From assembly GCA_945643635.1 (NCBI GenBank), contig CALZFC010000001.1:7442501-7506500 (forward strand): DNA of 64,000 nucleotides. Reading direction: 5' to 3'. Below the pieces are notes generated by a model, which searched no databases, was not told where the DNA came from, and was given only the letters and a program-made list of their open reading frames with translations. Source of the DNA: Allodiplogaster sudhausi. Lineage: Eukaryota; Nematoda; Chromadorea; Rhabditida; Diplogasteridae. Below are positions 1-64,000 of the stretch, one piece after another. The translations under genes and the position numbers were made by a program. Position 1 is the stretch's first letter. The number at the start of each line of letters is the position of its first letter.

Positions 1-255
1 ACCTAAATGCTGATCTAGCAGTTGATGGAGAGTTCTGGTGGGGATGTGTGTTCAACATACCTTGTTCTTCTGGGACTAAAGCGACTATGTCGTAATCTAA
101 GACAGCTGTGCAGTAATGCATGCCCGAAAAAGAACAAACCATGTTATCATGGCTATCTGCCATTTGTTGGATCTTACATTTTTTCGTGTCTCCTTCCCAG
201 TTATTACCGGCTTGACCGAAGATTGACTGCCCGCTCTGCGGGACTAAAACAGCTG

Positions 256-536
256 TGCTGATGACGAATGGACCACCATGTCTAAAAACTGTAAAGAAAA
301 ATCCCGTAATAAGATTAATGGGACGAAACGGGTATAAGTGTAATTGAAACAGGTTCTCATCTGATGAGTCCCGCCTGTTAGTTTGTTAGCACTACAATCA
401 GTTACTATGTTGATGGTTGGAACAGCAAATAGCTACATGCTGTTGAGTGAACCATCAAGTCTAAAAACTGTGCTGATCATTGGACCACCAAGTCTAAAAA
501 CTGTGTTGATGATTGTACCACCAAGTCTAAAAACTG
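256..536 (+). repeat. 33-bp tandem repeat upstream of the Helitron
   Basis: The core AAGTCTAAAAACTG recurs at 457, 490 and 523, an exact 33-bp period. A fourth related copy is at 271-292, with ATG replacing AAG. The copies also share a preceding ACCACC or ACCATC. The first ribozyme-like module (301-379) lies between the outlying copy and the main cluster. No gene is evident in 1-945: the short open frames there have no recognisable motif. Confidence 0.8.
301..379 (+). ncRNA. Hammerhead-like ribozyme module, loop-loop arrangement (left copy)
   Basis: All conserved hammerhead core bases are present but in a non-standard strand order. Hairpin 1: helix III ATCCCG (301-306) with CGGG-T-AT (329-335). 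Its loop holds U307-A308 (cleavage-site UH), helix I strand ATAAGA (309-314), a TTAAT linker, helix II strand GGGAC (320-324) and GAAA (325-328). Hairpin 2: AACAGG (348-353) with CCTGTT (374-379). Its loop holds helix I strand TCTCAT (355-360), CTGATGA (361-367) and helix II strand GTCCC (368-372). Helix II is perfect; helix I has one A-C mismatch. Predicted cleavage would follow A308. Activity is inferred, not shown. Confidence 0.55.
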
Positions 537-898
537 ACAGAATTATTGCTATTATCTCTCAGTGTATTTGTAACACATTTTGCGATTCTATCGTTTTATA
601 TCGTTATGCATTTTCGAGGCGCGTTTACTTTTGTAAATACGCATGCATGATTCGAATCATATTACATTCGTGCAATGGCACTTTGAAAGTCTCTCGGAGA
701 TTGCTTTTAATTTGCATATTACTTTAAAACATTCCTCTGAGAACGGTTAAAGTGCCATTCCGTACAAGAAGAATATGTGAAATGCTTCGAATTGTGTATG
801 CGTATTTGATCGCATATTTTGATTGAATAATTCGCGGCGCATTTGAAATGCATAGCGGAGAACAGAACATTTGGTTAATCAACTCCTTTTTGCAGGAG

Positions 899-945
899 GT
901 AAGCTGATCGATCTGGTTGAGTGGCCTAAGTGACTTCTGTTCCAG
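899..945 (+). promoter_or_regulatory. Possible 47-nt leader intron or trans-splice acceptor of the Helitron ORF
   Basis: The ATG at 946 directly follows a polypyrimidine-CAG acceptor (CTTCTGTTCCAG). A GAG|GTAAGC donor lies 47 nt upstream at 899, the same size as the short 48-nt intron in the 15.8-kb gene. Either a short 5' exon is cis-spliced here, or the acceptor receives a spliced leader. This supports use of the first ATG rather than the later in-frame ATG that begins MPTVEVSRDV. Confidence 0.45.
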
Positions 946-3900
946 ATGGTCTTTCGTGTGACGCGAAACGGCGACAGGGTCGACCTGCGGCCCGGCCGCC
1001 GTCAACACTACGCAGGTGGCAATGACCCAGTGATTGAGGGGGCACCATCACTGGGAGAGCCGTTCTTCTGCCCCCACACACGCACGGTTGTCACTGAGAC
1101 AGCGGGACTTCCGTGTTTTCAACCTTTCCACTGCTGTCTCAACCCGGAGCTCTTATGCCCGGTCATGCCCACGGTAGAAGTATCCCGTGATGTCAATATT
1201 GATTCTGTGGTTGAAGTATCCCACAACAAGCAATGCAATGAGATGGAAACGAAGTTTCTCCAGTTGAAAGAATCTGCTCTCAAGTATGTTGCCCTCAGAG
1301 GAGGTGGAAATGGCGAAGCGGGCTATATCCCCTTCGAACCAGAAAATGAATACGATGACATTCCGTCAAACGACCGACTGCTTTTGGAAACAGTTGATGA
1401 CTACATACGCCGTATGGCGGAGACATATACTTTTGATGACACAGTGTTCGGACTAACTGGATTCTATGGAATCTTTGGACAGCGAGGAGCTGCTGATCTT
1501 TTTACAAGTGGCAAGTTCCAATTCGAATACTTAAGTGAAGACATGGCCTTTGTTGCCTTGAATGATTCCCTCAGAAGGACAGCCAAAAGGATACTTCTAC
1601 CTGTTTACCAGGATGAACATTATTGGTTTGCAGAGTATCATAAGGACAGCAACAGTGTTACGATTGCTGATTCAATTTACAACGTGTACAACGTTGTCTG
1701 TTTTCCTGGAAGCATTATGCAAATTACACTCCATATGCTTATAAAGCACGTGTTTCCAGGCACTCCTATGCCCACTTTCAAGTGGGAATCAGTTGCACAG
1801 CAAGAGGACGGTACCAACTGTGGTGTTTTCATGTCCAGATTTTATGAATGTGCCATGAAAGGCATAGATAAAGAGAGACACCACTTTGATTGGAAGTCCT
1901 ACAGACTTGTTATGCTGAATAGGCTGACTAAAGCCTCAAATCAAGAGTCCACTTCTGCGGCAAAGGTTGTTGCAAAGCCAACACAAGCTCAAAGTGAGGA
2001 ATGGACTCAAGTGAAGCCCAGAAGAAGCCAGAGATCGAGAAATGAAGGCTTTAAAAAGCCTCGCACTCCGCCTTGGCGGAAAGATTCTTGGAAAGGTAAA
2101 GGGATCAAGCCAGATGTTGTTCCCGAAATTGAGATAAGCAGACCATACAATGTGCTTGAAGAGGTAAATCTTGACGATGACGTCTTCGCAGATGTGGAGG
2201 CACCATTCTGTGAGGTTCAAGATCCTCAACGAAGATTGATGCAGCGCACAGTACAGAGCGCTTTCGAGAATATTGTCGATTTGTATGGCAATGGAAAGAC
2301 TATTCTTTTGAACGTCTCTGCATCCGAATCTCTGAGGCATGCTGATGCCAATCACAAGTATAACGCAAAGACTGTGCGATCATTCATTCACAAGTATTCA
2401 GCTGAGAAATGCAAAGTAATGGAGAGAATGCTGCTCCCATTGGTTGATGATAAGAGGAACGGACATTTGCTCTCTGCACTATTTGAAAAGAGTAGTAACA
2501 CTCTTACGATATATGATTCCCTTTGGAGTTCAGCAAAGACATATGAGTGGATTCGAACATCAGTTCGGAGACTAATTGCTCACGTTATGAAGATTAAGAA
2601 TGATATTACCGTAAAGACGGCCACCTGTACAGAACAGAAACGTGAAGTTGACTCTGGTGTTCACGCAATCCGATTTGCCATGAACGCTTGCAGTAATGGC
2701 AAGGACATAGAAGATGACTTTGATGCATCTGAATTCCGGAAGGAAATCTCTGAATTGGTTATGCATCATGAAAGGTTCAAAACCAATTTTACGAAGCATA
2801 ATGAGATTGTTAAAAACAGTCAATCTGTCAAAGCAAAAACTCCACAAGCGAATAATATTGTGTCAGCTGAGCAAATATCATTTGATGTTGAAAAGATCAA
2901 GTCGCAGTTGAATGCGAAATTGAAAGCACCAGATGTTGAAGTTGTGGAAGCATGCATTCTAAGAATTGCTCAAGATCAGCCCGCAAGAAAGGCAGTAGTT
3001 TGTAAGTACTCTCTATTGAAGGGTAACACAAATGTGTCTATTGACAATGCTTTAATGAAATCCTATGAAGGAGAGATAAATGAATGTCAGCTTGCTCAAT
3101 TAGTAATAGTTGATGATAATCGCAAGAAGCATTTCTTCTACTCTGACTTCTCTTGGAGCACTGGAATTATGAGAATTTGTGACTCAGATAAACATGTATC
3201 TCTTGATGCATACACTGACGTTATAGATAACGTACGAAAGTTTGTTTCCAGAATAAAAGCGACGAGTTCATTCGAGTGTATTCTGGAAGATTGCAAACAG
3301 CAAAGCAAGGGTGCGAAGCAATGCTCGTGGTTTTTCGCATGCAAATATGCAGAGTGCGCTCTGAACAGACTCTTATTTTCAATTGACGGCTTTAGCTGGG
3401 TGTTGTACAAGCAAACCTTGTTGTCATTGTTCGTACATAAAGACGAACGCAAACTGAAAGCATCTGATACAAGATCTAACCTCCGAAAATCGCTTGAAAA
3501 CTCAAGCAATATCTCTCCAGGATGCGCTCACAATGAATCAGATTTGAATGTTCGCATAACTAGAAGTAGAAGCAGAAGCTCAAATTCTGACAATGATTCG
3601 AATTTGTTTCGAACTCCAATCAAGCATCAAGTGCCCAGCGCGCGCCAAACTTCTCTGACAAAGAGAGGAAATCAGACACCTAAGCGTAAAAGTGATGTCA
3701 CTGACACCTCCATTTCTTTAAAGAAAAACAGAAGGGAAGTCATTACTGAGAGCCCGTCTGTTTTGTTATCTCAAATGAATGATTTGCATTTATTGCAAAG
3801 CCCATTGATTCATACTTCCGGGAGGAAACGGAAAGCTGAGAAGGATGTAGCTCCATCACCATCAACCATTTTATCTGGGATGAGTGAGATGAACGTTAGC

Positions 3901-6900
3901 ACTCCAAAGCGAGTTTCTACGAGACAGCCGAAAAAACTGTTTGTGCCCTATCAAGCTGAATTTCCCACTGGTACTTCCGATGTTCCAATCGCAAAGATGT
4001 CATACGACAGTTTAAAGAAGCTGAACGGCAACCAGTGGTTGAATGATGAAGTTGTGCTCTGTGCTATACAAGCAGTTTGCTACGGCAAGAAGGTTTTCCT
4101 GATTGATCCGGTTCAGTATGAAAGATACTGTACAAATCCAAACAGCATGCAAAAGTTGAGAACAAATAACTTCAGCAATTATGACATGATTCTGTTTCCA
4201 TTGGTCAATGATAACCACTTTATGCTAAGTGTCATAAACATGTCGTCGCCACGCTTTGCCATGGTTTACGACTCGCTGAATAAACTTGACCGGAACGAAT
4301 TATACAGAGTTCAAAAGTGTATTCATCACTTAATCGGACTTCAAGTAATGGCCGCCCCGCCAGGTGATGATCAGATCACTTTACAAAGTGATGGTTGTAA
4401 TTGTGGTCCAATTACAATTTTCCACGCTCTGCAAATTGTTAATGATCGGCCGACAGTTGTGCCGAATTTTGATGCTGCTTCATTCAGAAAGCAGTTGAAG
4501 CACTATTTGCAGACATGCAAGTTGATTAAGATAATTGGAGCAATCGAAGATAATGTTACTCCTCATTCCACTCCTATATCTCGAAGATCGAGCTCGCGTT
4601 CATCTATTGGCTCCATAACATCAATAAGAAGTGTGGCATCGTCCACGATGTCAGTTCGCTCAAATGAAAGCGACTATTCAAATGAGTCACTTGAAATGCT
4701 CAAAAAGTTTGGCTGGACACATCAGCCTCGAAGAAGTAAACCATGTGAGATCTCAGTATCAGCAATATCACTATATGCTGCTTATGCTGGAAGACATTTT
4801 GATAGCTCTATTATTGAAGCAATGTTAAAAGTCCTGGTTGCAGAGTCAAAGCAAAGCATTTTTGTGTATTCGCATTCCGTTCTTATGGATTGCATTACAA
4901 GGAGCACAGTTCCTGACAACATATCTAAAATGAAGCAGAACATTATATTCGTTCCATTGAAGGATCAAAACGAATGGATCCTTGGAGTGATAGAGACAAA
5001 GCCTAACATTACAATTCGACTCTATGACAAAGAGCGAAGAGATACCGTCATGGCAAAACTATCTAAATTTGTTGAGATAACATTTGGCAAGCCAGTAGCA
5101 ATGGACAAGAAGAGGTCCAATCAAGTATGCAAGTACTCTACTCCAGAAGAGTCTGCTCCTGCTCTATTCTTTAATGCCGAACAGTACTTGTGCGAATTGA
5201 CAAAGCAGAGAAAGAAGAGATTTGACGAGTTTCAATCTTCAGTATGCCTTGAAATCATCGTCAAGATGTTGATTGAATCAAAGATGGTCAGAATATATGC
5301 CCAAAGTGATACTGCGGCCAAGGAAGTTGTGCAAATAATACCATTCAAGTGTGCGGACTTGACGGATAGCGATATTTCTCTGCCATCAGAAGAAAACTAT
5401 CAATTGAGTGATGTAATTATCAATAAATTTGCGATCGCTCTCAATTCAAATAAACGATATGTTGTTCTACCACTTGACGCTTATGAAAGCGATGGAAGAC
5501 TTCAAGATGTTAACATCGGTACAAAACAAGGCATATTGATGCCTATAAAGAAAAATGCAAGCGAATATGCACTGGTGGTCATAAAGAATCAGAAAGCATA
5601 TGTCTATGATCCGTACATTGCAGCTGTAGAAAGTGAATTTTCTGAGAAAATTAAAAAAGTAGCAGCGTACTACAATCGGAACAGAGCCAGTTGCGGACTG
5701 AAAAGAAAGTATCCGGACATTAAAAGTCCGTCATCTACTGGAATTTACATTTGTGCATTAATGCATGCATTGTCAGTTGACAACAAGGACATACCTGACA
5801 CTATTCAGCCCAAGACTGTGAAGAGAATAATTTGTCGAGTCCTAGGATTATGTGACAATATATCTGTCACGCAAAATATAACAGATACGGCAGTTGATGA
5901 TTCTGTCCCAGATGATGAGTGCGCAATTCTGACAACCCCACAATCGGGTACGAGGGAATATAAAACAAAGCATATGCAAAAAACTCGAAAGGGTCAACAA
6001 TATATCCTGTATGCCCAGATTGATTATAGTCGTTTACCAGACACATTTATGCTTCCGCCACAGACCAAATGTGTGCACTGCCAAGCATGGCGATGGCCCG
6101 GAGAAACAGACTCCATTTGCTGCAAAGGCGGCCAGGTCAAGATCCAAGATGACTTTCCACTATTCGTGGACATTGAAGAAATTAGAAAAATTAAAGAGTA
6201 CATCCTTTCACCAGCTGGAAAAGCTACCTACGACACTGTGAGAATGATAAATTCTCCCCTATCATTTGTGTGCACCATTATGAATACGAAAAAGAAATCA
6301 GAATTTCCCAAAGGAGGTCCAGTGCCCCTGGTCGTTAACGGGAAAATAGAGGCAACAATTGTGAGCCCTCAAGATAGCACCTCGAAGTCGAATCCTTCGT
6401 TTACTTCACTTATCCTTTGCAAAGATTCTGCTCGCGCAGAAAAGGCTTGTGCCGACTTTATGAAGAAGTACAATGTAAAGTACAATCTTGATATTTTCAT
6501 GCGAGTTCGAAATGTGATACAGGAACACAATCATCTCGCGAAATGTTATATGCGCCTGGAAGAAGTTATCCAGGAAGAGAAAAAGAAAGCTGAGGCTCGA
6601 AATAGACAGCCTAATCAAGTCATGTTGAACATTCTCGATAGAGAGGAGGCTGTGAAACAGTTCTCTCCGAATACACGCGCTGGTGGACAACTGATTCATG
6701 TGAATCCTCCGGTCCATCCAGGGCGATTGAATGCGCCACAAGGAGACAAGTTTATGTCAGCCATATACGTCTACCCAGATGGGCAGTGTCCGAGCCACGA
6801 AGATTTGAATCGTGGAGTAAGAATTTTCCAGAAGTCCTCTTGGACAAATAAGAAGCTTGTGCACTTTAGCCAGCTGTGGGATGCCATGAGTTATACACTT

Positions 6901-9900
6901 TTGTTGCCACGTGGAAACCGTACTTATAAGACTGGAATGCCAAAGTTTACAACAATGAGTAAGAGAAATCCCCTTCCTGGGGTAAAGCCACGCGAGTTCC
7001 TCTCGCGATCTGAATATTACAATTTCACGTTCGCAGATAAAGGTGATACACCTGAAGAAAGGCGAATGCATTGGTGCAGATACTGGGGTATGCTTACCCA
7101 GCAATTCCAACTAGACGTTTATTTGCGAATTCAAGCAGACCGACTGGCTGCAATAAAGAGAGAACGTGAGGAACAAGTCAATAAGATGGCCAAAGTGTCA
7201 GCAAATGCAAAATATGTTCAGATGAAGCTTGAAGAAAAGGGATACGCACTTGGCAACTATGTCACACTCCCTGAAAGCTTTTATGGAGGTCCGAAATACT
7301 TCCGAAGACTGTACTACCAATGTGTAGCACTTTCAAAGAGATATGGCAAACCATCTCGCTTCATAACATTTACTGGAAATCCAGAATGGCCTGAGATTAC
7401 GGAGATCCTGAAACTCATCTCGCCTAATATGACATGGCATGACATTGCCGATGATGTTTGCCGAATCTTTTGGCTCAAGGCAAAAGAATTTTTGAAAGAC
7501 GTCACTGAACGTGGTGTACTTGGAGAAGTGGTTGCCAACGTCTGGAACGTTGAATATCAACAGAGAGGAATGCCTCATATTCACCTGTTGATCTGGTTTA
7601 AGAAAGGCCATGTTGACACTCCAGAGATCATTGATCAGACAATCTGTGCTGAGATTCCACCTGAACCGGCTCAGGATGACCCTTATTATGAGGAGAAAAT
7701 GAGACATCGTGAACTCATTCACAAGTGTATGATTCATGGTCCCTGCGAAGGTAAACTTGATATGACGTGCCGTAAGAGGCGACCCAATGCATTCTTATGC
7801 GCGAAAAGTTACCCTAAAGGCTATCGGGATGAAACAGAGATGATTGAAAACGATTATCCGCTGTATAGACGAAGAGATAACGGAGCAAACATTGTCTACT
7901 CAAAAGGAAAGAATGCACGAGTTGCAACGAATCGACATGTTGTTCCGCACAATCCATATCTCCTGATGAAGTATGGCTGTCACATTAATGTAGAGGCCTC
8001 TACGAGTATCTCTACATTCAAGTACATTTTCAAGTACATTTTCAAGGGCGTTGATCTCCTTGCTTTGGAAATTGATGATATGGAAGAAGATGAGATGAAT
8101 GCCAAAGGCATCGTACTCAGAAATGAATACGAGAAAAAAAATGGAAAAGTCAGGCAATTGGTTGACCTTGACGAAACAAAGACTTTCCAGAATGCGAGAA
8201 GCATATCCTCAATTGAGGCTTCATTCTGCAGACTTGGCCTGCCACGGCATGGTATATCTCATTGCGTTACAGCATTGTACATTCATCTGGAAGGTGAGCA
8301 ACATATGGTTGTCAAAGCTGATGATACTGCTGCCCAGAGACAACAAAGAGCTGAGAGAGCCACCTCCAGATTCATGGCTTTCATGGAGCTAAACATACGT
8401 GACGAAGATGCAAGAAAACGGACTTATCTTGAAGTTGAAGAAAGATACAGATGGGATCAGAATGCAAAGATGTACAAGCCATATGTGCGTACTGGCCAGA
8501 TTGAACGTAACATTGCGTATCTATCTCCCATCAGCCCCCGAAACAGGGAACTGTACGGACTGCACTGTCTGGTCAGAAGCCTTACAGGCTACACTTGCTT
8601 TGCTGATTTGCTTAAATCAGAAGATGGAAGCACCACATATGCAACCTTTGATGAGTCTGCTCGGGCAAGAGGCCTTTTGAGAGATGACAAGGAGTGGGAC
8701 GCATGTCTTAACCTTGCAAGCGAGTCTATACCGAATCCTAGAGCATTCCTCAGACTCTTCTGTGTCATTCTGATGAATTGTCAGCCACCCAGTCCGGCAG
8801 AACTCTTTGAAAAGTACAAGGCAGACATGTTTGACCGCGATAAGCAACATAAATACTCTGAAGAAGAGAAAGTGCAGAGAGTCCTCAGGCACATTCAGTC
8901 GATCATAAGACACTCTAACATGACGCTCAAGCAGTTTGGATTACCTGAGCTTAAAAGGAATGAAGCTCTTGAGCGAAAGTTCATGTCTGAAGACAAGAGA
9001 GAGGCTCAGAAGAGAGCAGATGAAATGCAACCAATGCTAAATGAAGGCCAGAAGGCGATTTCAGAGCAAATTATTGCTGCCATCTCTGACACAAGTGCCG
9101 AAAAGCGTTGCTTCTTTGTGACTGGAAGTGGAGGTTGTGGAAAGACATTCCTCTACGAGTACTTAATCAATTGGTGCATTGCACACGACAAGGTTGTTTT
9201 ACCTGTTGCCTCAACCGGCATTGCAGCAACTCTATTGAAGAATGGTACGACCGCTCACAGTGGTTTTGGAATTCCGCTCGAATATGATGAGCTGGACAAG
9301 ACAAACCTTGACATCACCTCGGACAAGGGTCAGTTCTTGAGACAAGTTGAAGTCATCATTTGGGATGAGGCCCCAATGCAGTCGAATGCAATCTTGAGTT
9401 TTGTTGACAGAACAATGAGGGTCGCTGCGCCCAGAGACCAGAAAGATAAGCCATTTGGTGGACGTGTCGTTCTCCTCGGTGGAGACTGGAAGCAAATTTT
9501 GCCCGTTATACCAAGTGCTCGAGATAAGCAGATCTTGAATTACACACTGAACAATGCACCTGTTTACGACAAGTTTGAGCAGTGCAAACTGACTGTTAAC
9601 ATGAGGGTCGACAAGGACCAACAAGTATTTCTGAAATATCAGACTGAAGTTGGAGAAGGAACTGCAAACTTTGACGGATTGCACATTCGTGTACCTGAAA
9701 GAATGCTATGCGCCGATGAGGACGCACTAATAGACTCCGTGTATCCGGAGGAAGTCCGATGCAACGGTGAAGAGATGAGCAAAAGAGCAATTCTCGCAGT
9801 TCGTAATGATGCAGTACTCAAACTAAATGAGAAGATTATGAACTTGCTACCTGGCGAAGCAGAAGAGTTTATGGGAATCACTGAGATTCCTGAAGAAGCA

Positions 9901-10863
9901 GAGCATATGGGCATGCCCGTAGATTTGATCTCAACCTTGGAGGCGTTGACGCCCAATGGAATGCCTGCTCATAAGTTGGTTTTGAAACCCCAAACACCCG
10001 TCATGCTTCTGCGGAACATTGACATTGAGAACAAGTTGTGCAATGGCACTAAACTTGTGTTCTTGAACGCAGTGAAAGTAAACTCAGCGGACAGAAATGT
10101 CATACTACTAAGATGCAGAAATGTGACTGTTAATCCACCAGAAGATGTATTTCTTCCCAGAATCGTTCTGAATTATCTCGATCGTAACAGTGGCGTACAG
10201 TTCACACGAAGACAGTTCCCGATAAGGGCGTGCTTTGCTTGCACGATTAACAAGAGTCAAGGCCAGACGCTGGCAAGAGTCGGACTCGATCTGAGAACTC
10301 CGACATTTTCCCACGGGCACTTCTATGTGGCCATCTCGAGAGTTAAGAATGAGGCACATCTCAAACTTTTGATACCAAAAGAATTTGTCATAGAAGACAA
10401 ATTGAACGGAAAGCATGCCATTGTCAGAAATATTGTTTTCCGAGAACTGTACCCGATGGTAAATTATGAGATCACAAACAGTCCTCCTGCACTGGCTGAC
10501 GAACCAGATGTTGACCCGTTTGAGGGCTTAAATCTTGATGACGATGAAGGGGCAGAGAATTATCCCGAACAGCATGAAGAAGACATTGAACATGGTCAGG
10601 AGATTGATCAAGAACAGCTCGAAAAAGAGCTTGATGACTTTACTTATCAGTTGCAGCAAGAGATTGCCGCAAAGCAGAATGGCGAAGTAGCCGAGAACAA
10701 GACAACGGATGAGAATGCCGTTGATAACAATGATATCATACAGGCAATGCATGAAATCGATGAAGATATTCACTTCTTTAGTGATGACGAAGAAGGCGAC
10801 CTTCAGTACGTCGTATCTTCCGATGAGGAGGAGAATCCCCAAGATGAGGAAGAAAAGAACTGA
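946..10863 (+). CDS. Helitron replication initiator-helicase with multiple Ulp1-like protease domains
   Basis: This 3305-residue intronless protein should nick, unwind and transfer its own DNA by rolling-circle transposition in the nucleus. The N-terminal half carries about six Ulp1/C48-type SUMO-protease-like folds. The first (H225, D242, Q286, C292) and fourth (W1031, H1091, D1109, Q1147, C1153) keep the whole catalytic set. Others are decayed, for example DSGV where the Cys should be near residue 600. A Cys cluster follows (C1709, C1712, C1725, C1726). The Helitron-like N region spans about 2010-2230. The HUH motif is H2211-I-H2213, and the Rep tyrosines are Y2360 and Y2364 (YIFKY). The helicase has Walker A GSGGCGKT (2727-2734), Walker B WDEA (2806-2809) and motif VI FYVAISR (3126-3132). 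The tail is very acidic. No frameshift or stop is seen, so the copy may be functional. Ulp1 fusions are known in some Helitrons; six in tandem seems unusual. Confidence 0.93.
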   Translation: MVFRVTRNGDRVDLRPGRRQHYAGGNDPVIEGAPSLGEPFFCPHTRTVVTETAGLPCFQPFHCCLNPELLCPVMPTVEVSRDVNIDSVVEVSHNKQCNEMETKFLQLKESALKYVALRGGGNGEAGYIPFEPENEYDDIPSNDRLLLETVDDYIRRMAETYTFDDTVFGLTGFYGIFGQRGAADLFTSGKFQFEYLSEDMAFVALNDSLRRTAKRILLPVYQDEHYWFAEYHKDSNSVTIADSIYNVYNVVCFPGSIMQITLHMLIKHVFPGTPMPTFKWESVAQQEDGTNCGVFMSRFYECAMKGIDKERHHFDWKSYRLVMLNRLTKASNQESTSAAKVVAKPTQAQSEEWTQVKPRRSQRSRNEGFKKPRTPPWRKDSWKGKGIKPDVVPEIEISRPYNVLEEVNLDDDVFADVEAPFCEVQDPQRRLMQRTVQSAFENIVDLYGNGKTILLNVSASESLRHADANHKYNAKTVRSFIHKYSAEKCKVMERMLLPLVDDKRNGHLLSALFEKSSNTLTIYDSLWSSAKTYEWIRTSVRRLIAHVMKIKNDITVKTATCTEQKREVDSGVHAIRFAMNACSNGKDIEDDFDASEFRKEISELVMHHERFKTNFTKHNEIVKNSQSVKAKTPQANNIVSAEQISFDVEKIKSQLNAKLKAPDVEVVEACILRIAQDQPARKAVVCKYSLLKGNTNVSIDNALMKSYEGEINECQLAQLVIVDDNRKKHFFYSDFSWSTGIMRICDSDKHVSLDAYTDVIDNVRKFVSRIKATSSFECILEDCKQQSKGAKQCSWFFACKYAECALNRLLFSIDGFSWVLYKQTLLSLFVHKDERKLKASDTRSNLRKSLENSSNISPGCAHNESDLNVRITRSRSRSSNSDNDSNLFRTPIKHQVPSARQTSLTKRGNQTPKRKSDVTDTSISLKKNRREVITESPSVLLSQMNDLHLLQSPLIHTSGRKRKAEKDVAPSPSTILSGMSEMNVSTPKRVSTRQPKKLFVPYQAEFPTGTSDVPIAKMSYDSLKKLNGNQWLNDEVVLCAIQAVCYGKKVFLIDPVQYERYCTNPNSMQKLRTNNFSNYDMILFPLVNDNHFMLSVINMSSPRFAMVYDSLNKLDRNELYRVQKCIHHLIGLQVMAAPPGDDQITLQSDGCNCGPITIFHALQIVNDRPTVVPNFDAASFRKQLKHYLQTCKLIKIIGAIEDNVTPHSTPISRRSSSRSSIGSITSIRSVASSTMSVRSNESDYSNESLEMLKKFGWTHQPRRSKPCEISVSAISLYAAYAGRHFDSSIIEAMLKVLVAESKQSIFVYSHSVLMDCITRSTVPDNISKMKQNIIFVPLKDQNEWILGVIETKPNITIRLYDKERRDTVMAKLSKFVEITFGKPVAMDKKRSNQVCKYSTPEESAPALFFNAEQYLCELTKQRKKRFDEFQSSVCLEIIVKMLIESKMVRIYAQSDTAAKEVVQIIPFKCADLTDSDISLPSEENYQLSDVIINKFAIALNSNKRYVVLPLDAYESDGRLQDVNIGTKQGILMPIKKNASEYALVVIKNQKAYVYDPYIAAVESEFSEKIKKVAAYYNRNRASCGLKRKYPDIKSPSSTGIYICALMHALSVDNKDIPDTIQPKTVKRIICRVLGLCDNISVTQNITDTAVDDSVPDDECAILTTPQSGTREYKTKHMQKTRKGQQYILYAQIDYSRLPDTFMLPPQTKCVHCQAWRWPGETDSICCKGGQVKIQDDFPLFVDIEEIRKIKEYILSPAGKATYDTVRMINSPLSFVCTIMNTKKKSEFPKGGPVPLVVNGKIEATIVSPQDSTSKSNPSFTSLILCKDSARAEKACADFMKKYNVKYNLDIFMRVRNVIQEHNHLAKCYMRLEEVIQEEKKKAEARNRQPNQVMLNILDREEAVKQFSPNTRAGGQLIHVNPPVHPGRLNAPQGDKFMSAIYVYPDGQCPSHEDLNRGVRIFQKSSWTNKKLVHFSQLWDAMSYTLLLPRGNRTYKTGMPKFTTMSKRNPLPGVKPREFLSRSEYYNFTFADKGDTPEERRMHWCRYWGMLTQQFQLDVYLRIQADRLAAIKREREEQVNKMAKVSANAKYVQMKLEEKGYALGNYVTLPESFYGGPKYFRRLYYQCVALSKRYGKPSRFITFTGNPEWPEITEILKLISPNMTWHDIADDVCRIFWLKAKEFLKDVTERGVLGEVVANVWNVEYQQRGMPHIHLLIWFKKGHVDTPEIIDQTICAEIPPEPAQDDPYYEEKMRHRELIHKCMIHGPCEGKLDMTCRKRRPNAFLCAKSYPKGYRDETEMIENDYPLYRRRDNGANIVYSKGKNARVATNRHVVPHNPYLLMKYGCHINVEASTSISTFKYIFKYIFKGVDLLALEIDDMEEDEMNAKGIVLRNEYEKKNGKVRQLVDLDETKTFQNARSISSIEASFCRLGLPRHGISHCVTALYIHLEGEQHMVVKADDTAAQRQQRAERATSRFMAFMELNIRDEDARKRTYLEVEERYRWDQNAKMYKPYVRTGQIERNIAYLSPISPRNRELYGLHCLVRSLTGYTCFADLLKSEDGSTTYATFDESARARGLLRDDKEWDACLNLASESIPNPRAFLRLFCVILMNCQPPSPAELFEKYKADMFDRDKQHKYSEEEKVQRVLRHIQSIIRHSNMTLKQFGLPELKRNEALERKFMSEDKREAQKRADEMQPMLNEGQKAISEQIIAAISDTSAEKRCFFVTGSGGCGKTFLYEYLINWCIAHDKVVLPVASTGIAATLLKNGTTAHSGFGIPLEYDELDKTNLDITSDKGQFLRQVEVIIWDEAPMQSNAILSFVDRTMRVAAPRDQKDKPFGGRVVLLGGDWKQILPVIPSARDKQILNYTLNNAPVYDKFEQCKLTVNMRVDKDQQVFLKYQTEVGEGTANFDGLHIRVPERMLCADEDALIDSVYPEEVRCNGEEMSKRAILAVRNDAVLKLNEKIMNLLPGEAEEFMGITEIPEEAEHMGMPVDLISTLEALTPNGMPAHKLVLKPQTPVMLLRNIDIENKLCNGTKLVFLNAVKVNSADRNVILLRCRNVTVNPPEDVFLPRIVLNYLDRNSGVQFTRRQFPIRACFACTINKSQGQTLARVGLDLRTPTFSHGHFYVAISRVKNEAHLKLLIPKEFVIEDKLNGKHAIVRNIVFRELYPMVNYEITNSPPALADEPDVDPFEGLNLDDDEGAENYPEQHEEDIEHGQEIDQEQLEKELDDFTYQLQQEIAAKQNGEVAENKTTDENAVDNNDIIQAMHEIDEDIHFFSDDEEGDLQYVVSSDEEENPQDEEEKN

Positions 10864-10868
10864 ATAAA
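10863..10868 (+). terminator. Poly(A) signal AATAAA overlapping the Helitron stop codon
   Basis: TGA at 10861-10863 shares its A with AATAAA. A second AATAAA-like string lies at about 10938-10947. Proximity to the stop implies a very short 3' UTR if used, which would end the mRNA before the right ribozyme-like module at 11089. Confidence 0.5.
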
Positions 10869-11088
10869 GACGAGAGTCTAATTGCTCAGTGAGCAAGCAT
10901 TTGTAAATATCTTGAAAGATGCAAATCTTGCAAGAAGCAAATAAATAACAAGATTGCGCAAAGTTAACGCTTTGTTTCAATATGAAATCTTACTGCTTAA
11001 TTAGCAAGAAGTTGTGAAATAATTAGAAGAAGCAAATGGCGGGTAACTGCATTGTTTGAATGAGAAGTTACATACTCTCACCAAAAAC

Positions 11089-11172
11089 ATCCCGTCGCGA
11101 GATTAATGGGGCGAAACGGGTATACATGTACGAATATTGCCAGGTTCTCGCCTGATGAGTTCTCCGCCTGGT
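11089..11172 (+). ncRNA. Hammerhead-like ribozyme module, loop-loop arrangement (right copy)
   Basis: This has the same architecture as the copy at 301. Helix III is ATCCCG (11089-11094) with CGGG-T-AT (11117-11123). Then come UH = U11095 C11096, helix I strand GCGAGA (11097-11102), a TTAAT linker, helix II strand GGGGC (11108-11112) and GAAA (11113-11116). The second hairpin is GCCAGG (11139-11144) with CCTGGT (11167-11172). It encloses TCTCGC (11146-11151), CTGATGA (11152-11158) and GTTCT (11159-11163). Helix I is perfect here and helix II pairs through G-C and G-U. Relative to the left copy, two helix I pairs and one outer-hairpin pair changed on both strands. Predicted cleavage would follow C11096. 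The hairpin may also be the Helitron 3' hairpin. Confidence 0.55.
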
Positions 11173-11185
11173 TTAAGCTGTCTAA

Positions 11186-12180
11186 CACAATATATCTCAA
11201 CTTATAACAGCGCTTAATTTTTATAATTTATATAAAATTCATGTTGTTGAACAAAATAAAAATCTAATTCATATATACACTCTAAATTATTGTTGTCATT
11301 TATATTTATTACATTCTCGACATTTCCAATTATTACCTGTTATCGTTCAATCAATTATTTGCGTTTTCTTAGTTTATTCTATGGATTATTTTAAATAATC
11401 CATAATAACCTAATTTTGTGAAACAATGGAAAGTACAATATTATCTTGAAGTTATGGAAAAAATATGCAAAATATGTTTTTCTTTGGAATATTACATTCA
11501 ACACTAACTATCCTTCATTCCTGCCCGTTACCTCATTAGCATTGCCACGTGTTAATGTTCATTCCAGCTTTGTTCGCATTGCGTTAGCAGTTAGTTTCCT
11601 CTCGCTCGCTCTTCGTGAGCGGTTGATTTCTGTTCTGTTGGCCTATGCGTGCGCGTTCGTTTTGCTGAGATAAACGGTGAGCTCCACGAATTTTCTTGTT
11701 CCAGCCATTTATATTGCTTCTATTATATCTGTTGACTATTCACAGATCATTTATTTATTTCGCAGTCTAATTTGGGTTTTACAATTAGCTTTCACATTTT
11801 ATGTCATTCTACTATTCATGCACCCCTAGCGAAAAACTGTACATATTTTATTTTCTCCTTTTTCTTCTCTCCCTTCCTTAGTCTTTCTATTCCCTAACTC
11901 TATGTTTCTCTGTATTCGGCAAGAGGTTTTATAGTGGAATAAACTTTAACAAAGTATGTTTAATTTGAATGTTTAGTATATAGACTTGGTAGGTTCGCCT
12001 TCTACATTCGTGTTTTTTTATCGCCTGATATAATATTTTATTAGGGAATTTAGAAAGACACTGGTGGACGAAGAGATTCGTGTTCACAACCAACATCACT
12101 ATGACCAATCTCTAACAACTGATTGTGCTTTGGTGAGGTTGCCACCCTGTTATCGTGGTTTCAGAATTATAGAGAGAAAG
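11186..12180. other. AT-rich intergenic stretch
   Basis: I see no gene, RNA or repeat here. The open frame at 11446-11673 has no motif or splice context supporting it. Confidence 0.6.
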
Positions 12181-12189
12181 AGAGATAGC

Positions 12190-12204
12190 GGGAGAGAGAG
12201 AAAG

Positions 12205-12252
<48 letters not shown>

Positions 12253-12256
12253 GAGT
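12190..12256. repeat. GA microsatellite
   Basis: Nearly pure (GA)n. Further GA/CT tracts follow at 12571-12617 (GA) and 12676-12797 (CT). The GA tract and the downstream CT tract are mutually complementary and about 400 bp apart, so they could form a long hairpin. The rest of 12257-13400 holds nothing I recognise apart from a short GC-rich island near 12985-13030. Confidence 0.9.
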
Positions 12257-12581
12257 AAGAGACCTGTCGAGCAGTTGTTCACAGAGCTACTCTTAATCCT
12301 CACACCTAATTAGTCCTTTTCCTTCTTTCGTATCACTCTCCACAACTTTGGAGCATCGTTTGTTTTGCCCTTTATTTAATTTATTCTAAGCTTAATTATG
12401 TGATTAAAAATATTCCTACTTCTTATGCTTTCTTATTTCGTTTAATTTTCATGTTATAATCTGAAGGTTTATGTTTTCTATCTTGAAAAAATTAAATTAT
12501 TACGAATTTACTATGAGAAAAGCGACAGTAGCAGAATGATAGAAATGGGAGTGTAAGAGATGTAGAAAGGGAGAGAGAAAC

Positions 12582-12623
<42 letters not shown>

Positions 12624-12692
12624 AACAATCTCTTTATTGAACTCTATGATTTTAATATTTCGCATATTTATTCGCTCTCACACTTCTCTCTG

Positions 12693-12723
<31 letters not shown>

Positions 12724-13404
12724 GCCTCTCTCTCTCTCTTTCGCCATCTCTCTCTCTCTATCTCTCTCTCTCTATTTCTCTCTCTCTCTCTATCTCGTGC
12801 TCTTTATCATTGATTGGTTATCAAACCCATCTCACCTGTTGCCTTGCACCTAAGAATTGCGTTTGCCAGGCAAATCTATCACAGAGATTCTTTAAAGACA
12901 TAATCACAAATTTTCTCCTTACGGCATAAATTTTGGACACAAGTCGCCAAATTTATTTTAATAAAGCTCCCGCCATCTTGAATTTAAACCGGGCGCGTTG
13001 CGGATGCGCGTCTGCGGCCTCGCTCCTAGCCGGCGTCCTGATATTTTTTTTTCAAACTGCCTGGAATTCCGCGCGGCTCGAAATTTTATGTTATGATGGT
13101 ATGTTGTTAATATCTCTTTGTTTCTTAAACACTCTTTGTTCTGCTTAAAAATAGGTGAAGTAAGAAATAGAGAGAAAGCGATCGGATGGGATCACAATTA
13201 GAAAGAGAGAAAGAGAGAATGAATACTAATTTAATAATATCGATAATTTATTTATGTTTTGAACGAGGTTTGGCTGTTTTGTGCTATTGAATAAGGAATA
13301 GCATTGAAAATGTATTAAAACAAAACAATTGGCTACTTTTATTCTCGGAAATAAAAATAAATAATAATGGCCAAAGAGAATAAGTTTTGTCTGGTGCATA
13401 CTTA

Positions 13405-13720
13405 CTTTACTTGTGCGGTGTACTTCACTCTAAAAAGTTCCATTTTTTTTCAAAAGTGGACTTACGGTGAACCATTTCAGCTTCTCTTTTTTTTTTGATT
13501 ATCGTGGCGAAATAAATATAGAATAACCTTAAACGTAGTAGAAAATGTCAAAGAGTATTTTTGCGGACATATGCACATTGATACCTGGTGCTCTTTTTAA
13601 AAACACCTTTTACTTTCAAAGGCGCGAATAATTTGTGGCCACATTTTGCGGCTCGAACCATATGGTCGGCCAACCTATTTTGGGCGGCTGCATTTTTTTC
13701 TTCTTATTCTTGTTTTCCTT
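13405..13720 (+). repeat. Dispersed repeat, copy 1 (partner at 58949)
   Basis: This aligns by eye to 58949-59280 on the same strand. Shared strings include ACTTCACTCTAAAA, GCGAAATAAATATAGAATAAC and a CCTGGTGC-type block in the same order. Both copies hold an AAGTTC...AAGTGGAC local inverted repeat near the left end. Identity is clearly below 100 percent, so this is an old repeat. Family unknown. Confidence 0.7.
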
Positions 13721-13878
13721 ACTTCGTTCTATCTCAGTTCATTTGCTATGAAGCTTTCCAAAACACTGTGAATACTAAACGTTCACCCTCAGTGCTCATC
13801 TTTTATGATATTTATGTCATATTGTTAATATTTCATGTTCATGTGTCCGGTTGCTAATGGGGATGACCCTTCGTGGTA

Positions 13879-14353
13879 CTACTCGGTTAGTCCTGCCCCA
13901 AAATTTTCGAAAAAAATATAAATAAATTTTTCTCTGAAATCGCCCCTATGGGTTCCTCAATGCGAAGAACAACGAATAACAGCTTAATGTTTGATTCTGA
14001 CGTCATTTTAAGAAGATACCGTAATAACGGTTAAAAAAATTATCGCTTCTAATAGTCTGTAACTAATTTTTCCGAGGTTCGCCGATCGTTTTTCATGCAA
14101 TTTTTTCCAAATACCTACCCCATCTTTTGAAAATTAATTCAATACCAAAAATAGAGTTGAATTTCGCGTTCCTCGCATTAAATGACCTCGGAGAGATGAT
14201 TTAGAGACTATTGTAATAATCCGGCCATATCTTGTTATAATGACGTCAAAACCAAAAATAAAATTGATATTCGTCTTCCTCGCATCAAAGAACCTCCTCT
14301 GTCGATTTTGGAGAATTTTTTTTTTTTATTTTGAGGCAGGACTAACCGAATAG
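13879..14353. mobile_element. 475-bp foldback MITE flanked by TA
   Basis: The left end CTACTCGGTTAGTCCTGCC and the right end, read as reverse complement CTATTCGGTTAGTCCTGCC, differ at one base. TA flanks both ends (13877-13878, 14354-14355), the target duplication of Tc1/mariner-type elements. The interior is also an imperfect palindrome: GTTCCTCAATGCGAAGAA near 13951 mirrors TTCCTCGCATCAAAGAAC near 14276, and TGACGTCAT near 14000 mirrors ATGACGTCA near 14241. No open frame, so non-autonomous. Confidence 0.85.
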
Positions 14354-14384
14354 TACCTAGATTGGTAATTTATGTTAATATTTT

Positions 14385-15110
14385 GGATTCCGGAAAGGAT
14401 CGAAGAGCCCCCTTCCCCCTCCTTCTCCATAATTTCTTTGTTTCTAATTGTCGGGTGCGACAAATGCTCATTATTTCTTTCCTAACCTCAAAAGCATTGG
14501 GTTTTCGTGCATATTCTTACAATTAATTTAAAAAAAATTGCTATATTTTCATCCTGGTAGGGATCGGAAAGGCCCTCTCTCCCACATACTCTTGTTGATT
14601 CTTATCATGTTCCACAAACTGTTTTCGGTCCTCTTCTGTGATTGAAAAACCTTATTTTGTTAAATGTTTGACAATTCATTTCTAAATTATATGCTCTTTA
14701 GCCTTCCTGTAGATAGTGGAGAGGCCGAATCTTTCCCAGATGTTTTGTGTTTATACTTATCGTGTAATGTGAATTTGTTGATTCGAGGTGATCTAGAAGT
14801 AGTAGAAGCCGACTCGAGGTGCGGCCAAATTTTTCATTCCAAACACGAGAAAAATCGTGTCGATTGGCAATGTTGCATACCGTTTGGGATATGCTACCTT
14901 CTTCCGCTAACATGTAATATTGTAAAATCACTTACTCGGAAGTATTGGATTTTTGAGCAAATGCTGAAGATTGAGACAAATGATCCCTGTATGTTTTCTA
15001 ATCTCAAAAGCCTTATAGTTTTTGATGCATATTCTTACGATTCATTTGAAAAAAAAATTTTCACCTTTTCATCTCGGTAGGGAGCGGAGAGGCCCCCTTC
15101 TTTAAAAATT
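14385..15110 (+). repeat. Diverged tandem repeats, irregular spacing
   Basis: Related blocks recur near 14391, 14560, 14706 and 15072. They share a GGTAGGGA-x-CGGA-AGGCCC-type core with CTTTGTTTCTA and ACAAA-TGCT further on. A second shared block, TCAAAAGC followed by GCATATTCTTAC, is at 14488-14522 and 15004-15040. Spacing varies (about 150-370 bp). The 138-codon frame at 14664-15080 runs through these repeats and is not supported. I see nothing in 15111-15770. Confidence 0.55.
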
Positions 15111-15768
15111 TCTCTTTGTTCCTACTTGTTGATACCACAAAGTGCTTTTTTTTCTAAATATTGTTGATATTGCATCTTAATATAGTTCCCTGCTGTTACT
15201 TTTCATTCACACGGAATATTCTGATCACATTTCGATCTTTAAAATTCCTCATAACTTCCCTTTTCCCCTTCCTTCGTCTATTTACTTTTCTTGTTTGCAT
15301 CTCTCAGAACGATTTGTAGGTGGTAAGTCGTACTCTCTTTTAATAACTTCCGCGAAGAAAATCTATCTCAAATATAAAATAACGCTTTTAGTTTTAAAAA
15401 AAACCTTTTTATACATTTTAATTGAGCTACGACCGAATTGGAGTCTTCTTGTGGCCGACATCTTCCCTCCGAATCTCGTGCTAATTTGGTTAGCAATTTT
15501 GCTTACCTGTGGGACTTAAGATTTCGCATTCGCACGTTAAAAGGGGATTGTTGTAACATGTTAAGCAAACATTGACGTTATAAATAATGCGATTTATTGC
15601 ATTTCGGAAGGAAGCGGAAAAAAATGTTCAATTTTGAATTCCGGTGTGTTTCAAAGAGGTCCCATTGTTCCTCAGATTCTCTTGATAATTGTCGGCTTTC
15701 CAAAAAGTACTCCCGATCTGATCTTTCCTCAGATGCAATAAATCACCATCATGAAACCCTGGTTCCTT

Positions 15769-15775
15769 TCTGCAG
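15769..15775 (+). promoter_or_regulatory. Likely trans-splice acceptor before the 15.8-kb gene
   Basis: CCTTTCTGCAG ends at 15775, seven bases before the ATG at 15783. Upstream in-frame sequence to 15597 is open but of poor coding quality. The short distance fits spliced-leader addition, as known in nematodes. Confidence 0.45.
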
Positions 15776-15782
15776 AACAAGC

Positions 15783-18250
15783 ATGGCCGAGCAAGAGCCT
15801 CCTACTAAGATGGCGAAGAACACTGCTTCTAAAACGACATCCGACACATCTCAGCCATCCAACCCGCGTTTTGAACGTCTATTCCATCAAAACCGAGAGG
15901 GACAAGTACAGGATGGGATCCGAGACCTCTTTGTGTCTTTTCACACTGGTAATTTTTTTTTTGCAATTTAACTTTTGATTTGAAGTGTTTCCTCCCACAT
16001 GTGATTAAAGGAACATATGGGTACTTGCAGAACTTTTAAAATGTTAGCACCCGAAAAAGTAGAATTAGATTAAAATCCGTTTATTTTGCTTGATTTGTTT
16101 GTCCCACGTAAGGCCCGACATGGGCCTTGACAAACTAAAAAAAAAACATTAAAAACGGATATGGCTTAATTGATAACCAAGAAACAAGAACAAGCACATT
16201 AAACTTTTAATTACTGCACGCAGTTTTAATAATTGATTCGACATAGGAGACCCCAGCGTGTCTGCCGTGAAGACTGCTGTTCTTGATGTTGTCAAGACGC
16301 ACTACAACCAGTGCCAATCTCTGCCGACTCCTCTTCTCACTCCAGACATCTATCGAGTGGCGTCCACGCAGATAGAGGAAGGGAAAAACTTTCGCCTGCG
16401 ATTCATAAATGGATCTGTACGAGAAATGATTCAATCAATCCTGCTGAGGTAGTATCTTTTCAGTCATCGTAGCCTTAAATATTACTGGAAAAGAGTTGAT
16501 ATCATGAGAATCATCCTTGATCATAGACATGGCCATTCCGCGTATTTTGACGCGATTGGCTACCCCATCCACTATACCCCAAATGGACTCGTCCTCGAAC
16601 ACGTGTATCGAGCGCCGGGGAAGAAATTCTTCGGAAACCCGGAACTCGAACTCAAGTACCACAAGAGGAGTTAGTGAGACTAACGTTGACTGACTACAAA
16701 TAGTTTTGAATTTGTAGACTTTATACGTGACCTCCCACTCGCGCAACAGAAGGCGGTGAGAGAAAGCCGCTTTAACACCAAATATGGAACTGAGAATCGA
16801 TTCATCAAGGACTTTGGAGCGGGTTAGTACCAGAAGATAAGCAAATTCTATTTTTCCTTTACTTTTTTTATATGCATCGATCTGTTATGAATTATAGTCA
16901 TTTTAGTACCTTCTATTTCAATTTGGCATATTTTCCTTATTATTAATCATTTAGTGAAGAGAGAGCTGCCAGTGGAAGAGTACGAGCCGCCGAATGAGGA
17001 AAACAAGAAAACGGACTGGCCTCATGTTTCCGCTGCCTCCACAGGAATTGGTCATTATTTTCTTATATCTAATTATTTCGCCAACCTTGACTTTTGTTTA
17101 AGGTGTTGATAATTTATGATTTATTTAACAAGACAACTTTAACAAGTATATTGGAGTATCCCGAATACACCTCCAGTGAATCCTCATTTAAATTATTAAA
17201 CTTCCACCTTAGTCTTTTTTTTATTAAAAATTATCACATCAATTAATTTTGTCATATTAGTATTATATTTAAATCTAACATATTTTCATCTGTTTTAATC
17301 GTTTATGCAATAACATTGTAGCTGCCGTGACCACTGCGCCATCTATTGCTTCGTCGGACTTGGCTGATCACAAAGGAGAAGGTCATCATTTTATTATACA
17401 TATTACTACTTTTGTCCATACTTATTAGGTATAAATATAAATTATTATTTTTAAATTTTTGCACTACGAGGCTTTTCGAATTGTGATGCCTCAACTCCCT
17501 ACCTTTAATTAAGCGAACATAAAAGTTTCGATATAACACCGACATGTAATTAACGTTATAATCCGCATTTTCTAATCTATAGCTTTTAGATGAGAATGAG
17601 AAGACGAAGGAAGAAGCAGCAGCAGAAGCGAAGAAACAAGAGGAAAAGAAAAAAAGAAAGGAAGAACGTAAGAAGAAAAAAGAAGAGGAGAGGAAGAAGG
17701 AAAACGGTAATTCTCTCATATTTCTCTCATATTGCATTATTTTACAGTTTGAAATCATGAAACAAAGTATTCGCATTTTTATTTTAAAAAGATTTTTTAC
17801 TGACAATTTGATGTACTTCTTACAGAAAACCTCTTCAAAGACGCTGCCTTTGTTCGTTTTGTCCAGACGATCGCGTCAAGCTCTCCGTCTATGCCTCTTA
17901 ATGTGGTCAAGAAACTGTTCTACCTCTTCAAAAATGGTTTGTGACACGTTAAATTATTTTCGTTGTCAATTATGCATATAACATATCGTTAAATGAGTTT
18001 AAAGACATTTTGTAAATATTGCAAATAAAAATATAAGAAAATATTTGTCTTTACACGCTGCTTAGTTTTAGTTAAAAAAAAACAATTTTTATAGAATGCA
18101 TAGCTTTACGCATTTCTTATAGAGGAGGAAATCGGAGATTCAACGTTCGTTCAGTTCATGGAACTGACCTGCACCTTCGCTCCCGACATGCCATCGAAGG
18201 AAGTCAAAATGCTCTTCGAACACTTGAAGAACTTGGAGAAGGACGAGTAA
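15783..18250 (+). CDS. Uncharacterised multi-exon gene with Lys/Glu-rich coiled coil
   Basis: I do not recognise this protein. My exon model, in phase throughout, is 15783-15948, 16247-16448, 16704-16822, 16955-17050, 17322-17381, 17590-17706, 17826-17936 and 18123-18250 (TAA). It gives about 332 residues, or 396 if a 192-nt cassette (16464-16655) is included. The N-terminus is MAEQEPPTKMAK, a polar tail. The middle has a moderately conserved-looking block with LPLAQQKAV. Exon 17590-17706 is almost only K, E and R, a single-helix or coiled-coil segment. The C-terminus is a helical FVRF/FVQF repeat-like region ending in LEKDE. All boundaries are GT-AG, mostly phase 1. No signal peptide or membrane segment is seen. 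Confidence 0.7.
16097..16135 (+). other. Strong stem-loop in intron 1
   Basis: GTTTGTC (16097-16103) pairs with GACAAAC (16129-16135), and inside it AAGGCCC (16110-16116) pairs with GGGCCTT (16122-16128) around a 5-nt loop. An asymmetric 6-nt internal bulge separates the helices. It could be a small structured RNA, a regulatory hairpin or chance. Confidence 0.5.
16464..16655 (+). other. Possible 192-nt cassette exon (64 codons)
   Basis: This segment is open in the frame of the gene. A good 48-nt GT-AG intron follows (16656-16703), and CTTTTCAG precedes it. Joining it upstream in phase needs the donor at 16449, which leaves an intron of only 15 nt. The alternative 47-nt intron (16417-16463) is out of frame. 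Skipping it (intron 16449-16703) is also in phase. The opposite strand is open too (16435-16746) and reads like protein, so coding direction here is uncertain. Confidence 0.35.
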
Positions 18251-18976
18251 GGAGCTAAAAGGCTCGACAATTCATCCAGCCCGCTCGCGAATTCTTTTAA
18301 TTTTTTTATCCCCGGAAGTTTTGAACGCCTTATTTCTTGTGGGGGGCTGGCATTAAATCTCCTTTCTCTTCCTCCTTTCTCAGCATCGACTAATGAATAC
18401 AATTGCATTCTCTTGTTGACTTTTTTTGTTAATTCTAAGAATTCTAATTCCGTCATTTACTTTTATTTATGGCCATTTTTAATTTCTTGTTGTTAGTGGG
18501 GACCGCTAACTCTTACCTGTTTTCTCCACTATTCTTCGACTACTTTTCCCTCTAACATTTTTGTAAGCTACTTATGTTTTTAGTCGAGTATAAGGATCCT
18601 TATTTATTAAATTTTTTTTTTAAGTGAATGCTACTCTTAATTTATATTCAGTATTGGTGCAGTAAAATAACACAAGTATAATTCATAATTTAATTCGTGC
18701 ACCGCTTATATTCTTCTTCGATGTTCTTTTTTTATTTGGATGTTCTTTTTTTATTTCCCGGTTTGAATAAACATGAATTAGAAGTTCTTGGCTTAAAGAA
18801 AACGGGCGATGTTCTAAGCGTCGAAATATCTTATGGATTTGTTCAAAATTACAATATTTATTTACTTCTTATTAAAGGCTTTTTATTGTTATGTTTGGTA
18901 ATGATTGGTAAAAAAAAATTATAAGATTGTCCCAAAACCGCACTAGGGTACTGTAGTTGTTTATTTGTCTGATTAC
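18251..18976. other. Intergenic spacer between the two multi-exon genes
   Basis: AT-rich, with an AATAAA at about 18766. No supported gene. It presumably holds the 3' UTR of the upstream gene and the promoter of the next. Confidence 0.5.
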
Positions 18977-18978
18977 AG
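18971..18978 (+). promoter_or_regulatory. Possible trans-splice acceptor of the 19-kb gene
   Basis: GATTACAG ends at 18978, 20 bases before the ATG at 18999. It is a weaker pyrimidine tract than the other acceptors. Confidence 0.3.
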
Positions 18979-18998
18979 TAAGTAGATTCGCATCGAGG

Positions 18999-19298
18999 AT
19001 GTCAGAAGAAGGCGCTGAAGGGGCTACCTCGCACTCCACCTTGGAGAAGACTCCCAGCAGTAGAAGGTACAATCTCAATTTGTTAAACTTTTCCATATGC
19101 TGAATCCAGTTTTATTCCTTAATCTTCCTTCCGTTTTTTCCTTGGGGAAAAATGGGATTTTTTATTTTTATTTCACAAGATTATTTAATAAAGGTTTTGG
19201 GTTTTTATTTTCTACTTGCTTACTGTTCATTTTCGATACGAGAGTATAGGAATTTTTTCACACTTCCGATCCCTTCTCTTTCTCTCTCTCTCTCTCTT

Positions 19299-19333
<35 letters not shown>

Positions 19334-21401
19334 TTGTAGAATCGCCTTTCTCTCTGTGTCTCTCTTTATCTTACTCTATAATTCTTTTTCTTGAATGGAA
19401 TCTCCCTTTCTAATGTAAAATTGCAGATCATAATTATAATAATTTTTTATTGATTTTTTAAAACCTAATTTTCTCTCTTAAAAAAATTATAAATCTGGTA
19501 TCTGTTCAGGCTGCTTACCACTGAAGAAGAAGAGAAGAGAGTCAGACGCGAAGGGGAGGAGAGCATCAAGAAGACAGGGTTAGCACTATTTTTGCATTGG
19601 AAGAATACATGGAGCAATAGCTTGCTTCAATACACCCATAGGTTATTTTTCTTTTATCGTGGGCTGTGGAGCATGTGAATTTTTTAAAAGGATACTGTAA
19701 TTATTACATTTTTGCAAAGAGATTGTTTTTGTCTAATGTAACTGCTCACGATTAGCCATTTTATGTTATTTTCTCTTTCCTTTTTTTGCACTGTATCTCC
19801 ATTTCTACTATTAACTTGTAGCTCATAATTACACTTTAGTTTCTGTTTAATTTTTTTTAATAATTTCATTTTTTAATAATTTTTTCCACATTACTTTCTC
19901 TCTTTAAATTGTCTAAATCTGGAATCTGTTCAGAACGGGTACGACAAGAGTGGAAGAGAACCGAAGCAACTGCGAAACGGACGAGAACAGCAGCAACACT
20001 GGAAGGTTAGCACTCTTTTACCATTCAAAGATTACAGGGGCTATAGCTTGCTTCCGCATATCCATACATTATTTTATTATTTTTTTTTTAATTTTAAAAT
20101 CCTGGGCAATGGAGCATGCGTATCATGCAAGGCAGTTCTTTTAGATCATAAGTGCTTAGCTCAGACGGTAGTAGTGTGGACTGGTAAGCAGATGATCATG
20201 GTTCAAATCTAATGAGAACATGTTCTTTTTTTTTCAAAAATTTTTTTAAAACTTATTTTAAAGGCCTTTCTTTTCCTCCCACTAATTCTTTTGAGTAAAC
20301 TCAGCATTCTCTCTCTCTCTCTGTATCTGTCTCTCCCCTTCGCTCCTACTCTCATTCTTTCTTCCACTCTCTGTCTCAAATGGTCGGGGTTCTATCATCC
20401 TTTGAGGATTATGTATTGCGTTTTTTAAACTTGTTTACTAATCACATTTTGATATTTTTTTATAAATTTTAAATATTTTGAGGATCTTCTATTCCACTTT
20501 ACTTTCCTATTATCTTAATCTTGACTCACTGCACTGCAGGATTGATGATGTCACTTCCGTGGCCAGCGAAGCTTCTTCTGAAGCGAGAATCGAAGATGGA
20601 AGGTAAGCGATCTCTTTCTTTTCTTGCTCTGAATCTCCCTTTCTACTATTAAATTACCGCTCATAATTAAACTTTTGTTTTTCCTTAATTTTTAGTATTC
20701 ATTTACCAATTTCCTTTTAAGGATAAAGATAAACATAAAAATAAATTTGCAACTGTTCAATCAAAATGTCTTACAAGACTGTTCTTTGAGATTTTAAAAG
20801 TTTGTAGCTCAAGTGGTAGAGGGATTGATTGGCAAGGAGATGGTCGGGGTACGATCATCTGCTGAAGATTTTTTGAACTATTTCCCATTACAAGTCTGTT
20901 TTATTAATAAACACACTTAACAGTCTAAATAATAGGAATTCTATTCCTTTAATCTTTTCTTTTAATCTTATTTTGAACTCACTTTAGGAGTGACAATGGG
21001 ATCTTGGAGGAGAAGACTGACGCAGTTTCGGAGGCGCCAGCGGTCCTCGATGGATGCAAAGGCTTCGATGGATCCTACAGGTATGCAGTTGACAACTTTG
21101 TTTGATTTTCAATAGTAGAGCAGTATATTAGAGCCGTTCCGGAATCACCGTCTTCCGAACTTAAAAGTTCTTAGCTAAGTCGGCAGTGGGTTAGGCTGAC
21201 AGACAGATGGTACGGGTTCGAACTTCTGATGAGAATCTTGTTGTGAATTTTTTTATAAACTCATTCCAATCATCTTATATAATATTTTTAATGTAATTTT
21301 ATTTCCTCTTTCGTCCTTTGCAGGTTTTCACTGTCTAATTATAAAAACATTTCTACAATCTCCTCTTTGTTCCAATTACTTTTTCTCTCTCTCTCTCTCT
21401 T

Positions 21402-21443
<42 letters not shown>

Positions 21444-22975
21444 CTCTCTCTTTCTCTTATTCAATCTCGCATTTTCGGTTTTTAGGTGCCTAGCGACATT
21501 TTTTAGAAGAACCAAACATGTGATAATGTTCACATAAAATAAGAAACAGCTGGACTAATTCGTATCTAATTTAGAACGAAAGATTGCCAACATAAGTAAA
21601 TTATCATAGAATAATTGCAACTAATGTCTTATTTACTGATATTTGTAACAATGTTGAATTAAATTGAATTAAAAAGTGATCACAGTTTTAGATTCTCGAT
21701 GGGAGACGGTCAATCCTCAACTGGGCGAAAAAGACTTCATTCGTCTCAGGAGATAGAGACTCGGGAGTCCCTTCTAATGGTTTGTGATGTTACAGATTTT
21801 CTTGTCTATGGAACTTAAAAGCTACAGTACTCTACTATCTACGTCTCTCGTATTGCGTATACTCTACCGTCTGGGTTTTCGTATCGCATACTTCTTCTTG
21901 GTTACAGTAGTTTTTAAGATCCCTGCATATTATTACTCTTCACTCTTCGAATCCTTAATCAAAAATTAAGTTTTACTGTTTTATTTCGCTTTTTGAAAAT
22001 AATTTAGCAATGAAGTTTTAATATTTATATCAGTTCTTTAAACTGAAGTTAATAATTCATAGAGCACTAACGAGTCTAAAAGGTGTTAAGGACCAATAAG
22101 CCGTAAGCAATTTACTATAAATTCCATTCAGTAACAATACAATAAAAATGATGTATTTTCGTTTGCAGTCTGAGAACGAAACTCTGAAGAGATCCCTCGA
22201 AGAAATGGAGAAAAGGATGGTTCTCAAGGAGACCTCTCGGCTCACTACCTACAACAGAATGAGGGATAAGTCAGCGAAGGAGAGAGTAAGTTAAACCTAT
22301 TGTGATATTTTAACTGTAAATTTATTGCATCATTCCGTAATAATTTAGAAACAACTATTATTAAAGAAGAACCTAAATTCTGAAAACACTTACATGGAGA
22401 ATATGGAAATCAACGAATTTAATAAGTATGCAAACAATACATTCAATTTAAAGATTTACTGATTTTGCAGAGAGTAAGCAAAGAATTCGACGACTTCAAA
22501 AAGACCTTCGCAGCTACCTCAAGAGTGGTATGTCAAACATTCTGCCCACCTAAGAAACAGTTTTAGCAGGAACATAGGATATTGTTAAAAATGACATAAA
22601 ACACACAGTTCTAATATTATAAAAGTAGTTCATGGAGGTGTATATTTTAAAACATTTAATTATGTTACACATTTTGTGGTCAGTGTATTGCAGTCCTTCA
22701 TCAAGATCACCAAGCTGCACAACACACCACCACTCATCAAGGCCCTCCATGAAAGACTGTACGACCATAAGGTCTTCGACAGTATGTTAGCGAAGGATCC
22801 CATTGGACTCTACAAGGGTCTAACAAGGGAATGGTCTAACCATAGGGTGGCGGATTGCAATGAATTATGGTTTTCCTGGAAGCTGAACTCTGAAAATGTA
22901 TCCCAAAGTAAAAAATTTTTGCCCAATCGGCCCCAGGGCCCAGAAAGAAATCGATTAAAATCTGCCTTCCGATAA
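18999..22975 (+). CDS. Uncharacterised multi-exon gene, last exon interrupted by a transposon
   Basis: Exons, all in phase: 18999-19066, 19510-19578, 19934-20005, 20540-20602, 20988-21080, 21692-21779, 22169-22285, 22471-22527 and 22694-22823. The first five exons join in phase 2 and are short, acidic and Ser/Thr-rich, several ending in GR. Residues from SENETLKRSLEEM to the KER junction predict a coiled coil, and the C-terminal part (SFIKITKLH onward) looks globular. The Tc5-like insertion cuts the final exon after LYKGL. Translation would then run 50 residues into the inverted repeat and stop at 22975. The native 31-residue C-terminus lies beyond the element at 25644-25738. Without the insertion the protein is about 283 residues. 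Family not recognised. Confidence 0.72.
19274..19331. repeat. CT microsatellite in intron 1
   Basis: Nearly pure (CT)n in the first intron of the 19-kb gene. Similar CT tracts occur in intron 3 (about 20308-20335) and intron 5 (21382-21450). Confidence 0.9.
20151..20212 (+). repeat. tRNA-like relic in intron 3
   Basis: TAGCTCAGACGG resembles a pol III A box, and about 45 nt later GGTTCAAATCT resembles a B box. No acceptor stem pairs, so this is a tRNA-derived relic or SINE head. Another half copy (GGTCGGGGTTCTATCATC) is at about 20384 in the same intron. Confidence 0.55.
20805..20860 (+). repeat. tRNA-like relic in intron 4
   Basis: TAGCTCAAGTGGTAGAGG is an excellent A box. GGTCGGGGTACGATCATC at 20842 is a decayed T arm. 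The position within the intron corresponds to the relics in introns 3 and 5. Confidence 0.55.
21165..21235 (+). repeat. tRNA-like relic in intron 5
   Basis: TTAGCTAAGTCGG (A box) and GGGTTCGAACTTC (B box) are both recognisable. It is preceded by AACTTAAAAGTTC, which matches the ATTTTAAAAGTTT before the intron 4 relic. No cloverleaf closes. Confidence 0.55.
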
Positions 22976-23260
22976 GGCTAATATTGTCAACAGCTTCAGC
23001 TGGCTGTTTTTCAAGCAGCTGCGTGGCCTAGTTGGTAACGCGGTTGCCTTCGGTTTTGCATGTCTAGGGTTCGAACCCCGTTCGGGCTGAAATTTTTGCA
23101 TATATTTGAATTGATATTAGAGTTGCGAAAAAGGCCAAAAAAAAATTTTCAAACAACTTTTTATGCACAAATGAGAGAAGAGGGCATGATTCGATGGTCA
23201 TTTTACCATGTCGTTTAACCCGCGAGTGGTCGTCCGGTTGCTCTCCGAACAGTTTGGTTT
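22824..23260 (+). repeat. Left terminal inverted repeat of the Tc5-like element
   Basis: 437 bp, matching the reverse complement of 25205-25640. It includes a mirrored copy of the transposase start codon and its first 17 codons (ATG at 23208) and a tRNA(Arg)-like segment at 23017-23088. Confidence 0.93.
23017..23088 (+). promoter_or_regulatory. tRNA(Arg-UCG)-like pol III promoter inside the left inverted repeat
   Basis: TGGCCTAGTTGG (23024-23035) matches the A-box consensus at every position, and GGTTCGAACCC (23068-23078) matches the B box. CTTCGG between them resembles the anticodon loop of tRNA-Arg(UCG). Acceptor and anticodon stems do not pair properly, so it is not a functional tRNA. A mirror copy lies at 25376-25447 on the minus strand. 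Confidence 0.65.
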
Positions 23261-23331
23261 AAAATGTAGAGAAATTTTTTTATTCATAAATGAGAGAATG
23301 CGGAAACGAATGAGGAGTAGATTGGTTTTGT

Positions 23332-25257
23332 CTAGCATTTGGTATGATAATCAATGATAAAGCAGGGTAGGCAAATGTTCCTGCTGCAGTATGCGCATAG
23401 CACGAAGCACGGACGGTTGCAGGCAGGCATTTGGCAAGGACCCGCAACGTCAGCCCCAAAGCAGAATTCGTTTGGTGTTACGAACGGTGGCGTGCGGGTA
23501 GAGATGTAGCCTGGTTTGTGCCAGGAAAATTGCAGGAAACTCTGGAATCGTGGGTGGCAGAACTGGTAGTAGACGACGGAGAGCGTTTTCAGGATGTTGT
23601 CTCGCGCAGAAACGTTGATATCCGGGTAGAGCACCAAGCAGTGCGAGTGAATATGGCGGATGTAGCCCTTCATCATGCGGAAGAAAAATACATCTAACGG
23701 CTGGATAAGCGAGGTAGCACCAGCGGGGATATTGTGGATTGTCAGCTTTGATCCCTGTGGTGCAACAGCTTGCATTGCGCCGTGGTCACGGAACGATGAC
23801 CACATGTCGACACAGAGATGAAGGTCAGAAGGTATTCCTGGTATGTACACGCAAGTCTCGAGCCAGTCGATCATTAGATTTTTGGTCATTATATGACTCT
23901 TTGCCGCGCGTACAACTAGGTTGAAGCACTGAAAAAGAGATAGACACGAATAGAAAGAAAAAGAGAAAGAAAGACATATGTATGGAGATAGTCTAGAAAG
24001 ACAAACTTGAATCGGAGGCTTATTCGGCGGAAACACTCCTTTCGGCTCTGCCAGAACCACATAAAGCTTTGGCCCCAGAGTTCCATTTGCAAAATGCAGC
24101 GGCATAACTGTGTATGAGTGAGTTAGGGCGGTTGAGCTCTGCGCGACGACTTCCACTTTCTTGGATCCCTTTTCAGCGAGAGTCCTAGATTAGCAAGAAT
24201 TAGCTATCCCAAAAACGAGAGAGAGAGAGAGAGAGAGACTAGCCGATGACTGTGCAATTCTTTCACTACTCCGCTTTGGTCAGCATTCGCGACACGTGCA
24301 GGAGTACATGCAGAAATTACATCTGCAATCTTCTTCACATATTCTTCGGCTTCTTTTGATATTTCGTCTCTTCTCTGCATGGACTTCCGTGTCACAAATG
24401 CCGTAACTCGACGAGAGCAGATATTATTCGCTTTCTACAATTGCAATACATAACCAATATTTTACTGTAAATGAATTCGAAACGCGCCTTGAAGCGAGAA
24501 ATCCATGAATCGCTTGCCAGGAAGTCTTTTATCTGGGTGTGTTCTCGATTTAATGAGTGCGCAATTCGCCGAAGATCTTCATCATGAATCTCAACCCCTA
24601 CAGAAAATATGAAAGAAGGAGAGAAAGAAAGAGAGAACACAAAAGGAATGATATAACGAAACACGAAAACCACACCTTCCGCAATTTTCTCCTTCACAAC
24701 ATCTCGCAACTTTATGGCCAGTTGTTGAAATCGATCCCGAATAGACGCTTTGATTTCGCCTTCCTCGATAAATTTTTTCTCCAATTCACGCAGCTTGTCC
24801 ATGCAATTCGCATTTGAAATGAATCTATAGTGGTGTGACATAGTGGACAAGGCCCTTGTTCCTTTTGACGGGCTCCGGTAGAACTCTATCGCGCTGACAA
24901 TCTGCGAGGGAGGCGGGCATTCAAATTATTAATTTTCTAGAAAAGTGACTTTTGCGCATCACAAACCTGCATCTTCTTTACATTCTTTCCCAGGAAAGAC
25001 ACCTCTTCTTCTTCGGGGGGAACGAGCGGTTCGTTGTTAACGTCATTTTCGGGATCCCAGTCGCTGTCGTCTTCATCTTCATGTTGCAGAGGCGTCTCGT
25101 ACTCGTCGACGAATAGGGCATCAAGATGGGCTTCGTTCAGAATTTTGACGAAGGAGTGGGCGACTTTTAATTCTTCACGAGAGGGAACAGCGGTGCTATC
25201 AGCCAAACCAAACTGTTCGGAGAGCAACCGGACGACCACTCGCGGGTTAAACGACAT
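23332..25257 (-). CDS. Tc5-like transposase (DDE, DD37D)
   Basis: The protein catalyses cut-and-paste transposition. Exons on the minus strand: 25257-24967, 24901-24676, 24597-24466, 24430-24244, 24184-24007 and 23928-23332 (TAG), about 536 residues. An acidic N-terminus is followed by a Tc5/CENP-B-type helix-turn-helix (IKDFLASDSWISRFKARF). The catalytic core has D in NADQSGV, D in CVDMWSS and D in LIQPLDV, with 37 residues between the last two. The end is Cys-rich (CQMPAC, CFVLCAYC, CLPC), like the Tc5 C-terminal domain. All junctions are in phase. Intron 4 needs a GC donor at 24243. The start codon lies within the inverted repeat. No disabling change is seen. Confidence 0.9.
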
Positions 25258-25640
25258 GGTAAAATGACCATCGAATCATGCCCTCTTCTCTCATTTGTGC
25301 ATAAAAAGTTGTTTGAAAATTTTTTTTGGCCTTTTTCGCAACTCTAATATCAATTCAAATATATGCAAAAATTTCAGCCCGAACGGGGTTCGAACCCTAG
25401 ACATGCAAAACCGAAGGCAACCGCGTTACCAACTAGGCCACGCAGCTGCTTGAAAAACAGCCAGCTGAAGCTGTTGACAATATTAGCCTTATCGGAAGGC
25501 AGATTTTAATCGATTTCTTTCTGGGCCCTGGGGCCGATTGGGCAAAAATTTTTTACTTTGGGATACATTTTCAGAGTTCAGCTTCCAGGAAAACCATAAT
25601 TCATTGCAATCCGCCACCCTATGGTTAGACCATTCCCTTG
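25205..25640 (-). repeat. Right terminal inverted repeat of the Tc5-like element
   Basis: 436 bp, nearly identical to the left repeat in inverted orientation. It contains the transposase promoter region, the start codon at 25257-25255 and the mirrored tRNA-like segment. Confidence 0.93.
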
Positions 25641-25643
25641 TAA

Positions 25644-25738
25644 GCTTCAAGGGAGCCCCTCTGGTAGGACTCTTTTCAAAGCCCTCAAATGATCTTACTC
25701 TCTGGGATGAGAATGTTGATTTTTTTGTGGAGATCTGA
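25644..25738 (+). pseudogene. Displaced 3' end of the interrupted 19-kb gene
   Basis: The frame resumes after the TAA duplication and runs 31 residues to TGA at 25736-25738. The last residues are LWDENVDFFVEI. It is separated from its own gene by the transposon, so it is expressed only if the element excises or is spliced out. Confidence 0.85.
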
Positions 25739-26257
25739 AACAACAATTGATTACATTTTAAAATATGTGAGTTTACTTAGCTGTAGGTCCTTTGTTTTAG
25801 TATTGGGAATTCAATTATATTGCATAATATCAGTGTCAGTGGCATTTTTGTTGCAGTATGAATAAGTGTTTGATTTATATGTTTATTTTTTTCCGAAACA
25901 TGTTAGATTTTTCTTTCTTTGATTTATTTTTAGAATTGAATGCTTTAAGAGTCAAAAGGGTTAATTTGATTTAAACAAAATATTTCGTATAATATTGATT
26001 TGTCTGTACTGGGCCGTTGATTTCGAAAGAATTTTTTTTTATCTCAATCCTTAACACTGTGAAATGTTGTCGTGTTCTTTTGTTTCCATGTCTGAAGCGA
26101 ATAATAAAATTTATATCACAATAAAGGACAAGTTCTTTACCAATTTTATGAAACATACCGATTTCAAAATAGCAGCTTGCAAATATATATATAACAAGTA
26201 CGATGATACGATGACATGACATATCAACATATGAATTAAACAAATAAAATTAAACAA
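25739..26257. other. AT-rich spacer before the satellite
   Basis: I see no gene. It contains AATAAA-like strings (about 26102) that could end the upstream transcript. Confidence 0.5.
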
Positions 26258-26320
26258 AACCTATGCTAGGACATAGCGAACGCTCCAAGGGAGATAATGG
26301 GTAAAGATACTGAAACCAGG

Positions 26321-26439
26321 TCCCCCCATAGCTCCGCTAGTTAGAGAATCTACTTAGCATTGCTTGTCCAATATTTACCGGGTTTGCGCGGAGCGGCGTA
26401 GCGGGCGGTGGGAGTGAGATTTTCGAGTGGGGTTTTTTT
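26321..26439 (+). promoter_or_regulatory. tRNA(Ala)-like pol III unit in satellite, first of about 26
   Basis: TAGCTCCGCTAGTTAGAG (26328-26345) resembles a tRNA A box/D arm. CTTAGCAT (26353-26360) matches the anticodon loop of tRNA-Ala(AGC). A weak T-arm/B-box analogue GGGTTTGCGC follows at 26380. A T7 run at 26433-26439 would end a pol III transcript of roughly 110-120 nt. The arrangement is kept in every full unit. Transcription is inferred. Confidence 0.5.
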
Positions 26440-29400
26440 AGGATGGAAAATGAATATTGGGGCTACGATATGGTATGGGTTTGGGATTTTTGGGTTTTGG
26501 TTTTGTAGTCGGCGCCGGCGGCCAAAGTTGCAACTTTTCGGCGTGCGCTTGCGCTGGGTTGGCGAGTTTGAGCGTTTCTATCTTTTGTTTCGGAGAAGAT
26601 GGGAAGCTGGAAAAAATAGAGATTGATAGGAAATGTCTTCAAGATTAATAGGACACAAATTGGGCGAATTCCGCCCGAGGGTCTTTCCTGTGGGCGTGGC
26701 CAAAGTTTTAGCCCGTTTTTTGGCCCTTTTTTGCTCTGTATTTGCTCACTTTCTCAAAATCTGTACCCGCGATTTTCTTTGTTTCGACATATATCATGTA
26801 GTTTTGGACGGCGCATCGACTGATCTATAGCTGATCTACTGAAAGTACCTAGATCGATAGATACGAGGCAAAAACAGGCGGACCCATTTTGTTAGGAGCG
26901 AACCTTTGAAAAATCAATACTCGGAGATTTGAGAATGGAGCGGGATGGGACATCCAGAATATTGTTTAGTTTTTGGAGAGCTTTGAAATGAGCCTACTCT
27001 CGTTTGGCCGGGTTTCCGGGAAAGTACCCTGAGGTGGCCGTGAAATCTCAAAATTTTTGGACGCCATTTCCGCGGCTGTTTTTTCTCGGATGTTGGTGTT
27101 ATGACAAAGTGTTATATATCATTCTGTAGCTTTTGCGAAGGTGAACAAATGTCTCATACAAACGTTTTCCATACAACGACGTTTTTGATCTACTTTTGGT
27201 CCTAGAATGTTCAGGCCACTTTTTCGACCTTACCTATCACTGGAACTTTTTGGCGCATATTTTTATTCGAATAGAGCCTAAAATTAGCTATCGAATGATA
27301 GGTTGATCGTCTGTATTCGTTCAGGCGTATTCGAGATATGAATTATTTTGTTTGTTTTTGGTGCATTTTCGTCGCACGCAGATTTTCTTAACGACCCAGG
27401 TTCGGAGTCGCGCGCGGGCAAACCCTTTTGCGCGTTTTAATTCGACCCCCAATGCAAAGTTCTAAATGCTAGGACATAGCGCGCACTCCAAGGGAGATAA
27501 TGGGCAAAGATACTGAAACCAGGTCCCCCCATAGCTCCGCTAGTTAGAGAATCTACTTAGCATTGCTTGTTCAATATTTACCGGGTTTGCGCGGAGCAGC
27601 GTGGTGGGCGGTGGGAGTGAGATTTTTGGGTGGGGTTTTTTTAGGATGGTAAATGAATATTGCGGCTACGATATGGTTTGGGTTTGGGATTTTTAGGATT
27701 TGGTTTTGGGGTCGACGCCGGCGGTCAAAGTTGGAACTTTTGGCGAGTTTGAGCGTTTGCATCTTTTGTTTCGGAGAAGATGGGAAGCTGGAAAAAATAG
27801 TGATTGATAGGAAATGTCTTCAAGATTAATAGGACACAAATTGGGCGAATTCCGCCCGAGGGTCTTTCCTGTGGGCGTGGCCAAAATTTTACCCCGTTTT
27901 TTGGCCCTTTTTTGCTCTGTATTTGCTCACTATCTCAAAATCTGTACCTGCGCATTTCTTGCTTTCGATATATATCATGTAGTTTTTGACGGCGCATCGA
28001 CTGATCTATAGCTGATCTACTGAAAGTACCTAGATCGATAGATACGAGGCAAAAACAGGCGAACCCATTTTGTTAGGATCGAACCTTTGAAAAATTAGTA
28101 CTCGGAGATTTGGGACCGGAGCGGGATGGGACATTTAGAATATTGTACAGTTTTACGAGTGCTTTGAAGTGAGCCTACTCGCGTTTGGCTGGGATTCCGG
28201 AAAAGTACCCTGAGGGGGCCGTGAAATGTCGAATTTTTATGAGGCCTTTTCCGCGCCTGTTTTTTCTCGGGGATTGGCCTTATGGCAACACGTTATATAT
28301 GATTCTGTAGCTCTCGAGAAGACGAACAACTTTGTCATACAAAACGTTTTCATACAACGACGTTTTTGATCTACTTTTGGGGTCAGAATGTTTAGGGCAC
28401 TTTTTCGACCTTAGCTATCACTGACACTTTTTGGGGCATATTTTTGTTCGAATAGAGCATAAAATTAGCTATCGCATGGTAGTTGAACCTTTAGATTTGG
28501 TCCAGGCATATTCGAGAAATGAATTATTTTGTGGTTTTTTGGTTCATTTTCACCGCACGCAGATATTCTACCAACCCAGGTTCGGAGTCGCACGCGGGCA
28601 AACCCTTTTGCGCGCTTTTGTGTGAACCCTAATCAAACTAAACCTATGCTAGGACATAGCGGAGACTCCAAGGGAGATAATGGGCAAAGATACTGAAACC
28701 AGGTCCCCCCATAGCTCCGCTAGTTAGAGTGTATACTTAGCATTGCTTGTGGTTTATTGCCGGGGTTTGCGCGGAGCGGCGTGGTGGGCGGTAGAGTTGA
28801 GATTTTCGAGTGGGGTTTTTTTAGGATGGTAAATGAATATTGGAGCTACGATATGGTATTGGTTTGGGATTTTTGTGTTTTTGTTTTGGGGGTGGCGCCA
28901 GCGGCCAAAGTTGCAACTTTTTGGCGCGCGCTTGCGCTGGGTTGGCAACTTTGAGCGTTTGCATCTTTTGAATGGAGAGGAATTAGGTGAGGAAAAAAAT
29001 AGTGGCTGATAGGGAATGTCTTCAAGATTAATAGGACACAAATTGGGCGAATTCCGCCCGAGGGTCTTTCCTGTGGGCGTGGCCAAAATTTTACCCCGTT
29101 TTTTGGCCCTTTTTTGCTCTGTATTTGCTCACTATCTCAAAATCTGTACCTGCGCATTTCTTGCTTTCGATATATATCATGTAGTTTTTGACGGCGCATC
29201 GACTGATCTATAGCTGATCTACTGAAAGTACCTAGATCGATAGATACGAGGCAAAAACAGGCGAACCCATTTTGTTAGGATCGAACCTTTGAAAAATTAG
29301 TACTCGGAGATTTGGGACCGGAGCGGGATGGGACATTTAGAATATTGTACAGTTTTACGAGTGCTTTGAAGTGAGCCTACTCGCGTTTGGCTGGGATTCC

Positions 29401-29460
29401 GGAAAAGTACCCTGAGGGGGCCGTGAAATGTCGAATTTTTATGAGGCCTTTTCCGCGCCT

Positions 29461-32400
29461 GTTTTTTCTCGGGGATTGGCCTTATGGCAACACGTTATAT
29501 ATGATTCTGTAGCTCTCGAGAAGACGAACAACTTTGTCATACAAAACGTTTTCATACAACGACGTTTTTGATCTACTTTTGGGGTCAGAATGTTTAGGGC
29601 ACTTTTTCGACCTTAGCTATCACTGACACTTTTTGGGGCATATTTTTAATAAGATAGAGCCTAAAATTAGCTATCGAATGATAGGTTGTTCGTCGGAATT
29701 CGTTCAGGCATATTCGAGTTCAGGCATATTCGAGATAATTTTGTGGCTTTTTGGTGCATTTTCATCGCACGCAGATTTTCTAACGACCCAGGTTCGGAGT
29801 CGCGCTCGGGCAAACACTTTTGCGTGCTTTTATATTACCCCCAAGTAAACAAAACCTATGCTAGGATATAGCGGAGACTCCAAGGGAGATAATGGGCAAA
29901 GATACTGAAACCAAGTCCCCCCCCATAGCTCCGCTAGTTAGAGAGTATACTTAGAAACGCTTGTCGATTATTGACCGGGTTTGCGCGGAGCGGCGTGGTG
30001 GGCGGGGGAGTTGAGATTTTCGAGTGGGGTTTTTTTTAGGATGGAAAATGAATATTGGGGCTACGTTTTGGTATTGGTTTGGAATTTTTTGGATTTGGGT
30101 TTGGGGTCGCCGCCAGCGGTCAAAGTTGCAACTTTTTGGCGCGAGGTTGAGCTGGGTTGGCCACTTTGAGCGTTTGCAGCTTTTGAACGGAGAGGAGTTG
30201 GGGAATGAAAAAAATATGAGTCGATAGCCCATGTCTTAATCATTAAGATTCCTGGTTGGTTTGGTGATAGTTCCTCAGGGGCGGCCAGGGGGCGTGGCCA
30301 AATTTTGACCCCCTTTTTTGGCCCTTTTTTCCTCTGTATTTGCTCACTAACTTGAATTTTCAAAATTAACTTTTTCTCTTTCCGACATATATGATGTAGT
30401 TTTTCAAGGCGCATGTTTTGATATATACATTGTGGAAAAAAAGACATTGGGTCATATCGATCGGGGGCAAAAACCGGCGGACCCATTTTGTTAGGAGCGA
30501 ACATTTGAAAAATCAATACTCGGAGATTTGGGATTGGAGCGAGACGGGACATTCAGAATATTGTTCAGTTTTTGGAGAGCTTTGAAATGAGACTACTCCC
30601 GTTTGGCAGGGATTCCGGGAAAGTACCCTAAGGGGCCGTGAAATGTCAAATTTTTGGGAGGCCCTTTCCGTGGCTGTTTTTTCTCGGATGTTGGAGTTAT
30701 GGCAACGTGTTATATATCATTCTGTAGCTTTTGCGAAGGCGAACAAATATCTCATACAAAACTGTTTCATAAACGACGTTTTTGATCTACTTTTGGTCCG
30801 AGAATGTTTAGGCCACTTTTTCGACCATAGCTATCACTGACACTTTTTGGGACATATTTTTATTCAGATAGAGCCTAAAATTAGCTATCGAATGATAGGT
30901 TGATCGTCAGGATTCGTTCTGGCATATTCGAGATATGAATTATTTTATGGCTTTTTGGTACATTTTCATCGCACGCAGATATTCTACCGACCCAGGTTCG
31001 GAGTCGCGCGCGGGCAAACCCTTTTGCGCGCTTCAGTAATGAGACTTAAGTAGTAGAAATCCTTTATAATCAAAGTTAAGTACCCTGAGGGGGCCGTGAA
31101 TTGTCAAATTTTTGGGAGGCCCTTTGTTTCTTCTCGGGGATTGGCCTTATGACAACATCTTATATATGATTCTGTAGCTCTCGAGAAGGCGAACAACTTT
31201 GTCATACAAAACGTTTTGATATTTCGATGTTTTTGATCTACTTTTGGTCCGAGAATGTTTAATCCACTTTTTCGACCTTAGCTATCACTGACACTTTTTG
31301 GCGCATATTTTTATTCGAATAGAGCCAAAAATTAGCTATCGAATGGTAGGTTGTTCGTCGGTATTCGTTCAGGCATATTCGAGAAATGAATTATTTTTTG
31401 GCTTTTTGGTACATTTTCATCGCACGCAGATATCCTACCGACCCGGGTTCGGAGTCGCGCGGGGGCAAACCCTTTTGCGCGTTTTTATATGACCCCCAAA
31501 GCAAAGTTCTTAATGCTAGGACATAGCGGAGACTCCAAGGGAGATAATGGGCAAAGATACTGAAACCAGGTGTTTTAATTCGACCCTCAATGCAAAGTTC
31601 TCAATGCTAGGACATAGCGCCCACTCCAAGGGAGAAAATGGGCAAAGATACTGAAACCAGGTCCCCCCATAGCTCCGCTAGTTAGAGAATGTACTTAGAA
31701 ACGCTTGTCGATTATTGACCGGGTTTGCGCGGAGCGGCGTGGTGAGCGGGGGAGTTGAGATTTTCGAGTGGGGTTTTTTTAGGATGGAAAATGAATATTG
31801 GGGCTACGTTTTGGTATGGGTTTCGGATTTTTGGGATTTGGGTTTGGGGGTGGCGCCAGCGGCCAACTTTTCGGCGCGCGCTTGCGCTGGGTTGGCGAGT
31901 TTGAGCGTTTGTATCTTTTGTTTGGGAGAAGATGGGAAGCTGGAAAAAATTGTAGTTGATAGAGCATGTCTTCAAGATTAATAGGACACAAAATGGGCGA
32001 ATTCCGCCTGAGGGTCTTTCCTGTGGGCGTGGCCAAAAGTTTACCCCGTTTTTTGGCCCTTTTTTGCTCTGTTTTTTCTCACTATCGAAAAATCTGTTTG
32101 TAGGATTTTCGATTTTCGAACATATATGATGTAGTTTTTCAAGGCGCATCTTCTGATCTATTGATCTGGCCTACCTAAATCAAAAGATACAGGGCAAAAA
32201 CAGGCGGACTCATTTTGTTAGGAGCGAACCTTTGAAAAATCAATAATCGGAGATTTGTGATTTTAGCGGGACGGGACATTCAGAATATTGTACAGTTTTA
32301 CGAGTGCTTTGAAATGAGCCTACTCGCGTTTGGCTGGGATTCCGGAAAAGTACCCTGAGGGGGCCGTGAAATGTCGAATTTTTGGGAGGCCCTTTCCGCG

Positions 32401-34800
32401 CCTGTTTTTTCTCGGAGATTGGCCTTATGGCAACATGTTATATATGATTCTGTAGTTCTCGAGAATACGAACAACTTTGTCATACAAAACGTTTTCATAC
32501 AACGACGTTTTTGATCTACTTTTGGGGTCAGGATGTTTAGGGCACTTTTTCGACCTTAGCTATCACTGACACTTTTTGGCGCATATTTTTAATCGAATAG
32601 AGCCTAAAATTAGCTATCGAATGGTGGGTGATACTTCTCATTTCATCCAGGCATATTCGAGAAATGAATTATTTAGTGGTTTTTTGGAGCATTTTCATCG
32701 CACGCAGATTTTCTAACGACCCAGGTTCGGAGTCGCGCGCGGGCAAACCGTTTTGCGCGTTTTAATTCGACCCCCAATGCAAAGATTAAAATGCTAGGAC
32801 ATAGCGGAGACTCCAGGGGAGATAATGGGCAAAGATACTGAAACCAGGTCCCCCCATAGCTCCGCTAGTTAGAGAATGTACTTAGAAACGCTTGTCCATT
32901 ATTGCCGGGGTTTGCGCGGAGCGGCGTGGTGGGCGGGGGAGTTTCGAGTGGGGTTTTTTTAGGATGGTAAATGAATATTGGGGCTACGTTTTGGTATTGG
33001 TTTGGGATTTTTGGGATTTGGGTTTGGGTGTGGCGCCAGCGGCCAAAGTTGCAACTTTTTGGCGCGCGCTTGCGCTGGGTTGGCCACTTTGAGCGCATGC
33101 ATCTTTTGAACGGAGAGGAATTGGGTGAGGAAAAAAATAGTGGCTGATAGGGAATGTCTTCAAGATTAATAGGACACAAATTGGGCGAATTCCGCCCGAG
33201 GGTCTTTCCTGTGGGCGTGGCCAAAGTTTTACCCCGTTTTTTGGCCCTTTTTTGCTCTGTATTTGCTCACTATCTCAAAATCTGTACCTGCGCATTTCTT
33301 GCTTTCGACATATATCATGTAGTTTTTGACGGTGCATCGACTGATCTATAGCTGATCTACTGAAAGTACCTAGATCGATAGATACGAGGCAAAAACAGGC
33401 GAACCCATTTTGTTAGGAGCGAACCTTTGAAAAATTAGTACTCGGAGATTTGGGACCGGAGCGGGATCGGACATTTAGAATATTGTACAGTTTTACGAGT
33501 GCTTTGAAATGAGCCTACTCGCGTTTGGCTGGGTTTCCGGGAAAGTACCCTGAGGGGGCCGTGAATTCTCAAAATTTTTGGACGCCATTTCCGCGGCTGT
33601 TTTTTCTCGGATGTTGGTGTTATGACAAAGCGTTATATATCATTCTGTAGCTTTTGCGAAGGTGAACAAATGTCTCATACAAAAGTTTTCCATACAACGA
33701 CGTTTTTGATCTACTTTTGGGGTCAGAATGTTTAGGGCACTTTTTCGACCTTAGCTATCACTGACACTTTTTGGGGCATATTTTTATTCGAATAGAGCAT
33801 AAAATTAGCTATCGCACGGTAGTTGAACCGTTAGATTTGGTCCAGGCATATTCGAGAAATGAATTATTTTGTGGTTTTTTGGTTCATTTTCACCGCACGC
33901 AGATATTCTACCAACCCAGGTTCGGAGTCGCACGCGGGCAAACCCTTTTGCGCGCTTTTCTGTGAACCCTAATCAAACTAAACCTATGCTAGGACATAGA
34001 GAAGACTCCAAGGGAGATAATGGGCAAAGATACTGAAACCAGGTCCCCCCATAGCTCCGCTAGTTAGAGTGTATACTTAGAAACGCTTGTGGTTTATTGA
34101 CTGGGTTTGCGCGGAGCGGCGTTGTGGGCGGGGGAGTTGAGATTTCCGAGTGCAGTTTTTTTAGGATGGAAAATGAATATTGTGGCTACGATATGGTTTT
34201 GGTTTGGGATTTTTGGGTTTTGGTTTTGGAGTCGGCGCCGGCGGCCAAAGCTGCAACGTTTTGGCGCGAGGTTGCGCTGGGTTGGCCACTTTGAGCGTTT
34301 GTATCTTTTGAACGGAGCGGAGTTGGTGAATGAAAAAAATATGAGTCGATAGCCCATGTCTTAATTATTAAGATTCCTGGTTGGTTAGTTGATGGTGCCT
34401 CAGGGGTGGCCAGGGGGCGTGGCCAAAGTTTTACCCCGATTTTTGGCCCTTTTTTGCTCTGTTTTTTCTCACTTTTTCAAAATCTGTACCCGCGATTTTC
34501 TTTGTTTCGACATATATCATGTATTTTTTGACGGCGCATCGACTGATCTATTGCTCATCTCCTGAAAGTACCTGGATCGATAGATACGAGGCAAAAACAG
34601 GCGGACCCATTTTGTTAGGAGCGAACATTTGAAAAATCAATACTCGGAGATTAGGGATTGGAGCGGGATGGGACATTCAGAATATTGAACAGTTTTTGGA
34701 GATCTTTGAAAGGAGCCTACTCCCATTTGGCTGGGTTTCGGAAAAGGTGTCCTGAGGGGGCCGTGAAATGTCGAATTTTTGGGAGGCCATTTCCGCCGCT
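29461..34800 (+). repeat. 5.34-kb higher-order block, copy 1
   Basis: Nearly identical to the directly adjacent 34801-40138. Differences I noticed are isolated substitutions and a two-base change in a C run near 29923. The block spans about 4.4 basic units and includes an internal truncated piece. Both junctions fall at the same GTTTTTTCTCGGG string, as expected from unequal crossing-over. Confidence 0.9.
31031..31078 (+). repeat. Flank-derived insert inside the satellite
   Basis: TTCAGTAAT, then GTAGAAA-CC, then TTTATAATCAAAGTTA interrupts the unit. The same string occurs at 36369-36416 through the 5.34-kb duplication, and at 58729-58776 where it forms the right boundary of the array. Confidence 0.85.
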
Positions 34801-37800
34801 GTTTTTTCTCGGGGATTGGCCTTATGGCAACACGTTATATATGATTCTGTAGCTCTCGAGAAGACGAACAACTTTGTCATACAAAACGTTTTCATACAAC
34901 GACGTTTTTGATCTACTTTTGGGGTCAGAATGTTTAGGGCACTTTTTCGACCTTAGCTATCACTGACACTTTTTGGGGCATATTTTTAATAAGATAGAGC
35001 CTAAAATTAGCTATCGAATGATAGGTTGTTCGTCGGAATTCGTTCAGGCATATTCGAGTTCAGGCATATTCGAGATAATTTTGTGGCTTTTTGGTGCATT
35101 TTCATCGCACGCAGATTTTCTAACGACCCAGGTTCGGAGTCGCGCTCGGGCAAACACTTTTGCGTGCTTTTATATTACCCCCAAGTAAACAAAACCTATG
35201 CTAGGATATAGCGGAGACTCCAAGGGAGATAATGGGCAAAGATACTGAAACCAAGTCCCCCCATAGCTCCGCTAGTTAAAGAGTATACTTAGAAACGCTT
35301 GTCGATTATTGACCGGGTTTGCGCGGAGCGGCGTGGTGGGCGGGGGAGTTGAGATTTTCGAGTGGGGTTTTTTTTAGGATGGAAAATGAATATTGGGGCT
35401 ACGTTTTGGTATTGGTTTGGAATTTTTTGGATTTGGGTTTGGGGTCGCCGCCAGCGGTCAAAGTTGCAACTTTTTGGCGCGAGGTTGAGCTGGGTTGGCC
35501 ACTTTGAGCGTTTGCAGCTTTTGAACGGAGAGGAGTTGGGGAATGAAAAAAATATGAGTCGATAGCCCATGTCTTAATCATTAAGATTCCTGGTTGGTTT
35601 GGTGATAGTTCCTCAGGGGCGGCCAGGGGGCGTGGCCAAATTTTGACCCCCTTTTTTGGCCCTTTTTTCCTCTGTATTTGCTCACTAACTTGAATTTTCA
35701 AAATTAACTTTTTCTCTTTCCGACATATATGATGTAGTTTTTCAAGGCGCATGTTTTGATATATACATTGTGGAAAAAAAGACATTGGGTCATATCGATC
35801 GGGGGCAAAAACCGGCGGACCCATTTTGTTAGGAGCGAACATTTGAAAAATCAATACTCGGAGATTTGGGATTGGAGCGAGACGGGACATTCAGAATATT
35901 GTTCAGTTTTTGGAGAGCTTTGAAATGAGACTACTCCCGTTTGGCAGGGATTCCGGGAAAGTACCCTAAGGGGCCGTGAAATGTCAAATTTTTGGGAGGC
36001 CCTTTCCGTGGCTGTTTTTTCTCGGATGTTGGAGTTATGGCAACGTGTTATATATCATTCTGTAGCTTTTGCGAAGGCGAACAAATATCTCATACAAAAC
36101 TGTTTCATAAACGACGTTTTTGATCTACTTTTGGTCCGAGAATGTTTAGGCCACTTTTTCGACCATAGCTATCACTGACACTTTTTGGGACATATTTTTA
36201 TTCAGATAGAGCCTAAAATTAGCTATCGAATGATAGGTTGATCGTCAGGATTCGTTCAGGCATATTCGAGATATGAATTATTTTATGGCTTTTTGGTACA
36301 TTTTCATCGCACGCAGATATTCTACCGACCCAGGTTCGGAGTCGCGCGCGGGCAAACCCTTTTGCGCGCTTCAGTAATGAGACTTAAGTAGTAGAAATCC
36401 TTTATAATCAAAGTTAAGTACCCTGAGGGGGCCGTGAATTGTCAAATTTTTGGGAGGCCCTTTGTTTCTTCTCGGGGATTGGCCTTATGACAACATCTTA
36501 TATATGATTCTGTAGCTCTCGAGAAGGCGAACAACTTTGTCATACAAAACGTTTTGATATTTCGATGTTTTTGATCTACTTTTGGTCCGAGAATGTTTAA
36601 TCCACTTTTTCGACCTTAGCTATCACTGACACTTTTTGGCGCATATTTTTATTCGAATAGAGCCAAAAATTAGCTATCGAATGGTAGGTTGTTCGTCGGT
36701 ATTCGTTCAGGCATATTCGAGAAATGAATTATTTTTTGGCTTTTTGGTACATTTTCATCGCACGCAGATATCCTACCGACCCGGGTTCGGAGTCGCGCGG
36801 GGGCAAACCCTTTTGCGCGTTTTTATATGACCCCCAAAGCAAAGTTCTTAATGCTAGGACATAGCGGAGACTCCAAGGGAGATAATGGGCAAAGATACTG
36901 AAACCAGGTGTTTTAATTCGACCCTCAATGCAAAGTTCTCAATGCTAGGACATAGCGCCCACTCCAAGGGAGAAAATGGGCAAAGATACTGAAACCAGGT
37001 CCCCCCATAGCTCCGCTAGTTAGAGAATGTACTTAGAAACGCTTGTCGATTATTGACCGGGTTTGCGCGGAGCGGCGTGGTGAGCGGGGGAGTTGAGATT
37101 TTCGAGTGGGGTTTTTTTAGGATGGAAAATGAATATTGGGGCTACGTTTTGGTATGGGTTTCGGATTTTTGGGATTTGGGTTTGGGGGTGGCGCCAGCGG
37201 CCAACTTTTCGGCGCGCGCTTGCGCTGGGTTGGCGAGTTTGAGCGTTTGTATCTTTTGTTTGGGAGAAGATGGGAAGCTGGAAAAAATTGTAGTTGATAG
37301 AGCATGTCTTCAAGATTAATAGGACACAAAATGGGCGAATTCCGCCTGAGGGTCTTTCCTGTGGGCGTGGCCAAAAGTTTACCCCGTTTTTTGGCCCTTT
37401 TTTGCTCTGTTTTTTCTCACTATCGAAAAATCTGTTTGTAGGATTTTCGATTTTCGAACATATATGATGTAGTTTTTCAAGGCGCATCTTCTGATCTATT
37501 GATCTGGCCTACCTAAATCAAAAGATACAGGGCAAAAACAGGCGGACTCATTTTGTTAGGAGCGAACCTTTGAAAAATCAATAATCGGAGATTTGTGATT
37601 TTAGCGGGACGGGACATTCAGAATATTGTACAGTTTTACGAGTGCTTTGAAATGAGCCTACTCGCGTTTGGCTGGGATTCCGGAAAAGTACCCTGAGGGG
37701 GCCGTGAAATGTCGAATTTTTGGGAGGCCCTTTCCGCGCCTGTTTTTTCTCGGAGATTGGCCTTATGGCAACATGTTATATATGATTCTGTAGTTCTCGA

Positions 37801-40138
37801 GAATACGAACAACTTTGTCATACAAAACGTTTTCATACAACGACGTTTTTGATCTACTTTTGGGGTCAGGATGTTTAGGGCACTTTTTCGACCTTAGCTA
37901 TCACTGACACTTTTTGGCGCATATTTTTAATCGAATAGAGCCTAAAATTAGCTATCGAATGGTGGGTGATACTTCTCATTTCATCCAGGCATATTCGAGA
38001 AATGAATTATTTAGTGGTTTTTTGGAGCATTTTCATCGCACGCAGATTTTCTAACGACCCAGGTTCGGAGTCGCGCGCGGGCAAACCGTTTTGCGCGTTT
38101 TAATTCGACCCCCAATGCAAAGATTAAAATGCTAGGACATAGCGGAGACTCCAGGGGAGATAATGGGCAAAGATACTGAAACCAGGTCCCCCCATAGCTC
38201 CGCTAGTTAGAGAATGTACTTAGAAACGCTTGTCCATTATTGCCGGGGTTTGCGCGGAGCGGCGTGGTGGGCGGGGGAGTTTCGAGTGGGGTTTTTTTAG
38301 GATGGTAAATGAATATTGGGGCTACGTTTTGGTATTGGTTTGGGATTTTTGGGATTTGGGTTTGGGTGTGGCGCCAGCGGCCAAAGTTGCAACTTTTTGG
38401 CGCGCGCTTGCGCTGGGTTGGCCACTTTGAGCGCATGCATCTTTTGAACGGAGAGGAATTGGGTGAGGAAAAAAATAGTGGCTGATAGGGAATGTCTTCA
38501 AGATTAATAGGACACAAATTGGGCGAATTCCGCCCAAGGGTCTTTCCTGTGGGCGTGGCCAAAGTTTTACCCCGTTTTTTGGCCCTTTTTTGCTCTGTAT
38601 TTGCTCACTATCTCAAAATCTGTACCTGCGCATTTCTTGCTTTCGACATATATCATGTAGTTTTTGACGGTGCATCGACTGATCTATAGCTGATCTACTG
38701 AAAGTACCTAGATCGATAGATACGAGGCAAAAACAGGCGAACCCATTTTGTTAGGAGCGAACCTTTGAAAAATTAGTACTCGGAGATTTGGGACCGGAGC
38801 GGGATCGGACATTTATAATATTGTACAGTTTTACGAGTGCTTTGAAATGAGCCTACTCGCGTTTGGCTGGGTTTCCGGGAAAGTACCCTGAGGGGGCCGT
38901 GAATTCTCAAAATTTTTGGACGCCATTTCCGCGGCTGTTTTTTCTCGGATGTTGGTGTTATGACAAAGCGTTATATATCATTCTGTAGCTTTTGCGAAGG
39001 TGAACAAATGTCTCATACAAAAGTTTTCCATACAACGACGTTTTTGATCTACTTTTGGGGTCAGAATGTTTAGGGCACTTTTTCGACCTTAGCTATCACT
39101 GACACTTTTTGGGGCATATTTTTATTCGAATAGAGCATAAAATTAGATATCGCACGGTAGTTGAACCGTTAGATTTGGTCCAGGCATATTCGAGAAATGA
39201 ATTATTTTGTGGTTTTTTGGTTCATTTTCACCGCACGCAGATATTCTACCAACCCAGGTTCGGAGTCGCACGCGGGCAAACCCTTTTGCGCGCTTTTCTG
39301 TGAACCCTAATCAAACTAAACCTATGCTAGGACATAGAGAAGACTCCAAGGGAGATAATGGGCAAAGATACTGAAACCAGGTCCCCCCATAGCTCCGCTA
39401 GTTAGAGTGTATACTTAGAAACGCTTGTGGTTTATTGACTGGGTTTGCGCGGAGCGGCGTTGTGGGCGGGGGAGTTGAGATTTCCGAGTGCAGTTTTTTT
39501 AGGATGGAAAATGAATATTGTGGCTACGATATGGTTTTGGTTTGGGATTTTTGGGTTTTGGTTTTGGAGTCGGCGCCGGCGGCCAAAGCTGCAACGTTTT
39601 GGCGCGAGGTTGCGCTGGGTTGGCCATTTTGAGCGTTTGTATCTTTTGAACGGAGCGGAGTTGGTGAATGAAAAAAATATGAGTCGATAGCCCATGTCTT
39701 AATTATTAAGATTCCTGGTTGGTTAGTTGATGGTGCCTCAGGGGTGGCCAGGGGGCGTGGCCAAAGTTTTACCCCGATTTTTGGCCCTTTTTTGCTCTGT
39801 TTTTTCTCACTTTTTCAAAATCTGTACCCGCGATTTTCTTTGTTTCGACATATATCATGTATTTTTTGACGGCGCATCGACTGATCTATTGCTCATCTCC
39901 TGAAAGTACCTGGATCGATAGATACGAGGCAAAAACAGGCGGACCCATTTTGTTAGGAGCGAACATTTGAAAAATCAATACTCGGAGATTAGGGATTGGA
40001 GCGGGATGGGACATTCAGAATATTGAACAGTTTTTGGAGATCTTTGAAAGGAGCCTACTCCCATTTGGCTGGGTTTCGGAAAAGGTGTCCTGAGGGGGCC
40101 GTGAAATGTCGAATTTTTGGGAGGCCATTTCCGCCGCT
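34801..40138 (+). repeat. 5.34-kb higher-order block, copy 2
   Basis: Tandem copy of 29461-34800. A few private substitutions are visible, for example near 38535, 38813 and 39146. Confidence 0.9.
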
Positions 40139-40795
40139 GTTTTTTCTCGGGAATTGACCTTATGGCAACATGTTATACATGATTCTGTAGCTCTCGAGAA
40201 GACGAACAACTTTGTCATACAAAACGTTTTCATACAACGACGTTTTTGATCTACTTTTGGGGTCAGAAGGTTTAGGCCACTTTTTCGACCTTAGCTATCA
40301 CTGACACTTTTTGGGGCATATTTTTATTCGAATAGATCCTAAAATTAGCTATCGAATGATAGGTTGATCTTCTGTATTCGTTCAGGCATATTCGAGATAT
40401 GAATTATTCTGTGGCTTTTTGGTGCATTTTCATCTCACGCAGATTTTCTTAACGACCCAGGTTCGGAGTCGCGCGCGGGCAAACTCTTTTGCGCGCTTTT
40501 GTGTGACCCCCAATGCAAAGTTCTGAATGCTAGGACATAGCGGAGACTCCAAGGGAGATAATGGGCAAAGATACTGAAAGCAGGTCCCCCCATAGCTCCG
40601 CTAGTTAGAGAATGTACTTAGAAACGCTTGTCCATTATTGCCGGGGTTTGCGCGGAGCGGCGTGGTGGGCGGGGGAGTTGAGATTTTCGAGTGGGGTTTT
40701 TTTAGGATGGAAAATGAATATTGGGGCTACTTTTTGGTATTGGTTTGGTATTTTTGGGTTTTGGTTTTATGGTCGGCGCCGGCGGCCAAAGTTGC

Positions 40796-43043
40796 AACTT
40801 TTTGGGGCGAGGTTGCGCTGGGTTGGCCACTTTGAGCGCATGCATCTTTTGAACGGAGAGGAATTGGGTGAGGAAAAAAATAGTGGCTGATAGGGAATCT
40901 CTTCAAGATTAATAGGACACAAATTGGGCGAATTCCGCCCGAGGGTCTTTCCTGTGGGCGTGGCCAAAATTTTACCCCGTTTTTTGGCCCTTTTTTGCTC
41001 TGTATTTGCTCACTATCTCAAAATCTGTACCTGCGCATTTCTTGCTTTCGACATATATCATGTAGTTTTTGACGGCGCATCGACTGATCTATAGCTGATC
41101 TACTGAAAGTACCTAGATCGATAGATACGAGGCAAAAACTGGCGAACCCATTTTGTTAGGAGCGAACCTTTGAAAACTTAGTACTCGGAGATTTGGGACC
41201 GGAGCGGGATGGGACATTTAGAATATTGTACAGTTTTACGAGTGCTTTGAAATGAGCCTACTCGCGTTTGGCTGGGATTCCGGAAAAGTACCCTGAGGGG
41301 GCCGTGAAATGTCGAATTTTTATGAGGCCTGTGTTTTCTCGGGGATTGGCCTTATGGCAACATGTTATATATGGTTCTGTAGCTCTCGAGAAGGTGAACA
41401 AATGTCTCATACAAAAGTTTTCCATACAACGACGTTTTTGATCTACTTTTGGTCTGAGAGTGTTCAGGCCTCTTTTTCGACCTTAGCTATCACTGACACT
41501 TTTTGGGGCTTATGTTTATTCGAATAGAGCCTAAAATTAGCTATCGAAAGGTGGGTGATACTTCTCATTTCATCCAGGCATATTCGAGAAATAAATTATT
41601 TTGTGGCTTTTTGGTGCATTTTCACCGCACACAGATATTCAACCAACCCTGGTTCGGAGTCGCGCGCGGGCAAACCCTTTTGCGCGCTTTTGTGTGAACC
41701 CTAATCAAACAAATCCTATGCTAGGACATAGCCAAGACTCCAAGGGAGATTATGGGCGGAAAATCTGATACCAGGTCCCCCCATAGCTCCGCTAGTTAGA
41801 GAGTATACTTAGAAACGCTTGTCGATTATTGCCGGGGTTTGCGCGGAGCGGCGTGGCAGGCGGGGGAGTTGAGATTTTCGAGTGGGGTTTTTTTAGGATG
41901 GTAAATGAATATTGGGGCTACGTTTTGGTATTGGTTTGGGATTTTTGGGATTTGGGTTTGGGTGTGGCGCCAGCGGCCAAACTTGCAACTTTTTGGGGCG
42001 AGGTTGCGCTGGGTTGGCCACTTTGAGCGCATGCATCTTTTGAACGGAGAGGAATTGGGTGAGGAAAAAAATAGTGGCTGATAGGGAATCTCTTCAAGAT
42101 TAATAGGACACAAATTGGGCGAATTCCGCCCGAGGGTCTTTCCTGTGGGCGTGGCCAAAATTTTACCCCGTTTTTTGGCCCTTTTTTGCTCTGTATTTGC
42201 TCACTATCTCAAAATCTGTACCTGCGCATTTCTTGCTTTCGACATATATCATGTAGTTTTTGACGGCGCATCGACTGATCTATAGCTGATCTACTGAAAG
42301 TACCTAGATCGATAGATACGAGGCAAAAACTGGCGAACCCATTTTGTTAGGAGCGAACCTTTGAAAACTTAGTACTCGGAGATTTGGGACCGGAGCGGGA
42401 TGGGACATTTAGAATATTGTACAGTTTTACGAGTGCTTTGAAATGAGCCTACTCGCGTTTGGCTGGGATTCCGGAAAAGTACCCTGAGGGGGCCGTGAAA
42501 TGTCGAATTTTTATGAGGCCTGTGTTTTCTCGGGGATTGGCCTTATGGCAACATGTTATATATGGTTCTGTAGCTCTCGAGAAGGTGAACAAATGTCTCA
42601 TACAAAAGTTTTCCATACAACGACGTTTTTGATCTACTTTTGGTCTGAGAGTGTTCAGGCCTCTTTTTCGACCTTAGCTATCACTGACACTTTTTGGGGC
42701 TTATGTTTATTCGAATAGAGCCTAAAATTAGCTATCGAAAGGTGGGTGATACTTCTCATTTCATCCAGGCATATTCGAGAAATAAATTATTTTGTGGCTT
42801 TTTGGTGCACCGCACACAGATATTCAACCAACCCTGGTTCGGAGTCGCGCGCGGGCAAACCCTTTTGCGCGCTTTTGTGTGAACCCTAATCAAACAAATC
42901 CTATGCTAGGACATAGCCAAGACTCCAAGGGAGATTATGGGCGGAAAATCTGATACCAGGTCCCCCCATAGCTCCGCTAGTTAGAGAGTATACTTAGAAA
43001 CGCTTGTCGATTATTGCCGGGGTTTGCGCGGAGCGGCGTGGTG
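40796..43043 (+). repeat. Pair of near-identical 1191-bp units
   Basis: 40796-41858 matches 41987-43043 almost base for base. The second copy lacks six bases (ATTTTC or equivalent) near 42809. This is a recent single-unit duplication distinct from the dimeric block further right. Confidence 0.85.
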
Positions 43044-45199
43044 GGCGGTGGGAGTGAGATTTTAGGGTGGAGTTTTTTAGGATGGTAAATGAATATTGGG
43101 GCTACGATTTGGTATTGGTTTGGGATTTTTGGGATTTGGGTTTGGGTGTGGCGCCAGCGGCCAAAGTTGCAACTTTTTGGCGCGCGCTTGCGCTGGGTTG
43201 GCAACTTTGAGCGTTTGCATCTTTTGAATGGAGAGGAATTAGGTGAGGAAAAAAATAGTGGCTGATAGGGAATGTCTTCAAGATTAATAGGACACAAATT
43301 GGGCGAATTCAGCCCGAGGGTCTTTCCTGTGGGCGTGGCCAAACTTTTACCCCGTTTTTTGGCCCTTTTTTGCTCTGTATTTGCTCACTATCTCAAAATC
43401 TGTACCTGCGCATTTCTTGCTTTCGAAATATATCATGTAGTTTTTGACGGCGCATCGACTGATCTATAGCTGATCTACTTAAAGTACCTAGATCGATAGA
43501 TACGAGGCAAAAACAGGCGGACCCATTTTGTTAGGAGCGAACCTTTGAAAAATCAATACTCGGAGATTTGAGAATGGAGCGGGATGGGACATTCAGAATA
43601 TTGTTTAGTTTTTGGAGACCTTTGAAATGAGCTTACACTAGTTTGGCTGGGTTTCCGGGAAAGTACCCTGAGGGGGCCGTGAAATCTCAAAATTTTTGGA
43701 CGTAATTTCCGCGACTGGTTTTTCTCGGATGTTGGTGTTATGACAAAGTGTTATATACCATTCGATAGCTCTCGAGAAGACAAACAACTTTCTCATACAA
43801 AACGTTTTCATATAACGACATTTTTGATCTACTTTTGGGGTCAGAATGTTTAGGCCACTTTTTCGACCTTAGCTATCACTGACACGTTTTGGGGCATATT
43901 TTTAAGCGAATAGAGCCAAAAATTAGCTATCGAATGATATGTTGTTCGTCGGTATTCGTTTAGGCATTTTCGAGATATGAATTATTTTGTGGCTTTTTGG
44001 TGCATTTTATCGCACGCAGATTTTCTTAACGACCCAGGTTCGGAGTCGGGAGCGGGCAAACCCTTTTGCGCGTTTTAATTCGACCCCCAATGCAAAGTTC
44101 TTAATGCTAGGACATAGGGAAGACTCCAAGGGAGATAATGGGCAAAGATACTGAAACCAGGTCCCCCCATAGCTCCGCTAGTTAGAGTGTATACTTAGAA
44201 ACGCTTGTCGATTATTGACTGGGTTTGCGCGGAGCGGCGTGGCGGGCGGTGGGGGTTGAGATTTTCGAGTGGGGTTTTTTTAGGATGGAAAATGAATATT
44301 GGGGCTACGTTTTGGTATTGGTTTGGGATTTTTCGGTTTTGGGTTTGGGGGTGGCGCCGGCGGCCAAAGTTGCAACATTTCGGCGCGAGGTTGCGCTGGG
44401 TTGGCGACTTTGAACGTTTGTATCTTTTGTTTCGGAGAAGATGGGAAGCTGAAAAAAATAGTGGCTGATAGGGAATGTCTTCAAGATTAATAGGACACAA
44501 ATTGGGCGAATTCCGCCTGAGGGTCTTTCCTGTGGGCGTGGCCAAAATTTAACCCCGTTTTTTGGCCCTTTTTTGCTCTGTTTTTTCTCACGTTTTCAAA
44601 ATATGTACCCGCGATTTTCTTTGTTTCGACTTATATCATGTAGTTTTTGACAGCGCATCGACTGATCTATTGCCCATCTCCTGAAGTTGCCTAGATCGAT
44701 AGATACAGTGCAAAAACAGGCCGTTCCATTTTGTTAATAGCAAACGTTTGAAAAATCAATACTCGGTGGCTTGGAACCCGAGCGGGATGAGACTTTCAGA
44801 ATATTGAACAGTTTTACGAGAGCTTTCAAATGAGCCTACTCGCGTTTGGCTGGGTTTCCGAAAAAGTGTCCTGAGGGGGCCGTGAAATGTCGAATTTTTG
44901 GGAGGCCATTTCCGCGGCTGTTTCTTTTCGGGGATTGGCGTTATGACAACGTGTTATATATCATTCTGTAGCTCTCGAAAAGGCGAACAAATGTCTCATA
45001 CAAAACGTTTTCATATTTTGGCTTTTTTGATCTACTTTTGGTCCGAGAATGTTTAGGCCACTTTTTCGACCATAGCTATCACTGACACTTTTTGGGGCAT
45101 ATTTTTATTCAGATAGAGCCTAAAATTAGCTATCGAATGGTGGGTGATACTTCTCATTTCATCCAGGCATATTCGAGATATGAATTATTTTGTGGCTTT

Positions 45200-45245
45200 T
45201 TGGTACATTTTCGTCCTTTTTGGTACATTTTCGTCGAACAAATGT
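45200..45245 (+). repeat. Partial-unit duplication junction
   Basis: CTTTTTGGTACATTTTCGTC is repeated back to back and joins abruptly to an earlier part of the unit (GAACAAATGTCTCATAC). This explains the long spacing between the landmarks at 44171 and 45626. Confidence 0.75.
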
Positions 45246-47892
45246 CTCATACAAATCGTTTTCATATAACGACATTTTTGATCTACTTTTGGGGTTAGAA
45301 TGTTTAGGCCACTTTTTCGACCTTAGCTATCACTGACACTTTTTGGGGCATATTTTTGTTAAGATAGAGCCTAAAATTAGCTATCGAATGATAGGTTGTT
45401 CGTCGGTATTCGTTCAGGCACTTTCGAGATATAAGTTATTTTGTGGCTTTTTGGTACATTTTCATCGCACGCAGATTTTGTTAACGACCCAGGTTCGGAG
45501 TCGCGCGCGGGCAAACCCTTTTGCACGCTTTTATATGAGCTAAAACTAAACAAATTCAATGCTAGGACATAGCGCACACTCCAAGGGAGATAATGGGCAA
45601 AGATACTGAAAGCAGGTCCCCCATAGCTCCGCTAGTTAGAGTATATACTTAGCATTGCTTGATGATTATTGCCGGGGGTTGCGCGGAGCGGCGTGGTGGG
45701 CGGGGGAGTTGAGGTTTTCGAGTGGGGTTTTTTTAGGATGGAAAATGAATATTGGGGCTACGATATGGTATTGGTTTGGGATTTTTGGGATTTGGGTTTG
45801 GGGGTGGCGCCAGCGGTCAAATTTGCAACTTTTCGGCGCGCGCTTGCGCTGGGTTGGCGAGATTGAGCGTTTGTATCTTTTGTTTCAGAGAAGATGGGAA
45901 GCTGAAAAAAATAGTCACTGATAGGGCATGTCTTCAAGATTAATAGGACACAAATTGGGCGAATTCCGCCTGAGGGTCTTTCCTGTGGGCGTGGCCAAAA
46001 TTTTACCCCGTTTTTTGGCCCTTTTTTGCTCTGTTTTTTCTCACTATCGAAAATTCTGTAGGTACGATTTTCGATTCTCGAACATATATGATGTAGTTTT
46101 TCAAGGCGCATCTTCTGATCTATTGATCTGCTCCGTAGCCCTCTCAGATCGATAGATACGAGGCAAAAACCGGCCGACCAATTTTGTTAGGAGCAAACCT
46201 TTGGAAAATCAATACTCGGAGACTAAGGATTGGAGCGAGACGGGACATTCATAATATTGTTCAGTTTTTGGAGAGCTTTGAAATGAGCTTATTCCCGTTT
46301 GGCTGGGTTTCGGAAAAGTTGTCCTGAGGGGGCCGTGAAATGTAAAATTTTTGGGAGGCCCTTTCCGCGGCTGTTTTTTCTCGGGGATTGGTATTATGTC
46401 TACATGTTATATATCATTCTGTAGCTCTCGAGAAGGCGAACAAATGTCTCATACAAATCGTTTTCATATAACGACATTTTTGATCTACTTTTGGGGTTAG
46501 AATGTTTAGGCCACTTTTTCGACCTTAGCTATCACTGACACTTTTTGGGGCATATTTTTGTTAAGATAGAGCCTAAAATTAGCTATCGAATGATAGGTTG
46601 TTCGTCGGTATTCGTTCAGGCACTTTCGAGATATAAGTTATTTTGTGGCTTTTTGGTACATTTTCATCGCACGCAGATTTTGTTAACGACCCAGGTTCGG
46701 AGTCGCGCGCGGGCAAACCCTTTTGCACGCTTTTATATGAGCTAAAACTAAACAAATTCAATGCTAGGACATAGCGGAGACTCCAAGGGAGATAATGGGC
46801 AAGGATACTGAAACCAGGTCCCCCCATAGCTCTGCTAGTTAGAGTGTATACTTAGCATTGCTTGATGATTATTGCCGGGGGTTGCGCGGAGCGGCGTGGT
46901 GGGCGGGGGAGTTGAGATTTTCGAGTGGGGTTTTTTTAGGATGGAAAATGAATATTGGGGCTACGATATGGTTTTGGTTTGGGATTTTTGGGATTTGGGT
47001 TTGGGGGTGGCGCCAGCGGTCAAAGTTGCAACTTTTCGGCGCGCGCTTGCGCTGGGTTGGCGAGATTGAGCGTTTGTATCTTTTGTTTCAGAGAAGATGG
47101 GAAGCTGAAAAAAATAGTCACTGATAGGGCATGTCTTCAAGATTAATAGGACACAAATTGGGCGAATTCCGCCTGAGGGTCTTTCCTGTGGGCGTGGCCA
47201 AAATTTTACCCCGTTTTTTGGCCCTTTTTTGCTCTGTTTTTTCTCACTATCGAAAATTCTGTAGGTACGATTTTCGATTCTCGAACATATATGATGTAGT
47301 TTTTCAAGGCGCATCTTCTGATCTATTGATCTGCTCCGTAGCCCTCCCAGATCGATAGATACGAGGCAAAAACCGGCCGACCAATTTTGTTAGGAGCAAA
47401 CCTTTGGAAAATCAATACTCGGAGACTAGGGATTGGAGCGAGACGGGACATTCATAATATTGTTCAGTTTTTGGAGAGCTTTGAAATGAGCTTATTCCCG
47501 TTTGGCTGGGTTTCGGAAAAGTTGTCCTGAGGGGGCCGTGAAATCTCGAAATTTTGGGAGGACCTTTCCGCGGCTGTTTTTTCTCGGATGTTGGAGTTAT
47601 GGCAACGTGTTATATATCATTTTGTAGCTTTTGCGAAGGTGAACAAATGTCTCATACAAAACTTTTTCATACAACGACGTTTTGATCTACTTTTGGTCCG
47701 AGAATGTTCAGGCCACTTTATCGACCTTAGCTATCACTGACACTTTTTCGGTCATATTTTTATTCGAATAGAGCCTAAAATTAGCTATCGAATGGTATGT
47801 CAATTGTCGCAATTAATCCAGGCATATTCAAGATATGAATTATTTTGTGGCTTTTTGGTGCATTTTCATCGCACGCAGATTTTCTATTGACC

Positions 47893-47912
47893 CAGGTTCG
47901 AATCCGCGCGCG
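47893..47912 (+). promoter_or_regulatory. Perfect B box in satellite variant
   Basis: GGTTCGAATCC is a consensus pol III B box, in the dimer A-type unit. Most units have GGTTCGGAGTC instead. The unit also has TTAGCTATCGAATGG about 110 nt upstream, a poor A box, so a second decayed tRNA-like segment may lie near the 3' end of each unit. Confidence 0.4.
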
Positions 47913-47959
47913 AGCAAACTCTTTTGCGCTTTTTAATTCGACCCCCAATGCAAAGTTCT

Positions 47960-50900
47960 AAATGCTAGGACATAGCGCGCACTCCAAGGGAGATAATGGG
48001 AAAAAATACTGAAACCAGGTCCCCCCTTAGCTCCGCTAGTTAGAGTATCTACTTAGCATTGCTTGATGATTATTGCCGGGGGTTGCGCGGAGCGGCGTGG
48101 TGGGCGGGGGAGTTGAGATTTTCGAGTGTGGTTTTTTTAGGATGGAAAATGAATATTGGGGCTACGATATGGTATTGGTTTGGGATTTTTGGGATTTGGT
48201 TTTGGGGTCGGCGCCGGCGGCCAAAGTTGCAACTTTTCGGCGCGCACTTGCGCTGGGTTGGCGAGATTGAGCGTTTGTATCTTTTGTTTCAGAGAAGATG
48301 GGAAGTTGAAAAAAATAGTCACTGATAGGGCATGTCTTCAAGATTAATAGGACACAAATTGGGCGAATTCCGCCCGAGGGTCTTTCCTGTGGGCGTGGCC
48401 AAAATTTTAACCCGTTTTTTGGCCCTTTTTTGCTCTGTTTTTTCTCACTATCGAAAATTCTGTAGGTACGATTTTCGATTCTCGAACATATATGATGTAG
48501 TTTTACAAGGCGCATCTTCTGATCTATTGATCTGCTCCGTAGCCCTCCCAGATCGATAGATACGAGGCAAAAACCGGCCGACCAATTTTGTTAGGAGCAA
48601 ACCTTTGGAAAATCAATACTCGGAGACTAGGGATTGGAGCGAGACGGGACATTCATAATATTGTTCAGTTTTTGGAGAGCTTTGAAATGAGCTTATTCCC
48701 GTTTGGCTGGGTTTCGGAAAAGTTGTCCTGAGGGGGCCGTGAAATGTCATATTTTTGGGAGGCCCTTTCCGCGGCCGTTTTTTCTCGGGGATTGGTATTA
48801 TGTCTACATGTTATATATCATTCTGTAGCTCTCGAGTAGGCGAACAAATGTCTCATACAAATCGTTTTCATATAACGACATTTTTGATCTACTTTTGGGG
48901 TTAGAATGTTTAGGCCACTTTTTCGACCTTAGCTATCACTGACACTTTTTGGGGCATATTTTTGTTAAGATAGAGCCTAAAATTAGCTATCGAATGGTAG
49001 GTCAAGCTTTGCATTTGACCCAGGAATATTCGAGATATGAATTATTTTGTGGCTTTTTGGTACATTTTCATCGCACGCAGATATTCTTCCGACCCAGGTT
49101 CGGAGTCGCGCGCGGGCAAACCGTTTTGCGCGCTTTTATAAACGTCCTAATGCAAAGATTAAAATGCTAGGGCATAGCGGAGACTCCAAGGGAGATAATG
49201 GGCAAGGATACTGAAACCAGGTCCCCCCATAGCTCTGCTAGTTAGAGTGTATACTTAGCATTGCTTGATGATTATTGCCGGGGGTTGCGCGGAGCGGCGT
49301 GGTGGGCGGGGGAGTTGAGATTTTCGAGTGGGGTTTTTTTAGGATGGAAAATGAATATTGGGGCTACGATATGGTATTGGTTTGGGATTTTTGGGATTTG
49401 GGTTTGGGGGTGGCGCCAGCGGTCAAAGTTGCAACTTTTCGGCGCGCGCTTGCGCTGGGTTGGCGAGATTGAGCGTTTGTATCTTTTGTTTCAGAGAAGA
49501 TGGGAAGCTGAAAAAAATAGTCACTGATAGGGCATGTCTTCAAGATTAATAGGACACAAATTGGGCGAATTCCGCCTGAGGGTCTTTCCTGTGGGCGTGG
49601 CCAAAATTTTACCCCGTTTTTTGGCCCTTTTTTGCTCTGTTTTTTCTCACTATCGAAAATTCTGTAGGTACGATTTTCGATTCTCGAACATATATGATGT
49701 AGTTTTTCAAGGCGCATCTTCTGATCTATTGATCTGCTCCGTAGCCCTCCCAGATCGATAGATACGAGGCAAAAACCGGCCGACCTATTTTGTTAGGAGC
49801 AAACCTTTGGAAAATCAATACTCGGAGACTAGGGATTGGAGCGAGACGGGACATTCATAATATTGTTCAGTTTTTGGAGAGCTTTGAAATGAGCTTATTC
49901 CCGTTTGGCTGGGTTTCGGAAAAGTTGTCCTGAGGGGGCCGTGAAATCTCGAAATTTTGGGAGGACCTTTCCGCGGCTGTTTTTTCTCGGATGTTGGAGT
50001 TATGGCAACGTGTTATATATCATTTTGTAGCTTTTGCGAAGGTGAACAAATGTCTCATACAAAACTTTTTCATACAACGACGTTTTTGATCTACTTTTGG
50101 TCCGAGAATGTTCAGGCCACTTTATCGACCTTAGCTATCACTGACACTTTTTCGGTCATATTTTTATTCGAATAGAGCCTAAAATTAGCTATCGAATGGT
50201 ATGTCAATTGTCGCAATTAATCCAGGCATATTCAAGATATGAATTATTTTGTGGCTTTTTGGTGCATTTTCATCGCACGCAGATTTTCTATTGACCCAGG
50301 TTCGAATCCGCGCGCGAGCAAACTCTTTTGCGCTTTTTAATTCGACCCCCAATGCAAAGTTCTAAATGCTAGGACATAGCGCGCACTCCAAGGGAGATAA
50401 TGGGAAAAAATACTGAAACCAGGTCCCCCCTTAGCTCCGCTAGTTAGAGTATCTACTTAGCATTGCTTGATGATTATTGCCGGGGGTTGCGCGGAGCGGC
50501 GTGGTGGGCGGGGGAGTTGAGATTTTCGAGTGTGGTTTTTTTAGGATGGAAAATGAATATTGGGGCTACGATATGGTATTGGTTTGGGATTTTTGGGATT
50601 TGGTTTTGGGGTCGGCGCCGGCGGCCAAAGTTGCAACTTTTCGGCGCGCACTTGCGCTGGGTTGGCGAGATTGAGCGTTTGTATCTTTTGTTTCAGAGAA
50701 GATGGGAAGTTGAAAAAAATAGTCACTGATAGGGCATGTCTTCAAGATTAATAGGACACAAATTGGGCGAATTCCGCCCGAGGGTCTTTCCTGTGGGCGT
50801 GGCCAAAATTTTAACCCGTTTTTTGGCCCTTTTTTGCTCTGTTTTTTCTCACTATCGAAAATTCTGTAGGTACGATTTTCGATTCTCGAACATATATGAT

Positions 50901-53900
50901 GTAGTTTTACAAGGCGCATCTTCTGATCTATTGATCTGCTCCGTAGCCCTCCCAGATCGATAGATACGAGGCAAAAACCGGCCGACCAATTTTGTTAGGA
51001 GCAAACCTTTGGAAAATCAATACTCGGAGACTAGGGATTGGAGCGAGACGGGACATTCATAATATTGTTCAGTTTTTGGAGAGCTTTGAAATGAGCTTAT
51101 TCCCGTTTGGCTGGGTTTCGGAAAAGTTGTCCTGAGGGGGCCGTGAAATGTCATATTTTTGGGAGGCCCTTTCCGCGGCCGTTTTTTCTCGGGGATTGGT
51201 ATTATGTCTACATGTTATATATCATTCTGTAGCTCTCGAGTAGGCGAACAAATGTCTCATACAAATCGTTTTCATATAACGACATTTTTGATCTACTTTT
51301 GGGGTTAGAATGTTTAGGCCACTTTTTCGACCTTAGCTATCACTGACACTTTTTGGGGCATATTTTTGTTAAGATAGAGCCTAAAATTAGCTATCGAATG
51401 GTAGGTCAAGCTTTGCATTTGACCCAGGAATATTCGAGATATGAATTATTTTGTGGCTTTTTGGTACATTTTCATCGCACGCAGATATTCTTCCGACCCA
51501 GGTTCGGAGTCGCGCGCGGGCAAACCGTTTTGCGCGCTTTTATAAACGTCCTAATGCAAAGATTAAAATGCTAGGGCATAGCGGAGACTCCAAGGGAGAT
51601 AATGGGCAAGGATACTGAAACCAGGTCCCCCCATAGCTCTGCTAGTTAGAGTGTATACTTAGCATTGCTTGATGATTATTGCCGGGGGTTGCGCGGAGCG
51701 GCGTGGTGGGCGGGGGAGTTGAGATTTTCGAGTGGGGTTTTTTTAGGATGGAAAATGAATATTGGGGCTACGATATGGTATTGGTTTGGGATTTTTGGGA
51801 TTTGGGTTTGGGGGTGGCGCCAGCGGTCAAAGTTGCAACTTTTCGGCGCGCGCTTGCGCTGGGTTGGCGAGATTGAGCGTTTGTATCTTTTGTTTCAGAG
51901 AAGATGGGAAGCTGAAAAAAATAGTCACTGATAGGGCATGTCTTCAAGATTAATAGGACACAAATTGGGCGAATTCCGCCTGAGGGTCTTTCCTGTGGGC
52001 GTGGCCAAAATTTTACCCCGTTTTTTGGCCCTTTTTTGCTCTGTTTTTTCTCACTATCGAAAATTCTGTAGGTACGATTTTCGATTCTCGAACATATATG
52101 ATGTAGTTTTTCAAGGCGCATCTTCTGATCTATTGATCTGCTCCGTAGCCCTCCCAGATCGATAGATACGAGGCAAAAACCGGCCGACCTATTTTGTTAG
52201 GAGCAAACCTTTGGAAAATCAATACTCGGAGACTAGGGATTGGAGCGAGACGGGACATTCATAATATTGTTCAGTTTTTGGAGAGCTTTGAAATGAGCTT
52301 ATTCCCGTTTGGCTGGGTTTCGGAAAAGTTGTCCTGAGGGGGCCGTGAAATCTCGAAATTTTGGGAGGACCTTTCCGCGGCTGTTTTTTCTCGGATGTTG
52401 GAGTTATGGCAACGTGTTATATATCATTTTGTAGCTTTTGCGAAGGTGAACAAATGTCTCATACAAAACTTTTTCATACAACGACGTTTTTGATCTACTT
52501 TTGGTCCGAGAATGTTCAGGCCACTTTATCGACCTTAGCTATCACTGACACTTTTTCGGTCATATTTTTATTCGAATAGAGCCTAAAATTAGCTATCGAA
52601 TGGTATGTCAATTGTCGCAATTAATCCAGGCATATTCAAGATATGAATTATTTTGTGGCTTTTTGGTGCATTTTCATCGCACGCAGATTTTCTATTGACC
52701 CAGGTTCGAATCCGCGCGCGAGCAAACTCTTTTGCGCTTTTTAATTCGACCCCCAATGCAAAGTTCTAAATGCTAGGACATAGCGCGCACTCCAAGGGAG
52801 ATAATGGGAAAAAATACTGAAACCAGGTCCCCCCTTAGCTCCGCTAGTTAGAGTATCTACTTAGCATTGCTTGATGATTATTGCCGGGGGTTGCGCGGAG
52901 CGGCGTGGTGGGCGGGGGAGTTGAGATTTTCGAGTGTGGTTTTTTTAGGATGGAAAATGAATATTGGGGCTACGATATGGTATTGGTTTGGGATTTTTGG
53001 GATTTGGTTTTGGGGTCGGCGCCGGCGGCCAAAGTTGCAACTTTTCGGCGCGCACTTGCGCTGGGTTGGCGAGATTGAGCGTTTGTATCTTTTGTTTCAG
53101 AGAAGATGGGAAGTTGAAAAAAATAGTCACTGATAGGGCATGTCTTCAAGATTAATAGGACACAAATTGGGCGAATTCCGCCCGAGGGTCTTTCCTGTGG
53201 GCGTGGCCAAAATTTTACCCCGTTTTTTGGCCCTTTTTTGCTCTGTTTTTTCTCACTATCGAAAATTCTGTAGGTACGATTTTCGATTCTCGAACATATA
53301 TGATGTAGTTTTTCAAGGCGCATCTTCTGATCTATTGATCTGCTCCGTAGCCCTCCCAGATCGATAGATACGAGGCAAAAACCGGCCGACCAATTTTGTT
53401 AGGAGCAAACCTTTGGAAAATCAATACTCGGAGACTAGGGATTGGAGCGAGACGGGACATTCATAATATTGTTCAGTTTTTGGAGAGCTTTGAAATGAGC
53501 TTATTCCCGTTTGGCTGGGTTTCGGAAAAGTTGTCCTGAGGGGGCCGTGAAATGTCATATTTTTGGGAGGCCCTTTCCGCGGCCGTTTTTTCTCGGGGAT
53601 TGGTATTATGTCTACATGTTATATATCATTCTGTAGCTCTCGAGTAGGCGAACAAATGTCTCATACAAATCGTTTTCATATAACGACATTTTTGATCTAC
53701 TTTTGGGGTTAGAATGTTTAGGCCACTTTTTCGACCTTAGCTATCACTGACACTTTTTGGGGCATATTTTTGTTAAGATAGAGCCTAAAATTAGCTATCG
53801 AATGGTAGGTCAAGCTTTGCATTTGACCCAGGAATATTCGAGATATGAATTATTTTGTGGCTTTTTGGTACATTTTCATCGCACGCAGATATTCTTCCGA

Positions 53901-56450
53901 CCCAGGTTCGGAGTCGCGCGCGGGCAAACCGTTTTGCGCGCTTTTATAAACGTCCTAATGCAAAGATTAAAATGCTAGGGCATAGCGGAGACTCCAAGGG
54001 AGATAATGGGCAAGGATACTGAAACCAGGTCCCCCCATAGCTCTGCTAGTTAGAGTGTATACTTAGCATTGCTTGATGATTATTGCCGGGGGTTGCGCGG
54101 AGCGGCGTGGTGGGCGGGGGAGTTGAGATTTTCGAGTGGGGTTTTTTTAGGATGGAAAATGAATATTGGGGCTACGATATGGTATTGGTTTGGGATTTTT
54201 GGGATTTGGGTTTGGGGGTGGCGCCAGCGGTCAAAGTTGCAACTTTTCGGCGCGCGCTTGCGCTGGGTTGGCGAGATTGAGCGTTTGTATCTTTTGTTTC
54301 AGAGAAGATGGGAAGCTGAAAAAAATAGTCACTGATAGGGCATGTCTTCAAGATTAATAGGACACAAATTGGGCGAATTCCGCCTGAGGGTCTTTCCTGT
54401 GGGCGTGGCCAAAATTTTACCCCGTTTTTTGGCCCTTTTTTGCTCTGTTTTTTCTCACTATCGAAAATTCTGTAGGTACGATTTTCGATTCTCGAACATA
54501 TATGATGTAGTTTTTCAAGGCGCATCTTCTGATCTATCGATCTGCTCCGTAGCCCTCCCAGATCGATAGATACGAGGTAAAAACCGGCCGACCTATTTTG
54601 TTAGGAGCAAACCTTTGGAAAATCAATACTCGGAGACTAGGGATTGGAGCGAGACGGGACATTCATAATATTGTTCAGTTTTTGGAGAGCTTTGAAATGA
54701 GCTTATTCCCGTTTGGCTGGGTTTCGGAAAAGTTGTCCTGAGGGGGCCGTGAAATCTCGAAATTTTGGGAGGACCTTTCCGCGGCTGTTTTTTCTCGGAT
54801 GTTGGAGTTATGGCAACGTGTTATATATCATTTTGTAGCTTTTGCGAAGGTGAACAAATGTCTCATACAAAACTTTTTCATACAACGACGTTTTTGATCT
54901 ACTTTTGGTCCGAGAATGTTCAGGCCACTTTATCGACCTTAGCTATCACTGACACTTTTTCGGTCATATTTTTATTCGAATAGAGCCTAAAATTAGCTAT
55001 CGAATGGTATGTCAATTGTCGCAATTAATCCAGGCATATTCAAGATATGAATTATTTTGTGGCTTTTTGGTGCATTTTCATCGCACGCAGATTTTCTATT
55101 GACCCAGGTTCGAATCCGCGCGCGAGCAAACTCTTTTGCGCTTTTTAATTCGACCCCCAATGCAAAGTTCTAAATGCTAGGACATAGCGCGCACTCCAAG
55201 GGAGATAATGGGAAAAAATACTGAAACCAGGTCCCCCCTTAGCTCCGCTAGTTAGAGTATCTACTTAGCATTGCTTGATGATTATTGCCGGGGGTTGCGC
55301 GGAGCGGCGTGGTGGGCGGGGGAGTTGAGATTTTCGAGTGTGGTTTTTTTAGGATGGAAAATGAATATTGGGGCTACGATATGGTATTGGTTTGGGATTT
55401 TTGGGATTTGGTTTTGGGGTCGGCGCCGGTGGCCAAAGTTGCAACTTTTCGGCGCGCACTTGCGCTGGGTTGGCGAGATTGAGCGTTTGTATCTTTTGTT
55501 TCAGAGAAGATGGGAAGTTGAAAAAAATAGTCACTGATAGGGCATGTCTTCAAGATTAATAGGACACAAATTGGGCGAATTCCGCCCGAGGGTCTTTCCT
55601 GTGGGCGTGGCCAAAATTTTAACCCGTTTTTTGGCCCTTTTTTGCTCTGTTTTTTCTCACTATCGAAAATTCTGTAGGTACGATTTTCGATTCTCGAACA
55701 TATATGATGTAGTTTTACAAGGCGCATCTTCTGATCTATTGATCTGCTCCGTAGCCCTCCCAGATCGATAGATACGAGGCAAAAACCGGCCGACCAATTT
55801 TGTTAGGAGCAAACCTTTGGAAAATCAATACTCGGAGACTAGGGATTGGAGCGAGACGGGACATTCATAATATTGTTCAGTTTTTGGAGAGCTTTGAAAT
55901 GAGCTTATTCCCGTTTGGCTGGGTTTCGGAAAAGTTGTCCTGAGGGGGCCGTGAAATGTCAAATTTTTGGGAGGCCCTTTCCGCGGCCGTTTTTTCTCGG
56001 GGATTGGTATTATGTCTACATGTTATATATCATTCTGTAGCTCTCGAGTAGGCGAACAAATGTCTCATACAAATCGTTTTCATATAACGACATTTTTGAT
56101 CTACTTTTGGGGTTAGAATGTTTAGGCCACTTTTTCGACCTTAGCTATCACTGACACTTTTTGGGGCATATTTTTGTTAAGATAGAGCCTAAAGTTAGCT
56201 ATCGAATGGTAGGTCAAGCTTTGCATTTGACCCAGGAATATTCGAGATATGAATTATTTTGTGGCTTTTTGGTACATTTTCATCGCACGCAGATATTCTT
56301 CCGACCCAGGTTCGGAGTCGCGCGCGGGCAAACCGTTTTGCGCGCTTTTATAAACGTCCTAATGCAAAGATTAAAATGCTAGGGCATAGCGGAGACTCCA
56401 AGGGAGATAATGGGCAAGGATACTGAAACCAGGTCCCCCCATAGCTCTGC
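47960..56450 (+). repeat. Dimeric higher-order repeat, 2404 bp, four copies
   Basis: Two unit types alternate. Type A (starts near 47966, 50368, 52772, 55176) has GCGCGCACTCC and a GGTTCGAATCC B box. Type B (starts near 49167, 51571, 53975, 56379) has GCTAGGGCATAGCGG. Corresponding positions recur exactly every 2404 bp and sequences are almost identical within a type. This is the youngest part of the array. Confidence 0.95.
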
Positions 56451-58948
56451 TAGTTAGAGTGTATACTTAGCATTGCTTGATGATTATTGCCGGGGGTTGC
56501 GCGGAGCGGCGTGGTGGGCGGGGGAGTTGAGATTTTCGAGTGGGGTTTTTTTAGGATGGAAAATGAATATTGGGGCTACGATATGGTATTGGTTTGGGAT
56601 TTTTGGGATTTGGGTTTGGGGGTGGCGCCAGCGGTCAAATTTGCAACTTTTCGGCGCGCGCTTGCGCTGGGTTGGCGAGATTGAGCGTTTGTATCTTTTG
56701 TTTCAGAGAAGATGGGAAGCTGAAAAAAATAGTCACTGATAGGGCATGTCTTCAAGATTAATAGGACACAAATTGGGCGAATTCCGTCGAATGGTTTTTG
56801 AAGCGGGCGTGGCCAAAGTTTCAACCCGTTTTTTGGCCCTTTTTTGCTCTGTTTTTTCTCACTTTTTCAAAATCTGTACCCGCGATTTTCTTTGTTTCGA
56901 CTTCTATCATGTAGTTTTTAACAACGCATCGAATGATCTATTGCCCATGTCCTGAAAGTACCTGGATCGATAGATACAGGGCAAAAACAGGCCGACCCAT
57001 TTTGTTAGGAGCAAACATTTGAAAAATCAATACTCGGAGATTAGGGAATGGAGCGGGATGGGACATTCAGAATATTGAACACTTTTACGAGAGCTTTGAA
57101 ATGAGCCTACTCCCGTTTGGCTGGGATTCCAGGAAAGTACCCTGAGGGAGCCGTGAAATGTCGAATTTTTGGGAGGCCGTTTCCGCGGCTGTTTCTTCTC
57201 GGGGATTGGCCTTATGGCAACATGTTATATATGATCCTGTAGCTCTCGAGAAGGTGAACAAATGTCTCATACAAAAGTTTTCCATACAACGACGTTTTTG
57301 ATCTACTTTTGGTCCGAGAATGTTAGGCCACTTTTTCGACCTTAGCTATCACTGACACTTTTTGGGGCATATTTTTATTCAAATAGAGCCAAAAATTAGC
57401 TATCGAATGATAGGTTGCTCGTCAGCATTCGTTCAGGCATATTCGAGATATGAATTATTTTGTGGCTTTTTGGTACATTTTCATCGCACGCAGATATCCT
57501 ATACCGACCCAGGTTCGGAGTCGCGCGCGGGCAAATCCTTTTGCGCGTTTTAATTCGACCCCCAATGCACAGATTAAAATGCTAGGACATAGCGGAGACT
57601 CCAAGGGAGATAATGGGATAAGATACTGAAACCAGGTCCCCCCATAGCTCCGCTAGTTAGAGAATGTACTTAGAAACGCTTGTCGATTATTGCCGGGGTT
57701 TGCGCGGAGCGGCGTAGTGGGCGGTAGAGTTGAGATTTTCGAGTGGGGTTTTTTTAGGATGGTAAATGAATATTGGGGCTACGTTTTGGTATTGGTTTGG
57801 GATTTTTGGGTTTTTGTTTTGGGGGTGGCGCCAGCGGCCAAAGTTGCAACTTTTTGGCGCGCGCTTGCGCTGGGTTGGCAACTTTGAGCGTTTGCATCTT
57901 TTGAACGGAGACGAATTGGGTGAGGAAAAAAATAGTGGCTGATAGGGAATGTCTTCAAGATTAATAGGACACAAATTGGGCGAATTCCGCCGGAGGGTTT
58001 TTCCTGTGGGCGTGGCCAAAGTTTTACCCCGTTTGTTTGGCCCTTTTTGCTCTGTATTTGCTCACTATCTCAAAATATCATGTAGTTTTTGACGGCGCAT
58101 CGACTGATCTATAGCTGATCTACTGAAATTACCTAGATCGATAGATACGAGGCAAAAACAGGCGAACCCATTTTGTTAGGAGCGAACCTTTGAAAAATTA
58201 GTACTCGGAGATTTGGGACCGGAGCGGGATGGGACATTTAGAATATTGTACAGTCTTACGAGTGCTTTGAAATGAGCCTACTCGCGTTTGGTTGGGATTC
58301 CGGAAAAGTACCCTGAGGGGGCCGTGAAATGTCGAATTTTTATGAGGCCCTTTCCGCGCCTGTTTTTTCTCGGGGATTGGCCTTATGGCAACATGTTATA
58401 TATGATTATGTAGCTCTCGAGAAGACGAACAACTTTGTCATACAAAACGTTTTCATACAACGACGTTTTTGATCTACTTTTGGGGTCAGAATGTTTAGGG
58501 CACTTTTTCGACCTTAGCTATCACTGACACTTTTTGGGGCATATTTTTAATAAGATAGAGCCTAAAATTAGCTATCGAATGATAGGTTGTTCGTCGGAAT
58601 TCGTTCAGGCATATTCGAGTTCAGGCATATTCGAGATAATTTTGTGGCTTTTTGGTGCATTTTCATCGCACGCAGATTTTCTAACGACCCAGGTTCGGAG
58701 TCGCGCTCGGGCAAACACTTTTGCGCGCTTCAGTAATATGTCTTGGGCAGTAGAAAGCCTTTATAATCAAAGTTAGCAGAGAATTAATTGATGTTGGTTT
58801 GGTTTCTTTGTTATTGAACCAAAAACGACATATTAGGTATACCTTGAGAACATATTTTCTTCTAATATTTATTTATTTTCTTCTTAACACAGAATAAACA
58901 TGAAAGGCCAGGCTTATGGCACATGGTGCGTGAGTATCATAACCTGTC

Positions 58949-59280
58949 TGGTCCACTTCACTCTAAAAGTTCTTTTTTTTTTTGGAAAGTGGACTTAGAG
59001 TCATCCGTTTTAGTATCTCTTTTTTTTATTTAATCATGTTTGCGAAATAAATATAGAATAACGGTAAATTAACATTAAAAACGGTTGGAAGTATCAAAAA
59101 GTTTTTTTTTTAAAGAGATATGCACTGTGATGCCTGGTGCACTTCAAAAAAACTTTTGTCTTTCTTGGGCGACAAGATTTGGCTGTGTTCTTCTGCTCGC
59201 TCCATGTGGTGGGCACGCGCGATCGCGACAACGGCATCGTCGCCCACGGTACGCATTTTTTTATATTTGTTTTCTCAGAT
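58949..59280 (+). repeat. Dispersed repeat, copy 2 (partner at 13405)
   Basis: Same order of shared blocks as 13405-13720: ACTTCACTCTAAAA, AAGTGGACTTA, GCGAAATAAATATAGAATAAC and CCTGGTGCACTT. This copy has a GC-rich insertion (about 59211-59248) ending in a possible splice donor. The repeat occurs on both sides of the satellite. I see nothing else in 58777-58948. Confidence 0.7.
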
Positions 59281-59460
59281 CCCCAACTAGGATAGCACTA
59301 TCAGATGTAATCAGTGATTATGACTGTTTGCATTGTTGCTTAGTATTAGTTTCCTTTCGATCTGACTATGGTTTTTTGTTTGTTTTACAAATGTTTTTTT
59401 GATTACTTTTTATTAAAGAATTTCCAATATATTCGAATAACTTTAAAGTTTTCGTTGTAG

Positions 59461-60294
59461 TGGCGACTTCGAGGAAGCCGCCGGAGAAGGCGTCCGCCGG
59501 CGCCAAGGGACGCGAGAGTCGACTTCGCCTGCTATGGTTAGACATTCACTTTTTTTTTGCTTTTTTTACTTATATTATTTCTTATAGTTAAATGTTAAAC
59601 GAAATGTTGTTTGATGATTTATGATGGGAAGTAATAGCAAAGCTATCATCGTGTTTTTTATCGGTTGATTAAGATATATACTCGATACTGTTAGTAGGAG
59701 TACGATTTTTTCGGGCTTGAGGATAATGTATGGTTCGAATTTGAGTGACATTTTCAGAATATCTTCAGTAATGTTTAATTAATGACGTTTCTATATTCCT
59801 TTTGGAGTTTTCGTGTTATGATTTAGGTTTATGAAATTTTATTAGGAAGTTCAAGGAATAACTCCTTTAAGTATATGCTTATTATTGGTTCTCTATAATT
59901 TTTTTCCCTTATTTAAGTTGGTTTTATATACTGCTAAAATCACTTAGTTGTTTCAGGTTACATCAAGGTAATTTTTTAAAGATTACTTTAAGAATGCATT
60001 TTCTTTTTTGGGGCATTTTTTCTCATTTCTTTTAGCTGGTTAATGATGGAGCGTTGGATAGTTGTGCGCAATATTGGTATACTCCAATAATAACATGGGA
60101 TGTTGTGAGTGTTTGATTTTTTTTATAAAAGCGGCGTATTTTTCTTTTTATTTAAGGTTTTTGCGTTAGTTCTATTAACGTTACAAATCATAGTTTGTTT
60201 TTGTTCTTCAGAGCCAGAGGGAGTCCGAATGAAGGCCGACCGGTCAATGAAGTCGGCGACGACTTCGGCCACACCGGCCACGCAAGAAAATTAA
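59461..60294 (+). CDS. Candidate last two exons of a small basic protein
   Basis: 59461-59517 follows TTGTAG and reads ATSRKPPEKASAGAKGRE in a frame with strong G/C third positions. Joined from the weak donor at 59518 to 60212-60294 it gives PEGVRMKADRSMKS and ends QEN-stop in phase. The GC-rich segment ending at 59248 (donor GGTACGC) could be the preceding exon, also in phase. If the alternative donor after CTATG (59537) is used, a stop forms at the junction. The product would be Lys/Pro/Ala-rich, reminiscent of a linker-histone tail, but family membership cannot be shown. The start is unknown. Confidence 0.35.
59935..60060 (+). repeat. Diverged duplicate segment (partner at 61140-61285)
   Basis: TTGTTTCAG, GAATGCATTT, TTTTTTCTCAT and TGGTTAATG occur in the same order in both places. 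A further shared string, GTTCTTTAGGATATTGTATGG, is at 60700 and 61083. No gene is seen in 60295-61520 besides these repeats. Confidence 0.6.
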
Positions 60295-61529
60295 GGTACT
60301 CATTTTTAAACATATCTTTCAAAATGCTTTAACCTTTGTTACGAAACTTGTTTTTTTTCGGTTTTCCTAGCACGTGGTTAATTCTGGGAATATTGGGTTT
60401 TTAGTTTGGTTAAAGTTAATTATTATCTTGATGTTTTCTCCTGAGAATTGGTTTGGAACATTTATAATATTTAATGTTCGTCGATCGTGAAGGATTGGGT
60501 TCTGTTTTTTTCTGGTTTATGAGTGAAAGTATCTTTCAGATCTATGAGTGAAAGTACTGTTGCTTCATGTTTTAAGGTGTTGATTGTTGGAGTTTTATGA
60601 ATAAAAGATCTTTATTTACAGCTTTGGAATACGATTCTTTTGTGTTTCTATGGTACTGGGTTGTTTGGACTGTTGAAGTTGATAAATTATCAATGATAAT
60701 GTTCTTTAGGATATTGTATGGTGGGAGTACAATTGAAAATTATTTATCTTTTCTAGCTTCGGTGAATAGGATGTAATTGTAAAGAGTTAGCTTTCTGGTT
60801 TCTTGTCATTTATATAAGATATTTCAGTCAAAGAAAATACAGATGACATATTAATTTTTCTTTTCTGTTGGTACGGTATTATTGGCGAACATAAGGTATT
60901 GGGTGAGTTTACTCTTTGTTCCTGCATGCAAATGAGCTACTTATTTATGGATGTTAAGATTTTTTTTATATTTACAATTTGGTAAAGCTTTTATTTAATT
61001 GGGTTATTTTATATTACGCTTAACGATTACATTTGTATTGATATGCATGAGGCCGGGTTACTGTAAGCGACGTTGATAAAATGTTCTTTAGGATATTGTA
61101 TGGTGACATTTGATACTTATTTCCTTGTTCAAGATGGTTTTACATAGAATTCAAATCTCTTATTTGTTTCAGTTTAAGTCATGGTAATCTTTTTTTTTTA
61201 AATTCCTTTGGGAATGCATTTCTTTTTGGGGATATTTTTTCTCATACCCTTTCCTTTTAGATGGTTAATGCTTTAGCGTTGTTTCACGGGTATTTTTTGT
61301 GTGCGTATCTCCTAATATTAGTTTTGTATTCCTTTTACATTTTTTGTAATTCAATCTTTTCTTTTTCTCAGCTTTATATTTTTTTAAACTATTTCTAATT
61401 ATAGATGCCAAATTCATGAAAAATCTGTTGTAAATCGGATATTCCAGCGATGATTATATTTAATTCGGGCTACGATTCTACTTTTTTTGGGAATAAAATG
61501 TTGTGATTGAACTTTTAGTGTCTCACATT

Positions 61530-61625
61530 TAAAAATAGAACCCCTCCATCTAATAGAACCCCTCCCTCTAATAGTGCCCCCCTCTCGAAGAGTATTGAAA
61601 AATAGAACCCCCAGGGGTACTAATA
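61530..61625 (+). repeat. Short C-rich minisatellite
   Basis: TAATAGAACCCCTCC-type units recur at about 61536, 61552 and 61568, with a related AATAGAACCCCC at 61601. The C4-C6 runs could form an i-motif, or a G-quadruplex on the other strand. Confidence 0.6.
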
Positions 61626-61894
61626 GAGAAAATACGGTACATATGTACGAGACGATAAAATGGGGGCGCTCAACTCAGCTTCCATCGCGTATGATATCAG
61701 CAAATCGCGTTAGTATGTATGTATGTACATACATATATGTAACCTGGCAAAGTTAAAAAAAAAAATTCACTACATAAAAACACAAAGAATTTTAAATTTA
61801 AAAATAATTTGAAAAACTCTTTTCACGAATAAAACCCTGCTTCGTTCGGTGCAGCTGACATAGATGTTATCGGAAGAGAAAATGGTCGTGGCTA

Positions 61895-61982
61895 AGGAGA
61901 AAAGAGAGAGAGAGAGAGAGAGAGAAGGATAGTGAGTTAAGAGAGAGAGTGCGTGAGAGGGAGTGAAAGAGAGGAGAGTGAG

Positions 61983-62021
<39 letters not shown>

Positions 62022-62240
62022 GGAAGGAGACAAAAAGAGAAAGATGGATAGATATGAGGAGAGAGTGAGGGGCTGACATGAGGAAGACTGCAAGAGAGAA
62101 AGCGAGAGAAATAGAGAGAACGAGAGAGAAATGGAAAGAAGCAAAAATGAAAAAAATTTAAGAGAATGATCGAGGAAAAAAGGGATAGAGACAGAGTGGC
62201 TGAGAAAGAGTGAAAGAGAGAGAGACAGAGAGAGAGAATA
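61895..62240. repeat. Long GA-rich tract
   Basis: About 350 bp dominated by GA dinucleotides with scattered interruptions. Open frames rich in Ser and Leu (minus) are artefacts of it. In 62245-63066 I see no supported gene; it likely holds the promoter or first intron of the dehydrogenase gene. Confidence 0.85.
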
Positions 62241-63054
62241 ATAGAGCATAAATTGGACAGAAATGCGCGAAGGAGTGGGTCTCAAGGTACTTTGGACTCT
62301 GCTTGTATGGCCAGCCTCACACAAGGGCGGGAGAGTATGTAATTTAGAGTGACGTGGCAAGAAAAATTCAAAAAGATGACGGCACAGTTTCGTGCTCCAA
62401 TAACAACGCACGCTTGATTTCGTCTGTAATCTGGTTTTTGTGCACGAAACAATTGAATTTGGATTTTGGACATCTCTTTATCATTATGTACCATTCGCAT
62501 GTCCAATTTTAGATACTATTTGTGCCTCATCAAGTTTCATAAAATGTATTGAATAACGCATAAAGAAACCCAGACAACACCTGCTCACAAAACAAACAAA
62601 GATAAACCCTCCGAATACGGCCGGCCTTCAACACAATGAGTGCACAGTTGTGCGAGAGGAGAAAGACCATGTTAGAGGTGAAGAAAGTAGAAAGTCCGAG
62701 ATCCAGCGAGATGTGAATGTCTCGAATGAAAAGAGTACGTGGCATTGAGTGTGGAGACTCGCTATTCCTCATTTCGAAATAAAGGTAGTCACTTGCTATA
62801 AATGTGCCTCTTAAGGGATTTCAAATTAAGCTCGCATTTCTGGCTCGGTTCGTGCATAATATTTCAACATATTTGTAATAGTGACTGAATTGGCAAAATT
62901 CAAAGAATAAAAACGAAAGGATATTTTCATAGCCATGAAAAATCTTAAAACAATCGAATTGTTACCGCTCTTATAACTTTCCAGTGAATTGCCGAAATAG
63001 ATGAAAAATTGATAATTTTATTTATTTGATATATATTTTACTAATTTCCGGTCT

Positions 63055-63068
63055 TTTCCAATTCGCAG
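63055..63068 (+). promoter_or_regulatory. Splice acceptor abutting the dehydrogenase ATG
   Basis: TTCCAATTCGCAG ends at 63068 and ATG begins at 63069. Either a spliced leader is added here, or an untranslated first exon lies upstream. Confidence 0.5.
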
Positions 63069-63991
63069 ATGTCACCACCAACGATTCTTCACCTCGGCAC
63101 CGGCTCCTTCCACCGAGCGCACCAGGCGTGGTACTTGCATCGTGCAAATGAGAAGCTGCCAGAGGAAAAGAGATGGAAGCTCGTCTGCGGCAACATCCGC
63201 GACGACATGAACGAGGTGATGGAGCTGCTGAAGAAGCAGAACTGCACGTACACTCTCGAGATTGTGGACACGGACGGCAAGAGGGAGTATGAGACAATAC
63301 GATCCATCGATAAGGTCAGATAAATTATTTCTAGGGTGTACTGCAATCATTCTTCAGAATATTTATTAAAGTAGCACGAAACTTAATCTACGTGATTTTT
63401 TCTGACCATTGTGGCCGCGTCTCTCCCTCTCTAACTCTTCGTCCTTGTGTTTGGAAAAATGGCGCGAACTCAATCTTGAGTTTTGGCAGCTGTAAAGTTT
63501 TACTCTAATTTATCTGTATGACCACGCGACAATACTACTAGTATATCTGTAAATGGTCCTTGAGATTGTTGACTGGTCGCCCGGCTTGCGCGAGTTGATC
63601 TCTGCTGGCGCGGCCGCCGACTGCCGCGTCCTCACGTTCACCGTGACCGAGGGCGGCTACTTCCTGGACGCCGAGGACAGACTTCTTCTCAGCCACCCGG
63701 ACATTGCTGCTGACATCGACGGTTTTGATTTTCGTAGTTAGTAGTTCGGCTCATCGAGAATTCGGAGTCGAGATAATTTACGTGCAATCAAGCCATATGG
63801 CTACTATCTCGCAAAACAACAATTATTTTAAATGAAATAAACTCATTTTCACTTTTCTTCTTCAATTCTTCAGATTAAAAGCATGAATTTTGTGTTCTTT
63901 TTTTTTAAATTTACATAACATTTTCTTGTAGGCAGCGTCCGGACAATTTATGGAACAATTGCGGCAATTCTGGCTAAGCGGGCACAGCGAG
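63069..63991 (+). CDS. Mannitol/polyol dehydrogenase, 5' part (runs off the window)
   Basis: The enzyme family interconverts polyols and ketoses (mannitol-fructose type) with NAD(P) in the cytosol. Exons: 63069-63314, 63565-63733 and 63932-63991, with a GGTAATT donor at the window edge; all GT-AG and in phase. The N-terminus ILHLGTGSFHRAHQAWYLH is the family's Rossmann entry motif (GxGxFHRAHQA). RVLTFTVTEGGYFLDAEDRL and RTIYGTIAAIL match the next conserved blocks of the N-terminal domain. About 158 of the usual 450-550 residues are in view. The codons are GC-rich compared with the surrounding DNA. The second exon begins at ATT after CTTGAG, because upstream sequence has an in-frame stop. Confidence 0.88.
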
Positions 63992-64000
63992 GTAATTCCA

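What the first reader, a model, noticed from the sequence alone, without database searches (positions are those of the whole stretch)
301..11172. Pseudoknotted (kissing-loop) hammerhead ribozyme modules at both ends of a Helitron
Seen: both 80-nt modules hold CTGATGA, GAAA, the A-U closing pair and a UH site with correct flanking helices. The strand order is III5'-UH-I5'-II3'-GAAA-III3' then I3'-CTGATGA-II5', which cannot be reached by circular permutation of the three known hammerhead types. The core strands sit in the loops of two hairpins. Between copies, helix I pairs G-C/C-G become A-T/T-A, an outer-hairpin pair changes from A-T to C-G, and helix II stays paired through Watson-Crick or G-U. 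Known: in the active hammerhead fold, the distal ends of helices I and II lie side by side, so a short TTAAT linker joining them is sterically reasonable. Inference: a new hammerhead topology. I know hammerheads from retrozymes and Penelope-like elements, not this form and not Helitrons.
Basis: partly seen in the sequence, partly recalled or inferred. Interest (0 to 1): 0.92.

Follow-up and report, generated by a model that had tools for sequence, protein, structure and literature searches.

The report
Permuted hammerhead ribozymes flanking Helitron gene
A jumping gene of a kind thought to move only as DNA carries a recently described, rearranged form of the self-cutting hammerhead RNA on both sides of its protein gene, which suggests that its transcripts cut themselves at both ends.

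Summary
Two modules (303-378, 11091-11171) carry the full hammerhead core in the order site, GAAA, CUGANGA, with stems I-III and a fourth stem. A descriptor finds only these two in the window, and one hit in 73 Mb of random sequence. The topology is not new: it is the "type-SGC" hammerhead that Eckert et al. published and tested in vitro in 2023 (PMC10085705).

The setting looks new. Such modules flank the Rep/helicase gene in five sub-lineages of Helitrons in this 352-Mb eukaryotic genome; read protein pieces are 39-57% identical to the window's. Across 49 selected modules 98.3% of pair cells form and 8 pairs change on both sides (shuffles 3.4). In the unselected 55 that count is weaker (5 against 3.7). 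Three of five stretches fetched at predicted places held a module. Literature listings showed no link of Helitrons with hammerheads.

Most likely the RNA cuts itself after A308 and C11096, freeing a 10.8-kb RNA with the gene. Cleavage is untested and the role inferred. The window's 5' copy has a stem-I mismatch that its sisters lack. The host was not identified.

The parts
303..378 (+). 5' type-SGC hammerhead module (single copy in this element; tandem arrays in other lineages)
   Evidence: model R1 92.9 bits, by construction since the copy is in its alignment
303..314 (+). block S: III5' CCCG, U307-A308, I5' ATAAGA; predicted cleavage between A308 and A309
   Evidence: position by analogy with hammerheads and type SGC (PMC10085705)
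320..332 (+). block G: II3' GGGAC, GAAA, III3' CGGG (joined to I5' by TTAAT 315-319)
   Evidence: GAAA invariant in A1 and A3
349..378 (+). outer stem ACAGG/CCTGT enclosing block C (I3' TCTCAT, CTGATGA 361-367, II5' GTCCC)
   Evidence: outer pair A-U/C-G/U-A across copies
946..10863 (+). single 3305-aa ORF of a Helitron: Ulp1-like peptidase (C48), Helitron_like_N (Rep), PIF1 helicase
11091..11171 (+). 3' type-SGC hammerhead module, 227 nt after the stop codon
   Evidence: model R1 89.9 bits, by construction
11091..11102 (+). block S: III5' CCCG, U11095-C11096, I5' GCGAGA; predicted cleavage between C11096 and G11097
11108..11120 (+). block G: II3' GGGGC, GAAA, III3' CGGG
11140..11171 (+). outer stem CCAGG/CCTGG enclosing block C (I3' TCTCGC, CTGATGA 11152-11158, II5' GTTCTCC)
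1..258 (+). window end of a ~270-bp tandem array (7.6 copies in the 3.1-kb stretch L099, which lies almost wholly upstream of the window) shortly before the 5' module

Best explanation
The two modules are type-SGC (non-circularly permuted) hammerhead self-cleaving ribozymes that belong to an Ulp1-containing Helitron and are kept on both sides of its Rep/helicase gene, in the sense orientation. Mechanism: when the element is transcribed, each module folds. Stem III and the outer stem form as two hairpins, and their loops pair as stems I and II to rebuild the hammerhead core. The RNA is then cut after H17 (A308 and C11096). A transcript through both is trimmed to a 10,788-nt RNA (309-11096) that holds the whole gene, with a 5'-OH and a 2',3'-cyclic phosphate (ends as known for hammerheads, recalled). 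Shown: core, topology, covariation, conservation in five sub-lineages, placement, orientation. Inferred: catalysis (the confidence below is for ribozyme identity), and a role in freeing the element's RNA from read-through transcripts (about even odds). Circularisation or any part in transposition is speculation.
For: Core letters vary mostly where hammerheads allow it. Of 55 distinct copies, CUGAUGA occurs in 42 and CUGACGA in 9 (position 7 only); UH is UC in 50 and UA in 4; GAAA is in all 55. Pair counts on A1 (55 copies): 96.9% of cells paired, 28-50% when the structure is slid; on A3 (49 selected): 98.3%, 25-53% when slid, 8 pairs with both-side change against 3.4 shuffled, 0 of 500 reaching it; stem I 5 of 6 pairs covary, stems II and III and the outer stem one pair each. 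Modules lie at matching places in one orientation on both sides in lineage A (window, C33, C45), B (C1:7351805-7352617 with 7362848-7363078), C (C43, C57), D (C13) and E (C140, C174); the gene between was read in part. Of the 13 5'-array loci L009-L021, 11 also show the start region of the gene (not L010 and L018). Lineages D and E share 57% and 39-49% aa identity with the window protein over the pieces that align. In 40-nt bins the module is 85-92% identical between lineages, the bins next to it 45-87%. One internally deleted element (L010) still has modules of both kinds. Type SGC with this architecture cleaves in vitro (PMC10085705).
Against: No cleavage was tested. In the unselected A1 the number of pairs with both-side change (5) does not stand out from shuffles (mean 3.7; 66 of 500 reach it), nor do further pair types (13 against 13.3). 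The window's own 5' copy has an A.C mismatch in stem I (duplex -0.1 against -5.0 kcal/mol for its sisters). Some copies have damaged cores: UUGACGA in the 3' module of the 99%-alike amplified family (13 loci), CUGAUGU, CUUAUGG and CUGAUAA in array copies, CUGGUGA in L119, and in lineage E L135 lacks part of the outer stem and L136 reads CUGGCGA. Nested MFE folds of both window copies differ from the proposed fold (ViennaRNA cannot model pseudoknots). Away from the module some flank bins are as conserved as it (up to 90% or more, near the gene above all). A cut 3' of the gene would remove the poly(A) tail of transcripts running through it; possible poly(A) signals lie before the module in the window, so mature mRNA may never contain it. 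Most covariation separates a few lineages, so independent events are few (by my reading at least four).
Confidence: 0.85

Rival explanations
1. The conserved feature is a DNA- or RNA-level hairpin (outer stem plus the local palindrome CTCAT-CTG-ATGAG) read by the Helitron Rep protein, and the hammerhead likeness is incidental.
For: Helitrons carry structured ends (recalled); in 5' copies the block folds as one long hairpin; the local hairpin pairs in 91.6% of A1 cells, and one of its pairs is A-U, G-C or G-U in all 55; in A3 two of its pairs show both-side change (38 of 500 shuffles reach that).
Against: In A3 the local hairpin's inner pair is broken in 27 of 49 copies and pairing is 86.9%, while stem I holds in 99.7%. 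It does not explain block S/G conservation, GAAA, the UH site, or core variation mostly at position 7. The CTAG end and its hairpin lie elsewhere.
Confidence: 0.07
2. The modules descend from active type-SGC ribozymes of another replicon (retrozyme-like circular RNA or viroid-like agent) that repeatedly inserted beside Helitrons and now serve no Helitron function.
For: Tandem units of 183, 236 and about 145 bp resemble animal retrozyme repeats (PMC7229834); module number varies between lineages.
Against: Modules lie at the same two places in the same orientation; in 7 of 8 loci examined the 3' module is 80-229 nt after the stop codon (the eighth, L056, gave 804 with a short longest frame). Three of five stretches fetched at predicted places contained one. 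11 of the 13 5'-array loci L009-L021 adjoin the gene's start.
Confidence: 0.06
3. Chance resemblance.
For: Short motifs are common; CTGATGA alone occurs 7 times in the window, as expected.
Against: Descriptor 2 hits in the window against 1 in 73 Mb of random sequence; compensatory changes.
Confidence: 0.01

Closest known systems
Type-SGC hammerhead ribozyme / HRIMA-1 motif (Eckert, Friedrich, Weinberg & Weinberg 2023, NAR 51:2850, PMC10085705; abstract, methods, results sections 13-15 and discussion part 1 of 2 read)
   Same: Block order S-G-C; hammerhead core letters; stems I-III; short linker from I5' to II3'; fourth stem joining the other strands of I and II; spacer between stem III and the fourth stem (16-21 nt in the 55 copies; theirs 0-44).
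   Different: Theirs came from metatranscriptome, metagenome and RefSeq sequences, with no mention of transposon, Helitron or nematode in the main text (supplements not readable here). Linker here 5 nt (theirs typically 3). Here the modules sit in pairs or arrays around a DNA-transposon gene in a large eukaryotic genome.
Helitron / rolling-circle DNA transposon
   Same: Rep-type N domain plus PIF1 helicase in one ORF; in several copies of lineages A and B the 3' end is hairpin + CTAG followed by T.
   Different: Ribozymes around the gene; Ulp1-like peptidase domain; 5' end not located; the window copy lacks the CTAG tail.
Animal retrozymes with type I HHR (Cervera & de la Pena 2020, PMC7229834; abstract and passages seen)
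   Different: Type I topology, non-autonomous; attributed to retrotransposition. Here permuted topology and a protein gene between the modules.
Penelope-like elements and Terminons with HHR (passages seen in PMC6431247 and PMC7229834)
   Same: Hammerheads in terminal repeats of a mobile element with a gene.
   Different: Retroelements with minimal type I HHR; no reverse-transcriptase family among the matches of the window ORF.
Pseudoknot (PK) hammerhead (Zhan et al. 2024, PMC11300833; abstract, introduction and section 7 read)
   Same: Hammerhead core held by a pseudoknot.
   Different: There a pseudoknot replaces stem II and the whole resembles pistol; here stems I and II both join the loops of two hairpins, in SGC order.

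Membership tests
Hammerhead ribozyme | CUGANGA, GAAA, U-H cleavage site with A-U closing pair | tested here: met
   51 of 55 distinct copies have CUGA[U/C]GA, 55 of 55 GAAA, 54 of 55 UH; the U-A pair is present in 49 of 49 in A3. Deviants: one amplified family and three array copies in A1; also L119 and L136 among later copies.
Hammerhead ribozyme | Stems I, II, III around the core | tested here: met
   99.7, 98.0 and 98.4% of cells paired, both-side changes in each
Hammerhead ribozyme | Self-cleavage after H17 | not testable with these tools
   no wet-lab test
Hammerhead types I/II/III (Rfam families) | Canonical circular order of strands; Rfam match | tested here: not met
   Order is S-G-C; no hammerhead family at gathering score or up to E 5 in the window, nor up to E 10 in three loci and 11040-11220
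Type-SGC hammerhead | Order III5'-UH-I5' / II3'-GAAA-III3' / I3'-CUGANGA-II5' | tested here: met
   defined in PMC10085705
Type-SGC hammerhead | Extra stem joining the other strands of I and II | tested here: met
   CCAGG/CCTGG and variants, 97.1% of cells, outer pair C-G/A-U/U-A
Helitron | Rep (Helitron_like_N) and PIF1 helicase domains | tested here: met
   E 1.2e-40 and 4.5e-53; HUH catalytic letters not inspected
Helitron | 3' end CTRR after a hairpin, insertion before T without target duplication | tested here: inconclusive
   CTAG|T followed by different flanks in L030, L031, L033/L057, L047, L051; exact end string in 8 of 30 3'-module loci; not found downstream of the window copy; lineage E copies part near the module
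Helitron | 5' TC terminus | tested here: inconclusive
   homology between two copies starts near C1:7439340, no clear TC end seen
Retrozyme / PLE | Retroelement (RT gene or dependence on one), ends set by RNA cleavage | tested here: not met
   no RT family in the ORF at E 0.01; copies share sequence beyond the cleavage sites. Dependence on an RT encoded elsewhere was not tested.

The most novel reading that the evidence does not exclude
A rolling-circle DNA transposon with an RNA step: paired type-SGC ribozymes cut out a ~10.8-kb RNA holding the whole Rep/helicase gene, whose 5'-OH and cyclic-phosphate ends let a host ligase circularise it into a protein-coding RNA circle, tying a Helitron to the biology of retrozymes and viroid-like RNAs.
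Probability: 0.13. Interest if true: 0.92.

Novelty: new variant of a known kind. Interest (0 to 1): 0.68.

Why it matters
Hammerheads in eukaryotic mobile elements are known from retroelements, where they make or trim RNA intermediates. Helitrons are thought to move purely as DNA (recalled), so selection for two self-cleaving ribozymes around a Helitron gene, kept through deep protein divergence, is unexpected and makes an RNA-processing step in Helitron biology directly testable. It also gives the type-SGC permutation, first described from environmental sequences, a genomic home with natural covariation data and many copies. The specific claim of a new topology falls away, because it was published in 2023.

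Tried and rejected
Rejected: a new topology (published). Classical hammerhead in Rfam: no match. Local hairpin as the conserved element. Ends of the mobile DNA set by the ribozyme cuts: copies share sequence on both sides. Pairing between the 5' and 3' modules: stem I would be weaker (-3.8 kcal/mol against -5.0 and -8.1, 4-5 pairs), so it is disfavoured, not excluded.

Of five stretches fetched at guessed places for missing modules, three had one (L123, L125, L126); L124 fell inside the ORF (L125 was aimed after reading it) and L127 had none. The C-terminal piece of the lineage-E protein gave no match to the window protein.

Caveats on counts: the 95 copies include places held twice (window/L001, window/L028, overlapping loci) and only matches covering at least 85% of a query. 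The regex was written after seeing the alignment and lists the deviant cores. A3 (49 rows) holds 38 of A1's 55 plus 11 new rows; the 17 left out are 16 array copies, degenerate ones among them, and L026. New copies identical to rows already in (L114, L116:163, L121, L122) were left out too. The seven further lineage-E copies (L130-L136) were read but not counted; L135 and L136 are damaged. In A1 MAFFT split the innermost outer-stem pair, so 38 cells there count as gaps. Literature: apart from the papers named under Closest known systems and passages of PMC4918198, the papers were judged from listings only (one search listed 12 of 14).
Full report
What was checked. The window (C1:7442501-7506500 of a 351.8-Mb, 382-contig genome) holds a 3305-aa ORF at 946-10863 with Ulp1-like peptidase, Helitron_like_N and PIF1 domains. 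The two modules of the finding lie at 303-378 and 11091-11171, both on the ORF's strand. Each has the order III5'-UH-I5' / II3'-GAAA-III3' / I3'-CUGANGA-II5', with the last block inside a fourth stem. A descriptor of core plus stems I-III finds just these two in the window and one hit in 73 Mb of Markov sequence.

Copies. Three DNA searches of the own genome gave 63, 47 and 9 matches, lower bounds by the tool's own note. They fall into two placements. 5' modules lie upstream of the Helitron gene, single or in arrays, for example with 183- or 236-bp units. 3' modules lie 80 to 229 nt after the stop codon in 7 of 8 loci examined (the eighth, L056, gave 804 with a short longest frame), single or as pairs about 145 bp apart. 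I distinguish five sub-lineages, grouped by eye from array type and similarity: A (window, C33, C45, the 99%-alike amplified family), B (183-bp arrays), C (C43, C29, C57), D (C13, C9, C6, C1:7330916), E (C140, C174 and others). Both placements were found in at least one member of each; the gene between was read only in part. For D and E the missing partner was looked for where the architecture predicts it: three of five fetched stretches had it. Pieces of the D and E proteins that align share 57% (D, C-terminal 324 columns) and 39% and 49% (E, two pieces) identity with the window protein; the C-terminal piece of E gave no match to it. These are deep splits, though all within one genome.

Structure test. 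On alignment A1 (55 distinct modules) 96.9% of 1114 cells pair, against 91.5% in shuffles and 28-50% when slid; covariation score 0.201 against 0.109. The number of pairs with both-side change (5) is reached by 66 of 500 shuffles and the number of pair types by 421 of 500. On A3 (38 of those 55 plus 11 from further loci) 98.3% of 1028 cells pair; 8 pairs change on both sides (shuffle mean 3.4, 0 of 500 as high; further pair types 16 against 13.9, 27 of 500); stem I shows both-side change in 5 of 6 pairs, stem II, stem III and the outer stem in one each. Lineage E is the most telling: stem I becomes GCG(U)GGU/ACCCGC and stem II GAGAC/GUCUC, with an intact core in 8 of the 9 copies, one of which lacks part of the outer stem; the ninth reads CUGGCGA. 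In A1 the core is CUGA[U/C]GA in 51 of 55; the exceptions are UUGACGA in the amplified family's 3' module (13 loci) and three array copies, and L119 (CUGGUGA) adds one. The only stem-I mismatch in A3 is the window's own 5' copy. Since most changes separate lineages, I count few independent events: the first two stem-I pairs, the third pair in D, the E changes in I and II, and the outer-stem pair with three types.

Rival fold. Block C can also fold locally (CTCAT-CTG-ATGAG). That hairpin pairs in 91.6% of A1 but 86.9% of A3 cells and loses its inner pair in 27 of 49, so stem I explains the data better. It may still be an inactive alternative state (inference).

Surroundings. Upstream of the 5' module is a ~270-bp tandem array, and homology with the C43 copy begins about 3.4 kb before the module; whether all of that belongs to the Helitron was not settled. 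Downstream of the 3' module, 8 of the 30 fetched 3'-module loci carry the exact end ...CCCCCCATAGCTCCGCTAG, followed by T and unrelated flanks in L030, L031, L033/L057, L047 and L051, a Helitron-like end seen in lineages A and B. The window copy has another sequence there, and in lineage E two copies stop resembling each other just after the module. So the ribozymes flank the gene rather than define the DNA ends. One internally deleted element (L010) keeps modules of both kinds with most of the gene gone. In 40-nt bins the module is 85-92% identical between lineages and the bins next to it 45-87%; some bins further off, near the gene above all, are as conserved as the module.

Prior art. Eckert et al. 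2023 (PMC10085705) found the S-G-C order, first in metatranscriptomes, named it type SGC, listed 583 sequences and showed cleavage at the predicted site, with rescue of all four stems in one of them. This is the topology of the finding. Its main text does not mention Helitron, transposon or nematode; its supplements could not be read here. My searches for hammerhead or ribozyme with Helitron or DNA transposon, and for Helentron with self-cleaving, listed no paper that appears to link them, judged from listings and, for PMC6431247 and PMC4918198, passages. A search for 'type-SGC' found only the 2023 paper. The library lacks most subscription journals, so this is not proof of absence.

Mechanism. 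By homology, each module cuts its own RNA after H17. A transcript through both would yield a 10,788-nt RNA (309-11096) with the whole gene. I think the likeliest use is to trim the element's RNA out of read-through transcripts (R2- or retrozyme-like; inference, about even odds). Circularisation by a tRNA ligase, as shown in vitro for animal retrozyme RNAs (PMC7229834, abstract and passages), is possible but untested.

Limits. No activity data, no transcript data, host unnamed because the genome search was mostly unavailable, and the comparative copies come from one genome.

Noticed in passing
window 26300-44200 and 57656: 16 copies of ...CCCCCCATAGCTCCGCTAG, mostly 1.18-1.21 kb apart (two gaps of 1.74 kb, one of 13.5 kb): tandem non-autonomous Helitron-like units sharing the 3' end of some of the Helitrons, without SGC modules by descriptor.
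   Followed up: partly
C267:18018, 50088, 82162 and other short contigs: The Helitron's 5' module recurs every ~32 kb at 99% identity on C267, which looks like a large, recently amplified tandem unit; the 3' ribozyme of that family reads UUGACGA and may be inactive.
   Followed up: no
L010 (C1:7613500-7615700): Internally deleted element that keeps 5' array modules and two 3' modules about 0.4 kb apart with most of the gene gone.
   Followed up: partly
window 12548-12756: Stretch giving many sub-threshold hits to plant miRNA precursor models on both strands, so probably a long palindrome or simple repeat.
   Followed up: no
window 23332-24156 (-): Fragment of a Tc5-type DDE transposase (Transp_Tc5_C E 1.1e-13).
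   Followed up: no
L123:1-1748: 78-bp tandem repeat, 22.5 copies, 96% matches, just before the lineage-E 5' module, at the place of the 270-bp array of lineage A.
   Followed up: no
window 356-368 and copies: Block C contains a local palindrome (CTCAT-CTG-ATGAG) that competes with stem I and could be an off state.
   Followed up: partly
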